Source: Punctularia strigosozonata HHB-11173 SS5
Lineage: Eukaryota; Basidiomycota; Agaricomycetes; Corticiales; Punctulariaceae
Direction of reading: 5' to 3'
DNA length: 64,000 bases
Assembly: GCF_000264995.1 (NCBI RefSeq)
Contig: NW_006767434.1
Location: forward strand, 608,258 to 672,257
A program made the position numbers and the translations under genes. The stretch's first letter is position 1. Every line of letters starts with the position of its first letter. This document shows positions 1 through 64,000 of the stretch, piece after piece. The notes below the pieces were generated by a model. It worked only from the letters and a program-made list of their open reading frames with translations, did no database searches and had not been told where the DNA came from.

Positions 1-1221
1 TGTGCGAAGCCTTGAATCTGATATTGTTCGACAACATACTCCTCCTCCGCTTCGGAAAAGAAGGGTATCGATGGTATCTACCAGATGAGACAGCTACCAG
101 TCAACACTACGTCCTCTTGAGTACCCCTAGTAGTGTCTCACTTCGAGGCCATTCCAAGATCCCATGAAAGTTGCCACATCCCGTAGAAACATCTTCGGAA
201 CAGCGCACTTCGCCGTGCGGAAAGCCGCCGTGAGCGTTCTCCTGACGTTTGTTCCTAGTTCCTCCGCCGCTTGGTGCGTATTGTCCGCGAAGAATGTTTG
301 GTAAGAGATGGATGTAATGAATGGTAGGAGGAAGGTCCTGATGCGGTGCATGAGACGAGCGCCAAAGGTAGACGGCGAGAACGGGTGATCGTAGTTGATA
401 TACTGTAGAATGTTCGTACCGGTTAACGCCTGATCCGCGCACAGCGTATATGCATGGAGAAAATGCCGAGACATACCGGTAATGCGATGCCGATGACGGA
501 GTCGAAGATGTCCGGTCTCATTCTCGCTGCCTCGTAACATATTTGCGAGCCCCAATCGTGCCTTTGTGCGTACATCAGAGTTATCCCAGAAGACCAGTAA
601 CTGATGAGCGTGCATACCCAAGACAGACTACGTCTCCTGGCGGCACGCCTGCTGTCCCCAACACGCATACCAAATCACCAACCATATCACCCATGGTGCC
701 GCTACTCTCAACGTCGCCTGGATGAGTCGAGGCTCCGAATCCTCTCAGGTCAGGTACGATCAACCTATAATCACGCTACCCTGCCAGCGGTTAGTATCTA
801 GACTCTGCAGACTGCAAAGCATGCACGCGACACACCTCGAACTCTTGTATTTGCTGTGACTACGTACTCCAGAGACTCGGCCATCCATGCACCATAAGAA
901 TGGTACGCTTCGCTCGGGGATTCACATCGACGTAGTCTTTGCCAGCTCGATCCTTAGCCAGCGTGAACGTGACCGCTAGTGCATTGAAGTCAACCTACGG
1001 AGCTGAATGACCACGTTCTCGCCGCGAGCCCGGTTCAGTGCGTTACACTCTGCGGTGCTCTTGGGGTACAATCTTGGGTCGAACGAAGATGGCCTCACGT
1101 TGACATTCGAGTGGGTTGCAAAGTCTGACGAGACGCAAAGCACCGAAGTCAAAATGATTGTACCGAGCAGAAGGGCGCGATGTAGCAGCATCTGTATCAT
1201 CGACTTGGTGCTGCAGACCAA
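1..1221 (-). pseudogene. Secreted epoxide hydrolase, partial at the left edge, with an in-frame TAG
   Basis: Alpha/beta-hydrolase of the epoxide hydrolase type, expected to open epoxides to diols outside the cell. A signal peptide (hydrophobic ALLLGTIILTSVLC) opens the N-terminus. The HGWPSLW oxyanion motif, DLRGFG and the nucleophile-elbow motif HDWGSQ are all present, followed by the cap region and IPSIPFFSE; the C-terminus with the catalytic His lies beyond base 1. Splicing is regular: a 53-nt intron joins the N-terminal exon to KDYVDVNP, and further introns follow QEFE, the DVVCLG region, GIALP and SWNGLE. The one lesion is TAG at 860-862 directly after HGWPSLWST, where related proteins as I recall them have Trp. 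No alternative splice I tried removes it in frame. It is therefore a young pseudogene, a base error, or a stop recoded in the mRNA. Family call is firm; gene status is uncertain. Confidence 0.75.
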
Positions 1222-1425
1222 GTCATACCGATGGACTCGGACGACGTTCGCGAGAGAGTCCGGCTATCGGTCGTCCGGTCCTACCCGGTCGGTCAGTTCC
1301 GCAAACTTCTCACGACCATCCCTTGTCTCCGACTCACGGGTCATCCTGTTTATGACGGAAGAACTCGCTGTTTTCAGAGAACCGATGAAGGAAAATTAGC
1401 CGATGGCAGCTGCCAGCGGCGGAGA

Positions 1426-1433
1426 TATAAAAG
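1426..1433 (+). promoter_or_regulatory. TATA box of the lipase gene
   Basis: TATAAAAG lies about 50 nt upstream of the lipase ATG at 1484. The spacing leaves room for a short 5' leader, which supports this start codon. Confidence 0.55.
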
Positions 1434-1483
1434 AGACCTAGGGCGACATAGGACAATGAGTCCGCTGCCCATCCCGTGGAGAC

Positions 1484-2871
1484 ATGGCGCGCTCTCTTGT
1501 CGGATTGCTGGTAGCGGCGTCTTGTGCTGTTCTGTCTGCGTCGGGCGCTGCGACTCCGTACGTGCTCAGTAAGCGGGCTATATCGCAGGGTATGTGGGTG
1601 CAGTTTGTAAAGTGTAAAGAGGTGACGATGACCTCTGCTTCGCTCCTACAGACGTCTATGACGATCTCCTGTGGTACTGGCAGTACGCTGATTCGACGGC
1701 GATCAGCAACTGCGCGAAGCCGAACGGAAACGTGTTAATCACGGAGGTATGTGCAGATCATACCATGCCTTGATTGCTGTACGAATAACTCCTCAGTTTG
1801 TGAGCAACCCGCTCATCGATTCGGAAGGCTTCATCGCACGGGATGACAACCGGAAAGAGATCGTCATCTCCTTCCGCGGATCGTACGTCCATCTTCGCCA
1901 TTTCTTCTGAAGTGATCTGACGTTGAAAATGCCAGAACCACTATTCAGAACTATATCTCGGATGTAGAGCTCGTTCTCATTCCTTACGACATCGCCAACG
2001 TCACCGCCCCATGTAAGTTCCGGGCTTTCTGCCTGAAAATGCACGTGTTGCACGAACTCAACCATGCCTCACAGTCGGCACACTCGTTCACACTGGATTC
2101 TTGACGGCGTGAGTGATCAAGCCGTTATGGCGCGTGCTCGACCAAATGATCGGATGCACGACAGCTACAAAGCGGTTGCGACCGAGCTATTGGCAAATGT
2201 TACCGCAGTCGCTACAGAGTACCCGGACTACGCCATCGTACCACTTGGTCACTCGCTTGGAGGGGCAATTGCTTCAATCGCCGCGGTCTCTCTCAAAGCT
2301 AGTTTTCCCGACCGGTCCGTGGCATCACAGAGTCCTATCCCCTGATATGTCATCATAACCTCTATCTCTTCCAGCCCGATGCGGCTCTATACGTACGGTC
2401 AACCGCGCACTGGAAACGCCGTCTACGCGACATGGGTCAACGACAACTTTGCAGACAACTCGTTCAGAGGTACGCGAAGAAGTTACGATCAGTGAACGGA
2501 CCATTGATCAACTCCTGCGCTACTGCAAGTTGTGCACAGAGACGATTGGTGAGTCGTTGGCGATGCTAAGACCATGTTCTTCTATCTCATGCCAATCTCA
2601 GTGTACCCCAACTGATAGTCGAAGCTATTGGCTACCAACACCACGGGACTGAATACTGGCAACTCACGGATCCGTCATCACCCGGCAATTTCGTGCACTG
2701 CGCTGCCGGTGGAGAAGATCCGACATGTCAAGACTCCGTTCCTCTGACGTCGTTGAATTGTACGGACCACGTCACGGTTAGTCATCGTATTTATTGCGTT
2801 TACAGGGTAGCTGACACAGGGCGTTGACTCAGTATATGGGGATTCCTACTGACACACCGTTTTGCACTTGA
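1484..2871 (+). CDS. Secreted class 3 lipase
   Basis: Triacylglycerol lipase / feruloyl-esterase type of the fungal class 3 fold, acting outside the cell on ester lipids or plant esters. Ten exons (1484-1589, 1652-1746, 1797-1882, 1936-2012, 2075-2108, 2165-2314, 2375-2469, 2530-2548, 2602-2776, 2833-2871) give 291 residues, usual for the family. A signal peptide (MARSLVGLLVAASCAVLSASG) is followed by SKR, a possible kexin site. The nucleophile Ser is in GHSLGG at about residue 163, the catalytic Asp is probably in HRDDCVPQL and the His in GYQHHGTEYW. The RLYTYGQPRTGN block before the Asp is typical. Cysteines near the C-terminus probably pair. Exon 8 is only 19 nt but is needed to build the DDCVPQL segment. 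All frames join without a break, so the gene looks functional. Confidence 0.9.
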
Positions 2872-3715
2872 AGGCGGTGCGAATCGGGTGTTCATGGACG
2901 CTTTGACGAACAGAAACTGATTCCGTGTGCACTATACCTTGAGTGAACGTACGAATTATTATCATGGCTCTGAGAATACTATGACGATGTCGACGAAACA
3001 CAAAAATCAAGAGTAGCTTTGGCGGAAATACGTGAGAAATCTGCTTAGTCACACATAATTTTGGGTCCTTTTGTGGGAATTATGCATAGTTATCCTCCAT
3101 ATATAGTTATTTATTCCCACATCTGCTCTCTGGAACTGCATAAATTTAGCCTGACTGCTATGCCATTATGCGTTTATGCAGTATCTCCCTAGCTCCCCGC
3201 AAACCACGGTGGTTCCGAGCCCAAACCCTATGCATCATGAGAATTATGCATTATGTGGCTATGCATTATGAGGTGTTCGACTGTAAGTAGTCATGTGTTT
3301 GTCGCCAATGTCGAGTCCCACACGGGCATCTTTTGCCTCCTGAGTCACTGCAGCAACAACGATGTACACTTTGCACCTCCTCGCGATTACAAGAAACGAG
3401 GGAAAGCTATATGCTTTGGAACAATCGCGCGAGATCTCAATGACTCGCCACGTAGAGTTCCAAAGGCGATTCCCTCGCCTTCAGTATCGAAGTCATTTCA
3501 CGCCAAGGCATTTACATCACGGGTATACTGCTTGCTTGACTCGCAGTGTGCTCTTTATATGTGCGGTGCCGGTATAAATACCCCGTACCAGTTGACCTGC
3601 TTCCACAACTGCGTCTAGGTCCCTAACAGCAATCACCAGCAAGCAAGGTCATTTAACCGATACGACGCTCGCGAATATCGTTGGATTATAACAACCACCC
3701 TGCCAATATCTTCCG
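2872..3715. other. Intergenic, A+T-rich, with TTATGCAT-type repeats
   Basis: No convincing coding exon. The segment 3050-3275 is richer in A+T than its surroundings and carries several copies of TTATGCAT/ATGCATTATG with CACATAAT on the left and ATTATGTGG on the right. It could be a degenerate small non-autonomous DNA transposon. I could not define clean terminal repeats or a target-site duplication. Confidence 0.35.
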
Positions 3716-5803
3716 ATGTCCGGTAATGACCCAGTCCCGAGCCCTCAGACACCGACACCACTCAAGAGTGGTTTGACCGAGTTCGGCGACCGCTTCCCCC
3801 ACCCGTTCACGTCCAACGACGATGGATCTTGGGGAAGCGTAGACACTATCGCTTGGAGGGATCGACCCAGGACGCTTGTCGAACTGCGTATATGCAGCCT
3901 ATCCGCGAGTCTCCGCGAGAAACCACGATGGTACGAGAAGTTCAAGGACCCGAGCATCCAGCAGAAGTGGAGAGAAGAGATCGTCACGCAGCAGGAGGGT
4001 CTGCCGAGGAACCTAGTCCTCACATCGAACATGGTATCTCGGCCCTTTCCTTCATGTTCATCTGATGCTGACCCTTCTTCACAGATCGACTATGTAATGG
4101 GTGAATTGGCTGCATACGCATCACTGAGGGACCCCGAAACAGGGATAGAGGTTCGTGCTCGGTGCTCCAATGCGGCACGTATTGACTTCTATCGCAGCCG
4201 GGTCCTTACGATCGCATCTGGAAGTCAGACGAGTTGATTCCGGAGCATCTTCGGAATGAACTGTCGGACGCGATTGCTCCGCTGGAGAATGTCCCCGACA
4301 ACCAGAAGGATTGGCATCCTCGTTCGAACGGTCAAGTTCTCGACCTTGTCCATCCATCCCTGTATCCCGTCGTTTACGGTACGACGGTCGACGCCTCCGG
4401 AAACGTGGTCGCTGCTCCCGCATCAGAGCTCTCCGAAGAAGGCGACGAATTCTGTTCCGACCAGTTCCAATGGCTGCCGTCCGACTTCGCGTTCAAGGCG
4501 GACAAGAAGACCGTGGAGCTGATCTCGCCCTACGTGAACAACATCCACATGTCAGACCACCGCAAGCTCTACGATGTCATCCCGAGGCTGCTTGAGAGAG
4601 CTGTGCCCATGTTCGATCGCGTGCTATCGGATTTACGAAGGGAAAATGAGTTGCCATTCAGAGTCGGCGGACATGATGGTCCGGACTGCATCTGGGAAGA
4701 CGATGATGTGAGTCTTCTTCTACTTCTCAACATCGTTGTTATCAACGAGTCATCATCATTTGAGCAGATCCCGGAGATGCCTGAGGACGTTCAAGATGAG
4801 GATTGGCCGCTGCTCCCCGAGTATGATATCAACCTGCCCGACGCATCGCCGGAATACAATGGCGGTCTCAACGACGTGAAGGTCACTGAACGACTAAGCA
4901 CCTGGAAGGGGTTCCAGGTCATCGTCAAACTTGCGAACATCGTATTGACCCCGGAACAACCTGTATATGAGGGAGGAAGCTGGCACGTCGAAGGCGAGTT
5001 TTGACGCACCAATTTCCCTCTCGGGGATCCGAACTGACGTTCGTGACCCCATAGGCATGAAGAACGAAAGCATAGTCGCTTCCTTCATTTACGTAAGTCT
5101 CACCTTTAACGATGAACGTGGATGTGGACGCCTAGCTCAGGCTCACTTGAAAGTACTACGATTGCGAGAATATCACACAATCCAGTCTTGCCTTCAGAAA
5201 CGCGACATCTGAACCGGAATATCACCAGCAGAGTGACTCCGAATGTATGCACATATTGTACAACTATGGACAGCACGTATCCTCTCACATGGTCGTCATC
5301 TTCTGAGCTCACATGGCACACAGGTTCGAAGCCTGCTCTCAGGAAATCGGTGAAATTCCAACTAAAGAAGGGCGCGCCATTGCATTTCCAAACATCTACC
5401 AGCACCGTGTTGGTAACTTCGAGCTGATTGACAAATCTAAGCCTGGTCACCGCAAGATCCTGGTGTTTTTCCTCGTTGACCCCACGGTGACGGTTCCGAG
5501 TGCCTCTACGATTCCCCTTCAAAGGAAGGACTGGATTCATCGCGCCATCGCAGAGGCTACGGCGGACCCGAGGTCGTTGTGGAGCAAGTTGCCCGTAGAG
5601 GTCATCGACATCATTCTGGACCACTCCCATGCGATATCTTCGGAGAGCGCTGCGCAGATCCGAGAGGAACTAATGGATGAGCGCACCCAGTTTATCGAGG
5701 TGGTCGATGGCGGACGGTTCAACCATCCCTTCAACTTGTGGTAAGCCTGTTAATCGCTGTAACCGTGTTTATTATTTCTTACCGTCTTATCAGCGAACAT
5801 TGA
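3716..5803 (+). CDS. DUF4246 protein, copy 1
   Basis: Member of the fungal DUF4246 family; no reaction is established that I know of. Eight exons (3716-4033, 4085-4150, 4198-4707, 4768-4993, 5055-5092, 5154-5272, 5324-5740, 5794-5803) encode 567 residues ending in CEH, the usual end of this family. Recognisable blocks: FGDRFPHPF at the N-terminus, YASLRDPETGIE, NGQVLDLVHPSLYP, SWHVEGMKNE, FPNIYQHRV and KPGHRKIL. H-x-E in WHVEG, the later His in YQHRV and the Arg in HRKIL are spaced like the metal and co-substrate ligands of Fe(II)/2-oxoglutarate oxygenases; this is inference. Two introns begin with GC: 4994 (GCGAGT, right after the H-x-E codons) and 5273 (GCACGT). Retaining the first would give a stop two codons later. 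Its paralogue at 44502-46600 has the same exon pattern. Confidence 0.87.
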
Positions 5804-6027
5804 CAGACCATAAGTTTCAAAGTTGTTATTAGCCTGCGACGCGCAGATCTTCAAGGAAGATGTTGTACATGGAGAGTACCTAAGTAGTCGTCCGACACAG
5901 TGAATTACATGATTCCGTTATGCGACATCATGTCACTCTGATGTTGGGTCGAGATGTAGGCGTAATGCTCCCAAGCGACGACTCTCAAGACGAGAGCTCA
6001 CGCTACGCCCTTCCTTGCGGTAACGAA

Positions 6028-7067
6028 TCAAGCCACCTGCTGCAGCATCACTCCGCCGTCCTCTCCGACTGCGCCCTTCTCCCTCGCCGCCTCGTCCACC
6101 GCATCTGCCCACTTCGCCTTCTCCTCCTCGCTCCAGTCCTTCCTGAGTTCGTCCGAGATCCGTCCCAGAACCTTCGTCCTCAGAAACTCCAAGCTCGGCA
6201 ACTGCAGCGTAGCGCCCATCTCTTTCATATGAACGTCCACGAACCCGTGCCGCGCGAGCAAGGTTTGGACAAACTCGGCGCGCTCCCACCCGTGCGCCCA
6301 CGCCGCGAAAGGAGAGTGGCTCAAGGGATCCGACGGTCTCGCGCGTTTGACGGCGGCAGGGATGAGGGGGGCCCAGCCGATCGCCTTCCAGACGGTGAAC
6401 CCGAGCTGGCCGCCAGGGAGGAGGGTGCGGTGCGCGCCCTCGAAGAAGCGGTCCGGCTCCGGCATCATCATCCTAATCAATGACACATATGGTCAATGCA
6501 GCTGCCTCCTTAGCCCTATAAGCAGCGTATTGACACGTACGCCCCGAAAGAGCACGTAACGTGCGTCCAGTGGTCATCGGGATAAGTCAGATTCTGTTCC
6601 AGACGAAGAGCGTCAGTATCGAGTTCGGCTGCGTGGTCGATCTCCCAGTAGTCGTGCCTCACCTGCGCATCCATCTTCTCCACCTTGACGCCCTTCCACC
6701 CGCCATCCTCCATCTCCTTCGCGGCCCTCCGCACCATGCTCGCCGAGAAATCCGTCGCGACCACCTCGACCTCTTCCTTCGGCTCCTTCAAGTCGTACCG
6801 CCTCGCAAGCAAGAGCGGGACGATGCCCGAACCGCACGCGACGTCGAGCAGCTTGATCTTCCGTTCGGAGATCGTCTCGGGACCCAACAGATCCATCGCG
6901 GTAAGGAGGCCCGTCATGGGGCTCTCCGCCGCCTCCGCCTGCGCGGCAGCCGAGGGATACGACGCCTCCGCCGCGTAGTCCCAGAACGCTTCCGTGCCGC
7001 CGAACTCGAGCAGCGGGTTCAACTGCAGGGTGTCGACGAGCTCATGACTGGAGGTGGTCATCGACAT
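6028..7067 (-). CDS. SAM-dependent class I methyltransferase
   Basis: Small-molecule-type methyltransferase using S-adenosylmethionine. Three exons (6663-7067, 6541-6593, 6028-6472) give 300 residues. Motif I is LLDVACGSGIVP at about residues 73-84, followed by a post-I acidic strand (VVATDFS) and the THVTCSFGA..MPEPDRFF block around motif IV, typical of fungal UbiE-like enzymes. The substrate cannot be read from the sequence. Intron 1 (6594-6662) is 69 nt, a multiple of three and free of stops, so its retention would insert 23 residues without truncation; I treat it as an intron because the spliced product restores MDAQNLTYPDDHWTHV. The start at 7067 is the first ATG in frame. Confidence 0.8.
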
Positions 7068-7651
7068 CGGCGGATTATGTGCTTCGATACCGAGTGGGCT
7101 TTGTTTAATGTCCGCTTCTCCCCAGCTTTATGTCCCATCCATGACCAATTTCTGCGGGGCCCTTGTTTCGCGAACTCGTGGATCAGAGGCTCTCGATTGA
7201 TACAGGGAGAGAAGACTGTGCATAGCGATGAAGTGCATTCAAACCAGCGTTTGATTGGGGACCCGCGCCGCGTGCGCCGGTCGGCTCCCGTTCTCACATA
7301 CTGAGCTCAATCTGCACCGAGCTCGAAGGACGAGCGAGCAAAGCGCAAAACGCAAGGATAACTTGGTAGCATCGCTCTAAAGAAAAACACGTATAACAAT
7401 TCTAACCCACGTACAACTCGTCTCTGTCTAAACGCCAATACATTTCCCCCGTTTCACAAAAAAATACGTTACACCCCGCAGCCCTCCCGATTTCGGACAG
7501 CCAGCTGCGTTCCCGGGGGAGGGGGGGGGTTCCCGGGGGAGGGGGGGGAGGGGAGGGGAGGAAGGAGGGAACGGGTCCTCCATGCTTTCTTTTTGTCTTC
7601 TCTCAAAACCCTCTTTTCATCTCGTCTTCTTCGTCTTCTTCGCGTGCGTTT
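7068..7651. other. Intergenic, with a G-run tract
   Basis: Lies between the methyltransferase start and the SDR stop on the same strand. No coding exon seen. A GGGGGAGGGG-type tract occupies about 7515-7560 (C-rich on the transcribed minus strand) and would fall in the 3' flank of the SDR gene. Confidence 0.5.
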
Positions 7652-10600
7652 TCAATATGTCGCGCTGAACATACCCAGCCGTCCGCCGTCGGTGAGCTGC
7701 ACGCTCCCGTTCACGTACGCGCCCGCGCGGCCGGCCATGAACAGCACCAATCCGGCCATATCCTGCAGATCGCCCGCGCGGCCCATCGGGCACCCGGCCG
7801 CCACCTGCGCCGGCGTCATAAACGCCGTCATCTCTGCAAAAAATAATAAACGAAACGCTCGGAATGAGAATAAAAAAATCAAAAGTAAGGGGAAGGGAAG
7901 GAGGAGGCTGGCACGAACCGCTTGGGTATACGCCCGGGCAGACGACGTTGCTCCGGATGCCCCAGCCGGCGAGGACGTTCGCGAGCAGCTTCCCGAGATG
8001 GATCGCGGCCGCCTTCGAGAGCGTGTACGAGAGCGAGAAGACGCGCGCGTCCCGGCGGAAGCCGCCGCCCGAAGAGACGGTGATGACCTGCGATGGATGA
8101 GAAAAAACGGGGGTGTGTGTGAGCGTGAGCGCGCGGACGTGACTTTTTGGAGAGAACGACCTCAAGGGTGTAAACGCGGAGGAAAAAAGAAGAAAGAAAG
8201 AGAAAGGAGGGAAGGAGAAAGGAATCAAAGAGTATTACGGTGTGTGTGTGTGTGTGTTTCGTTATGTCTTTTTCGAACAGAAGCGGACAACGTTCTGGGA
8301 AGAGCAAGGGGGGGAGGGGGGGAAACCGAGTAGGGTGCCGGTGGCTGTGGCGGCGGCGAATGGGAAAAAAGAAGGTAGAGCCAGATACAGGAAAGAACCG
8401 CGTGGCGGCGGCGGCGGCGGCACATCGCAGATTAAGAAACGAGCAAACAAACAAGACAAACACGAGGCGTCGTCGTGCCCACCAGCGCCACGAGGACGGA
8501 GAAAGTAAGAACGAAACGGGCCCAGGCCGCAGCGGATAGAACCCGGACTCCGACACCCGCAACACACGACTTGAAAAGCTGAAACACGGACGAAAAAAGA
8601 AAGAAAGAAAGAACAAAGGGTCCAGGAGTGACCAGAGAGAGCAAGAACGAAAAAGACGAAGAAGCGGGGGACGGGGAGAGAGAAACGAAACGAAACGAAA
8701 AAAGAAAGAAAAGAAAAAAAAAAAAAAAACGAACCTGGCTCGACACGCCCGTCCGGCGCGCCCACTCGCTTCCGTTCCCGGCGTGCAGCAACCCGAGGAA
8801 GGCGACGGAGGCGTAATACGGCGCGGTGACGTTCACCGCGAACGAGTCCTGAAAGTCGTCCTGCGTGCCCGACGACCAGAGCTGCGTCCGCAGCGTCTCG
8901 ATCGCTGCTGCGGCAGGGTCGTTGTTTCCCGAAGGAGGAGCACCGGAACCACCGGGCGAAGAAGGCGCCGCCGCGCTTGAGGAAGAGGAAGAGGAGGCAC
9001 GGTTTTCAGAGTCGGAGTCGGCGCAGCGGTCGGAGTAGAGGTCGTGGTGCCGGGTTTTGGGGGACGCCTTGAAAGAAAGAAAAGAAAAACGTTAGCTTTT
9101 TCCTCCTCCGCGGACTACCCAGTGATCCCACCCCCCCAGAGGGAGAGGGAGAGGGGTTAAGGATAGAGGAAGAGGGAGACGCACCGTTGGCGAAACGTCG
9201 GGCGTGGCGTCAGGCGTGGGATACTGTATGCGCCGCCCGGATGTCGGTGCGCATTGCTGCTGCTGCGGCGGCGGCGGTGGCGGGGCCTATGATAGAGAGG
9301 AGAAAGGGAGTCAAGGAAGAAAGAAAAAAACAAACAGAGAGAAGTTTCATTAACGATATGAAAATAGGCTCGGTATTGTGGGCGCGAGATCGGGATCGGG
9401 GGGGGGGNNNNNNNNNNNNNNNNNNNNNNNNNNNNNNNNNNNNNNNNNNNNNNNNNNNNNNNNNNNNNNNNNNNNNNNNNNNNNNNNNNNNNNNNNNNNN
9501 NNNNNNNNNNNNNNNNNNNNNNNNNNNNNNNNNNNNNNNNNNNNNNNNNNNNNNNNNNNNNNNNNNNNNNNNNNNNNNNNNNNNNNNNNNNNNNNNNNNN
9601 NNNNNNNNNNNNNNNNNNNNNNNNNNNNNNNNNNNNNNNNNNNNNNNNNNNNNNNNNNNNNNNNNNNNNNNNNNNNNNNNNNNNNNNNNNNNNNNNNNNN
9701 NNNNNNNNNNNNNNNNNNNNNNNNNNNNNNNNNNNNNNNNNNNNNNNNNNNNNNNNNNNNNNNNNNNNNNNNNNNNNNNNNNNNNNNNNNNNNNNNNNNN
9801 NNNNNNNNNNNNNNNNNNNNNNNNNNNNNNNNNNNNNNNNNNNNNNNNNNNNNNNNNNNNNNNNNNNNNNNNNNNNNNNNNNNNNNNNNNNNNNNNNNNN
9901 NNNNNNNNNNNNNNNNNNNNNNNNNNNNNNNNNNNNNNNNNNNNNNNNNNNNNNNNNNNNNNNNNNNNNNNNNNNNNNNNNNNNNNNNNNNNNNNNNNNN
10001 NNNNNNNNNNNNNNNNNNNNNNNNNNNNNNNNNNNNNNNNNNNNNNNNNNNNNNNNNNNNNNNNNNNNNNNNNNNNNNNNNNNNNNNNNNNNNNNNNNNN
10101 NNNNNNNNNNNNNNNNNNNNNNNNNNNNNNNNNNNNNNNNNNNNNNNNNNNNNNNNNGGGGAGATGATCCGAGGACTTACGAGGTGCGTCGGGCTGGTGG
10201 TGGTAGCGGGTTGTGGCGGCGGCGGCGGCGGCGTCAGTGCCAGATTCGACGGAAGGAGGTTCTTCGCGATGCCTATAACGGCGTGTTTGGGGGGATATGT
10301 CAGAAGATCGTCCAATCATGTGATGTCGGGGCATATATATGCGCGAAAAAGTGGAAGTTGGTGCGCTTGCTGAAAAAAAAAGGTCCGAGGAGCTGCGGAC
10401 GGCGGAGAGGGGTAAATGGGGGGGTACGTATGGTATACGGACCGGCGTTGTTGATCAGGAGGTTGATGTGCCCGTGGCGGGCTTGCACGGCGGACACGGC
10501 GGCGAGAAGGTCCGACTGCGATGTCACGTCGCAGACCAGCGGGAGCAGCTTGCCGTGCGTCTTTATGGGGTGTGCGCGCGTAGACGAACGGCCGAATCGA

Positions 10601-11066
10601 TGATGTAAGTGGCGTTTTTGTTGTTGTTTTCGCGTTTGATGCAGGTTGCAGGATTAAGATTCGAGGGAGAGAGAAAGGGTTTGGGGCCGGGGTGAGAAGG
10701 GAGGGCGCAGAAGGGAATACATGTCAGGATCTGCGTTGTGAATTTTTTTGGGGGGAACGCAATTGCCAAAACGTACGTTATGCTCGGCGGCAGCGGCTTT
10801 GAGTTTGTCGAGTCGGCGGCCTAAGATGTATACCGTCGCGCCGTGGTGCTCGAGTGCTTTGGCCATCATGAGGCCGATACCTTTAGAAAGATCAGCGGGT
10901 GAGAGAGAACCTGCGGAGTGGGGGGAAGGGGGAGTCGGACGGGCGAACAAGGCTCACCGGTGCCTCCGCCGGTGACGACGGCCACCATACCGTCCACGTC
11001 GTACAGGGCGTCGAGCGAGATCTGGGGCTCCGGCATAGCGCTCGAATGGGCGAACTGGAAGGACAT
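7652..11066 (-). CDS. Short-chain dehydrogenase/reductase with a low-complexity insert
   Basis: NAD(P)-dependent oxidoreductase of the classical SDR fold; substrate unknown. Exons read as 10958-11066, 10777-10880, 10443-10560, 10181-10272, 9185-9286, 8735-9067, 7919-8087 and 7652-7833, all in frame, giving 402 residues against about 250-350 for most relatives. The nucleotide motif TGGGTGIG is at about residues 30-37, NNAG follows in exon 3, the catalytic Ser is in ITVSSGGG and the YTLSK motif is at about residue 307. Between NNAGIAKNLLP and the SFAVNVTAPYY strand sits roughly 100 residues rich in Pro, Gln, Ser and Ala, spread over three exons. The 750-N gap falls in the intron between exons 4 and 5. 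An unseen extra exon in the gap cannot be excluded, but the frames on both sides are compatible. Introns are long and pyrimidine-rich. Confidence 0.8.
8241..8257. repeat. (TG)n microsatellite in an SDR intron
   Basis: Uninterrupted TG dinucleotide run inside an intron of the SDR gene, adjacent to long purine runs on the plus strand (8160-8220 and 8590-8730). Confidence 0.9.
9408..10157. other. Assembly gap of 750 N
   Basis: Flanked by G runs on the plus strand (C runs in the SDR transcript). It lies within the intron between SDR exons 4 and 5. Its round length suggests an estimated or placeholder size. Confidence 0.95.
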
Positions 11067-11189
11067 GGTCGCGGTCGCGGGAAAGGGCCGTTTTACGCGT
11101 CCGCGCGTGATCGTAGGACGTAGCCAAGTACGAGGAGGAGGAGGAGGAGGGAAAATGCTCGGAAACGTGGCGACGCGAAGGGGAGGAGG

Positions 11190-11196
11190 TTTTATA
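11190..11196 (-). promoter_or_regulatory. TATA box of the SDR gene
   Basis: TATAAAA on the minus strand about 125 nt upstream of the ATG at 11066. It favours that ATG over an in-frame upstream one at 11453. Confidence 0.45.
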
Positions 11197-13188
11197 GGCT
11201 TGCGAGGAGGCGTGGAGGACGGCGCGGAAGTGCGGGTGAGGAGGGGAAGGACGGGATCGAAGCCCGGCCGGCGTTCTCGTGGTGCTCGGGAGCGAAGCAG
11301 CAGCCCGACACGCGAAGAAGAAGAAGGCGAGGGTGCGGAGGGCGATCGGACGGCGGTCGTCGTCGTCGTGTCTTCCGCCGTCGTCAGGCGAAGGCCGGAA
11401 GCGCGAGAGCCGAGTAAGCGAGCAAGCAGGCGGGCCGTGGCCGTCTCGTGCAAACTATCGAGCGCGATCGTCGCGATGGCGTTGGGGCGAGCGCGAGCTT
11501 TTGGTCGAAACGCGCCCCCCTGGCTACTTATGCAAGCCCGGTTATGTCACCCTCCTGGGGATCCGCACAGATTGGCCCGGGTTTCCACTCGCTGTCAGTC
11601 GCCGTCGCCAGACCCTGGCGGCGGCGGCGAGAGCTCCCGGATGGTGTTCATAGCGTCCCACGGGGCGTGATGCATGATGAAGGAAAGAGAGGGGAAACGA
11701 CGCGGCCACGCGCGAACGTGGCGGCGCGTCGCGTTTCCGCGAAACATCACAATTTGGGACTCTCTCTGTGTCTTCCCGACAAATTTTGAACGCCACGACG
11801 TGCGACCGTGTGGGTGGGTCGAACGGCAAAGCAGCGGCGACAAATGTGCCGAGACATTCCAGAACTAAGACCCAAACTCTAAAACAGAAGGCGTCGGGAA
11901 CCGGTTGCTTGCGGCGACGCGCGAGTCTCGAGCGACGCCAAGTGACGCGAACGGAGGCGGAAATAATGTGTCGACCTTCGCATTTGCCCGATCGAGCAAG
12001 TGCGGGGCGCATCTGTGGATCCCCGGGCCTTGCCCTGGATCCATCATCGCGCTTCATATCAAGTTCACAAACGGGATGCGCCACCGACCCACTATGTACT
12101 CTAGCCATCCTCTCAGAGTCATATATCGCCCTTACCACTCCCGTATCTCCCCGAGCTGAGACGAGTCCCGCAGACACGCTGATACATCCCCACGAACGAC
12201 GCACAGACCATATATGTTATCATTTACTCGCAACGACATACAGAATCGCAACATCAAGCACGTTGACGCGCGTGTAGTAAAGACGAAGTCGTAAGGGAGA
12301 TCCCGAAAAAGAAAAACTATAGAGCCCGAAGGTCCCCCGCGAAGCCGAAAGACCGACCCTATCTGGCTCTCGAAATCTTTCCATCGGGCACGACTTCATA
12401 AGGGCGTACGTACGTGCGTACCTTACGTACATAATCTTCCTGCAACGACGCACGAGAAGCTCATCCCCCCGTTTCCCACCGCCAGCCTCGCAGGAATGCA
12501 ACCTTCCGAACACGCGGACAACGTTGACTGAGTAACCCTGTTATATTGAAGCTGGCCCTCGTTCCGTCGTCCCGGCGACTTTTACTGCACAGGATGATCC
12601 CGTTCAGCAAAACGTCCCCACACGCATCTTCCAGATTTTATACACCGAGCGCACGAGGCGTCGGTCTAGCTCTCGCAGTCTCACCAGGTCAGTGGGTACG
12701 CTCTCTCCGCAGGATATATACGCGGCTCGTGCAGAAAGAGGGTCTTCCCCGGTATTAACGGCAGGGTCAACGGAATGGGTCAGTTGAGCGGAACTCGGGG
12801 CGGGGGGTAGGTAGGTAGGTAGATTGCCGACGAGGGGTGGCGGGATCTCGCGCCATTGAAACAAAAGACCGTGCATGCAGTTCCTCCGCGTCCACGAGGC
12901 GGGCACCGTCGATTTTTTCCAAGCTAACCCCAGGTTTTCTGGCACGGATTGCGCCACGTGCAGTAACTAGGTAGTAGTATCGCAGGGGTGATCTGCTCTG
13001 GGACATCTCGTAAAACCGGGACGATCTCAGCAACATACCTGCTTTACCTGCCCGCGCAACGCACCGGCCGCGCTTCGAGCGCCCCTCTCTCTCCGTGTTC
13101 GACGTTTCGCGCGCATGCCCCCCCCCCCCCCTGGGGGGCGACCCTCGATTGCATCAGGCCGAGGAAACGGCCTCCCGGGTTTCGTTTC

Positions 13189-13214
13189 CTGCTCTCTCTC
13201 TCTCTCTCTCTCTA
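13189..13214. repeat. (TC)n microsatellite
   Basis: Near-perfect TC dinucleotide run with one interruption at the right end. Confidence 0.85.
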
Positions 13215-13555
13215 TCTGGATCCCCCGCTCATGCCACGCTACGCTGTCCCACGACATAGCCCGCTCATCTCATCTCAGCGAAAATGAGGAAAAATCCCAC
13301 GATAATGATCCAACATCCTCTCTCTCATCTTTCGTCGAAGATGATGTCGGAGCGGAGGCGCCGCACACATCGTTACCCAGCGTCGCTCGCGGCAGGATGT
13401 CGTCCGTCCGTCAGTCAGTCTACATCTCACGCCACTGGCCCAATATTTCCTGCGCATATCAAACGATCACCGCACCCACGTTGGAAAAGGAAAACGAGCG
13501 CTCCCAAGCCAAACGTCCTGTCTCGGCCCTCGATATGAACTCCCACCGCAGCTCT

Positions 13556-13576
13556 CTCTCTCTCTCTCTCTCTCCG
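13556..13576. repeat. (TC)n microsatellite
   Basis: Second TC run of the cluster. Confidence 0.85.
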
Positions 13577-13598
13577 CCTCGACGCCACCGTCCAGTCT

Positions 13599-13600
<2 letters not shown>

Positions 13601-13630
<30 letters not shown>
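13601..13630. repeat. (TC)n microsatellite
   Basis: Third and longest TC run of the cluster, within 50 bp of the second. Confidence 0.85.
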
Positions 13631-13632
<2 letters not shown>

Positions 13633-14892
13633 GAATCCCCTCCCAAGGGGTGAATCCCCAGTCTCTCCATATACCGTCATCCAGATTCCCAGACCGGGTC
13701 CCAATAGCGCAAGATCGAGATCCGCCGGCCTCGAACAAACGGGAGCTCCGCCGCGAGATCGCCATCGCGTTTTACATACGCGTTTACGCCGTCTGTCTCA
13801 CCGGACGGATTTTCGTCGTCACGTTTTACGGGTTGCGGTTTTTTTACGTTACGCCGACTCGTCGTTGGCGGCGGCGGCCTCCGACCGAACCTTCTTCCTT
13901 GGCAAAAACGACAGCATGTATGTACAGGAACGGATCTCGATGGCGAGGGCCATGCTGTCCCCGACTTTCGTAAGTATACGATACCCGCTCGCACCGCACG
14001 GCGCAACGAGGCCGCCGATGACATACTCGATGAATTGCCCTTAACTTGCTCCTGTCCGGCAAGTTCAAGTACGTCGAAACAACACGCGCATGCACCCACC
14101 TCCTGCGTATGGCCTGCATCTCGGACCAGAGAGAGGGGGGGGGGCGGAACGTTGCGCGACGCCATGCGACCAAAGAGGAACCAACGAAGGTCGTACGTAC
14201 GTACGTACGTCGACACCGGTACAGTCCGTGCCTCGTGCCTTCGATTCCGAGCAAGCGTTCGTCTCGCAGATCCTCTAACCGTAATACTGAGGGAGCGGCG
14301 ATCAAACGACACAACCCCCCGTACAAACACGCCGACCGTGCAATAACCGACATCCGTACGCGTACATACGCGTGCTGGCCACCCGATTGCCTTCCTCTGA
14401 ACTTGGCAAGGAATGACTCTGATACTATCTATCCGCAAAGGCGCCCCGCCCCCACTTTGCCCGCTCACCCGAAGACCCAAAAGGCGGAACAGAATCTTCT
14501 GACTCAGGCACCTCGTCCTGAAAAACTCCTCCAAGGCCCCTTAATCATTTTCTATGCTCGTTTCCGGGTGAAAAGTCTAGCTAAATTAGTCCATATCGCC
14601 GTACAGCGTGTTACAGTAAACATAGCGCGTTTTCAAAAGAAGTCCGAGCTACTAGGCTACATACATTCTGGCGATAGATTATTTTTTTTCTTTGCGATGC
14701 AACGAACGGGTGATATAGGAATGGGGGGAGAGAACGAGACAGCGACAGCGAATGTAACGTGGGGCGCAGGACGCGGAGAGCGGTCGGAAGAGCGTGACGA
14801 AACGAACGAACGAACGGACGAACGCGAGTCTATACCACCCAGAGTCTCCGAGACGGGGGGTAAGTAAGCACAGGCCGTACGTGCGGTATTCC

Positions 14893-16291
14893 TCACCACA
14901 AGAGCGCCGCAACGACGCCGACGAGGAGCGGAGCGAGCCACGTGCCCGCGGTGGCCGGCGCCGCCCCGCTCCCTTGGACGACGGTGTTCCGCGTCGTGCC
15001 GAACACGCGGAGCCACTGCACCTCGAAGTAGGCCGTGTCGTAGTTCGAGGGCGGGCCGAGCACCCAGTCTTGGTAGCACTCGCCGGAGCAGGTTTGCGCG
15101 AAGGTGGACGTTTGGCCGGCTGTAACGTAACGTCGCATCAAAAAATCAAAAAAGAAAAAAAAGGGGGCGCGGGGTGGGGGGAGAGCGGGTAACTGACCGT
15201 AATCGCCGCAGAGGGTGATGTCGAAAACGAGCTCTTGCGCGGCGAAGAACGTGCTCATGTCGCATCCGCCCGTGGGCCAGTTGGCGACGGGCGTGCCGAG
15301 ACTCGACGCGTCGATCGTCGACGCATTGGACTTGATCGCATCCGGGATCGACGAGCGCTGTTGTACATCGCAAAAAATATGAAACACGGCACACCCAGCG
15401 AAAGAACGAGGGGGGGAAAAGTAAAAACGCACGTTGAAGAACCAGATGCTGATCCCCTCCTCCGCGTACTCGGTCACGTACACCCCTCCCCCGGCCTGCG
15501 CGAACCCGGGGCCGTAGCTCGCGACGCTCGGGTCCGTGACGGTGCAGCCCGAGTTGGCGTTCGCGAGGTGGTCGCAGTCGGTGGAGTTGATGAGCGTCGA
15601 CGTCTGCACGGGGTTCACCTGGGTGCAGCCCGGGTTGGTGTGGAGCGACATCTGGTTCTGGACCATGCCGTTCACGCCCTCGAACGTGTCGATCTCGCCG
15701 CCCGAGGGCCAAGATGGCGCGGTGGACCAGAACCCGGGCCAGACCGAGCACTGCAGCGACGAGGAGAAAGAAAGGTAACGGGTTCAGGGGACGGGGGAGG
15801 TAAAGGATGGTAGAGCGGAGTATACACGTACGCCGTAGGGTGCGTGTAGCATGTCGACGATCCACAGGCTGCCGACGGTATACCGGTCCTTGGACGTGAT
15901 GCGCACGCTGTTCCGGTTACCGTTGAACTTGACCTCCGTGCTGTTGTCGACGCGCATGATCGCGTTCCCCGCGTCGTTCACGATCGCGAGCCGGTCTTTC
16001 AGTCCGTCCTTCGCCGAAACGTACCTACGTCACGCCAATGCCCATATACGTCAGTATCCGACGGGTTTCGGATGATCGAGGCAGGGGGAACGACGGAAGC
16101 AAAAAATCAATAAGGTACACGCACTTGACGTATCCGTGCGTGAGGTCGTCGATCTTGTTGTAGAACACCCAGTCGTCGAAGAAGTTCTCGCCCTGGTACT
16201 GCTTCACCATCTGGTACTGCGCCGTCGTGGCGTCGGCGAGGGCCAAGACGCCTGCGGCGGCCGCAACGATCCTGGAGGTGGACGCTAACAT
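14893..16291 (-). CDS. GH16 beta-glucanase, secreted and probably GPI-anchored
   Basis: Glycoside hydrolase family 16 endo-beta-1,3(4)-glucanase type, acting on cell-wall or plant beta-glucans. Five exons (16125-16291, 15832-16024, 15433-15750, 15198-15357, 14893-15119) encode 354 residues. A signal peptide (AAAAGVLALADATTA) comes first. The catalytic motif GEIDTFEGV is at about residues 138-146, with the nucleophile and acid/base Glu flanking the Asp as in GH16. The C-terminus has a Gly/Ala spacer followed by a hydrophobic tail (WLAPLLVGVVAALLW), which looks like a GPI attachment signal and would place the enzyme at the membrane or wall. Paired cysteines in the last third are probably disulphides. 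No broken frame. Confidence 0.88.
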
Positions 16292-19114
16292 CGTAGTCGT
16301 TGTGGACAAACAGCGTACGACCACGAAAGCCGGAGGGACGCAGAGAGATATTTGCGACGACAAGGGCGGAGGGAGGGTCGACGCGTCACGAACCGGACCG
16401 ACGAGGGGAGAACGCTCACGCAGAGGCAGAGCTGTCCTTATAACCAGCACAAGGACAGAGTTCGATGCGGGCGGTGTACACAAATGTAACAGAGGAGGGC
16501 TAGCCCGGCGAGTACGACGGGGGGGCGGTCGACGGCGTGCCTGGCAGGAACTGGCGTTTGCGGAGCGAGGGAAGCGCCGACGCGGGAGCACCAGCGATGG
16601 CCATTGGCAGCGCTCGGGAGAATCTCCCGGTTTGGAAGGCTCAAATCGGGCAAATGCGACGAATGGGGCGGTGAAACTGCCGCATTTGGGATGGCATTTC
16701 GGGTGACTTTGCACCGACGTGTCCCCGACGTCAGGCTCGAAGGGATCCGCGTCCGAGCACTCCTCGATGTTTCATTCGCCAACCCCTGTGTTCTTTGAGA
16801 CTTCGCTGTGGTGTTTTACAGGCGTCGAGCGCTGTGCTACATACTCGCTAGTACAAACTCGACAGCGTCCCGACATCCAGACTAAGGAGACAACGAACTG
16901 CTCGCAGCCGCATTACACTCTGAAACTGCCGATCCTATAAACTCCCAGCCCTGGATCACCTTCGTCCGCCATCTTCACACCTCGTACAATAGACCGCGCA
17001 CGCATCAAGATGCCATTCCCCAGGTTCCAAGAACATCTATCATCGAGGGCGATAGGGAGCTCGTAACCGTCAACCCCGCATGGTCGCCCCTGGACGGCCC
17101 GTCTCTGTCGGCACCGCTGGCCCAATGGCATGTTAAGGTTAATTGCGATGAGACATCTCCAGCTATTCCTTCCGTTCGATGGAACATCATAATCGGCCGG
17201 CGCGGAAAGTGCCCAGGGAATCTTAATGGAATCGCGGGCTTGTCTGGATTGCCCAGGCCGCCGGTTGTTCTCGTTCGGGACGCATTCATGGTGGCCCTCC
17301 CGCCTTCGAGTTTTCCGAAGACGTATTCCTCTTAGCTCGTTCAGGGTCCATATTCAGATTTTCCCGAGTCTGCGAGAACGTTGCAGCAACCGACGGCACC
17401 GCGGACCTATTCACCTTTGCCTCGTCATACAGACTTTTTTGTACATCATACACCGGCCTGTCACGAAACTCGTTCTCTTGCAAATGCGTGCTTGCTCCGA
17501 CATCTGGCTATCCCTTTCTCTGGCCTCAAAGGCCCACCGCATACCTTGCCAGACCAACGGGCCAAAGCGAGCTCGCACCCGTGCTAGAAGCGATAAACGC
17601 CCCGAAACGAAATCGGCAGCGCCGAATCGGCGCCTTACATATATAATCGGACGAAATGATCTCGCATCCGGTTATCGCCATTATCTCCGCACGAAGGGGA
17701 AGGATCCCCCCGCCGCGAAAGCTATATGGGCTAAACATGCAACATCCGGCGCGGGTGCTCAGACACGCTTGGTGGTTACTTACTCTCTTCGTCGGGTCAA
17801 ACGGCCTCGGAGGCTTCGGCGATCGATTCCAGAAAGCTCCGTATATTTTGCGTCACGATAGCATGTATGCTATGCTATCGACCGCACGTACTTAATCCGC
17901 CCCAGACGACTGGACAGACGGCGCGATTCCCAAGGGAGAGACGAATCCCCCCCCACCCCGACCCCCCCGGAGTCGCGACAAAAGGGCCGGGGAAACGTTC
18001 CGGGCGCTAACTGCCAGCCTGCAGTTCGTGGCCCGTTGAACGCTTCGTTTTTAGAATCTCCTGATCATACTTATATGGGAGCATTATCGGCTGAGGCGAA
18101 ACATCGTCAACAACGCCTTTGGGCGCGCAAAAAAAAAAAAACTCTCTCGACTTGTACTCCTGCGGCGTAGTACGTATTCGGACAACTTTGCACGCCGATA
18201 TCGTTGCTGACATGCCGACGCCGGAGCACATTGCGGGCGTAGCGCGGACTTCCCGCCACATCGGGCCAGGCGTTCTCAGGGATGCCGTTACTTTCTGATC
18301 GATCGACGCTGGGGCGCGTTCATCGAACGACAGCTACGTTACGGACATCACATGAACTCAAATGCTTACAGACTTGACTGGCTTGATTGATGAAAAGATG
18401 ACCGATTCTGATGAATCCGGGCTTGAAGCGCGAGATTAGGACGCTCGAGATACACGTAGCGATCCGACGCGAGTAAGCTACGCACAACTGGGATTCCTGG
18501 TGCAACGCCGGAGGTGTTTCGCTACATCCAACCGGCTTGACAGGCTCCTCGGGATTGTTGAAGGCGTGGGGGCCGGCCTGGGACAGCCACCCTCGGGAGT
18601 TGCGGCATCATATCAAGTTTGAGAGATCAACGACAAGCCGATCGCACTTCCTCGTCCGCCGTTGGTCAGATCCGCTCGTTTTCTTCGACCGTTCCCTATT
18701 CACGTTTCCGCTGGTGGAACTCGACGAACTCGCAATGGGCGAGTATTTTGGGCTTGACCTGGTAGCGATTTGGTCGGGAAGAGAGTAGCCTCTTCGCGGC
18801 TCAAATCAGACGGTCTTTGAGTCGCTGGTGAGATCAACTGCGCAAGATCGTTTGTCGACTTTCGAAGCTTTCACGATTACACCGCTCCACCACAGGTGCC
18901 AACTGCTAGGTACATGAGAGATCTGAGGATCGCGGTAAGAAGTTGTTCGAAGCGTATAACGAGATGTAAGGCGAATTTTTTTCATACAGAAGCACGCTCC
19001 TCAAGCATGAATCTATTATTGGGAGCTGGGTGCTAAATGCGCGAAAGGAGAAACGAGTTATCCCTATATGTTGCAAGATCCAGTGAACAGCGCTCATAAT
19101 CTCCGCATCGACGA
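16292..19114. other. Intergenic, no gene called
   Basis: About 2.8 kb. A stop-free stretch on the plus strand (about 16884-17334) lacks an early ATG and matches nothing I recognise; I leave it uncalled. A 9-bp inverted repeat (CGATAGCAT / ATGCTATCG, 7-nt loop) lies at 17856-17880. No tRNA or repeat array seen. Confidence 0.4.
16436..16442 (-). promoter_or_regulatory. TATA-like box of the GH16 gene
   Basis: TATAAGG on the minus strand about 145 nt upstream of the GH16 ATG. Confidence 0.4.
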
Positions 19115-20666
19115 TCACTGTCCCGGCACGTGTACACGACAACCCTCAGGCAGGATCAGGACTCCTGGATGCGGGTGCGAGTCATAATCTTGAAGCCACA
19201 CGTCGGGTGTGGGCGGCTGACTGTCCGTAACAGGCGTGATGGGAACAGTAGCGGTAGTCGGCGTACTGCAATCATAATCTTCCTGCGGGGGCATCTTGAA
19301 CTGCAGTCTAGATACATGGGCCGATACCCTCTGCCATGTTTTTACTCAGTTGCCTTTCTCAAGCATATGAGATGAAAAGAAGTACTCGCCTGTTGCGCTT
19401 CCAATAACTCTTGCGGAAATTGCGCTTGGGGAAGCATGAAAAGGCGTTTGTCCTTTGCCATTCCTGCCTTAGCCTTGAGTACGGCAACCTCGCGCTTGAA
19501 CGCCTTTAGATATTCATCCGCTCCTTGCGGCCATACCTTCCCCTCATATGACTGCCCTAGATTGAGCTTCATGTTGGCACCTGGTGAGCGCGACGTCCAC
19601 GGATCTCTCTCGCACCACCCAAGTATCGCACCAGCCGCGAGAACATGCTCAATGCGATGCATGTCCGCCAGCAACAGTTCCAAACACGCCAAGACGCACT
19701 CAGGATCGAGCAGCCTGACGTTGTAGAGTGCACCGACGAACTGAGCGAGGTAGCCTAATGAGCTGACGGCGTCTTCCAGCCTGAAGCGCGTATGACCCAT
19801 AGCAGCAGCTTGTATCGAGGACTCGCTCCGCTGTGCGTTCAATGAGCTCGACAATCAAAGGTGAACCGTTCGAACGAGCGACTCACATGGTAAAACAGAG
19901 CCGCAAACGTAGTCATCACATTGATCTGCAACTGGTGTCGGAATAGGCAGTCCGCGGGTTTCCCCGTTTTTTCCTCCTTCTCCTGAAATCCGGCGTATAT
20001 AATGGCTGCGAATACCGCTGCCTCCTTCGGCGAACCGGTGACAGGATTGGTGGCACGAAGCAGAATTTGCCAGGCAAGTTCGTCCAGCAACTCGACGTGG
20101 GACAGATCCAGTTGAGGTCTTACAATAAGCTTCTTCATCGTGATGGTGGCCAAGAACATGCTGTTGTGTCGTGCTGCCTGTAGAAGTGACAGGGGTTCGT
20201 TAAGGATGGACGACTGAATACGAAGGCCCGAAGCGGTGGCGGAGATGCCCTCGATGAGGTCTCTGTGCCAGACGTGAGCTCTACCATCCCGCATGATGGA
20301 ACTGCGGCGAATGAGAAACTCCTGATAGGGTAGCACGATTGTACGGATGAGCACGTCTGTCAGCTGAGGCCAATTGGCGTATAACCCCCAGCCCGCCATA
20401 TAATCTGCCGACTCGCTAGGGTCGCCTTTGCGAGGCCCCTTGGTCGTCAAGCAGGCGGGTATGTTCGGGGTCGACATGAAAGCGGACTGCATAGGATGAG
20501 GATGCGTTGAGGATGGCGAGGCTAAGCGCATGACTTCAGCTTGCGTCTTGTAGAAGGATCGCCTGGAGAGGTGCAGAGACGGGGGTGTTGACAGGGTCGA
20601 ATGCGTCTTATAGCATTTAAGCGGGCGGTGGCCTGAGTAGCCACAAAGGCCGCACAGTCTTTGCAA
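19115..20666 (-). CDS. MIF4G-like helical-repeat protein, copy 1 (tentative)
   Basis: Exons 19887-20666, 19390-19830 and 19115-19300 give 468 residues. I do not recognise the protein outright. The helical blocks ELAWQILLRAT, FVGALYNVRLLDPECVLACLELLLADM and the tail of that domain resemble the HEAT-type MIF4G domain of eIF4G-like proteins (hydrophobic spacing of 'FIGELFKL..LTE.I...C...LL'), so an RNA- or eIF4A-binding role is possible but unproven. The last intron starts with GCGAGT (GC-AG). Splicing it opens 61 further codons ending QEDY...VPGQ, while retention would stop the protein soon after GCG. The start at 20666 is the first ATG; later Met residues (near 46, 58 and 64) are alternatives. 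A clear paralogue lies directly upstream at 21262-23153. Confidence 0.55.
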
Positions 20667-20897
20667 TTACCAGCCAGCATTGTCCGCAACATAACACATG
20701 GCGGACAGAGCATAGAAGGGCCACACGCCGAAAGGCCACTTTGTCAACAAGAGCAGAGACCACCGCGGCATGTCTTCGCCCACGACATGTGCTTGGTGTG
20801 GTGCACTGGTGATCCTATCATCGTCAGTCCTCTTGACAAGCAACGGAGAGTCACGAAACCAGGACCGGAGACATCGATGTCAAAGGGCAAAGGAACT

Positions 20898-20931
20898 ATC
20901 AATCGCTTGATGTAGGGCGCGGCGCGTTGTG
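20898..20931. repeat. 34-bp direct repeat, unit 1
   Basis: Starts ATCAATCGCTTGATGTAG. It matches 21072-21105 at 30 of 34 positions by eye. Confidence 0.7.
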
Positions 20932-21071
20932 CTATGCGTAGCCGCAGCGGTGTGTCGACCTGTGTCGACGTGGTCCACAAGCCGCGAAAGAGGTCACGTG
21001 CGGCGGTGCAAGTTCTTGGGCGGCGGTCGCCTCGCTGGCTGCAGCGAGGAGGAGCTCCCTCCGAGTAGTTT

Positions 21072-21105
21072 ATCGATCACTTGATGTAGCGCGCGGCGTG
21101 TTGTG
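21072..21105. repeat. 34-bp direct repeat, unit 2
   Basis: Starts ATCGATCACTTGATGTAG; second copy of the unit at 20898-20931, with 174-bp spacing. Confidence 0.7.
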
Positions 21106-21261
21106 GCGCACTATGCTTTTCTAGGCAGATTGCGACACAAGTGAAGGGTTGATGCCAAAAATGAACATTGTTGATAGTTATCGGAGATCATAATTTACAG
21201 ATCGTGTACTCGCTATTAAGTTGTAACTGTGAATGAGCGTATCGGTTTCGTTGTGGTATAT

Positions 21262-23153
21262 TTAATGCATACTCATTTCACCAACAGCCGACTTCCCCGT
21301 TGGCGAAGGAAAGATGCTGCCCGATTTAGGAGGCACGATCCTCGCGGGCGTGGGCGTGCAAGGGAGACTTCCTCCGCCAGTTGGGACCTCAACGACGGCG
21401 GGAATCCAGCCCGCCTTCACCATCGTCGCCTGGGCCGTCTCCGGGCTGCAGGGCCAGCTCTTGCAGTCGATATCTGGCCGGCTTCCTCTGGTAACACCCA
21501 ACGGTGTCCGGGCGGCCTTTTTCTTTCTGTAATCGGCTCGCGCATATGCAAGAGTCATCGCATCCACCTCCATGAACTGCTTGGCGAACCAGATTCCTAC
21601 ATGCTCTGCAATGTTCTGGGAAGCCCAACCGGGTGTCAACTACCAGTCGCCCGGCCGAATTAGCAAGAAACAACTCACGTGGAATACCTCGTACAATGCC
21701 TGCCTCGTCCATCGACTTCCTCGGAACATACTGCACCCCTGCCACGTACCCGCTTTCAAGGCTAGTTCCTCTACTCGGCCCCGGAGCAGCTTGACGAAGT
21801 CTACTGCGCCGTGCGCCCCCTTCAACCGTGCTCCGACGATATTGTCCAGATGAAATCGCGTCCGCGAGGCCCGCGCTCTCCACACGTCGCGCCCGCAATG
21901 CCGCACGATGCGCTCGACTGCGAGAAGATGCTCCACGTGCGTCATCTCCGCCATGAGGACCTGCAAGCACGCAACGACGCACTCAGCTTTGAGAAATCCG
22001 TAGTTGAATAGCAAGCCGATGAGCGTGCTGATGTGGGCGCCCTTGCGATAGGTCTCCAGGCCATGCACTTCCCCACGCGCACTTATGGTGCGCATGATCG
22101 AGTATCGATTGCCCTGAAGATCGCGTTCTGTCAGCCCAAAGACATGATCAGGTCATGTCAAATGCGAGCACTGACCGAGTACCACTGGGACGCAAAACGG
22201 GTCATCGCGTTGTTCTCCAGTCTTCCCACGAAGTCGCGGGCGACCCACTGTCCTGCCGTTTCAGCTAGCTGGTCGCGCACCGTCTTGGCGAACAGAGCGG
22301 CGGCAAACGGGCGTGCGTGTTGTGTGTCCGTCGCATGCTTGATAAAAGCCCATGCGAGATCGTTCAACGTCTGAGACGACCAATACGTCTCGCTATTGAC
22401 GAGCCGAAGCGCCAGCTTTTTGCACTTGCCGGTGTTGAGCCGAGTTGGTCCAGTTTTGGCGACGTTAGCGCCCGAGGCAAACGCAAACGCGGGGAAGGAG
22501 GTTGGGTTCACCGTGCGTATAGTGATGGCGTGCGAAGCCGCGATCCCAGGGATCATAACCGCTACCCAATCTTCGATCGTCTCCATATTGGTTTGGTGCG
22601 CTGCGGGAAACTCAACGAACGAGGGGCAGTAATCGGCGTCGCTGGCGGCGATGTAGGGCCAGGGAAGGGGCGGAGGTGGAGGTGGAGTGCTGCTAGGGCG
22701 GCAAGCGGAGAAGTCCGGGGGTACGCGACCGTTCGCTCGCAGCCACATGAGACGGGCTTTAGCGGCACGGGGGGAGATGCGTCGGACGCTGAGAGTGAGT
22801 CCCGGAGGCGTCTTCGGCGCACTGGTGGTGTTCACGTTCGGGATGAGGTACCAGCTCGAGGTGGTTGTCGGGACCGACGTCGAAGGCTTCCTCAGTGCAT
22901 GAGTGGCGGAGGCATCTGCGCTGTCGTCAAGACTAGAGCCAGATGTGATACTCTCCGATGACGGGGGTGAAGGAACGTCGTAGGCCCAGGTCCCTTCTTT
23001 CGTCGACGACGTACTAAAGCCCTTGAGCGTCGTAGACAGAGTTGCCGTTTTGAGTAAAATCGAGGTTCCGCGGTCTGTGCCGTCTGTGTGAGTGGAGGAG
23101 AGCATAGCCTGAGGATGCAGAGCAAGATACTGGGACGAGCGGACCCCGAGCAT
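21262..23153 (-). CDS. MIF4G-like helical-repeat protein, copy 2 (tentative)
   Basis: Three exons (22176-23153, 21679-22113, 21262-21639), all joined in phase 0, encode 596 residues. An N-terminal Ser/Thr/Pro-rich region of about 190 residues precedes a helical part that aligns with copy 1: DLAWAFIKHAT against ELAWQILLRAT, and LIGLLFNYGFLKAECVVACLQVLMAEM against the matching block of copy 1. The arrangement of 'LIG.LF...FL..E.V..C...L' recalls MIF4G. The C-terminal exon is Lys/Pro-rich and differs from copy 1. The pair probably arose by tandem duplication. Function unknown; a translation or RNA link is only inferred. Confidence 0.55.
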
Positions 23154-23817
23154 GAGCTGTTAAGTAGACCTAACGCAAAGCAACGGCTTGCGGGGTTCTC
23201 TTGAGCATTGCCCAAGGCGATATGTCAGAAATAAGCAAGGCATTGTAATATATACCAGATGCTGGCCATGGGCCACACTCGTTTGTTTAGGGCGCCACCG
23301 GTGTGTCCCAGATGCCACCGCTCATCGATCATCCAAGGGTATCCGTCGGGTTACAGGCTCATGTGGCCATGTTATAGCAGTCTCGAGGGATCTTCTAGTA
23401 TCCTGAGCTAGATCTGAGTACTCCCGGGTTACGGACTTTAGCACCGTGAGGGAAACAACGCCATGCTGGATGTCGAGCGCAGACAAGAAACCCACGCTTA
23501 TAAGTGGCTGTGCTCTCGGCCGGCTCGGCAGGATTTACCGCGAAAAGTGATCGCGCGCTTTACTCGGTTCACTCTGCTATGGAAACATAGGATTATTCCA
23601 AAGGACGCTTGGATATGGTGCCCAGACATCGGTCTCATGGCTAAATCTCCAGCGGCACGGTATAAAATCCGAACACATTCGCTGCCATCAGTGTCACTTC
23701 TGCTCGTCGTCCGTTCGTTTGCTTCAGCCTGGTGCTCCGGACTGGTTGCCGACACTGTTCCTTCACAAGCCCTTCGTTCGGATACGCAGTCAAATAGAGG
23801 TCGTCTGTATTTTTGAT
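23154..23817. other. Intergenic / promoter of the small secreted protein
   Basis: No coding exon seen. Divergent genes start on either side (MIF4G-like copy 2 to the left, secreted protein to the right). TATAAAAT at 23661-23668 lies 150 nt upstream of the right-hand ATG. Confidence 0.5.
23661..23668 (+). promoter_or_regulatory. TATA box of the small secreted protein gene
   Basis: TATAAAAT, the best match in the upstream region, 150 nt before the ATG at 23818. Confidence 0.5.
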
Positions 23818-24638
23818 ATGGTTGTAACTCTCTTGGCGTTCTTCTTGCTGGCATTGTCTGCGACGGCAGGTTCGCCACGTCGTCCTTTCCTTGTGGCCTT
23901 GACTGACAATGCCACCGCGACGCAGCCCCAATTCGACGGGCGAATCCTTGCTTTGTTACCGGATCCGTCGCGCTACCCGCCGAGGTCGCCGATGGCTTAC
24001 CCGCCATTGAGAATGCGGTGACTTGCAACACCGCGGTGCGTGGTCCAGCGTCGCCGTCGACCGGTCTCACTAACACGCAACGTCTCAGGTCCAAGTCGCG
24101 CCTGGTGTACCCGACCTCATCTCAGGCGGTATCGCCTACAGCACTATCGACTTCCAGAAGTCCAATCTATCACCCATTGGCTTTGCACTGTTCGTCCTAT
24201 CCCCTTGTCTTCCCCTGTCGTCATCTAACGCGCCCGAACTGTTCCCAGTCAAACCTTCGCCACCCCCTCAGATCCGGCGACCGCCGATCTCACTACGCTC
24301 CAGAATCAACTGAATGACTACCTTGCCCTCGAAGCCGGCACCCGCTCGCAGCCCAACTCCTCCGTTCTCCTCACCAAGCTCAAGGGACCGAAGTTCTTCC
24401 TGCAGTTCCAGATCGCGCGCGTGAAGACGGCGCAAGGTCAGACGCTAGACGTCGCGGATACGGTCGAGCATCAATTAGGAAAGGTCACTAAGGTTCGTTG
24501 TAGTCTGCTGCAGTCGAGATCTCCGTCTCGCTTCGTCCTCCTGAAGAACTAGCAGACTGATGTATTGTTCCATAGAACGCCGTGGGTGCATCGGCGGCTG
24601 AAATCGCGCAGGTCAACGCGCTTGCGACGCAACTTTAG
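23818..24638 (+). CDS. Small secreted protein, unrecognised family
   Basis: Five exons (23818-23869, 23926-24035, 24089-24189, 24249-24492, 24576-24638) give 189 residues. A signal peptide (MVVTLLAFFLLALSATA) is followed by APIRR, a possible dibasic processing site. The mature part has only two cysteines (NPCFV and VTCNTA), likely one disulphide, and a C-terminal half with KGPKFFLQFQIARVKTAQG. I recognise no enzyme motif. Size, secretion and the absence of catalytic motifs fit fungal small secreted proteins, some of which act as effectors or surface proteins; that role is not shown here. The model rests on continuous frames across four introns. Confidence 0.7.
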
Positions 24639-25795
24639 ACACTGTCGGGATGTAACGTGGTCTCGTGTTGATTTGGATGTGCCTCTGTGATGTCACTCTC
24701 CGCTGGTTCAATCAGTTGCTTTCTCTCCAAGACAGCTCGAGAATCGGAAGCACCGATGAGCTTTCGGAACGCGGTCGAGCACACGACGCGATTGTCCTGT
24801 TGTTCACAGTTGCCACGAGCAGCGATGCAGCGATACCAATCCTTCAACGCCAATCTATGGCACCAGCCATCTCATGGCGGTAATGATGGGTTATCGTGTC
24901 GTCTACACCGCCCTACGATGTTGCGTATGACGAAGGAGTCCGCACCGGCGCTTTAAGGTATGTTCTGATCTTGGAACAGATTTAGTACGGTCGCAACCTA
25001 ACCTCAGACCGTATCCCGAACGGGCGCCACAGGCTGTGGCGCCCGCTCGGGATACGGTGAGCCAGCCAGCAGCGACTTGCCGTCAGTGTCTCGAGGGGGC
25101 TTACGCGGTGCCCTATATCATCGCCATCGCATCCCGTACATTCTTTCTGCGACACCCTTTGGCACTAAAAGCCGCGTATGTGCCATGCTTCCAAAGAGTG
25201 ATTCTCATCGCCTTATGGCGCCGGCAAAATCAATTTTAGATCTCCGCACTCACCTTCGATAATCTTGTATCATGGGTTCGAAACTTCTAAGGTTGCCAGC
25301 TGTGCTGCATGCTTTTGATCGCGCGGCACGGTCAAGGTCGTTGGGGTTCAGAACCTTCATTCTGGGAGAGTTTGGGACCCTGGTGAAGGTTCAGTACTCC
25401 TTCATACATCGAAGCTCCCCCGCAGGCTTCTCTTCTCATGCGCTTCACCCACTGATAACAGTTTTCGACTGCAGCTGAGTCCTTCGCTTCGCCGCCAGTC
25501 ACGACATCGCCTTATACAGCCACGTATAGGCGCAAACCACATCGGAATGCCGGATGCTCCAAGATCCGTATCCCAGTCCTGAGTGTTTTGAACGACGACG
25601 GTGTGCCCGCCTGATCTTTCTGTTCTTCTCAGAACTGGGCTGTCCTCTCATACAGTTCCGTCTGTTGCAGCATCGCCAATCTCCACCAGGCTATATCAGA
25701 GGTCACTGCACCCTGGAACCCGATCCTGTCTTCTCCAGCGTCTTGCCTTACACCACAATACTCTCCCGCAAAAAGAGCCCCTTCCTAGGATCGGG
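24639..25795. other. Intergenic upstream of the NLR gene
   Basis: No coding exon seen. It contains the near-perfect 51-nt palindrome at 25008-25058. Confidence 0.5.
25008..25058. repeat. 51-nt near-perfect palindrome
   Basis: Two 25-nt arms, starting ACCGTATCCCGA and ending TCGGGATACGGT, match at 24 of 25 positions around a single central G. As RNA or extruded DNA it would form a very stable GC-rich hairpin. No ORF or obvious transposon end surrounds it. Confidence 0.9.
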
Positions 25796-28700
25796 ATGAA
25801 CGAAGCGTCGCCAGTCACACCAAGCGCGGCGGGCAGATTCGAAGACATCTGGAAAGAAGCACTCAAACAATACAAGGAGCATACTGCCACCTCCCTTCGA
25901 TACGCCATCACAGATGTCGACACTCCGGACAACCTGCTACGGCTGGTCGCGTATGAACACGGAGCCTTCACCGACTATCGAGAGCGAGAAGAGAAGTTGA
26001 GGAGCGCGGTCCGGCCCGTCGTTGGCATTGTCCATCAACTCTCGGAAATCCTTGGTGAAGGTCTATTGGCGGTATGTTCATGCCGTCATCGCTGACAAGT
26101 CGCTAATTTAATGCTGGCTAGAAATGCCCACCAGCAAGAGCAAACTCGGCAGCCATTCGCATTTTGCTGAAGGTCTCCGTCGGGTCTCCTGCTTCCTTGT
26201 CATATCGATAACACTTGTCCTAGACCACGCAGAATGGTCACAGCTATGACGCAGTAATCGAAGTATTCGATTGCCTGCAAATATTTCTCGGGCGACTGGT
26301 AGTTCGTCTAGAGAACCGAATAACGCACGTCGTTCGGACCATCATCGTGCAATTTCTGGCGCAGCTGCTTGCGACACTCGGACTTGTGACGAAGTTGCTG
26401 AAGCACGGTCGCTTAGGTGAGATCATCCAAGGTGTACAACAGCGGAGACGATAATCGTAGTCAGGGTTCTATTTTCGTCGCCTACTCCGCAGGAAGAACG
26501 ACATACTAGAGCTGATGACGAGGTTGGAACGCTTGTCGCAGCAAGAAGTCTCTCTGGTACCGGTTCTGACCCTCACCGCGGTGAACGCCGCCCTAGGGAC
26601 ATTACGGACCATGATACTTTGTGAGTATTCATATCATCGAAACCTTGAATGATGCCTGACTTGTTGTAGCTGGCCAGAAGGATGCAGACGTGGAAGAAGC
26701 CGTGTTAGATACGCTCGAAGAGGAACTGCGCCGACACAAAGGTATGTCCTTCTTCATCTACTATAGCAACATGAATGCTTCTACGTCCTAAATATTTTAG
26801 TCGTAGATCTCAGGCGAGAACTGGGCAGGGAATTATACGATCAGAGCGAGGGCGCGGAAGCAGCACGCCGTACGTAGCATGATCCAGTATGCACATCCTG
26901 AACCCCTGCTTGACCATGGCCATAGATCGTGCGTTCATTCGCCAGATTCAAAACTGGCTCAGCGTGCCGGACTCTTCGTCAAATCATCGGCGGGCATGTG
27001 ATACACGAGATATCGAAACTTGTCAATGGTTTGTGTCGAGCCCAACATTTCGGCAATGGATGAGTGAGAGGTCATACCTTTGGGTCCACGGCCCTCGTGA
27101 GCATGTGGATCTACGTTGGTGTATGGTCTTTCGCTGAGGGATGTTTTAGTGGGTTCCGGAAAGACTATTTTGTGGTGAGTCAGAAATCAACTCTCTTAGA
27201 CACCACTGATCAAACCTATGGGAACAGCTCTGCCGCTATCGAAGCCGCAAAAACGGAATGTCCGACCGGCTCCGCTATCATCTACTTTTATTTCGATTTC
27301 TCTGACAAGGAAAAGCAATCGATCCGAAACCTATTGGCCTCGCTGGTCATGCAGCTCATATGGCTATGCACTTCTCCTCCAGCGGCGGTACAGAGGCTCT
27401 ACGAAACTTGCCGTCGAGGTTTAGATCAACCAGACATCTACTCTCTCGCGTCGACGCTGAGAGAAACATCCCGACTCTTCTCTCATACGTACGTCGTTAT
27501 CGATGCCCTTGATGAATGCCCGCCCCACAATCGCGACATGCTGCTTCGTTTTCTACAATGTCTTGCGGAGCCTCCACTCGATCATGTTCACGTTTTGGTT
27601 ACCAGCCGACCGGAGCCTGATATATCCGCCTGGTTATTGACTACACAGTGGGATGGCATAGACCTCAAAGACACTTTGATTCATCGAGACATCGAGGTAT
27701 ATATTCGAAATCGCTTGCACAGTGAACCCTGTCTTGGAAGATGGGGTGAAAGGGGAAGGGATCTGATCGAGACAGCCATGATCACGGGCGCGCATGGGAT
27801 GTGAGTTCGGAACAAGAACGGAGTCGGAAATCCCGCCGTTGACCGCGGGATACTGACACCTTAATGATCACAGGTTTCGATGGGTAGCATGCCAGCTGGA
27901 CGAGCTCCGGAAATGCCTGAGCACGATATCCGAGCTCAAAAAGGCGCTCGCGGACTTGCCGCCTACGTTGAGTCAAACGTACAAGCGGATCCTAGGCAGT
28001 ATCGCTCCGAGGCACTTAAAAGTCGCTGCCCGAATCTTGCAATGGATCCTGTTCTCTCAAAGACCACTTACACTACGTGAAGTCGCCACCGTCGCGGCCA
28101 TACCCGAAGACGATGAAGAAGAGTACGATTCGGACGACGAACTTCGGGATGAACACGACGTCCTGGTCATCTGCTCGGGCCTGTTGATCGCCATGCCGAT
28201 CACGGAGCTGGATCGTCGCAATCTACCATCTGAGCCCTTGACGCGGCTAGCGTACGAGTACAACGATAACACCTTTCTCGTCCAACTAGCGCACCTATCA
28301 GTGAAAGAGTTCCTGCTATCAGAATGCTCTCCAGAGTTATGTCCCATCGTCAAATCTCCCGCTATCCACGCCGTCATAACGCAAAGTTGCCTGGCCATCT
28401 TTCTTCATATACTGCAGAGCCAGCGTCCACAACTGGTTCACCTTGAGATATGGAAACATCTCACGAAGAGCTTTCCCTTGGTGCCATACGCGGTGCAGTA
28501 CTGGTCTTTCCATTCCGACCTGAGTAAATCTGCAACGACTCCGCGCATAACGCACACTCTCCGGGACGTGTTCGACCCGAACGGAACGCTTCTCGCCCAA
28601 TGGACCGTCTTGTTCTATAATGTCCACGTCTGGGGACGAGCCAAGGAACATCAGGCGTTATACTACGCGTCGTACGAAGGGCTCGAAGACATCGCGGCCT

Positions 28701-30118
28701 GGCTCCTGGCGGAGAAAGGCGCCGACGTCAACTTCCCCGGAGGGGCCCGCGGCACGGCGCTGCACGCCGCGTCGATGCGCGGCCATTGTCGGCTGGTCGA
28801 GTTCCTCCTACAGCGGGGCGCGGACATCCGGAAGGAGGTCGGATATATGACGGCACTGCACGTCGCGGCGGAGCACGGGCAGGAAGAGGTCGTCCGGATC
28901 CTGCTCAGCCACGGCGCCGACATCGACGCCGGGCGCGACCGCGAGGGCACCGCGCTCTACTTCGCGTCCCGCGACGGGCACCGTGCCGTGGCGCGACTGC
29001 TGCTCGACCACGGCGCCGACGTGCAAGCGGGGAACGCGCGGGAGACGCCCTTGCACGCGGCCGCGTACCGCGGGCGCGAGAACATCGTGGACGCGCTCCT
29101 CGAGCGCGGCGCCGACCCGGACGCGAGGAACTTTAAAGGGAACGCGGCGCTGCACCTCGCGCTCGAGGCGGGCCACCTCAAGGTCGTCCACCGGCTCTTC
29201 GCGCAGGGCTATCCGCTCGGCTCGGAGACGCTGTCGGACGCTATGGCGCAGCTCGCCGCGACCGAGTTTGCGACGTTCGTCCGGAGGAGGCTCGATGCCG
29301 CGGCCGCGGTCGACGACGCGGTGGGCGCGGGGAGGTGCTCGTTGCTGTACATGGCAGCGGGAAGCGGGGGCAAGGACGTCGTCGATATGCTCCTCAAACG
29401 CGGGGCGCATCCTGATTCGCGAGGGTACTATGCGCGCTGGGTCGCAGACGGAAGCAGAGAGACGGTGGAGAGCAACGCGCTCCACGCCGCTTCGAGGTCT
29501 TTCGTCGCCGAGATGTCGGACGCTCGTCGTCGTGACCGCGAGGCTGTCATCCGTCTCCTGGTCCGGCACGGCGCAGACGTGGACGCGCTGGAAGACGGTC
29601 TGACCCCGCTCCAGGTGGCGACCGAGCGAGGAGACAGGGCGCTCGTCGCGGTCCTGCTCGAGCTCCGCGCGGATCCGGACGCGCGAGCGTCCCGCAAGCG
29701 CGCGCCGCTCCACATCGCGATCAAGAGGGACAGAGAGACCCTTTACGCCGAGATCGTCCGGCTGCTGCTGGAGAACGGCGCGGACGCGAACGCACCGGGC
29801 GCGGACGGGAGCCCGCCTTTGCACGTCGCGGCGGAGCTGGGGCAGCCGAGGCTGATGGAGCTGCTGTTGCGGCACGGGGCCGACGTGGACAGAAGAAGCG
29901 CGCAAGGGACCGCGCTGCACGTCGCGGTCACCAGGGATTGGCGCGGCGGGCGGTGCGAGGAGGTCGTCAGGATCCTCATCGATCACGGAGCCGATGTGAT
30001 CAGCGAGGACGAAAACGGGTGTAGGCCGCTCTCTTTGGTGACAGCGCGATTGCACGGCCGGAGGATAAGGGAATTGTTGGTTGGGGCAGCCTCGGGAAGC
30101 GCCACGCAGCGCACGTAA
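25796..30118 (+). CDS. NLR-type STAND protein: Goodbye - NACHT - ankyrin repeats
   Basis: Cytosolic STAND NTPase of the fungal NLR class, thought to sense non-self or damage and trigger a response such as cell death. Ten exons (25796-26071, 26122-26172, 26224-26416, 26465-26620, 26670-26741, 26801-26869, 26926-27096, 27150-27174, 27228-27800, 27874-30118) encode 1276 residues without a break. Residues about 14-240 (FEDIWKEALKQYKEHT..., then LGRLVVRLENR) fit the Goodbye N-terminal domain. The P-loop GPLGSGKTIL is near residue 330, Walker B VVIDALDE near 430 and the sensor-like TSRPEPDI shortly after. About a dozen ankyrin units (pattern LHVAAEHGQEEVVRILLSHGAD) run from about residue 788 to 1265, all in the last exon. 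That exon is distinctly GC-rich and repetitive. Exon 8, with the P-loop, is only 25 nt. Confidence 0.88.
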
Positions 30119-31284
30119 GAATGACTTGTAAGGGAACCATACGAATATGCATGCCTATCTTTCACGATTAGCTTCAGTCGTGGCTGCTACATACGTCCCT
30201 CGTTTGCGATGAAGATCCCGTCGTGGTAAGAAGAGAGGTAGTATTATCCAGATTGGATCCAAACTGCAAGATGACACTGATAAGCGTTAAGGCGTTCAGC
30301 GATTACCCCAGCGTCGAGTAGCTCGAGATCATATCTGCGCGAGTTTGCACTTGACTAAGTGAAGCACTATGTGGGGCAACCTTGAGTTCAGTCAGTATGG
30401 TGTATATAGTACGGGAGTCAACCCGCAAACCCATTGATCGACCATGCGGACCAACTGTCGCGCGCCCGTGACCATCTATTAGTTCATCATCCCGCGCCCG
30501 ACCAGCACGAAGCACGGAGCACTGGCGCGGCGGGAACTGGAAAATGCGTCCCCTTGATCGAGCTGCTGGATCCCCTCGACGACTCTACGCGCGAACGCTG
30601 GCCGACGATCACCGTGCGTTGCGAGCTGCAGGTCGTGAAAACGGGGGTTGACGAAGTTACTGTTGGGCGAATAGAGGGGTAGAGGTCTAGATAGATCGTC
30701 GAAGTAGTATGCACCAGACGGATACCGGTACGGGGTTCGACCGTACGTTAGGGGTTTGATAACAGGTTGAGACAAGTACTACATGGGGGGCGTTCAGGAC
30801 AGAGGACACGAGCGCCACCGCGGTAACCGGTAGCGCTTTTTGGCCTTCCCTCAATAACTCGTCCACGTCATATCAGCCATACGATCATTCTGAAGACGTC
30901 TCTACGACTTGCATAAGCCAGCGACGTTAGGAGTCGTGCTATTGGCCACCAGGACGGGCAGGTGTATGTATGCATCAAGGAGCGCTTCGCATCGCATGCT
31001 TGAATCACCTTCCTGCGTTATCTATACGGACACGCCTGCATCCGTCTATATCGAACGTCCTCTCCGCCGGGTACCGTGACACGCCAGTCGAGACTCGAAG
31101 CGCCGAAGCTTGATAGAACTCGGGGGCCACGGGGGTCAGACGACGACGGGCAGGCATGGGTCCGAGACTGGGACAGCCCAGTGCAGACGAGAGAAGCCGT
31201 CGATGTCGCAGTGCCGTCCTACAAAACCCGTCCCCGCCCTCAGAGAAGCCGATCCTCCTTATCTCTCGCTCAACCCCACCCGCG
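30119..31284. other. Intergenic with a relic of the array family
   Basis: Between the NLR and the hexosaminidase. The only recognisable content is the decayed exon-1 fragment at 30483-30613. Confidence 0.5.
30483..30613 (+). pseudogene. Relic exon 1 of the array family (A-D)
   Basis: FIIPRPTS followed, after a frameshift, by LIELLDPLDDSTRERWPTIT and a GTGCGT donor. This matches exon 1 of array copy D (ELIPKP..., DILDQLHD...NWTTIS, then GTGCGT) and of copy C (DLIPKP..., DILEEL...WHAMT). The two halves are in different frames and no ATG or convincing exon 2 follows, so it is a fragment about 12 kb from the array. Confidence 0.6.
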
Positions 31285-32582
31285 ATGCGTCCCAGACAGA
31301 CGCTGCTCTGCGCCGCGGCGCTCGCGCCGATCGCGCACGCCCTCTGGCCCCTCCCGACGCGCATCCAGACCGGGTCCACGCCCCTCCGCCTCTCCGCCGC
31401 GTTCGCCATCCGCGTCGCCGTACCGCACGCGCCCGCGGATCTCCAGGCGGCCGTCAAGCGCACCGAAAGCTACCTCTGGACGGACAACCTCGGGCGCCTC
31501 GTCCCCGACCGCGGCGCCTCGGACGCCGCTGCCGTCAGCCGGGCGCGCGAGCTGACGACGCTGACCGTCGCGCTGCGCGCCGGCGCCGGCGTCGCGAGCG
31601 TCTCGGAGGAGGCGATCAAGGATCTCGAGGCGCGGGACGACGCGTACGCGCTGGCGATCCCGGCCGGGGGCGGTACGGCGACTTTGACGGCGAACACGAC
31701 GCTCGGGCTGTTCCGGGGATTGACGACGTTCGGCCAGCTGTGGTACACGGTGGACGGGATGGTCTATACGCTCGAAGCGCCGATCGCGATACAGGACGCG
31801 CCCGAGTTTGTACGTGGGCTGCAAGAGAGACTCTCGTCTTGATTCTGAGCGCTCGGTATTTAAAAATTTTCCATGTTCGCCAGCCTTACCGCGGTCTCCT
31901 GCTCGACACGTCCAGACACTTGTGAGTGCATTCGCACGCGGGCCGACGTGCCCTTTTACGTCCAGAAACCGGAAAAAAAATGAGTTTGTCAGCTTCCCGG
32001 TATCCGACATCGAACGCACGCTGGACGCCATGAGCTGGGCCAAGGTACGCGCACGCAAACGCGTCGTCTATAGGAGAACCCACGCGCATATGAGCTCTCC
32101 GTCTCTCAGATGAACCAGCTCCACTGGCACGTCGTCGACAGCCAGAGCTTCCCGCTCGAGATCCCGGGCTTTACCGAAGTATCGCGAAAGGGCGCTTACG
32201 ACGCTTCCTCGGTGTACGGTCCCTCGGACGTGGCGCACATCGTCTCGTACGCCGCAGCCGTACGTCTCTCTCTCCTCCCCCCCTTTCTCTCTCCCCCCTT
32301 CTGAAACCTACGGATCCTTTCTTCACGACGTGACGCTGAGCCGAGCCCGTACCTTTTAGCGCGGAATCGACGTCCTCGCGGTAAGTCGCGCGCGGCGGAA
32401 CCCCCGAACTCTTTCGGCGCCGAGTTCCTTCCTTCTCTATCTCTCTCTCTCTCTCTCTGACGGTCTAATCGCTTCAGGAGATCGACACTCCCGGGCACAC
32501 CGCGATCATCTCCGAGTCGCACCCCGAGCACGTCGCGTGCCCGCAAGCCGCTCCCTGGGCCGATTTCGCCAACGGTGAGAGA

Positions 32583-32614
<32 letters not shown>

Positions 32615-33909
32615 TCTCTCTCTCCCATCCCCTTTCTTTCTGCCCTTCCACGCCCTTTCGACTCACGACGAAAAAAAAACCAAAAAAATAATAACGATAA
32701 TAAATTGTTAGAACCCCCCGCGGGCCAGCTGCGCCTCGCCTCGCCCGCGACGCGCAACTTCACGCGCGGGCTGATCGCGGCCGCGGCGCGCATGTTCCCG
32801 TCCGCGCTGTTCAGCACGGGCGGGGACGAGGTGAACGTGAACTGCTACGAAACGGACGGGCCGACGCGGGACGAGCTGGAGGCGGCGGGAAGGACGCTCG
32901 AGCAGGCGTTGAGCGCGTTCGTGGTGAACAACCATCGGGCGCTGGAGGAGCTCGGGAAGACGCCCGTCGTGTGGGAAGGTGAGGCGGCTTTTTCTTTCTT
33001 TCTTTTTTTCTTTCTTTACTTGGGTGGGCGTTGTATGCTGATGATTGATTTTTTTTTGTTCTGGGTGGTTTAGAGATGGTGCTGGACTTTAACGTCACGT
33101 TGTCGAACGAGACGGTGGTGATGTGAGTGTCGGCAAAGCTATAGGGGTAAGGGACCACCACCCCCGCCGATAAGCTGACGAGGGTACGCCGGAATGATTC
33201 AGGGTCTGGATCAGCTCCGAGAACGCCGCAGCGATCGTGCGGAAGGGGTACAGGCTGGTGCACGCGCCGTCCGACTATTTCTACCTGGTGCGGTGTGCTT
33301 TTTTTTCTTTCTTTTTTTTCACTCTCTTTTCCAAATCGTTTTACGCCGCCGCAATGCCGATTTTTGTTGTTTTTTGCAGGACTGCGGAGCTGGCGAATGG
33401 CTGGGGTCCGATCCGGAAGCGAACAGCTGGTGCGATCCTTTCAAGACTTGGCAACGGGTACGTAAAAAAACGCAACACCTTTTTTTTTGTGTGCTGATTT
33501 TCGACACAAAAAAAATCACAGGCGTACACGTTCGACCCCTTCGCCAACCTCACCGCCGAAGAGCAGAAACTGGTGCTAGGAGGTAAAAGCCGTAACTACG
33601 TTCATCGGCGATCGTCATCGACTGACGGCCCATCGACTCTTTATTTTTCATTTTTATTTTTTCTTTCCAGGACAGCAGCTGCTGTGGACCGAGCAGTCGT
33701 CGCCGGCGAACCTGGACTCGATCGTGTGGCCGCGCGCCGCCGCCTCGGCGGAGCTCTTCTGGAGCGGGCCCTCGCGGACGAACGTGACGGGCGCGCTCGC
33801 GCGCCTGCACGAGCTCGCCTTCCGGATGCGGCGGAGGGGCGTCGGCGCGATCGCGCTGCAGCCGACGTGGTGCGCGCTCCGGCCGTTCGCGTGCGATCTG
33901 ACGGCGTGA
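31285..33909 (+). CDS. Beta-N-acetylhexosaminidase, GH20
   Basis: Removes terminal GlcNAc/GalNAc from chitin oligomers or glycans; secreted. Twelve exons (31285-31809, 31884-31921, 31993-32044, 32110-32259, 32360-32380, 32478-32574, 32712-32978, 33074-33122, 33203-33287, 33380-33457, 33522-33582, 33671-33909) give 553 residues, typical for fungal enzymes. Signal peptide (CAAALAPIAHA), an N-terminal GH20b-like domain, then YRGLLLDTSRH, MNQLHWHVVDSQSFP, EIDTPGHT and the catalytic Asp-Glu pair in STGGDEVN at about residue 331. LLWTEQSSPANLD and WPRAAASAELFW follow, as in the family. Exon 5 is only 21 nt. Introns are strongly pyrimidine-rich and carry a CCTG microsatellite. No defect seen. Confidence 0.93.
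32583..32612. repeat. (CCTG)n microsatellite in a GH20 intron
   Basis: About seven CCTG units directly after the donor of the intron between exons 6 and 7, followed by a (CT)n run. Confidence 0.9.
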
Positions 33910-34675
33910 AGCCCCCTGTGTTTGTGTGGGTTGTGTCTCTGTCTGGAGGGAGAAAGAAGAAAAAAAGGACAGGAGGGCGCAAAGAAAAAAACAAGGACAA
34001 GGACATGGCATGGCATGGTTTTGTTTTCGTTGCGACTGGCGTTCATCGATATCCCATCGAGAAGGCCGCGCGGTCGGGGACCGATGCGTTTGTCAATGTG
34101 TGTAATACGCGGTCGTTCGAGTTCATTTGGTTGCCGGTCGCGCGAGAGATTGCTGTCTTTCGAATTGTAAAACCTTTCGAGTTGCCGTTGATAGGCCTTT
34201 TCCCATTCGGCCTCTCGGATCTCAGTACTTAGGATCCGGTCCAACGTTTTGCCCAGCGCTCGCTCGTATTGGGCACGCCGAGCTCCGGGAAATGGACGCA
34301 CACAAACAGCTGGGACGGCAGAACCACCGCACGTTGCTCGTCACCTGCCTGTCCATGAGGCGCCCGCTGGTCTCTCTCTCCCATCGAAAGTGCCCCAAAA
34401 AGACGGTGTTGTACTGCAGCGAGTGGTCTCAGACGGGCGCGTTGTGATCATTTCGACGTCATATGCGGCGAGTCGCGAGGGCGAGACTATATAAGCGAAC
34501 CTGACCCCCGGCCCATGGCCGCACATACATATATACTGGCCGTACTCTCCTGGATCCCGATCGTCCAGATATACATCCGTATCTGTTCTGCCATCGCCGT
34601 GGAAACTCGACCGACCTTTCGTCGCCTCCCGCCCAGTCTCGCCTTCCTAGCCCTGCCCCCCGCTAAATTCCGACG
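33910..34675. other. Intergenic between GH20 and SDR genes
   Basis: 3' flank of GH20 and promoter of the second SDR. No coding exon seen apart from the TATA box listed separately. Confidence 0.5.
34488..34495 (+). promoter_or_regulatory. TATA box of the second SDR gene
   Basis: TATATAAG about 180 nt upstream of the ATG at 34676. Confidence 0.5.
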
Positions 34676-36895
34676 ATGCCAATGGGAAGCCGTGGACCGA
34701 GCCCGCTGCGCCCGCCATTCACGGCGGCGACGTCCTTCCGCCCCGAAGACGCCCTCTCGCCCCTCGACGAGACGATGCACCCCGTGTTCCACACCGGCCG
34801 CGTCGCGGTCGTCACCGGCGCCGCCAGCGGGATCGGACGCGCCGCCGCGAAAGAGATAGCCAAGTGCGTATATCGAGAGAGCTTCAAACACCCCACGTCG
34901 CCCTCCTCGCCCCCCCCCCTTCGAATCCGATTCCCCGCGCGATGAACATATTGCTAACGTGCGCGCAAAAATCACAACAGGCTCGGGATGAAGGTCGCGC
35001 TCGCGGACGTGAACGCGGCCGGGCTCGAGTTCGTCGCGGCGGAGGTCGCCGCGATCCAGAAGACGCTCCCGCCGCACGCCGCGCCGGGCCCGGGCCACAT
35101 CGTCGTCCCGACCGACGTGAGCAAGCTCGAAGACGTCGTACGCCTGAAGGAGCGCGTGTACGAGACCTGGGGCGAGGTGAGCAGCGCTCTCTTTCCCGTT
35201 CCGCACCGCCCGGCGCGCACGCCCGTGACACCACCCTCTCCCCCCCCTTCCCCTTGCCCCCCTGCCCTCTGTGTGTGTCTCTCTCGCTCGCTCGCCCGCG
35301 GACCGGCCACCATGCGTGCGATCGCGTGATCTCGCATCCCTCCTCCTCCTTCATTCCGGGGGACAATGCGAAACGGGCGAAATGCGGTTCAACGCCGTTG
35401 TAGGTCGCGGTGCTGTTCAACAACGCCGGCCTGGGCACGATCGACGGCAAGAAGGGCACGTCGTGGGACGGCCTCGACGTCTGGCACAAGGTGTTCGATA
35501 TCAACGTGTTCGGGATCGTCAACGTCCAGCAGACGTTCGTGCCCGTGCGTAATCGTCTCGCTCCCTATAGTTTAGTAGTGTACAGCACGGGTGCGCCCCC
35601 ACTTACGCTCGCCGCCCGCGCTTCCTCAACACAGTTGATGCTCCACCAAGAGAACCAGTCCGTGATCATCAACACCGGATCCAAGCAAGGCATCACCAAC
35701 CCTCCGTGAGCCCGGGACCAAAACCGATCTTGAACCGTCCCGTTCCAAAGAAAAAACAAAACCGGAACTGACGCGCTCGTTCGCAGGGGTAACGCGGCCT
35801 ACAACGCCTCCAAGGCCGCGATCAAATCCCTCACCGAAGGGCTCGCCGCCGAACTGCGCGACCTGCCCGCCCAGAACCTGACCGCCCACCTGCTCATGTA
35901 CGCCACCCCCCCCCNNNNNNNNNNNNNNNNNNNNNNNNNNNNNNNNNNNNNNNNNNNNNNNNNNNNNNNNNNNNNNNNNNNNNNNNNNNNNNNNNNNNNN
36001 NNNNNNNNNNNNNNNNNNNNNNNNNNNNNNNNNNNNNNNNNNNNNNNNNNNNNNNNNNNNNNNNNNNNNNNNNNNNNNNNNNNNNNNNNNNNNNNNNNNN
36101 NNNNNNNNNNNNNNNNNNNNNNNNNNNNNNNNNNNNNNNNNNNNNNNNNNNNNNNNNNNNNNNNNNNNNNNNNNNNNNNNNNNNNNNNNNNNNNNNNNNN
36201 NNNNNNNNNNNNNNNNNNNNNNNNNNNNNNNNNNNNNNNNNNNNNNNNNNNNNNNNNNNNNNNNNNNNNNNNNNNNNNNNNNNNNNNNNNNNNNNNNNNN
36301 NNNNNNNNNNNNNNNNNNNNNNNNNNNNNNNNNNNNNNNNNNNNNNNNNNNNNNNNNNNNCCCCCCTCCTTCTCCCTCCTCCTCCCTCCCCCTCCCTCCC
36401 CCGTCTCCCCCATCTCCCGTCACCCACCTCCCTTCCTCTCACACTCACACTCACACTCATTTCCCGGAACCCGAACTTTTTTTTTCCCAGCCCCGGCTGG
36501 ACGCACACCGGCTACGGCTCCGCGCAGGGCGACACCGCGCCCGACCACCGGCCCAAACCCGACGGCGCCTGGTCGCCGGAAGAGACGGTGCTCTACATGC
36601 TCGACCGCGTCCGCGTCGGCGAGTTCTACATCCTCTGCCCGGACAACGAGACCCGGCCCGCGCTCGACCATCTCCGCATCATGTGGAGCGCCGGAGGTCA
36701 GCGATTTCCCTCCTTCCCCCCCTGGCTTTGCGCCTTTCTTTTTTTTGCTTCGTCCGTTGTCGCTGATGATCAGGTTTCCTACGTTCTACGTTTGCAGATA
36801 TCACGGAGAGCAGGCCCGCGCTCAGTCGCTGGCACCCGACGTACAAGAGCTTGTACGAGGAGTACATCCGGGACGGCCTCGCCTCTCTCGATTGA
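34676..36895 (+). CDS. Short-chain dehydrogenase/reductase
   Basis: Classical SDR using NAD(P). Seven exons (34676-34863, 34981-35176, 35404-35544, 35635-35705, 35787-35897, 36491-36696, 36798-36895) encode 336 residues. TGAASGIG is at residues 47-54, NNAG in exon 3, the catalytic Ser in INTGSK and YNASK at about 204-208; IPGWTHTGYG follows the active site. The 446-N gap lies wholly inside intron 5: the exon ending HLLI joins PGWTHT in frame across it, so the protein is complete. A Pro/Ser-rich N-terminal extension of about 35 residues precedes the Rossmann fold, and an internal Met at residue 34 is an alternative start. Substrate unknown. Confidence 0.87.
35915..36360. other. Assembly gap of 446 N
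   Basis: C runs on both sides, inside intron 5 of the SDR gene. Confidence 0.95.
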
Positions 36896-37260
36896 GCAAA
36901 GTTTCGCCTTCGTGGGTAATATAAATACCGCTGCGTCAAAGGAAAAAAAAATAGCATCCCTCCATAGATTTCACCCGCCTTTGGTCCTCGCTTCCCCCCC
37001 CCCCCTTCTCTTGTGATTGTACGTTTGCACGGGCCGGAAAGAAGAAGAAAAATAAAAATTCAATGTGTACACGTAAATTAGATGTTTGTCCAGATCCAGT
37101 ACAGTTTGGAACCCGACCGAGTCCAGGATTCGTCCTACTCTTGAAATACAATGCGAATGCGATAGCGACGACGACGTTCTTCCTCCTCCTTTCTCTCCTC
37201 CTTTCTCTCCTCCTTTCTCCCCCACCCCCTCCCTTTTTTTCCCCCGTTCCGTCGGACGAA
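36896..37260. other. Convergent intergenic region
   Basis: 365 bp between the 3' ends of the second SDR (+) and GDH2 (-). CTTTCTCCTC-type repeats lie at about 37180-37220. No gene. Confidence 0.6.
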
Positions 37261-40200
37261 TCAGTTGGCCAGATCGCGCGCGAAATGGAAAAAGTCGACG
37301 CTCGAGCCGTTCACGCCGTACTTGTATATAAAATGGCTCGCGACCCAGCTCGAGAACAGCGCGCGCTGGTACGGCTCCGGCAGCCGCCTCAGCAGCGTCT
37401 CGAGCCCGACCTCGTCCACGAGCGTCTTCGGTATCGCGCGGCGCATGACCCCGCGCCGGCTCGGCGCGTCCTCGAACAGGTCCGAGCCCTCGAGCTCGTC
37501 CGTCAGCTCGTTCAGCCTGCTCGACAGCTCGTCCGAGATGAGCGTCCGCGGCTTGGACCCGCCGAGCCGCGCGTGCTCCTTCCAGATGCACGAAAACTCG
37601 GCCGCCGCGTTCTCGGCGATCTTCGCCTGGATGTCCTTCACGTAGCTCTGGTAGAAGGCCGAGGGCTCGCCGTCCTTGAAGATCATCAGGTTCACGTATT
37701 CGTCCGTCGAGAGCGCGAGGCCGGCGAGGACTTCGAGCGACGAGCTCGTCACGCCGCCTGGGCGAAAGGCTGGGCATCAGAACGCCGTACGACGCATCCT
37801 GGTTAGCGCGCGGACTCACCCTTGTTGGCGCTCGAGTCCTTGAAGAGGATGACCTTGCGCTTTTCGAGGTAAAGCCGGGCTTGCTGGGTCAGGAACAGAT
37901 TCGCGCCCTCGACGATGTACTTGAAGTGCGGCTTGCCCTCCGAGTCCACCAGCGCCGCCACGTTCGAGATGTTCACCGCCTCGGGACTACCACGCCATGT
38001 CAGTCAGATGCGACGACGCTACGGCAATATCGACTCACCGGCCACCGCACGGCACCAACAGGTCGGCCTTGAACCTAAGGTGTGCGGTGTTGCGGAAGTC
38101 CGTGCCGTCCACGATGACTTCGCCAGCTGCATGACGTGGCGTCAGCTCTACCGTCTTGCAAACTCATCACCAGGGGGTGCACTCACAGGGCAGCTTGACA
38201 TCGTGCTCTTCGACCTTCACGAGGTACCCCTGGCTGCTCAGCTTGGACGTGTCGAAGAACGCGACGGGCTTGCGCAGCTTCGCGAGCCGGACGAGCTCCT
38301 CGCGGTCGATGCCAACCGGATCGGCAAGAACACCGGACCCGTCGATGATCGCCACCGTCTTGTCCGAGCTCAGCAAGATCTCATCTATGAGAGAGTTCCG
38401 CGTCAGAACTGTCTTTCGCCGACATGGCGAAGCCAAGGCGATACGCACTGGAACCAAGGTCGCCGTCCGGCCCGCCCGTCTGCACCTTTGTGATCTCGCT
38501 CTCCTTCAAGCCGAGCTGCTTGTAGATGCCCAGCACGTACTGCCGGATCGACAGCGAGGTCATGCCATACGTGTCGTGGGGCACGCCACCAAGCGTCTCC
38601 GCGGACTTGCCGGTCGTGAAGGACTTCCACCAGGTCTCCGCGCCGCGCGAGCGAGCGTGCACTATACGGGATGCGAAGATTCAGATGTATGCATAACGCA
38701 GCTGGAAGGAGGGACTCACGAGCAGCCCAGTCCATCATGTCGGCGGTGCCCTCGTCGGGTCCGAAGAAGAGGATTTCCGGCTTTCCGTACAGGTCGACGA
38801 GGCGCTCCTTGATGCCAGGCGTTTGGCCAGGGATGAGCAAGTCGACGATAGCCTGAGGAGTCGATCAGCGACTGAGCTTGGGCGCATATGCAAAGATACC
38901 GACGTCGACATATTTTTCGAAGCATAACCTCGGGTCCGCACCGAGCGAGGGGAGAATCGTCCCTTTGGCACCTCCTTCCGGGATATCCTAGCACGAGCCT
39001 TCAGTTATTGACCAATAACTACCGTTAGCACGCGTCCCGAGGCAACCGACCTTGTTCTTCAGATTCTGCGTGCTCGCGAGGCCGTAGTTCTCGTCGAACA
39101 ACATCCTCTGGTTGATCGAGTAGTTCTCCTTGTTCCGACTGCGCACGATCCGGATGCCGCCCCGCGCGACGTCCTTGAACCGCAGGTGGAAGCCGCGGAA
39201 CTCGTTCCCGATCACGAAGAACATGCCGAACGGCGTCTTCGGGTACTCGACCGACGGGAGGAACGTCGGCGCGAGCCGGAACGAGAGCGCGACCTTGGTC
39301 GGCTGGTAAAAGTTCGTTTTGAGGATGTGTCTAGGAGGAAAGATTTGGGGCTCCCGTTAATCAGCCGTCGTTGAACGACAGACGGGAGGAGAACGCACTT
39401 GTTGAAGATGAGGAAGGCTTCGAGAACTTGGAGGTCGTTCTTGTTCGGCACCGTGCGGCGGATTTTGTCGTACAGCTGTTCGTCCGAGAGCACCTGGACG
39501 GTCTGCAGCCGCTGGTACGACAGCGTCGGCCTGCGCACGTACTCGTCAGTAAACCCCGTCCTGAACAGAAACGCAACAGGGAGCGGAAGTGGCGCACGCA
39601 CATCATCTGCGCTTCCTCCGCCTGGGGGTAATGCGTCATGGCAAAGTTGACGTAAAGCTGCCGGATGAGGTCCGCGTGGGCGTGGATAACCTGCGCGATG
39701 CTCTCGCGCGTAAACGTCTCCTCCCTGAACCGGCGCTTGATCGCGTTCAGCACCTCGGCGTGCGCCGGGTCGGCCTCGTTCAGAATGTTCTTCAGCGCGA
39801 GGTAAGAGGGGCCGAGCCGGTTGCAGAAGTGCTGCGCGAATATCCAGCCGCAGTCTTCGAAGGGTTGAATGTTAGGATGTGTGGAACGAGAGTGAAAGAA
39901 ACGTCTGCGAGAGCTTACAAGCGTAGGTGGCTTCTTGGACCGGTTTGCCGACTCCGGTTTCCTCGTCGACTTTGAAGAAGGGGTTGTCTGGGAGGCAGTA
40001 GAGCAGGCTGGCCTCCTTCATGACCTGGAAGATCGAGTGCTCGATCGGCGGTGCTTGGGTATCAGGCAGAGGGTTGAGGTAGAGCGAGATGATGGTAATC
40101 CCATTCGAAAATTGCTCTGCAACGCATATCGTGATCGTATTCAAAGCCAACGGGGAGGCTTTAGAGACATACCAACGTATTTCCTCACTGAGTAGAGATC

Positions 40201-41225
40201 GTAGAAGTGGTAGAGGTTCGATAGGGCGCTGAAGAATCCCTTCGTGGCGCCCATTTTGTATCCGATAACTAGGCGCCTGGTCCATGTTGGTCAGATTTCG
40301 GTCCGAACACACGGCGCGGGGAATGTGTTACCTTTCCCGGCTTCCCTCGACCTCGAACACCTCGATGACAGGCCCGTAGCGTTCTTGCACGCTCCACATA
40401 ACGCGCTGGTAGATCTCGAGCGTGTTCTCGCTCGCCTTCTCGAGGAAGCTGGCGTCGCTCACGCTCCGGATATCGGTCTTTCCGTTCGACGTCTTTGTCT
40501 CCGAGGATGGAAAGTGACACCTGTTGACGAAGTAGCATCGGAGCTGTTGGGAGGCCGTGGCGGAGATGGAGCCGGCCGAGCGGAAGGTCTCGAGGCGGAA
40601 CGCGTTGGATGGTGTGGAGGCGTCGAGGTACAGTTCGTCGATCCTGTACGCGCGAAACCATGATCAGTGCCGCGTCGGACCGAGACGCGAGAAATGGGCA
40701 CGGACCTGCTTTCACAGGTAGCGCCCGGACCGTCCGTGGCCGTCTTGCCGGGCGCGCTGGTGTGTATGAACGTCGCGCCGCGCTCGTCGACTTTTTCGAG
40801 GTCGATGACGAGCTTTCCGGGGTCGTGCTTGGTGTAGGCGAGGACCTTGGCGCCGAAGAGGGCGATGATGTGGTCTGCGATGACATCGACGGCCGTGCTG
40901 GAGAAGTAGGTGTCGTCGATGCCGAGCGAGGTGTAGAACCAGTTGACTTCGTTAGGCACGAGCGGCGCGGGGATGAAACCCTGGTCGAGATTGCGATGAG
41001 CGTCTCCGTTCGTGGTATGCAAACGATGTTAGAGCGTCTGGTGCGCACCTTGGCCGCGACGTTTGCCTGGACCTTGGCGCGCTGCTCCTCCTTCTCCTTG
41101 AACACGGGCGTCGAGTAGCCTGATTCGTTCTTGATTCGGTGCAGCGACGGATCGCTCGCGGCCGCGCCGCCGGCGGTCGAGTATGAGCTCGGCTGGCCGG
41201 GCACCGCCAACTTATTACTGCTCAT
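37261..41225 (-). CDS. GDH2: NAD-specific glutamate dehydrogenase
   Basis: Oxidatively deaminates glutamate to 2-oxoglutarate and ammonium, feeding nitrogen and carbon catabolism. The gene reads through about 15 exons to roughly 1,050 residues, close to the large (about 115 kDa) fungal enzyme. Recognisable blocks: VARGGIRI with the downstream RNKENYSINQ, DIPEGGAKG, FGPDEGTADMMDW, QTGGPDGDLGSNEI, the NAD-domain segment IIDGSGVL and YIVEGANLFLTQQARL. The N-terminal regulatory half (NEVNWFYTSLGIDDTYF) is typical of the class. The end at 37261 follows FARDLAN. The start at 41225 is the first ATG; a TATATAAG box lies 160 nt upstream. No break found. Confidence 0.93.
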
Positions 41226-42982
41226 CGTAAGATAGTTCTGCTCGCTGGCTGTCGTCGTCTACGGTGTCGTCGAAGATGGTCTCGGGCGGCGAGCTCAGCG
41301 GGAAAGAAACTGGATCAGAGATTGGGTTTTCACGGGGCAACTCGTGCAGTCGAACGTGAAGTCTGTGAAGTCATGGTGCCGAGCCTTATATAGGCATGGT
41401 TGCGGTCCCCGATCCTGGGTCTCAACAGCGCGACAATATCCGGACCTAATTCCCGGCACACCCATATTTCGACGCGAGCGGTCGAGATCCGAACCCTCAT
41501 ACGAACCGGTGCAAGCGTCCGGACCATCGCCCGGCGGTGTCTCACTGTTGGGTTGACCAATCATCGGCGTGTCCCTGTAGCCTGTGCATCGCTCGATCTA
41601 TTTCTGGCAGTGCGGCTCGGTGGTTACGGCCTGTGGCGAGTGTCGGTGCAAGGTACAGGGAACAGGAAGATCCGCGAAAAAAAAAAGAGAGAGAACTGCA
41701 TGGGAAGGATGGAGAGGCGGTACGAACTTGTCCCAGCGCGGCCATCTCGCCGCGCGACACAGGCCTAGACGAAATCAGCTTTGCCTTTGACTTTCGTCAT
41801 CGCTCTCCTGGATCCTTCACCTTCGTCGATCCTCACTCAGGTGCTCACCCCCAGTCCGAGGCGCGACTGATCACCCCGAGGTCTCGGGCCAAATGAACAA
41901 CGGCTCGGACGCAACGGTCAAATGACGAAACCCGTGCTTTGGCGACGAAACGCGAAGAAATGAGCACGATCCGTGTCACCTGGCGCCAACATGCGCCCCG
42001 GGACCTTCGCGAACGGTGGATCATCTTGCGCGTTGCTCGCGTCACTGGACCCGCCGAGGTTAGCGAAATGCCGTCCAAAACCTGTTTCTTCCGTGTCTGG
42101 CGCGCTTTGTTTATATTACCCGACGACCGTGTGCGGCATGTGCTCATCCTCGAGCAACGTGGCGAATATGGTGTCGACGCACGAGTTCGTTTGGCTTGCG
42201 CCGTGCCACGAAGACGAGAACGGGTTCGAGCCGAGGAGGCGTTGATACAAATTTGCGTGGCAGAGCTGGGGGTGATCTCCGCCGGCTCGTACGGACTGCG
42301 ACGGTACATGCTTCCAGCGCATGCAGGGTCGGAAGGCGTCCCAGTTTGCTCAAATGCCAACTGCTGAACGAAAATACGTCTGATCTCCCTCTTGGATTCT
42401 CAGTGCGAATCGATCGACGGAGAAGACCCTTGTAAAACTCCGTTTGTGCCATGCTACTACCTCTAAGATTAGGCCGAGTCTGGCCAGGACACGTCTTGCC
42501 CATGTTTGTTTTCCCAAGAAAGGGGTTCAAGACGCGATCCTTCTTCTAGATTTATGTGTGCTCTGACACCGGAATTCCTTGCATGTCGTTCTTTCGCCGC
42601 AGCTCAACCGCTGCCGACGCTGCGAAACTGCTGGCCCCGTCTCTGCTGCCGGGTGCTGCCTTATCTCCCTGACACCTGTCACTAGGCAGAGGTTGCAAAA
42701 AGCGAGCCATAAGTCTCGTCTCATGGATGTGCAACATCTTCAGCGTCGTTGTTCGACTTTGATCCTATCCGCCCTCTGGAAACATGTCACACATGATCTC
42801 GTGAAAAGACGATGCGATTAAGGTTATGTCCCACGAAAGGCGGGAGCTATAAGGTGGCTTATTCTTAACCTTAATTCTCACCCGACGCTGTCAGATATGC
42901 GATATGAGTTTGATTCCTCCCTCACGTTCTGGCTGAACGTCGCAGTCGGCGAGCTCTTCCTCTTTTCCCTTCATCCTCCCAA
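41226..42982. other. Divergent intergenic region, GDH2 / array copy A
   Basis: About 1.76 kb with promoters of both flanking genes. An Arg-rich open frame at 41939-42367 (+) has no motif I know and overlaps similar frames on the other strand, so it is not called. Confidence 0.45.
41385..41392 (-). promoter_or_regulatory. TATA box of GDH2
   Basis: TATATAAG on the minus strand, about 160 nt upstream of the GDH2 ATG. Confidence 0.5.
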
Positions 42983-44162
42983 ATGCCTCGCCTGGGTCCA
43001 GCGCTGCGAAGGTCCGGCGGGAAAATCGTTCCCGCCATTCTCCCAACGCTGGACTTGACGAATCCGAATGACAGGGAGATCGCCAAAAAGTGGCACGTCA
43101 TTGCGGTGTGCAGAGTGTTCCTTGCCTCGCTCCTCGCTTATCTTGCGGTGTATCACCACCATACTGACCCTGTTGTCCCAGTTTGATATGCGTAAAACGG
43201 CGAAGAGGTACCTGCACCCAGGGAAGAAGCTGGCAAGTCAAGATCCGGATGCCGTCGATAGGTACATAGCCAAAGTTAGGCTCGCCTTTTCTCTGCCAGG
43301 AATGTCGTGCTGCGATCGCTCACCACGTTCATCATCCTGCAGCTGTGCGAGCAGTACCCTTTCTTCCGTCGGTACGACGACGCATGGCCCATTCGCAACT
43401 ATATCGGGCAGCATCTCGAGAACCTTGTCCACGAGAACAGACATAGACAATCGGCGCGCTGGAGAAAGACTCTTCTCATGCGCCATGTCGGGTACAAACA
43501 ATTTGATCTAGGAACTCCGGGGCCCGGTCCCTCTAAAGCGCGTCGACGTAAGAAACGACCTGCTCAAGATTTCATTGATCTCAGCATGGATACCGACGAC
43601 GACGACGACGACCCGGTCTTCGCGCGGCTGCAAGCCCAGAACGCGAGTTCCTCCTGTCGTACATCCGATCCGTCTTGAATCGCTTTCTCTAGGCTACCTC
43701 GAGCATTAGTGCGCCTCCTGCGACGAGTCATGAACGTTCGGCGGGCCCGTCATCCGTGGGCGACACGCGGGAGTCTCTCTTCGACACACATTTGGACCGG
43801 GATCCCCATTTGCTGTCAACTGCACGCGAATCGGACCCCATCGCAGCGTTTTTGACCAACCTAGAGGTCTCGCTCCTCCATCTGCGAGTCGTCCTGGGGA
43901 AGCTCGGTATCGAGGGGAGGGTGAGTCCATCCGCAGGGGAACCAGTAGGACTATACGAAAGCCCAAATGTACTTCCTTTCCTTAGACCCAGCTCGACGAT
44001 CTCTGCGGTTGGGAAGTGGACGAGCGGAACGCCTGGCTGGACAAGCAACTCCGTCCGCAGACGCTCGGCGTGATCACGCCGTACGAGCTGCGGGTGATCA
44101 AGACGGCGATGACGAGACGAGGGCGCTATCTGAAAGATGCAAACAAGGAGAACGAAATGTAA
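42983..44162 (+). CDS. Array family protein, copy A (basic patch + SUMO-interacting-type motif)
   Basis: Unrecognised family. Exons 42983-43105, 43182-43274 (93 nt), 43343-43642, 43693-43920 and 43986-44162, all phase 0, give 306 residues. Exon 2 begins FDMRKTAKRYLHPGKK and exon 3 CEQYPFFRRYDDAWP, both shared with copies B-D. Near residue 148 a basic patch (ARRRKKRP) is followed by DFIDLSMDTDDDDDD, the layout of a SUMO-interacting motif beside a nuclear localisation signal. The C-terminus (AAFLTNLEVSLLHLRVVLGKLGI, then LDDL..W...ERNAWLD and ITPYELRVIKTAMTRRGRYL) is conserved in all copies and looks helical. Intron 3 begins GCGAGT (GC-AG); the GT donors nearby leave the wrong phase. A nuclear, SUMO-linked role is inference. 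Confidence 0.72.
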
Positions 44163-44501
44163 TTTTTTTCCCCGCTTATGACTCCGTTCCCTGCTCCAAA
44201 TGAGTCTATATGTAATTTTGCTCTGTAATCTTCCGTTGTGCCTTGTCGTCGCGCTCTCACCGGACCGCTTGCGGCGCGTCGCGTCGCGCTTAGACACGAA
44301 CACGTGAGCGTGATTCCGAGAGGGTCCCATCAAGGCTCATCAAGGTGCCTCTCCAGCACCCTGGCATGCCCTTCGATCATCTGATGGCTCTGCGGTGCCC
44401 CCGGAGGTCTACGCGCCTGCATTCCTACCGCGACTCATATCGAAGCCAAGTCATTACCCATAAAATCCCGCTGACCACAGCTCCTCTGGTGACGATCCTC
44501 A
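44163..44501. other. Intergenic, copy A to DUF4246 copy 2
   Basis: 339 bp between head-to-tail genes. No coding exon or repeat seen. Confidence 0.5.
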
Positions 44502-46600
44502 ATGGCGGGTAGCACAACGTCTCCGGCGCTCGAGAGCGGCTTGAAGGCTTTTGGCGACCGCTTTCCGCACCCGTTCACGACCAACAATGAGCTGGGTTAC
44601 GGAAGCTTGACGCTGCCGGGCAGGGATCGACCGAGGACGCTCGTGGAGCTGCTAATGTGCAAGCTTTCATCGACGATACGAGAAAAGCCGAGATGGCACG
44701 AGAAGTTCCAGGACCCGGCGGTTCAGCAAAAGTGGAGGGAGGAGGTTCTTGAGCAGCAAGGGGTGTCGGTGCCCAGAAACCTAGCGTTGACGCCAAATAT
44801 GGTAGAGTTTGCCATGCAGGTTGCTCATACGATTCTGACACGAAGGCTACAGATCAACTATGTGCTCGGGGAATTGACCGCATACGCGTCATTGAGGGAT
44901 CCCGAAACGGGGATAGAGGTGCGTTTGACACAATGTCATGACTGAAGTAGTCACCTGCAAAGGACTAACGTTGACCGCAGGTAGGCCCCTACGACCGCAT
45001 TTGGAAGTCGGATGAGCTGGTACCGGAGGACCTCCGCCTCGAGCTCCTGGATGCGATCTCTCCGTTGGAGAACGTGCCCGAAGATGAGAGGGACTGGCAT
45101 CCCCGTTCCAATGGTCAGGTCCTCGACCTAGTTCATCCATCCCTGTACCCGATCGTTTACGGTACGACCTTTGACACTTCCGGAAACCGGGTGCGTGCCC
45201 CGGTTCCAGAAGGCGATGCAGAGGAAGAGGACGGATTCCTGTCCGAATTATTTCAATGGATACCTTCCGACTTTGCCTTCAAAGAGGACAAGAGGACCAT
45301 AGAGCTCGTCTCGCCATACATCAACAACGTCCACCCGTCGGACCACAAGAAACTCTACGATGTCATCCCGAAGCTGCTCGAGAGAGCCGTGCCCATGTTC
45401 GACCGGGTGTTGTCGGACCTACGAAGGGAGATCGAGTTGCCGTTCAGAGTGGGGCCCAGCAATGGACCTGATTGTATTTGGCCGGGAGAGGCAAGCGTTT
45501 CCACCCTCCTTATGATTTGCTACCATCGCTGACGAGCATCATCCTGATAGGAAAACGTATATGGCGAAGATCTTGATTGGAACAATCTGCATTGGCCTCT
45601 GCTCTCTACGCATGAACTCAGGTTTCCCGACGCGCCCTCCGAGTACAACGGTGGCTTGGACGACGTAAAGCTCACCGAGCACCTATCCAATTGGAGGGGC
45701 TTTCAGGTGATTGTTAAGCTTGCAAACATAATGCTCACTCCGGAGAAACCTGCATACGAAGGGGGTAGTTGGCACGTGGAAGGCGAGCATCGGGACACTA
45801 GTTCTCTTCTGATATGAGGGACTGATGCTGTAACTTCCAGGCATGAAGAACGAAAGCATAGTTGCCTCCTTCATATACGTGAGTGCTTCTTGTGCAAATG
45901 CATATGAACGTGAGCACGCAGCTGAGGGTCTCCCTGTCAGTATTACGACTCCGAAAACATCACGGAATCTAGTCTCGCCTTCCGAAATGCGACGGCTGAG
46001 CCGGACGACCATCATCAGCACGACTTCGAATGCATGTGGCTCCTGTACAAATACAAGCAGTGCATGACTTTCAGTCCACTTGTTTTCTGTTAAGGCGCTA
46101 AATGATTTCTAGGTGGGAAGCTACCTCTCAGGAGATCGGTGAAATCCCGACGAAACAGGGACGCACGATCGCGTTCCCGAACATTTACCAGCACAACGTG
46201 GGCAAATTCGAGCTCATCGAAAAGTCGAAGCCGGGGCATCGCAAGATATTGGTCTTTTTCCTCGTCGACCCCACAACGACCGTGCCCAGCGCCTCTACGG
46301 TGCCCGCACAGAGGAAGGACTGGATCCAGCGCGCCGTCGTCGAGGCTACGGCAAACCCGAGATCGCTGTGGTCAAGATTGCCTGCGGAGATTATCGACAT
46401 GATTCTGGAGTACGTATACTCTTATGCGATATCTTCGGAAGATGCGGTGCGGATTCGGGAGGAGTTGATGAATGAGCGCACTCAATTCGTCGAATTCGTC
46501 GATGGCCAACGGTTTAACCACCCTTTCAATCTGTGGTATGCCCTTTCAGTATTATCATTGATGCATGTCCGCTCACTGCTTTTCCACCAGTGAGCATTGA
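44502..46600 (+). CDS. DUF4246 protein, copy 2
   Basis: Paralogue of 3716-5803. Exons 44502-44801, 44853-44918, 44981-45490, 45551-45782, 45841-45878, 45941-46059, 46113-46535 and 46591-46600 give 565 residues ending CEH. Exons 2, 3, 5, 6 and 8 have exactly the same lengths as in copy 1 (66, 510, 38, 119 and 10 nt). WHVEGMKNE, FPNIYQHNV and KPGHRKIL are kept, so the possible H-x-E, His and Arg ligand set is intact. Two introns are GC-AG (45491 GCAAGC and 45783 GCGAGC); the second sits at the same place as the GC-AG intron of copy 1. Intron 1 (51 nt) is stop-free and in frame. The gene lies inside the array of the A-D family. Confidence 0.87.
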
Positions 46601-47045
46601 TATGACGGAGATTATACTCTACCTATTGGTGGATGTGCCATGTATAGGGTATTGATGCTCATGCCCGATATCAAAGCCCGGGAAGCTTGAAACAAAGGCG
46701 CTCCCTCAATTTATAGAAGTGACAAACGTATTCCACATGCACATCACTGCGGACTGGCATATCGTCACTGTACGAAACCTTTCCTCCCGGTCTCCAGCTC
46801 AAGTCGACCCTTTCGTCTACCGGTGCAACAGTATGAGACGCGCAGCTTGCCGTACGTGCACGTGTTAAGGCGCGTTTCGTTTACGTCTCATCGCGAAGGT
46901 TGTGCGAACGTAAGAGCCTAAGAGGGCGTCGTAGCATCTTCGATTCTCATGTTCTATAACCTAATGTCATGTTGATTCAGGCATGCTATATCTATCCGAC
47001 ATCGGTAATGCAACCGTTGACTTTTCCCTCCCTCTCAGAGCTAGG
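46601..47045. other. Intergenic with a relic of the array family
   Basis: Upstream of copy B. It holds a decayed exon-1/exon-2 copy, listed separately; the rest shows nothing. Confidence 0.5.
46655..46870 (+). pseudogene. Relic of the array family (exon 1 and exon 2)
   Basis: An ATG-containing start (MPDI... / SKPG with an indel) leads to ADWHIVT and a GTACGA donor at 46770, matching the exon-1 ends ENWHHIT (B), KKWHVIA (A) and TEWHAMT (C). After about 60 nt an acceptor CAACAG is followed by YETRSLPYVHVL, matching exon-2 starts such as YEMRIAARKHL of copy B. Frameshifts and stops interrupt it and nothing resembling exons 3-5 follows before the live copy B. It is a truncated extra copy. Confidence 0.65.
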
Positions 47046-48178
47046 ATGCAGGCTCTCATTCCGAGGCCTGAGATACGCTGGCGCCCGTCGATGCCTCCAC
47101 CAATGGACTCAACGGATCCTGCATACCAGGGCCTCGTCGAAAACTGGCATCACATCACCGTAAGTCGCTCGAATACATCGACGGAGGTTCGCGGTGTATC
47201 CTATCACGCCAATCGTTATTCGCCAGTACGAAATGCGCATTGCGGCGCGTAAACATTTACGTCCGTCGACGAGGCTCAGAGATCAGGACCAGGCAGCCGT
47301 CGACGCGTGCGTCGTTGATGTGTGTTGTCCGTTGAGCTAGAATACACGCGACGACTGCTTACCTGCCCACTTTCTCGCAGATCTGCAAATCATATCCCCT
47401 CCTTCGTCGCTACGATGGCGTGTGGCCCGTAGAGGACTACCTCGACCAGTACATGTGCAATATGAAGTCCAAGAAGGGGTATCCAAGTTTCTGGAGAAAA
47501 CCGTACCACAAGCGATATCCCGGATCTTACAATCCGCACCGTCACCCGCCTTCCTCTCGTCCTGATCCATCAAGGCGCACAACTGTCCGTCGCAAGAGAC
47601 AGATCACGGAGGACTTCATCGACCTCACCCACGGTTCGGACGATGAGCCTGATTCTGAGAATCGACGAACACAGAATGTCGGTTCCCTACGTAATCGATA
47701 TGATGTCAAACTCAACTCACACTCTTCCAGGCGGCCTATATGGGTCGTGGAGAATCATCTCGTTCGTCGTACACCTCACAGGCACGCACCCCCCTTTCGG
47801 ATAGGTTGCTTAACAGGATCCCGGTTACGCTCCCCTCCTCCTCTACGGATGCCATCGCTGCATTCCTCGAAAATTTGGAGGTATCGTTTGGCCATCTCGG
47901 GGCTGTTCTCAAAAGCCTTGGTGTAGTCGGAAAGGTGCGCACAGACAGGTGCCAACCAAGACGGGTGTCTTGTTTATATCAGTGTTCTTAACCAGGCCGA
48001 GCTCGATGATTTGGCGTGCTGGGAATCGGTCGAGCGCGACTGCTGGCTTGACCAGGAACTCCGACCGCAGACACACGGCGAGATCACGCCTTACGAGTTG
48101 CGGTTAATCAAGACGGCACTCACGAGGAGAGGGCGATATCTAGAAGATAGCGGGAAGAGAAAGCAGCGCGTAGAGTAA
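47046..48178 (+). CDS. Array family protein, copy B (basic patch + SUMO-interacting-type motif)
   Basis: Exons 47046-47159, 47227-47319 (93 nt), 47381-47677, 47731-47934 and 47996-48178 give 296 residues. The N-terminus MQALIPRPEIRW is followed by ENWHHIT at the end of exon 1. Exon 2 is YEMRIAARKHLRPSTRL and exon 3 starts CKSYPLLRRYDGVWPVEDYL. A His/Pro/Ser/Arg-rich linker leads to the basic patch TVRRKRQ and DFIDLTHGSDDE at about residues 147-158. The C-terminal module (IAAFLENLEVSFGHLGAVLKSLG, then ITPYELRLIKTALTRRGRYL) is closest to copy A. All introns are GT-AG and phase 0. No known domain recognised; function unknown. Confidence 0.72.
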
Positions 48179-48455
48179 TCAACGAATTGTCTGTCACGGA
48201 ATCTTGAAGACATCAAAGATGGTCCATTCATTATCTGTGTCCGTGTTGATTAAGCGTAACGCGTGGCACGTGCCCGTGTTTTTCGCCTCACGAGCGCGTC
48301 GCTTGTTGAATGACACCCGCGGTCATGTATCACGAAAGGTGGAGATGGTTTCCACTCGGCCGACGAAGAACCGGGAGCTTATCGTAGCCCGATGAAGTGA
48401 CCTTTCTTCGCTCTCCCTCTCGGTGTCCATTGACGCTGCATCCCAGTCAACAGTG

Positions 48456-49788
48456 ATGCCCGACTTGATCCCTAAACCGGACCCTCAAACGGTCAAATCG
48501 CGCTGGTTGAGGGACATACTTGAGGAGTTGAACCCGGATTTCCCCACCGAATGGCATGCTATGACCGTGCGCGGAGCACCTCTCCCCCCCTCCACGCGCA
48601 TACGAGATAATATTTTCTCCGCAGTATAAGATGCGTGTGGTGATACAAAAGCATCTTGATCCGAATAAGTCGATGGGGCAGCAAAACAAGGACGCCGTCG
48701 ACCAGTGTGCAAAGGAGGTCAGATTATTCATGCTCGTGTTGCTTCGTCGTGCCTCTTGTCGGGACAGGCGCGCGTGCATTGCACACACGTTCAGGGCAGG
48801 CGGCTTGCTTACTACGTTTGTTCCAGATATGCGAACAGATCACGTACTTTCGACAGTTCGAGGGCGCTTGGCCTACTCTGCTGTATATGGAGCAGTACAT
48901 CGTCCACAACAAGGGGAAGAATAGAATTCGCGGCGATCTGTCCGGTCCATGGCGTGAACCCCGGTTGGCTCGCAACCACATACACGAGAAACGCCGCCGA
49001 CGCCGGTCGTCGTTCTCGCCGTTCAAGTCTCCGAAACCCATTCGACGCGTGGTCATGCCAGCCGCGGCGAAGACCCAGAGCGACTTCATTGACCTCACAA
49101 CGGATTCGGACGACGAATCAAGGGGCACTGCCAGCTGCAGCGCGGCCGCTCCCCGGCGCCGGAGCCTCAGCCCGCTTCGGACCAGGAGTCGCAACGTCGC
49201 TCGTTCGGGAGCCTCTGGCCTGACAGCAGTCGACGAAGACGTCAAGGTCAGTTACCCCGTCGTGCAAGAAGTACCCTACTGACCGCTCCGTGCTTTGCAG
49301 CCCTCTATCAGTGCCCCTCCAGCCCTGGAAGGTAAACGGCGGCCCGTTCGCCCGTTCGTAGGCAAGCCCCGGTCGCCCCCCGCTCCGTACCGCCCCATTG
49401 GAAGTTCCATTGGTGGGCCTTCGCAACCGGCATCAGCCCGTGCGAATCCAGTGCAGGCGTTCCTGGGCAATCTGGACGTGCCAATGGGTCATCTTTACCC
49501 CATATTTCACGACTTGGGCATACGTGAGCAGGTCAGATGTTCAACATCTCTCTGTCTGCATGCTGCCACTCTGAAAGTACATAGCGCTGACATCTTTCTG
49601 CCCAGGCTGCCCTTGACGAGCTCGCGAGATGGGACGCTAGCGAGCGCAACGCTTGGCTAGACGGCCAGCTTCCGTCGCGCGAGGAACAGGGCAAAATCAC
49701 TCCTTTTGAAACACATGTTGTGAAGAGGGCTTTGATGAAGCGCGGAGAATACCTCAGAGCGTCCGATAAAGAGAACAAGGCCCCATAG
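48456..49788 (+). CDS. Array family protein, copy C (basic patch + SUMO-interacting-type motif)
   Basis: Exons 48456-48566, 48625-48717 (93 nt), 48827-49246, 49301-49531 and 49606-49788 give 345 residues, the longest of the set owing to a bigger exon 3. The N-terminus MPDLIPKPDP ends exon 1 with TEWHAMT, and exon 3 opens CEQITYFRQFEGAWPTLLYMEQY. The strongly basic KRRRRRSS and later PIRRVV patches precede SDFIDLTTDSDDES near residue 155. Exon 4 carries a Pro/Arg-rich linker and QAFLGNLDVPMGHLYPIFHDLGI; exon 5 carries LDELARWDASERNAWLD and ITPFETHVVKRALMKRGEYL. It is closer to D than to A and B in this C-terminal part. Function unknown. Confidence 0.72.
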
Positions 49789-50157
49789 GTCTCAATAGTC
49801 GAGTTAACTTGCATGTATTGTTCCGTCTGCCGTTATTTCTGTGCTTGTCTTGTACGGTATCGATGTTTATTTTGATCTGTTCTCTTGATTTCACTTTTTT
49901 CAACTATCGCTTGGTGTAGGATTTTGGATGTCACGCGTACGAGAAGCCGCACGTGCGCGTTACGAGACGTGTATCCGCCGACCAGAAGTGGTGGTGTGTA
50001 ATAGGCGTGCGCCATATGTACGTATACGTACATTCGATGGCTACTATTCCCACTCGCCGTGTCGATACATAAGATGATGGATCTCCTTTGTCACCACCAC
50101 TCACGGGTCGTCCATCCCTTCCACAGTTCCACCATTGCTGTAGCGGTGACTCGGACC
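49789..50157. other. Intergenic, copy C to copy D
   Basis: 369 bp, no coding exon seen. Confidence 0.5.
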
Positions 50158-51359
50158 ATGTCCGAGTTGATCCCAAAACCACAGAACAGAAAGTCGAGAA
50201 AGCCGCAAAAGACGCCGCCCTCGCTGACGGATATACTGGACCAATTGCACGATGAAATCATTGACAACTGGACTACGATAAGCGTGCGTAGGCTGGAATA
50301 CGACTTCGTGCTACGATCGTGGAATGACCTGCCTTTTGTCTAGTACGATATACGCAGGACCTTGCAGAAACATTTGGACCCCGAGAAATTGATTTCACAG
50401 CAGGATGCAGCTGCTATCAACGCGTGCTTGGATGATGTCAGTAAGAGCCACGTATGCGGTAACATGCACACCCATTTAACTACTACCGCGCGCAGATTTG
50501 TACACAGTACCCAATTTTTCGACGTTATGAGGACGCGTGGCCTGCATGCCAATATGTGGAGCAGTACCTCTTCTGGAATTTGACGAAAAATCGGCTTCAA
50601 GGCCAAGCTTGTCGTTGGAGGCAGACAATGTTGATGTGCCACCGCTCATACCCGTCATACCGGAGGCGCATCAGACTATCGTTAACAACGAGGCGCCCCG
50701 TCCGCAGTTGTCGGAAATTAGATACTATCACCCGGAAAAGAAGTCAAGCCGAATCTACGGACTCGAATATCGCAGACCGTGCCGAGAACGAATCGAGCGC
50801 TGCGCCGCGTCTACAGGGGACTGATCCGCCTCAGGAAGAGGTGCGTACTCGGGAATATCCTTCCTCATCGCAAGGAAATCTGAGAATGCGCTTCAGCAAC
50901 TTTCCGTGAGTGCTCTGCCGACTTTGGGTTCGAACAATACGCGACGACATCTGCGGGCTTATGTGGGCAAACTTCGACCATCCCCGTCTGCCTTCCTGCC
51001 TCGGGGCAAGTCGACCGCTTCGGAGGGTGCAAGCTTAAGTGCAGATGCGGTCGACATATTTCTGAGCAACCTGAACGTCCCTATGAGTCATCTCTCCGGC
51101 GTTTTCCACGGGCTGGGCGTTTCCGATGAGGCTAATCTGAAAGTTCAGAACTACAACCTGTCGCTGATGCTCTTCCCCGTAGGCCCGGCTGGATGAATTG
51201 ACCCGGTGGGACGCCATCGAGCGGAACTCCTGGTTAGATGCGCAACTCCTTCTGGGAAAGTGGGGCGAGATCACTCCCTTTGAGTTGCAGGTGGTGAAGC
51301 GGGCCCTGATCCAGCGGGGAGAATGGCTCGGGATGTCGGAGAAAGAACATGTCGTCTAG
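50158..51359 (+). CDS. Array family protein, copy D (no clear SUMO-interacting motif)
   Basis: Exons 50158-50283, 50344-50436 (93 nt), 50496-50840, 50897-51130 (or 51142) and 51183-51359 give 324 or 328 residues. MSELIPKPQN opens exon 1, NWTTIS ends it; exon 2 is YDIRRTLQKHLDPEKL; exon 3 opens CTQYPIFRRYEDAWPACQYVEQY. The rest of exon 3 is Arg/Ser-rich, but the DFIDLT-acidic block is absent; only KLDTITRKRS stands near its place. The C-terminal module is intact (VDIFLSNLNVPMSHLSGVFHGLGV, then LDELTRWDAIERNSWLDAQL). The last intron uses either a GC donor at 51131 (52 nt) or a GT donor at 51143 (40 nt). Protein sequence alone does not decide. Confidence 0.65.
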
Positions 51360-51474
51360 TATTGTGATCTCGTGCGCATGCCCTGTTCGAACAATGTGGA
51401 ATGTGTAACAATTACCCCTAGTGTTTGGATCCTTCTATTATCTGTAGTATGAAATATGGAATAGCATCCCGTTC

Positions 51475-53503
51475 CTAGTGATGCGCTTTCTCGTCCGATG
51501 TCGTCTCAGACGCCGTGTCTCCCTCGGCCGTACGTGCGTCTTGCGCAGCTTCCCGAGCAAGTTTCGTGTCTCCCAGCCCGACGCCAATCTCTTTCACGAC
51601 TAACCATGCTGGTATCAAGCTGATTCCCCACAGGCCGAAGTTGAGCGCCGAGCCCCCAAAGACGGCGAACGTGTGCACGCTGCTGAGGCCATACGAGACC
51701 GCCTGGGCGGCAGACTCGGTCCCACGCAGGAGCGCTGCCACCCGAACGACGTCCTCCGTCGTGGGCGCGAGGTGACCGACGACGAAGTAAAGGTAGAGAT
51801 AGTTGAGTTGGAAACCGATGACGAGGAAGAGGAAGAGCGCAAAACCGGCCCCGAAACCGGGCGTGTCCCAGTCGTAGGTCGGGTGCGTGTGTCGGTAGCG
51901 TGTGGTGAGCACCGTGGACCATATCCACCATCCGCCTTGCAGGCCGAGGACGACGAAAAAGGCTGTGCGAGCGCGCTGTTTGAGGCTGATGGATACGCGA
52001 TCGAGATACCACTGCAATACAGTGTGAGCGGCTGCAAGACACCCGCTGGAATGCTGATGGACTTACCCCGAGAAGGTTGCCCGACGCCAAGGCAGCGATG
52101 GCGGAAAGGAAGGAGCCAAGGGCGCGAGCTCGTACGCTGAACCATACTACCGGGAACGGGTGAGGACATTACAGTGGAAAACGACCGGACCCAATGCTTA
52201 CGTGATTGATATGTGAACATCACGGCTTCAGAGTATACGGCTTGTGCGATGAGAGGCACAATAAGCAAGAACTGGGAAGTAAGGGCCATTGTCAGACGAT
52301 GCATGGCGATGGGGAGCAAACCAGGCACACGTTTCGGCTGAAGAAGATCTTCGCGGTGGCCTTGAGCTCGGCCTTACTGGAGCCCATAATCTCGAGGTGC
52401 ACAACCCGCCCATCAGTCCTTTCCACCTTCCGCGGCGGCGTGAGAAGAAGGCCCGCGAACGGCGCGAGCGCCTGCAGAACGATGAAGACGATGTAGACCG
52501 TGTACGAGACTTTGCCGGCGTTCCCGTTCTTAGCGTTGATTCCGAGGTTAATCGCGCCGCCGACGAGCTGGCCGCCGATGCGGAAGGAGAGCCAGAAGCC
52601 GAGGAACTTGCCCTGATTTTGCGGCTCTGGGTATGCAAGCGCGATCGCCGCCTCTGCCTACGACGTGAAGTTAGCTCGGTTGTAGTAACATGTCGGGTTG
52701 CGGACGCACCATCCAGAAGATACCAGCGCTGATCCCGCACAGCGCGGCTCCGACGAGCACGAACCACTCGTTTCCGTATCGGTTGTTGGTGTAAAGGCCT
52801 GCGGCGTATGCTAAGGATCCGTGCTTAGGATTAGTTCTATGATGAACAAACGGTAGTACACATACGTGCGTAACCCATAGTTCCGATGATGAGGGTCGCT
52901 TTTATGCCGATCAAGTTGACGATAGCACCTGCATGTTGTATGAGTATCAGCACAGGACGGTCGTTGAATCATACTCACTCGAGAAGTAGCACGATACGAC
53001 CATACTGGAGAAAGTCTGGTCAATACCCATTGATCACCATACAGATATTACGCACAGGCAAAATGTCAGGGCATTGGCCGCGCTACATGGACGGATCAGC
53101 ACCTTTCATATATTCAAGGTCGGTCCAGGAGAGGAAACTAACTTGACAAGGTACGGTTCTATTGCTGGAGGTTAGTGCACCGCACCCTGACCATGTATGT
53201 ACTGAACTTACTCTCTTCGCCACCGGCACCTAGCGAGTTCATCGCGCCCCAGATTCCTACGGAACGGAGAAGATCAATACGACGTTCAATATGAACATGG
53301 CAAGGCGGCATACCCGGGGCGAGGAAATTGCATATACCAAGGATGAGAGCGTTATAAAACGTCGATCTATACCTAGACGTCGAGCCATCGTGTCAGATTC
53401 GGTATGCGCTACAACCACGAGATCGACATGCTCACCATCTCGGCTTCTTGTACGAGCGCGTCACCGTGATCTTCTTGGTGCCTTCTTCGACAGCGGAAGA
53501 CAT
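51475..53503 (-). CDS. UNC93-like (DUF895) major facilitator membrane protein
   Basis: Polytopic membrane protein of the UNC93-like branch of the MFS; transported substrate unknown. The start at 53503 (MSSAVEEGTKKITVTRSYK) leads through short exons reading YNALILGICNFLAPG, IWGAMNSLGAGGEE and EPYLVN, then YAAGLYTNNRYGNEWFVLVGAALCG, SFRIGGQLVGGAINLG and the long C-terminal exon with FFVVLGLQGGWWIWS and YFVVGHLAP. The ADDUCED order of helices and the MNSLGAGG and YTNNRYG motifs are typical. The hydrophilic tail (EAAQDARTAEGDT, ending EKAHH) is cytosolic. Total length is estimated at 470-490 residues in about ten exons; the small N-terminal exons are the least certain part. It converges with array copy D, 115 bp apart. 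Confidence 0.8.
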
Positions 53504-54096
53504 GCTTGAAGCTAAAGAATCGCCGAGCAGCAGCAGGCAACAGGGTACGGGACCGATACGCTATCTCTTCTTTGCATCTCCAACCTTCTTTTGAAGGCCG
53601 TCCAAAGACCTACGAGCTCGAGCAGATCATACTGGCTAATTCAGGACAAGGATGGCGTTATTTCCGAACGCAAGGCGACACGACGGCTCTCCGGGCCCGA
53701 TAACGAAGGAAGGAAGGGGACGCAGAGGTGGAGAATCCCGATGCTCGATTGGATATTGCACTGGTATTGCTCATTCGGAGGCTTCGATGTTGCAATCGCG
53801 TCAGGCACCGCAGGAACCCCGACTAGCGCCATTATCAATGTTATACCGACTCCCGCCGTACTGGAAGATCTGTAGGACCATATACTAAGAAATGGGTACG
53901 AAGACGGAAAGAAGGTGCCAAAGAGCGAGAAAAGCCCAGATTCGCGATCGTTTCGTGCCACAGACTGGCAGCTCACGCCATCATCCGTCGCTTTGCTAGG
54001 TACAGTACTTGACTTGCGTTCCACACCTCTACCATGCGGCGCCGAGCGTCTGCAAAAGAGTTGTCCAGGAGTCCACGACGGCCCACAGAGTATGTC
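53504..54096. other. Intergenic, no gene called
   Basis: 593 bp between two minus-strand genes. Open frames here have no motif or supporting splice structure. Confidence 0.45.
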
Positions 54097-55607
54097 TTAG
54101 TTATAGTGTACAACCTGCCCAAAGAACTTCGTCAGCACACCAAAGAAACCGTAAGAGAGAGACACCGAAGCGGGCGCTTACCTTCTCGCCGCCTATCATC
54201 GCCTCCTCCTCGTGCCCCCCTTCGATCTCCTTCTTCGCACCATTCTGCCCGTACGCCTTCACGCGGCTCGTCTCCCATTCCCATGCCGTCGGCGCGTCCT
54301 TCCCGCCGTTGAAGAACGTCTTGCCCGTCGAGGACGCGACGGGCGAGTCGGAGAGCGGCGCGAGGCGGACGGAGCGCGAGAACTGGGCGAAGTAGAAGAC
54401 GCCGATGCGGCGGTAAGGGACCTGGGCCGGGTCGGGCGGGGCGACGACGCGGTGGATGGTCGGTTTGAGGAAGCCGCCGGAGAGGACTGGCGATGCAACG
54501 GGTGAGCTGCGGACTCGGAAGAGGGGGAAAGGAGAAAGATGAGACGATGCGTACAGTGTAATGCGTCGCCGAGGTTGATGACGAGCGCGTTGGGGACGTG
54601 CCGGACGAAGCGCCATACGTTGTCGGGCATCTAGTGTTCTCGCTCGTCAGCTTCACTCTATGATACACAGGTGAAAACGAGTTACGTACGAGGACCTGGA
54701 GCGAGACGATTGGTTGCGAATACAGTACTGGTAGGGTCATATAGAGCATGAGTCTCGACCGTTAAAGTGTATGTGAGTGAAGGGCGTACGGGAAACGCTG
54801 TTGAAGTCGGTGTGGCCCTGAAGGCGCACGCCGGCCGTTTTGCTATCCTCTTCCGGGGATGGCGGGTGGTAGAGGGCGTACCGGAAGAGGTCAAACTGCT
54901 GCTCCGGGTCCTTCGCGAGGTTCCAGAGGTAGGTCGGCGGGAGCTTGAGCACGAGCGAGAGCACCGAGAGGATTTTGCGGTAGATGTGGTCGTGGTTGTA
55001 CTTGTTGAACTCCGCGATCTCGTCCACAAGGGGACGAAGCGCGGGCGGGAAGACGCGTTCCCGAGCGTCGGGATTGAGGATGGCCTGGGCGCCGAGGCTG
55101 AAGTGCTCGATCTGGTCCCGGACGCCTTTGAGCTGCCAGTGCCCGCGCGGCTTGTAGCCGGTGAAGTCGCCCTCTTCGAGAATCTTGGCCGCGTACTTGG
55201 TTTTGTCCTCTTCGGAAACTCCGTCGAATGCGTATTGCGCGATGCTGAATTGCCTGAGGAGAGGAAGAGGACGGTGTCAGGGCGCAGATGCGAGCGATCA
55301 GGATTGAAGGAAGTACCGTTGGATGGTTTCGGGATTGAGGCCGTGTCCGGTAGCGTAGATGAAACCGTCTCGGGTGAAAGCGTCGCCAATGGTCTTCACC
55401 ACGGACTCGGGCACTTGCTCGTACTCGTCGCCGGTGACAACGCTCAAGTCTAGCGTCTCGAGCTTCGCGTAGTCAACTGGAAATCGGAGGAAAATGCCGA
55501 GATAAGAACAAAAGGAACAAAAGGAGTTGGCATGGGCGCGACGTACATTCTTTCTGAGACTCTGGGGGGAAGTCGAACTTCGGGATGTCAGCGAGGACGC
55601 CTGGCAT
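54097..55607 (-). CDS. 2-oxoglutarate-Fe(II) oxygenase, isopenicillin-N-synthase-like
   Basis: Non-heme iron oxygenase using 2-oxoglutarate. The start at 55607 (MPGVLADIPKFDFPP) is followed by the N-terminal DIOX region (TRDGFIYATGHGL). The core runs LQGHTDFNSVSLLYSQPIVSLQVL, with the first iron ligands in H-T-D, then NALVINLGDAL, the third ligand His in PTIHRVV and the RIGVFYFAQFS strand, where the usual 2-oxoglutarate Arg lies. The last intron joins GGEK to FFGQVVHYN before TAA at 54097. Roughly 360 residues. Relatives act in secondary metabolism and oxidative catabolism, so the substrate is open. One exon across LLYSQPIVSLQVL is short but completes the core. No defect. Confidence 0.85.
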
Positions 55608-57272
55608 GGTTTTTCAAAGCGCGGTTGAGCAAGAGGAGAGGGTCGCGATGTGTCCCGTTACAGCGTCCGATGGTATATGCAGCTTGAGCTCGTCCACTGA
55701 TATGGCGGTCATCGGTACCCCGGATGGCGTCAGAGAAGTGCAGGAGCACGAATGTCTTTGCATTGACAACTCTAATCAAGCGGCGGGTGCCCTGTAAGTG
55801 CGTCGGCCGAGATCGTGCTTAGGTTATATCTGTGCACCATGTTGTTGAGAGCGGGAGTATGGCGCGAGCAGCACGTACGCCTGGCCAGCAGAGCTCGACG
55901 TCGTTGCAGCAAACCAGTATAGCAACGATGTCGGTGAGTCACCGGATTTGGCCGATATTGTGTGGAAAAGTCCCTCGGCTCGTGATATTTGGTCAAATTC
56001 TGCAGTTTGCCTAACCCTCTACCTTTGCGTAATCTTGTCAAGTCCACGGATACCTGCTCTCATTGGCCGCTAGTATTGCGTCGAAATCCTGGCGCGGTAG
56101 GCGATGTAATTTCGAACTCCCCATAGGGGAAGGAGTTGGTTTCACCTCCGCCAATTAGGGATCGGTTATTCCAAGCACATCAAGCTCGTGCGTTTAGACC
56201 AGAACACAGGTACCGTCCATTATTGAACTATAATTTAGCTTCGGCAAGGTCCATTCTAGGAAAATACACGAAAAGTGCCTCATGTTTCGCCCCACAAAGA
56301 TTGCCGACCCACGGTAGTCTCGGGCGGGGCAGATTGAGCACCACTTTACTACCGTTGGTACGTACATGTGGCAAAAAGCCTTGACGGTACCACTCTGCCA
56401 CCATTCTGCTGCTAATCTGCGCGACAATCATAGCCCAACAACTTAGCTTGTTATTGAACCATCTACGTATTTCGTCGTGCGAGGATTTTTCATTTTTACC
56501 ACCATCTCGAGACCGAATACCATGTTGACCTTGCTCCATTGAAGATGAAACCTGCTTCATGGCTAGCTTCAACGCCGAGTGCACGTGGGCCGGTCGCAAC
56601 GCTGATCGTACACGTCGCACGAACTCACCGATGTTCCAAGTCAGCGCAACAGCAGCGACGGACAATTCCGCGCCTCGGTGTTTGAACCCACTCTGAACCT
56701 TGGCTATCTCGAGCTTCTTGAACAGGCCGTGCGTACGTACGACTGGTGGCGTTTTTATCGGACTAGCCGGCGCACGCCGTCTGCATCTGACGTGCCGCAC
56801 ACTCTAGGTTCATGCTGTCAGGAATTTTAGTGCGGTCTTCTACTCCGGCTTAGCGCAATCTGAGTTGCCGTTTTATCTCGACCGATGATGGAGAACAACA
56901 AACTTGAATTCAGTGGCGTCGCCACTGGCCACTATTCAGGTCTCCGAACATGAAACGATGTTTATGTCCCCTTCACGACTTATATTCCTCTGGTCGCGTT
57001 GTCGATTCGAAACCGTGTACTTGAACGAACCTTGATATGATTTCCATGGCCGGTACGCCCATCCCAACCCCGCGCTTCATGCTCTTATAATTCGTCTCCC
57101 ATTCAGATTCAACAAAAGCGACTACCGCGAACTCCCAGTTCTGTAATGTACACAGGGAATCAGGCGAGCTTGGTGTTGTGAACAATGCAACGTGTGTACA
57201 GCGGTAACAGCAGAAGAGGTGAGTGTACAGAGACCAGCGATACGTACTACTTACATCATCCAGTCCAGGAAG
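55608..57272. other. Intergenic, one doubtful ORF
   Basis: About 1.66 kb between divergent genes. A 190-codon frame at 56228-56800 (-) has a fairly protein-like composition (SVAAVALTWNIGEFVRRVRS) but matches nothing I know and has no splice partners I can join. It may be a gene remnant. Confidence 0.35.
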
Positions 57273-59847
57273 ATGGCCAATCCTGACTCCCACAGCCTGG
57301 AAACATGCACTGAGCCTGACAACATGCTACATGACCTCGGCGTCCGGCTCCGGGCACAGTTTGAGGAGATCGGGAGTATGGTAGACCTAGATGCGGCCAT
57401 CGGTGTCCATCGAGTGTCTCTCAAGCTTCGTGTGGAAGGAAACCTTCTCCGATGTTGGTCCTTGCGCGAGCTGTCGCTCTGCCTTGCGCACCGCTTTCGT
57501 CGCACAGGGAACGTCGCCAATCTCACTGAAGCACTCGAAGTCTGCAAGGAGCAGGTCAGTATAGCACCTCCGGTCATGTCCGGGCTTTGCGCTCGTCAAC
57601 TCGCAGAGTTGCTTCACATGCGGTCAGAATACTCGTGCAGCCCTGAAGACCTGGAAGAGGCCGAGCACGTCTTGGACGAGAACTTTGATCCCTGGGTAGC
57701 CGCCGATGCATCCCATGTCGCACTTGACGTTGACTTCCTGAGGTATTGCTCCGCGAGGCGCCTCGGATCTCCGGCAAACATCGAAGAGACGATATACGCA
57801 CTGCGCCAGAAGCTATCTCAGCATCCGACAGAGAAGTGGATCTACCAGTGCTGGCTCGGACTGGCGCTACGCGACCTCTTCGCACGGGTCGGCCTCCGCG
57901 AAGATATTGACGAGGCGGTCAAAATGTCGTGCGCCGCTGTTGCCGCATGTCCCGCCCGACACGTTTCTCGTTCGCTCGTCCTCAGGCAGTGCTCACTGGT
58001 GCTAGTAGCGCGATTTCGCGCCTTTCAACTCGAGGAAGACGCACGGGAGGCCGTAAGGATCCTCGTGACCGTGCTCAAGATGCTCCCGCTTGGACATGGG
58101 GAACGCCATCGATGCCTGGCAGAGTTGGCACGCCTGTTGCTCGACGAGGGCTCGCCTGTCTACGATGTGGGCGAGGCATTAGGTTTTCTGTGTCAGGCAG
58201 TGGAGGATACATCCGGCAGCCCACGCAGGCGCATCGAGGATACCGTGCGGCTGCTTAACGTGATCAAACGCAGGTCGGGCATGGACGCTCCCGCGAACGA
58301 GGCACTTGTGCGCGTATATATCGGCGGAGTCGGGCTGATGGTGGACGCGGCGTCGGACGTCGGTTGGACGCCGGAATCGAGACTTCGCGCTTTGCTATCC
58401 TCCGATGCGCTGCCCGCGGAGGCGGCAGCGCACGCTTTCAGGTCGCTTCACCAGCAACTTGCGATATATCTACTCGACCGAGGGAGAGCGTCGGTTTGGG
58501 CTTGTACCGGGGGTGAAGTAACGCAAAAGAGCCACGATTTGAGGGGTGTGGTCGCATTTCAGGCACAGCTGGGGAGCTCGTTGGTGCCCAAGGAATACGC
58601 GGATATATCCTTGGCGGCGGAAAGGGGCCCCGTGGTGCTGCTCCTCGAGAGCGAGGCGGCGTGCTTTGCGATTGTCATCAGGTCGCCGACCGATCAACCG
58701 CGGCAGGTACCCCTCGCGTCTGCTTCTTCCAAAGAGCTGGGGCATGTTAGGTCCTCCTGGGAGAACATTGCCCGGCGAGCATATGGAGATATCCAGAATT
58801 CAGTCGCCATCACCGGTGATGTGGGCGGTGCCAGAATTATGCCCCTCATGGCGCAGGACTCAAGTGCGGACGAGGAGCTCGTGTCGATACTGGAGAATCT
58901 GTGGTGGATGGTCGTTCAGCCGGTTGTGCACGCGCTGGGTTTGAAGGCGAGTAAACTAAACGAATGGCATTTCCGTCTTTGCCTGACCAGTGAGTTCCGC
59001 AGAGAAGCAGCGGCCGCACACGGCCTCGCGTATGGTGATGCCCTACGGGAAAATTCAGCTTCTTGCCCCTTCATGCTGCCGGTATTGGAGATTACCAATG
59101 CAGCGACTACATGGTGTCTTCGTATACCCCGACACTCGCGGCATTGGTTGACGCTCGCAAGTCTTACAGATCCCGGGGATGTCATGACCCCGGAGGGACT
59201 AGAATGCTCCTGACCGGCGTGGCGGAACCCAAGCAGGGATGGACAGATCTGGCGCTCGTGGCGGACGAGCTTACGGAGGTCGCGAACGCCGTCCCGAACA
59301 CAGTATCTGTCTCGCTGGCCCCGTGCGCGGACCCGAGCACGATCTTGGATCTCTTTCCGCGCGTGCAGATCTTCCATATCGCCTGCCATGCGCGGCAGGA
59401 TCTGGTCGAGCCACTCGGAGGCGGGCTCGTCGTGCGAGACGGGGTGGTGACCGTGAAAGAGCTTGGCGCTTTGCACGCCGACGACGGGCTACTGGCTTAC
59501 CTCTCTGCCTGTGGGACCGCGAGGGGCGACCCCGGACAACCGAACCAGACTATCCACCTTGCCACGGCGGCGTTGCTCGCCGGTTTCAAGAGCGTTGTCG
59601 CCACCATGTGGTGCGCATCATCATCCTCTATGTTCTTTATGGTGCCCTGAACTAGTATAACAGGGATATGGACGACGGCGATGGGCCTGTCGTTGCGGGC
59701 GCGTTCTACCGCGCGCTGTTTCGAGACGGAACGGTGGAGCTTGATCTCGACGCGGTGCCGTATGCGCTAGACGAGGCCGTTCGAATGTTGCGAGGGGCTG
59801 GGGTGTCTCCGATGCGCTATGCGCCCTACATCCATTTTGGCATCTAG
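57273..59847 (+). pseudogene. TPR-type CHAT (caspase-like) protein with an in-frame TGA
   Basis: Helical TPR-like repeats followed by a CHAT protease domain, the caspase-related clan CD fold. Exons 57273-58950, 58995-59610 and 59664-59847 give 825 codons before the stop. Leu/Ala-rich repeat helices (SLRELSLCLAHRFRRTGNVANLTEALEV) fill roughly the first 400 residues. The CHAT part has FLPLHAAG, the catalytic His in FHIACHAR, the catalytic Cys in AYLSACGTA and VVATMW..DGP. The block before FLPLHAAG reads RVW-stop-CPTG: TGA at 59036-59038 stands where CHAT proteins usually have the second Trp of WWCPTG. Everything after it is still in frame and conserved, with both catalytic residues intact. So the lesion is young, an error, or recoded. 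The 57273 start is the best ATG, but an upstream exon is possible. Confidence 0.75.
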
Positions 59848-60441
59848 AAAACAACTTCAGTGTCGAAACAAGGTGCGAGCGCGTTGGTCTTTCGATTGTA
59901 CTAGCCATGCATTTCGTTAGGTCGGAGCATTGCAAGAAGAGGGCCTTCAAAGTATGATATCCGGCAGCATATCTACTGATCGGTAGTACCTGGTTTTCTC
60001 GTAGAACATCCGTAAGGTATGTTTACATTGCTTTACATTCAATACAGTACAATTTTCGCTTCGGCGGGTATGTATCGTAAGCACGTTGAGGTAGGAGAAT
60101 ACATCAGCTTAACGTAGAACGTAAGCCTCGCATGTCGGGGACGACACAGGCACGAACAAGCGCTTGGCTATATGCAGCTTATACTAATCAACCGGAACGA
60201 GGATATTGCCAGCGAATGCTCCTCGAGAGTGGTGCAGGATTTGCGTGTCATGGCAAGGAACGTCCCGGCGACGCGCTTCATCGGCCTCTGATACTGCGCG
60301 GTGGGCGGCAGCACATCGGGTCGCAAGTGGGCAGCGAGCGCGCACTGTGACGTTTATGAGGTGTAGTGAAGCAGATGGTAAGCCCTGTAGGCTGTTGGAC
60401 GCCAAGGCGAGTGAGGACGGAGGGTTGGTGGTGGTGCGTCA
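59848..60441. other. Convergent intergenic region
   Basis: 594 bp between the 3' ends of the CHAT gene (+) and RPC9 (-). No coding exon seen. Confidence 0.5.
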
Positions 60442-61216
60442 CTAGTCCTCCTCCATGTCGAGATCGCCCTCGACGCCGGCGCCCTCGCCCACGTCGTCAA
60501 AGTCGACCGCGTTCGCGTCCTGGTCCCACTGCCCGTCCGCGTCCGCGTCGCCCCAGGCGTCTTCGCCCTCGGCGTCCGCATCGGGGAGCATCAGCTCCTC
60601 CGCTTCTCCGGGCGGCGGTTGCCCGTTCGTGATTACGGGACCGGAGGTGGACGTGAGCGAGGATTGGACGAGCTCGAGCACTTCGTTGATTTGGGCTTCG
60701 GTGAGCCGGTCCTCGAGCTCTTCGACGACGGTGTAGAGCTCGACGGCGGTCGTCGGCGCGAGGTTGGCCATCTGCAGCTTCTCGGCCTTGGTAAGGCCAT
60801 ACGGAGCGAGACCTTTAAGGAGGGTGGTGATTCCTTGCGGCGTCTGGCGCGCGGTGGGGTGGTACGGCGCGTCGAGGTACTGGATAGCCTGGGGATGTAA
60901 CAAGAGATGAGGGTGGGTTCGTCGGTAAGGATGGGGGCGAACTCTTACCTCAACTTGGATGGTACGGAGGTGCTCGCAAGTCTGTTGATCAGTTGAATTG
61001 TGAGTTGGCACGGCGCCGGCAGCCTCTTCCTCTTTCTTGATGCGCTGCGCGGTCTTGGCGCGCGCGAGGTGGTCCGCCTCGAGTTCTTTGAGAAGGCCGA
61101 GCACCTCAAAGTTGGAGAGCAACGCCGCTCGAGGGTTTATCACCTTTCGTTTTTCGTTTCGTCAGGATAAGCTCCATGTCCTCGAGGCGATCGCGAGGAA
61201 CAGGACCGACCTCCAT
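60442..61216 (-). CDS. RPC9: RNA polymerase III subunit C17 / RPC9
   Basis: Stalk subunit of RNA polymerase III (Rpb4/CRCP fold), pairing with RPC8 and helping initiation in the nucleus. Exons 61211-61216 (ATG GAG only), 60949-61143 and 60442-60888 give 215 residues. NPRAALLSNFEVLGLLKEL opens the fold; YLDAPYHPTARQTP and ITTLLKGLAPYGLTKAEKLQMANLAP carry the signature, and EELEDRLTEAQINEVLELV ends the Rpb4 domain. A long acidic tail (GDLDMEED at the end) follows, common in fungal orthologues. The six-base first exon is needed to supply the Met and is followed by a regular intron. Head-to-head with NOT2, 213 bp apart. Confidence 0.85.
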
Positions 61217-61429
61217 GGGGGGGGGGGGAAAGGAAAGCCGAGGAAAGAAAAGAAGATAAAACGGGGAATATAGATGTGGCTGTGCACTCGTCGCACCTCT
61301 TCGTCTTCCGTCCTGCCTTGGCGCGCGGAAGTGACTGACTTTGTCTTCGTCTCCGACTTCGTCTTCGTCGACACCACAGCGACAATACCGGTCTACAAAT
61401 ACAACCCTACAAACTCACAATCAAACACG
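61217..61429. promoter_or_regulatory. Shared RPC9 / NOT2 divergent promoter
   Basis: 213 bp separate the two start codons. The plus strand carries a G run at 61217-61228 and CTTCGTCT-type pyrimidine repeats near 61340-61370 just before the NOT2 start. No TATA box seen on either strand. Confidence 0.5.
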
Positions 61430-62135
61430 ATGAATCGAGGTGACCGATCAGCCTGGTCTTTGTCCATACTCCAAAGGCTCATTAAAGAAACCCTTCGTTG
61501 GACCCAGGCCAACCACCACAACGCCCGCCGTCGCTCGCGCCGCCCACCGGTCTCGGACAACAACTTCCCACCCAAGGGCTCGGGCCGACGGGAACGTACC
61601 GCGCGGCGTACCCGCAATACAACAACCACACGCTCCCGCCGCCGCGGACGACGCTCATGCCCGGCTTCCCCGCGCTCCAGGCGGCGCAGGCGCAGAGCCA
61701 GACCCGGCAGCAGAACGCGGGGGGTCTTTCGCCGTTCGGAGGGCAGGGGCAGCAGCGCGGGTCGAGCGCGTTTGCGTACAGCGGGATCGGCCAGCAGACG
61801 ACGACGGGGAGCAGCGGGCTCGGGGGGCAGCCGATGCCGCCCGCGCCGTCGAACGTGTCCGGCCAGCAACAGCAGCAGCAGCAGCAGCAACAACAACATC
61901 CGGCGGCGACGCCGTCGCTGTCGTCCGCGAGCGAAGTGGGGCTAGATCCGAACGACTTTCCCTCGCTCGGCGCGGGGTCGAACGGCAATAACGGCGGGAA
62001 TAACGGCGGCGGCGGCGCTGCGCCCGTGGCGAGCTATGCGAGCCAGGCGCAACAGCAGGCGCAGCAACAGGCGTCGCAGATGGGCGGAGGGGCGCAGAGG
62101 GATTTTACGCCGGACGACTTCCCGGCGTTGGGTGG

Positions 62136-62168
<33 letters not shown>

Positions 62169-63733
62169 GCAAGCGCCTAGTCAAGATGGGCCACCGCCGG
62201 GACTGGGCGGATACGGTGGTGCTGGGGCGAACGGGGACGGGCAGGCGACGGTGCCGCAACCGAGGCAGCAGACGCCTGGGTTGCTGAACCTCGGGCAGGC
62301 ACAGGTGCGGAGTGCGAGCGCGCAGGCGCAGGAACGGGTGCGCGTTACTTGCTCTGTGCAGACAGAGAAGGGTCTCACGAAATGTGCATTCCTTAGCATC
62401 AACAGCAACAGAGTTATACCCTCAAGCAGCAGGCGTGGCCGTCGCCGAGCGTGTCGAACGCCCCGCCCTCCTCGTTTGCACAGCAGCAGCAACCACAAGG
62501 TCAACAACCTCCGAACGGCGCGAACGCCACCGCCACGCAACAACAACAACAACCGCAACCGCCTAGCGCGCCGCCGGGCGTGCTCCCCCCGCACCTCCAG
62601 CAAGCCCAGCAGCAGGCGGCGGGCTACAACAACGGGAACGGGAACTCGCTCGCGACGGACTCGGCCGGGCCGTCGGCGGCGGCGCTCCCGCAGACGCCCG
62701 CGCAGCAGGTGCTCGTGTCCGCCGCGGACCGCTGGGGCCTGCTCGGCCTGATCGCGCTGATCAAGAGCGACAATCTGAACGCGCAGCTGTTGAGCGTCGG
62801 GACGGACCTGGCGACGATGGGGCTCGATATGCAGCATCAAGGGTGAATGTTCATTTCATCTATCGTCGCTTCTTTGTTTCCTGTAATCTGTCCGGCTTAT
62901 ACCCTTTCGCACGCGCTCCTTCCTGCTCCCCTTGTTTTTTTTTAATCATGTGTTTTTTCTGGGCCTTTTTTTTTCGTCTTGTTTTGTCGGGGGCTCCAAA
63001 ATGCTGATGTTATGTGTCATTGCGTTTCTACTCGATGGTGTTTTGGGTTTTTTTTTCCAGCGCGCTCTATTCGACGTTCATCACGCCCTGGGCGGACTCG
63101 TCCGCGGCGCGAGGGATCGAGCCCGATTTTTCGGTGCCGGCGTGCTACGCGAGCGTGAACACGCCGCCGCCGGGGCCGGCGAAGGCGCAGGCGTTCAGCG
63201 ACGAGACGCTGCTGTACGTGTTCTACGCGTGTCCGCGGGACGCGGTGCAGGAGGTCGCGGCGCAGGAGCTGTGGAACCGGCAGTGGCGGTGGCATAAGGA
63301 GCTGAGGGTGTGGATCACGAAGGAGGGCGTGGCGCAGGGGGAGGGGATGGCGAGGAAGTTTCCTGGCGGCGAGCAGGGTGCGTCCTTTTTTTCTTTTCGT
63401 CTGAGTTTGTGGTTGACGGAACGGGGCGGTGGTGCTGACGCTGTGTGGGTTTTGGCAGGAGTGTACTTCTACTGGGACCCGGATACTTGGCAGAAGGAGC
63501 GCAAGGAGATGTTGGTGCGGTACGACGACCTGGAGGAGAAGACGACGCCGGCGTTCGTGCCGAACAGCGTCGTGCTGCAGCCGATGGCGCAGGCGCAGCA
63601 AGCGCAACAGGGGCAGCAGGGGCAGGGGCAGCAGCCATCCGGACACGGCGCGATGGGACAGATGCCGGTCGGGATGAGGCTCGGCGGGGTGGGCCAGGGC
63701 CGGTTCGCGCAGGTGGGCGTGGCGGCGATGTGA
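61430..63733 (+). CDS. NOT2: CCR4-NOT complex subunit 2 (NOT2/CDC36)
   Basis: Scaffold subunit of the CCR4-NOT deadenylase. Exons 61430-61439, 61508-62337, 62406-62842, 63061-63377 and 63459-63733 give 622 residues. The ten-base first exon (MNR) joins GQPPQRPPS in frame. The middle is rich in Gln, Gly and Pro, with runs of about 11-12 Gln at 61866-61897 and 62139-62171. WGLLGLIALIKS starts the conserved part, and YVFYACPRDAVQEVAAQELWNRQW and WHKELRVWI form the NOT box, followed by YFYWDPDTWQKERKEM. A Gln/Gly-rich tail follows before TGA at 63731. Retention of the first intron would change the frame, so the N-terminus depends on correct splicing. Confidence 0.88.
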
Positions 63734-63961
63734 GCCGCGGGTGTCAAGAGACCCGGATTTCTGGCGAAAGTATACGCCTTTGTCGATTCGAGTTTCGACG
63801 AACCCCCCCCCTGAGATATCCCGTTTCCGACTCTGTACGTTTACTGCAAAACTGTAATGCGCTACTACTACATATTACCATCCGGTTTTACGAAACTTGG
63901 TCATTCCTCCTCCCCTCCTCGAAAGGAAATATGCTTTGTATGACGCGTCGCGAGGGCCTCT

Positions 63962-63964
<3 letters not shown>

Positions 63965-64000
<36 letters not shown>
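63965..64000. repeat. Terminal T run
   Basis: 36 T to the last base of the window. It may continue beyond, as a homopolymer or the edge of an assembly break. It lies about 230 bp after the NOT2 stop. Confidence 0.9.

Follow-up and report, generated by a model that had tools for sequence, protein, structure and literature searches.

Among described systems, the SUMO-interacting motifs (SIMs) of Daxx (IIVLSDSD) and PML bear the closest likeness to the gene family reported here. According to a review, both have a short hydrophobic core followed by acidic and phosphorylatable serine or threonine residues (PMC8616421). The same review gives the SIM consensus as an hhXh core with flanking acidic residues or phosphoserines and names the first core residue as I, V or L; it also warns that many matches are non-functional (PMC8616421). 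The consensus is a loose one. Flanking serines in an acidic context are CK2 targets according to a second paper (PMC12751080). The family shares the core and the acidic, phosphorylatable tail with Daxx and PML, but Pfam and PDB sequences give only chance-level matches to its two conserved modules, so there is no homology to either protein, and SUMO binding is here a prediction. Fungal genomes commonly contain gene families that match no domain, and these usually remain untestable. Like other unnamed lineage-specific fungal families, the present one is multi-copy, partly tandem and domain-less, with diverged and partial copies; it differs from them in a fixed 93-nt exon 2 (10/10 modelled members) and in a SUMO-interaction-type motif (8/10).

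We analysed a window of 64,000 nucleotides (contig C2, positions 608258-672257, in a 33.57-Mb genome of 32 contigs), in which an unrecognised family had been predicted as a tandem array of four plus-strand copies. Its fungal origin is taken from that prediction, from the intron-rich genes and from the presence of DUF4246. The rebuilt models of these copies, A to D, have five exons and four introns apiece and translate without a stop after splicing. They are given here in window coordinates, together with the one gene found among them.

42983-44162, plus strand: gene A, spliced model, 297 aa; exons 42983-43105, 43182-43274, 43343-43615, 43693-43920 and 43986-44162; exon 3 end uncertain (weak donor GTCTTC)
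44502-46690, plus strand: DUF4246 (PF14033) gene; ends approximate, by eye; Pfam matches at 44975-45529 and 46102-46590
47046-48178, plus strand: gene B, spliced model, 296 aa; exons 47046-47159, 47227-47319, 47381-47677, 47731-47934 and 47996-48178; exon 3 end uncertain (weak donor GTCGGT)
48456-49788, plus strand: gene C, spliced model, 345 aa; exons 48456-48566, 48625-48717, 48827-49246, 49301-49531 and 49606-49788
50158-51359, plus strand: gene D, 324 aa, without the SUMO-interaction-type motif; exons 50158-50283, 50344-50436, 50496-50840, 50897-51130 and 51183-51359

The stop-free models bear out the four five-exon copies of the original prediction, as do exon-level HMMs run over both strands of the window, which matched exclusively at the places of A to D. 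All 20 of the 20 exon hits scored 41-114, values inflated by the inclusion of A to D in building the HMMs, against a next best score of 7.5 in the window and a best score of 7.7 in the reversed-sequence control. The predicted phase-0 introns were likewise recovered (16/16 modelled introns), though at the exon 3/4 junction this is partly by construction because the weak intron-3 donors of A and B were picked to preserve phase 0. Exon 2 measured exactly 93 nt in all four genes, as expected, and the same length extends to every modelled member of the family. The sequence blocks that had been quoted were all found: [YF][DEK][MI]R, an exon-3 start with FRRY..WP, LDxLxxW..ERxxWLD and ITP[YF]E. The array itself held only in part, as B, C and D form an uninterrupted tandem run and the DUF4246 gene separates A from B. 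Intron 4 of D (donor at 51131) carries GC at the homologous donor position, or else GT 12 nt further on; the sequence of this donor region is similar to that of intron 4 of C.

The proteins contain two conserved modules separated by a fast-changing linker. Exons 2 and 3 encode the N-terminal module, in which R, L, Q, WP and Y are invariant, and the end of exon 4 together with exon 5 encodes the C-terminal one. Both are under purifying selection: in 10/10 gene pairs tested (45 possible), pS exceeded pN in both domains, as for coding sequence. Values of dN/dS were 0.15-0.32 for the N-domain (computable in 4/10 pairs) and 0.15-0.50 for the C-domain (6/10), the other pairs being saturated at synonymous sites; for the linker they were 0.34-0.75, below 1, in the four computable pairs. 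Genes A to D thus look like real, old coding genes.

A Pfam match for A to D had been named as a possible refutation of novelty. For D the search returned a single match, below threshold (E 0.58), and for the other three genes none. With the 11 N-domains and the 11 C-domains as queries, Pfam gave chance-level matches only (best E 0.035 and 0.12, respectively), NCBIfam and PADLOC had no match for A to D, and the best E among PDB sequences was 0.18. The family is therefore unrecognised, as originally described, in Pfam, NCBIfam, PADLOC and PDB sequences, none of which gave an above-chance match, and within these libraries the searches support an undescribed family. In viral and prokaryotic contigs a pattern matched 51 and 56 stretches, none of which tblastn confirmed as a relative. 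A literature search with little subscription coverage returned no paper containing both 'Agaricomycetes' and 'SUMO-interacting motif', and wider searches gave nothing recognisable as this family among the matches listed; such coverage cannot establish that the family is absent from print.

Beyond A to D the family is dispersed, with six further copies modelled and three more that are diverged, broken or partial, so that the whole family lies on four contigs. These counts are lower bounds, since the copies were found by single-protein genome searches that scored the best candidates only.

Contig C2, ~600.7-603.9 kb: copies F1 and F2, modelled
Contig C2, ~727-728 kb: copy E, modelled
Contig C2, ~1244 kb: copy I, diverged, perhaps broken
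Contig C2, ~1248 kb: copy I2, diverged, incompletely modelled
Contig C1, ~4477 kb: copy H, modelled
Contig C12, ~597-600 kb: copies G1 and G2, modelled
Contig C9, ~76 kb (stretch L042, 2600-3150, minus strand): copy J, N-terminal module alone

The copies outside the window were assembled from whole-codon exon peptides, so phase 0 is there by construction; homology on both sides backs junctions 1/2, 2/3 and 4/5 only. F1 has one additional intron, in the linker. The G2 model lacks exon 1 and includes a 30-nt third intron that is in frame and perhaps no intron. The ten-member alignment and all counts over ten refer to A to D, E, F1, F2, G1, G2 and H and exclude I, I2 and J; J was included in the N-domain alignment and I2 in the C-domain alignment. 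In a midpoint-rooted tree G1, G2 and H formed a group (95/93) to which F1 was adjacent (98/96). A second group comprised C, D and E (93/91), and the placement of A, B and F2 was not supported. Translated ORFs, compared by eye, indicate that the other copies sit among different neighbours. What had been proposed as an 'undescribed system' is a multi-copy family on four contigs with differing neighbours and not a multi-component locus.

The strongest functional clue, which the original prediction overlooked, is a SUMO-interaction-type motif in the linker. The pattern [FVL]I[DN]L[STV]x[DG][ST][DE][DE] describes it in eight of the ten modelled members.

43571-43612, plus strand: motif of A, FIDLSMDTDDDDDD, core block FIDLSMDTDDD
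47615-47647, plus strand: motif of B, FIDLTHGSDDE
49085-49120, plus strand: motif of C, FIDLTTDSDDES, core block FIDLTTDSDDE
Outside the window: F1, LIDLSRDSED; F2, VINLVSDSDEE; G1, FIDLSCDTDDE; G2, VIDLSRDSDEE; H, FIDLSGDTDDE

Gene D is without the motif and E has a degenerate form (LIDANEDADGE), yet both conserved modules are kept in each. Since E groups with the motif-bearing C (93/91), two losses of the motif are probable, one in D and one in E. The stretch that holds the diverged copies I and I2 gave no match to the pattern; counting these two, the motif is present in 8/12.

The linker is the least conserved part of the protein, and the motif stands out within it. Mean pairwise linker identity before and after the motif was 0.19 and 0.18 over all ten members (0.21 and 0.16 among the eight carriers), compared with 0.40 for the N-domain and 0.38 for the C-domain, whereas the 12-residue motif block reached 0.59 among the carriers and 0.47 over all ten. 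Residue shuffling scored with a looser pattern gave a mean of 0.012 per ten members and a maximum of 1 in 20,000 rounds, odds that are post hoc because the search pattern was drawn up after the motif had been seen. Among 219,984 six-frame residues, from the window and six stretches chosen for holding family copies, the pattern occurred eight times, always in the family; in the window alone (127,996 six-frame residues) the three occurrences are those of A, B and C. A hydrophobic core of the hhXh or hXhh type is present in 8/10 members, with F as the first hydrophobic residue in five of the eight carriers. All eight have a run of at least four D, E, S or T residues within three residues of the core, a feature that is part of the searched pattern. 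By composition, the share of disorder-promoting residues is 0.70-0.80 in the linkers, against 0.59-0.64 in the domains. A second linker block, R[PA][YF][VI]GK, is found in C, D, E and F2 (4/10 against 0.005 by shuffling, post hoc).

Our preferred reading, held tentatively and at slightly less than an even chance, is that the family arose by tandem and dispersed duplication and encodes non-enzymatic SUMO readers in which two unnamed domains flank a SIM-bearing linker. The linker SIM would dock in the groove of SUMO on sumoylated proteins, which are probably nuclear, and CK2-type phosphorylation of serine or threonine in the acidic tail would strengthen this docking. Through binding of the flanking modules to partners or among themselves, the protein would bridge SUMO-marked complexes. 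D and E, with modules kept and motif absent, would act independently of SUMO or as antagonists. The analysis establishes the genes, their exon architecture and copies, the coding constraint, the conservation of the motif and a SUMO-like gene in the genome; what we infer is the fold, the binding of SUMO and of partners, phosphorylation, disorder and location. A nuclear location is weakly supported by nuclear-localisation-like runs in 5/10 linkers, against 2.0 by shuffling; a general nuclear-localisation signal, considered on the same counts, was too weak to retain. A further and rather unlikely extension is that a lineage-specific set of SUMO readers, made of two undescribed domains, is expanding, with paralogues that carry the motif and paralogues that lack it next to one another in one array, as with C and D. 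Should paralogues pair with one another, a reader that lost the motif would become an antagonist. One conserved motif turns a domain-less family into a directly testable SUMO-binding hypothesis, with the motif-less paralogues as natural controls. A correct reading would point to SUMO readers that expanded in one lineage and to two new domains, whereas an incorrect one would leave just another uncharacterised fungal family.

Instead of binding SUMO, the motif might serve as an acidic target of CK2 or as some other short docking site in a family of ordinary lineage-specific scaffold proteins, which we regard as the less probable reading but one of real weight. The tail consists of consecutive D, E, S and T residues and would by itself suit CK2, and the motif is missing from two linkers whose domains are kept. 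In 8/10 members, however, the acidic tail is accompanied by the conserved hydrophobic core [FVL]I[DN]L, which a plain CK2 site would not need.

The genomic distribution bears on whether the family was derived from a mobile element, an origin that would explain dispersed copies and fragments. Copies do lie on four contigs, some of them diverged or partial, and in J exon 1 runs into exon 2 with the intron absent, a stop following soon after. Nevertheless, intron positions are constant across the modelled copies, Pfam finds no transposase or integrase domain in A to D, and the repeats around these four genes, the region searched, are either short or simply the gene copies. We therefore consider this origin very unlikely. 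A candidate dead exon-1 remnant near 46755-46774 (TADWHIVT before GT) was dropped, its exon-1 HMM score falling within the noise.

The C-terminal module could also be a SAM-type oligomerisation domain, which would make the family a set of SAM-domain scaffolds. The spacing of its hydrophobic residues is reminiscent, by eye only, of the five-helix SAM bundle of known SAM-domain scaffold proteins. Against it, none of 11 C-domains matched a SAM family in Pfam, and hhalign gave a probability of 1.9% against a profile of only three SAM sequences, from the same genome. The SAM-like assignment, plausible by eye, was set aside, and we judge it quite improbable.

The remainder of the window contains further genes. 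A second DUF4246 (PF14033) gene lies near the left end (4186-5001), about 40 kb from the first and on the same strand. An NLR-like gene at 27064-30115 encodes an NPHP3_N/NACHT domain with a long series of ankyrin repeats after it, and at 59039-59647 a CHAT domain follows an open frame of 688 aa in which Pfam finds nothing (region 57147-59647). Fast-evolving fungal arrays near NLR-like genes are sometimes involved in self/non-self recognition or programmed cell death. Such a role for this family, suggested by the NPHP3_N/NACHT-ankyrin gene (27064-30115) and the CHAT-domain ORF (59039-59647) in the same window, is very unlikely, since the surroundings of other copies differ (judged by eye on their translated ORFs), linker dN/dS (0.34-0.75) is below 1 in the four computable pairs, and Pfam searches found no recognition domain. 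On the minus strand, adjoining open regions at 19342-20666 and 21640-23159 are similar by eye; three frames scanned against Pfam gave no match, and one frame searched against the PDB gave no convincing match. No structured RNA was found in the window at gathering scores. Runs of N, masked or unresolved, occupy 9408-10157 and 35915-36360.

A SUMO reader would act on SUMO-marked proteins, and PF11976 matches above cut-off are present in the genome. The exons in the stretch L048 we take, from reading by eye, to encode SUMO. Elsewhere, four consecutive PF11976 matches at C1:1293791-1294640 probably represent a polyubiquitin gene.
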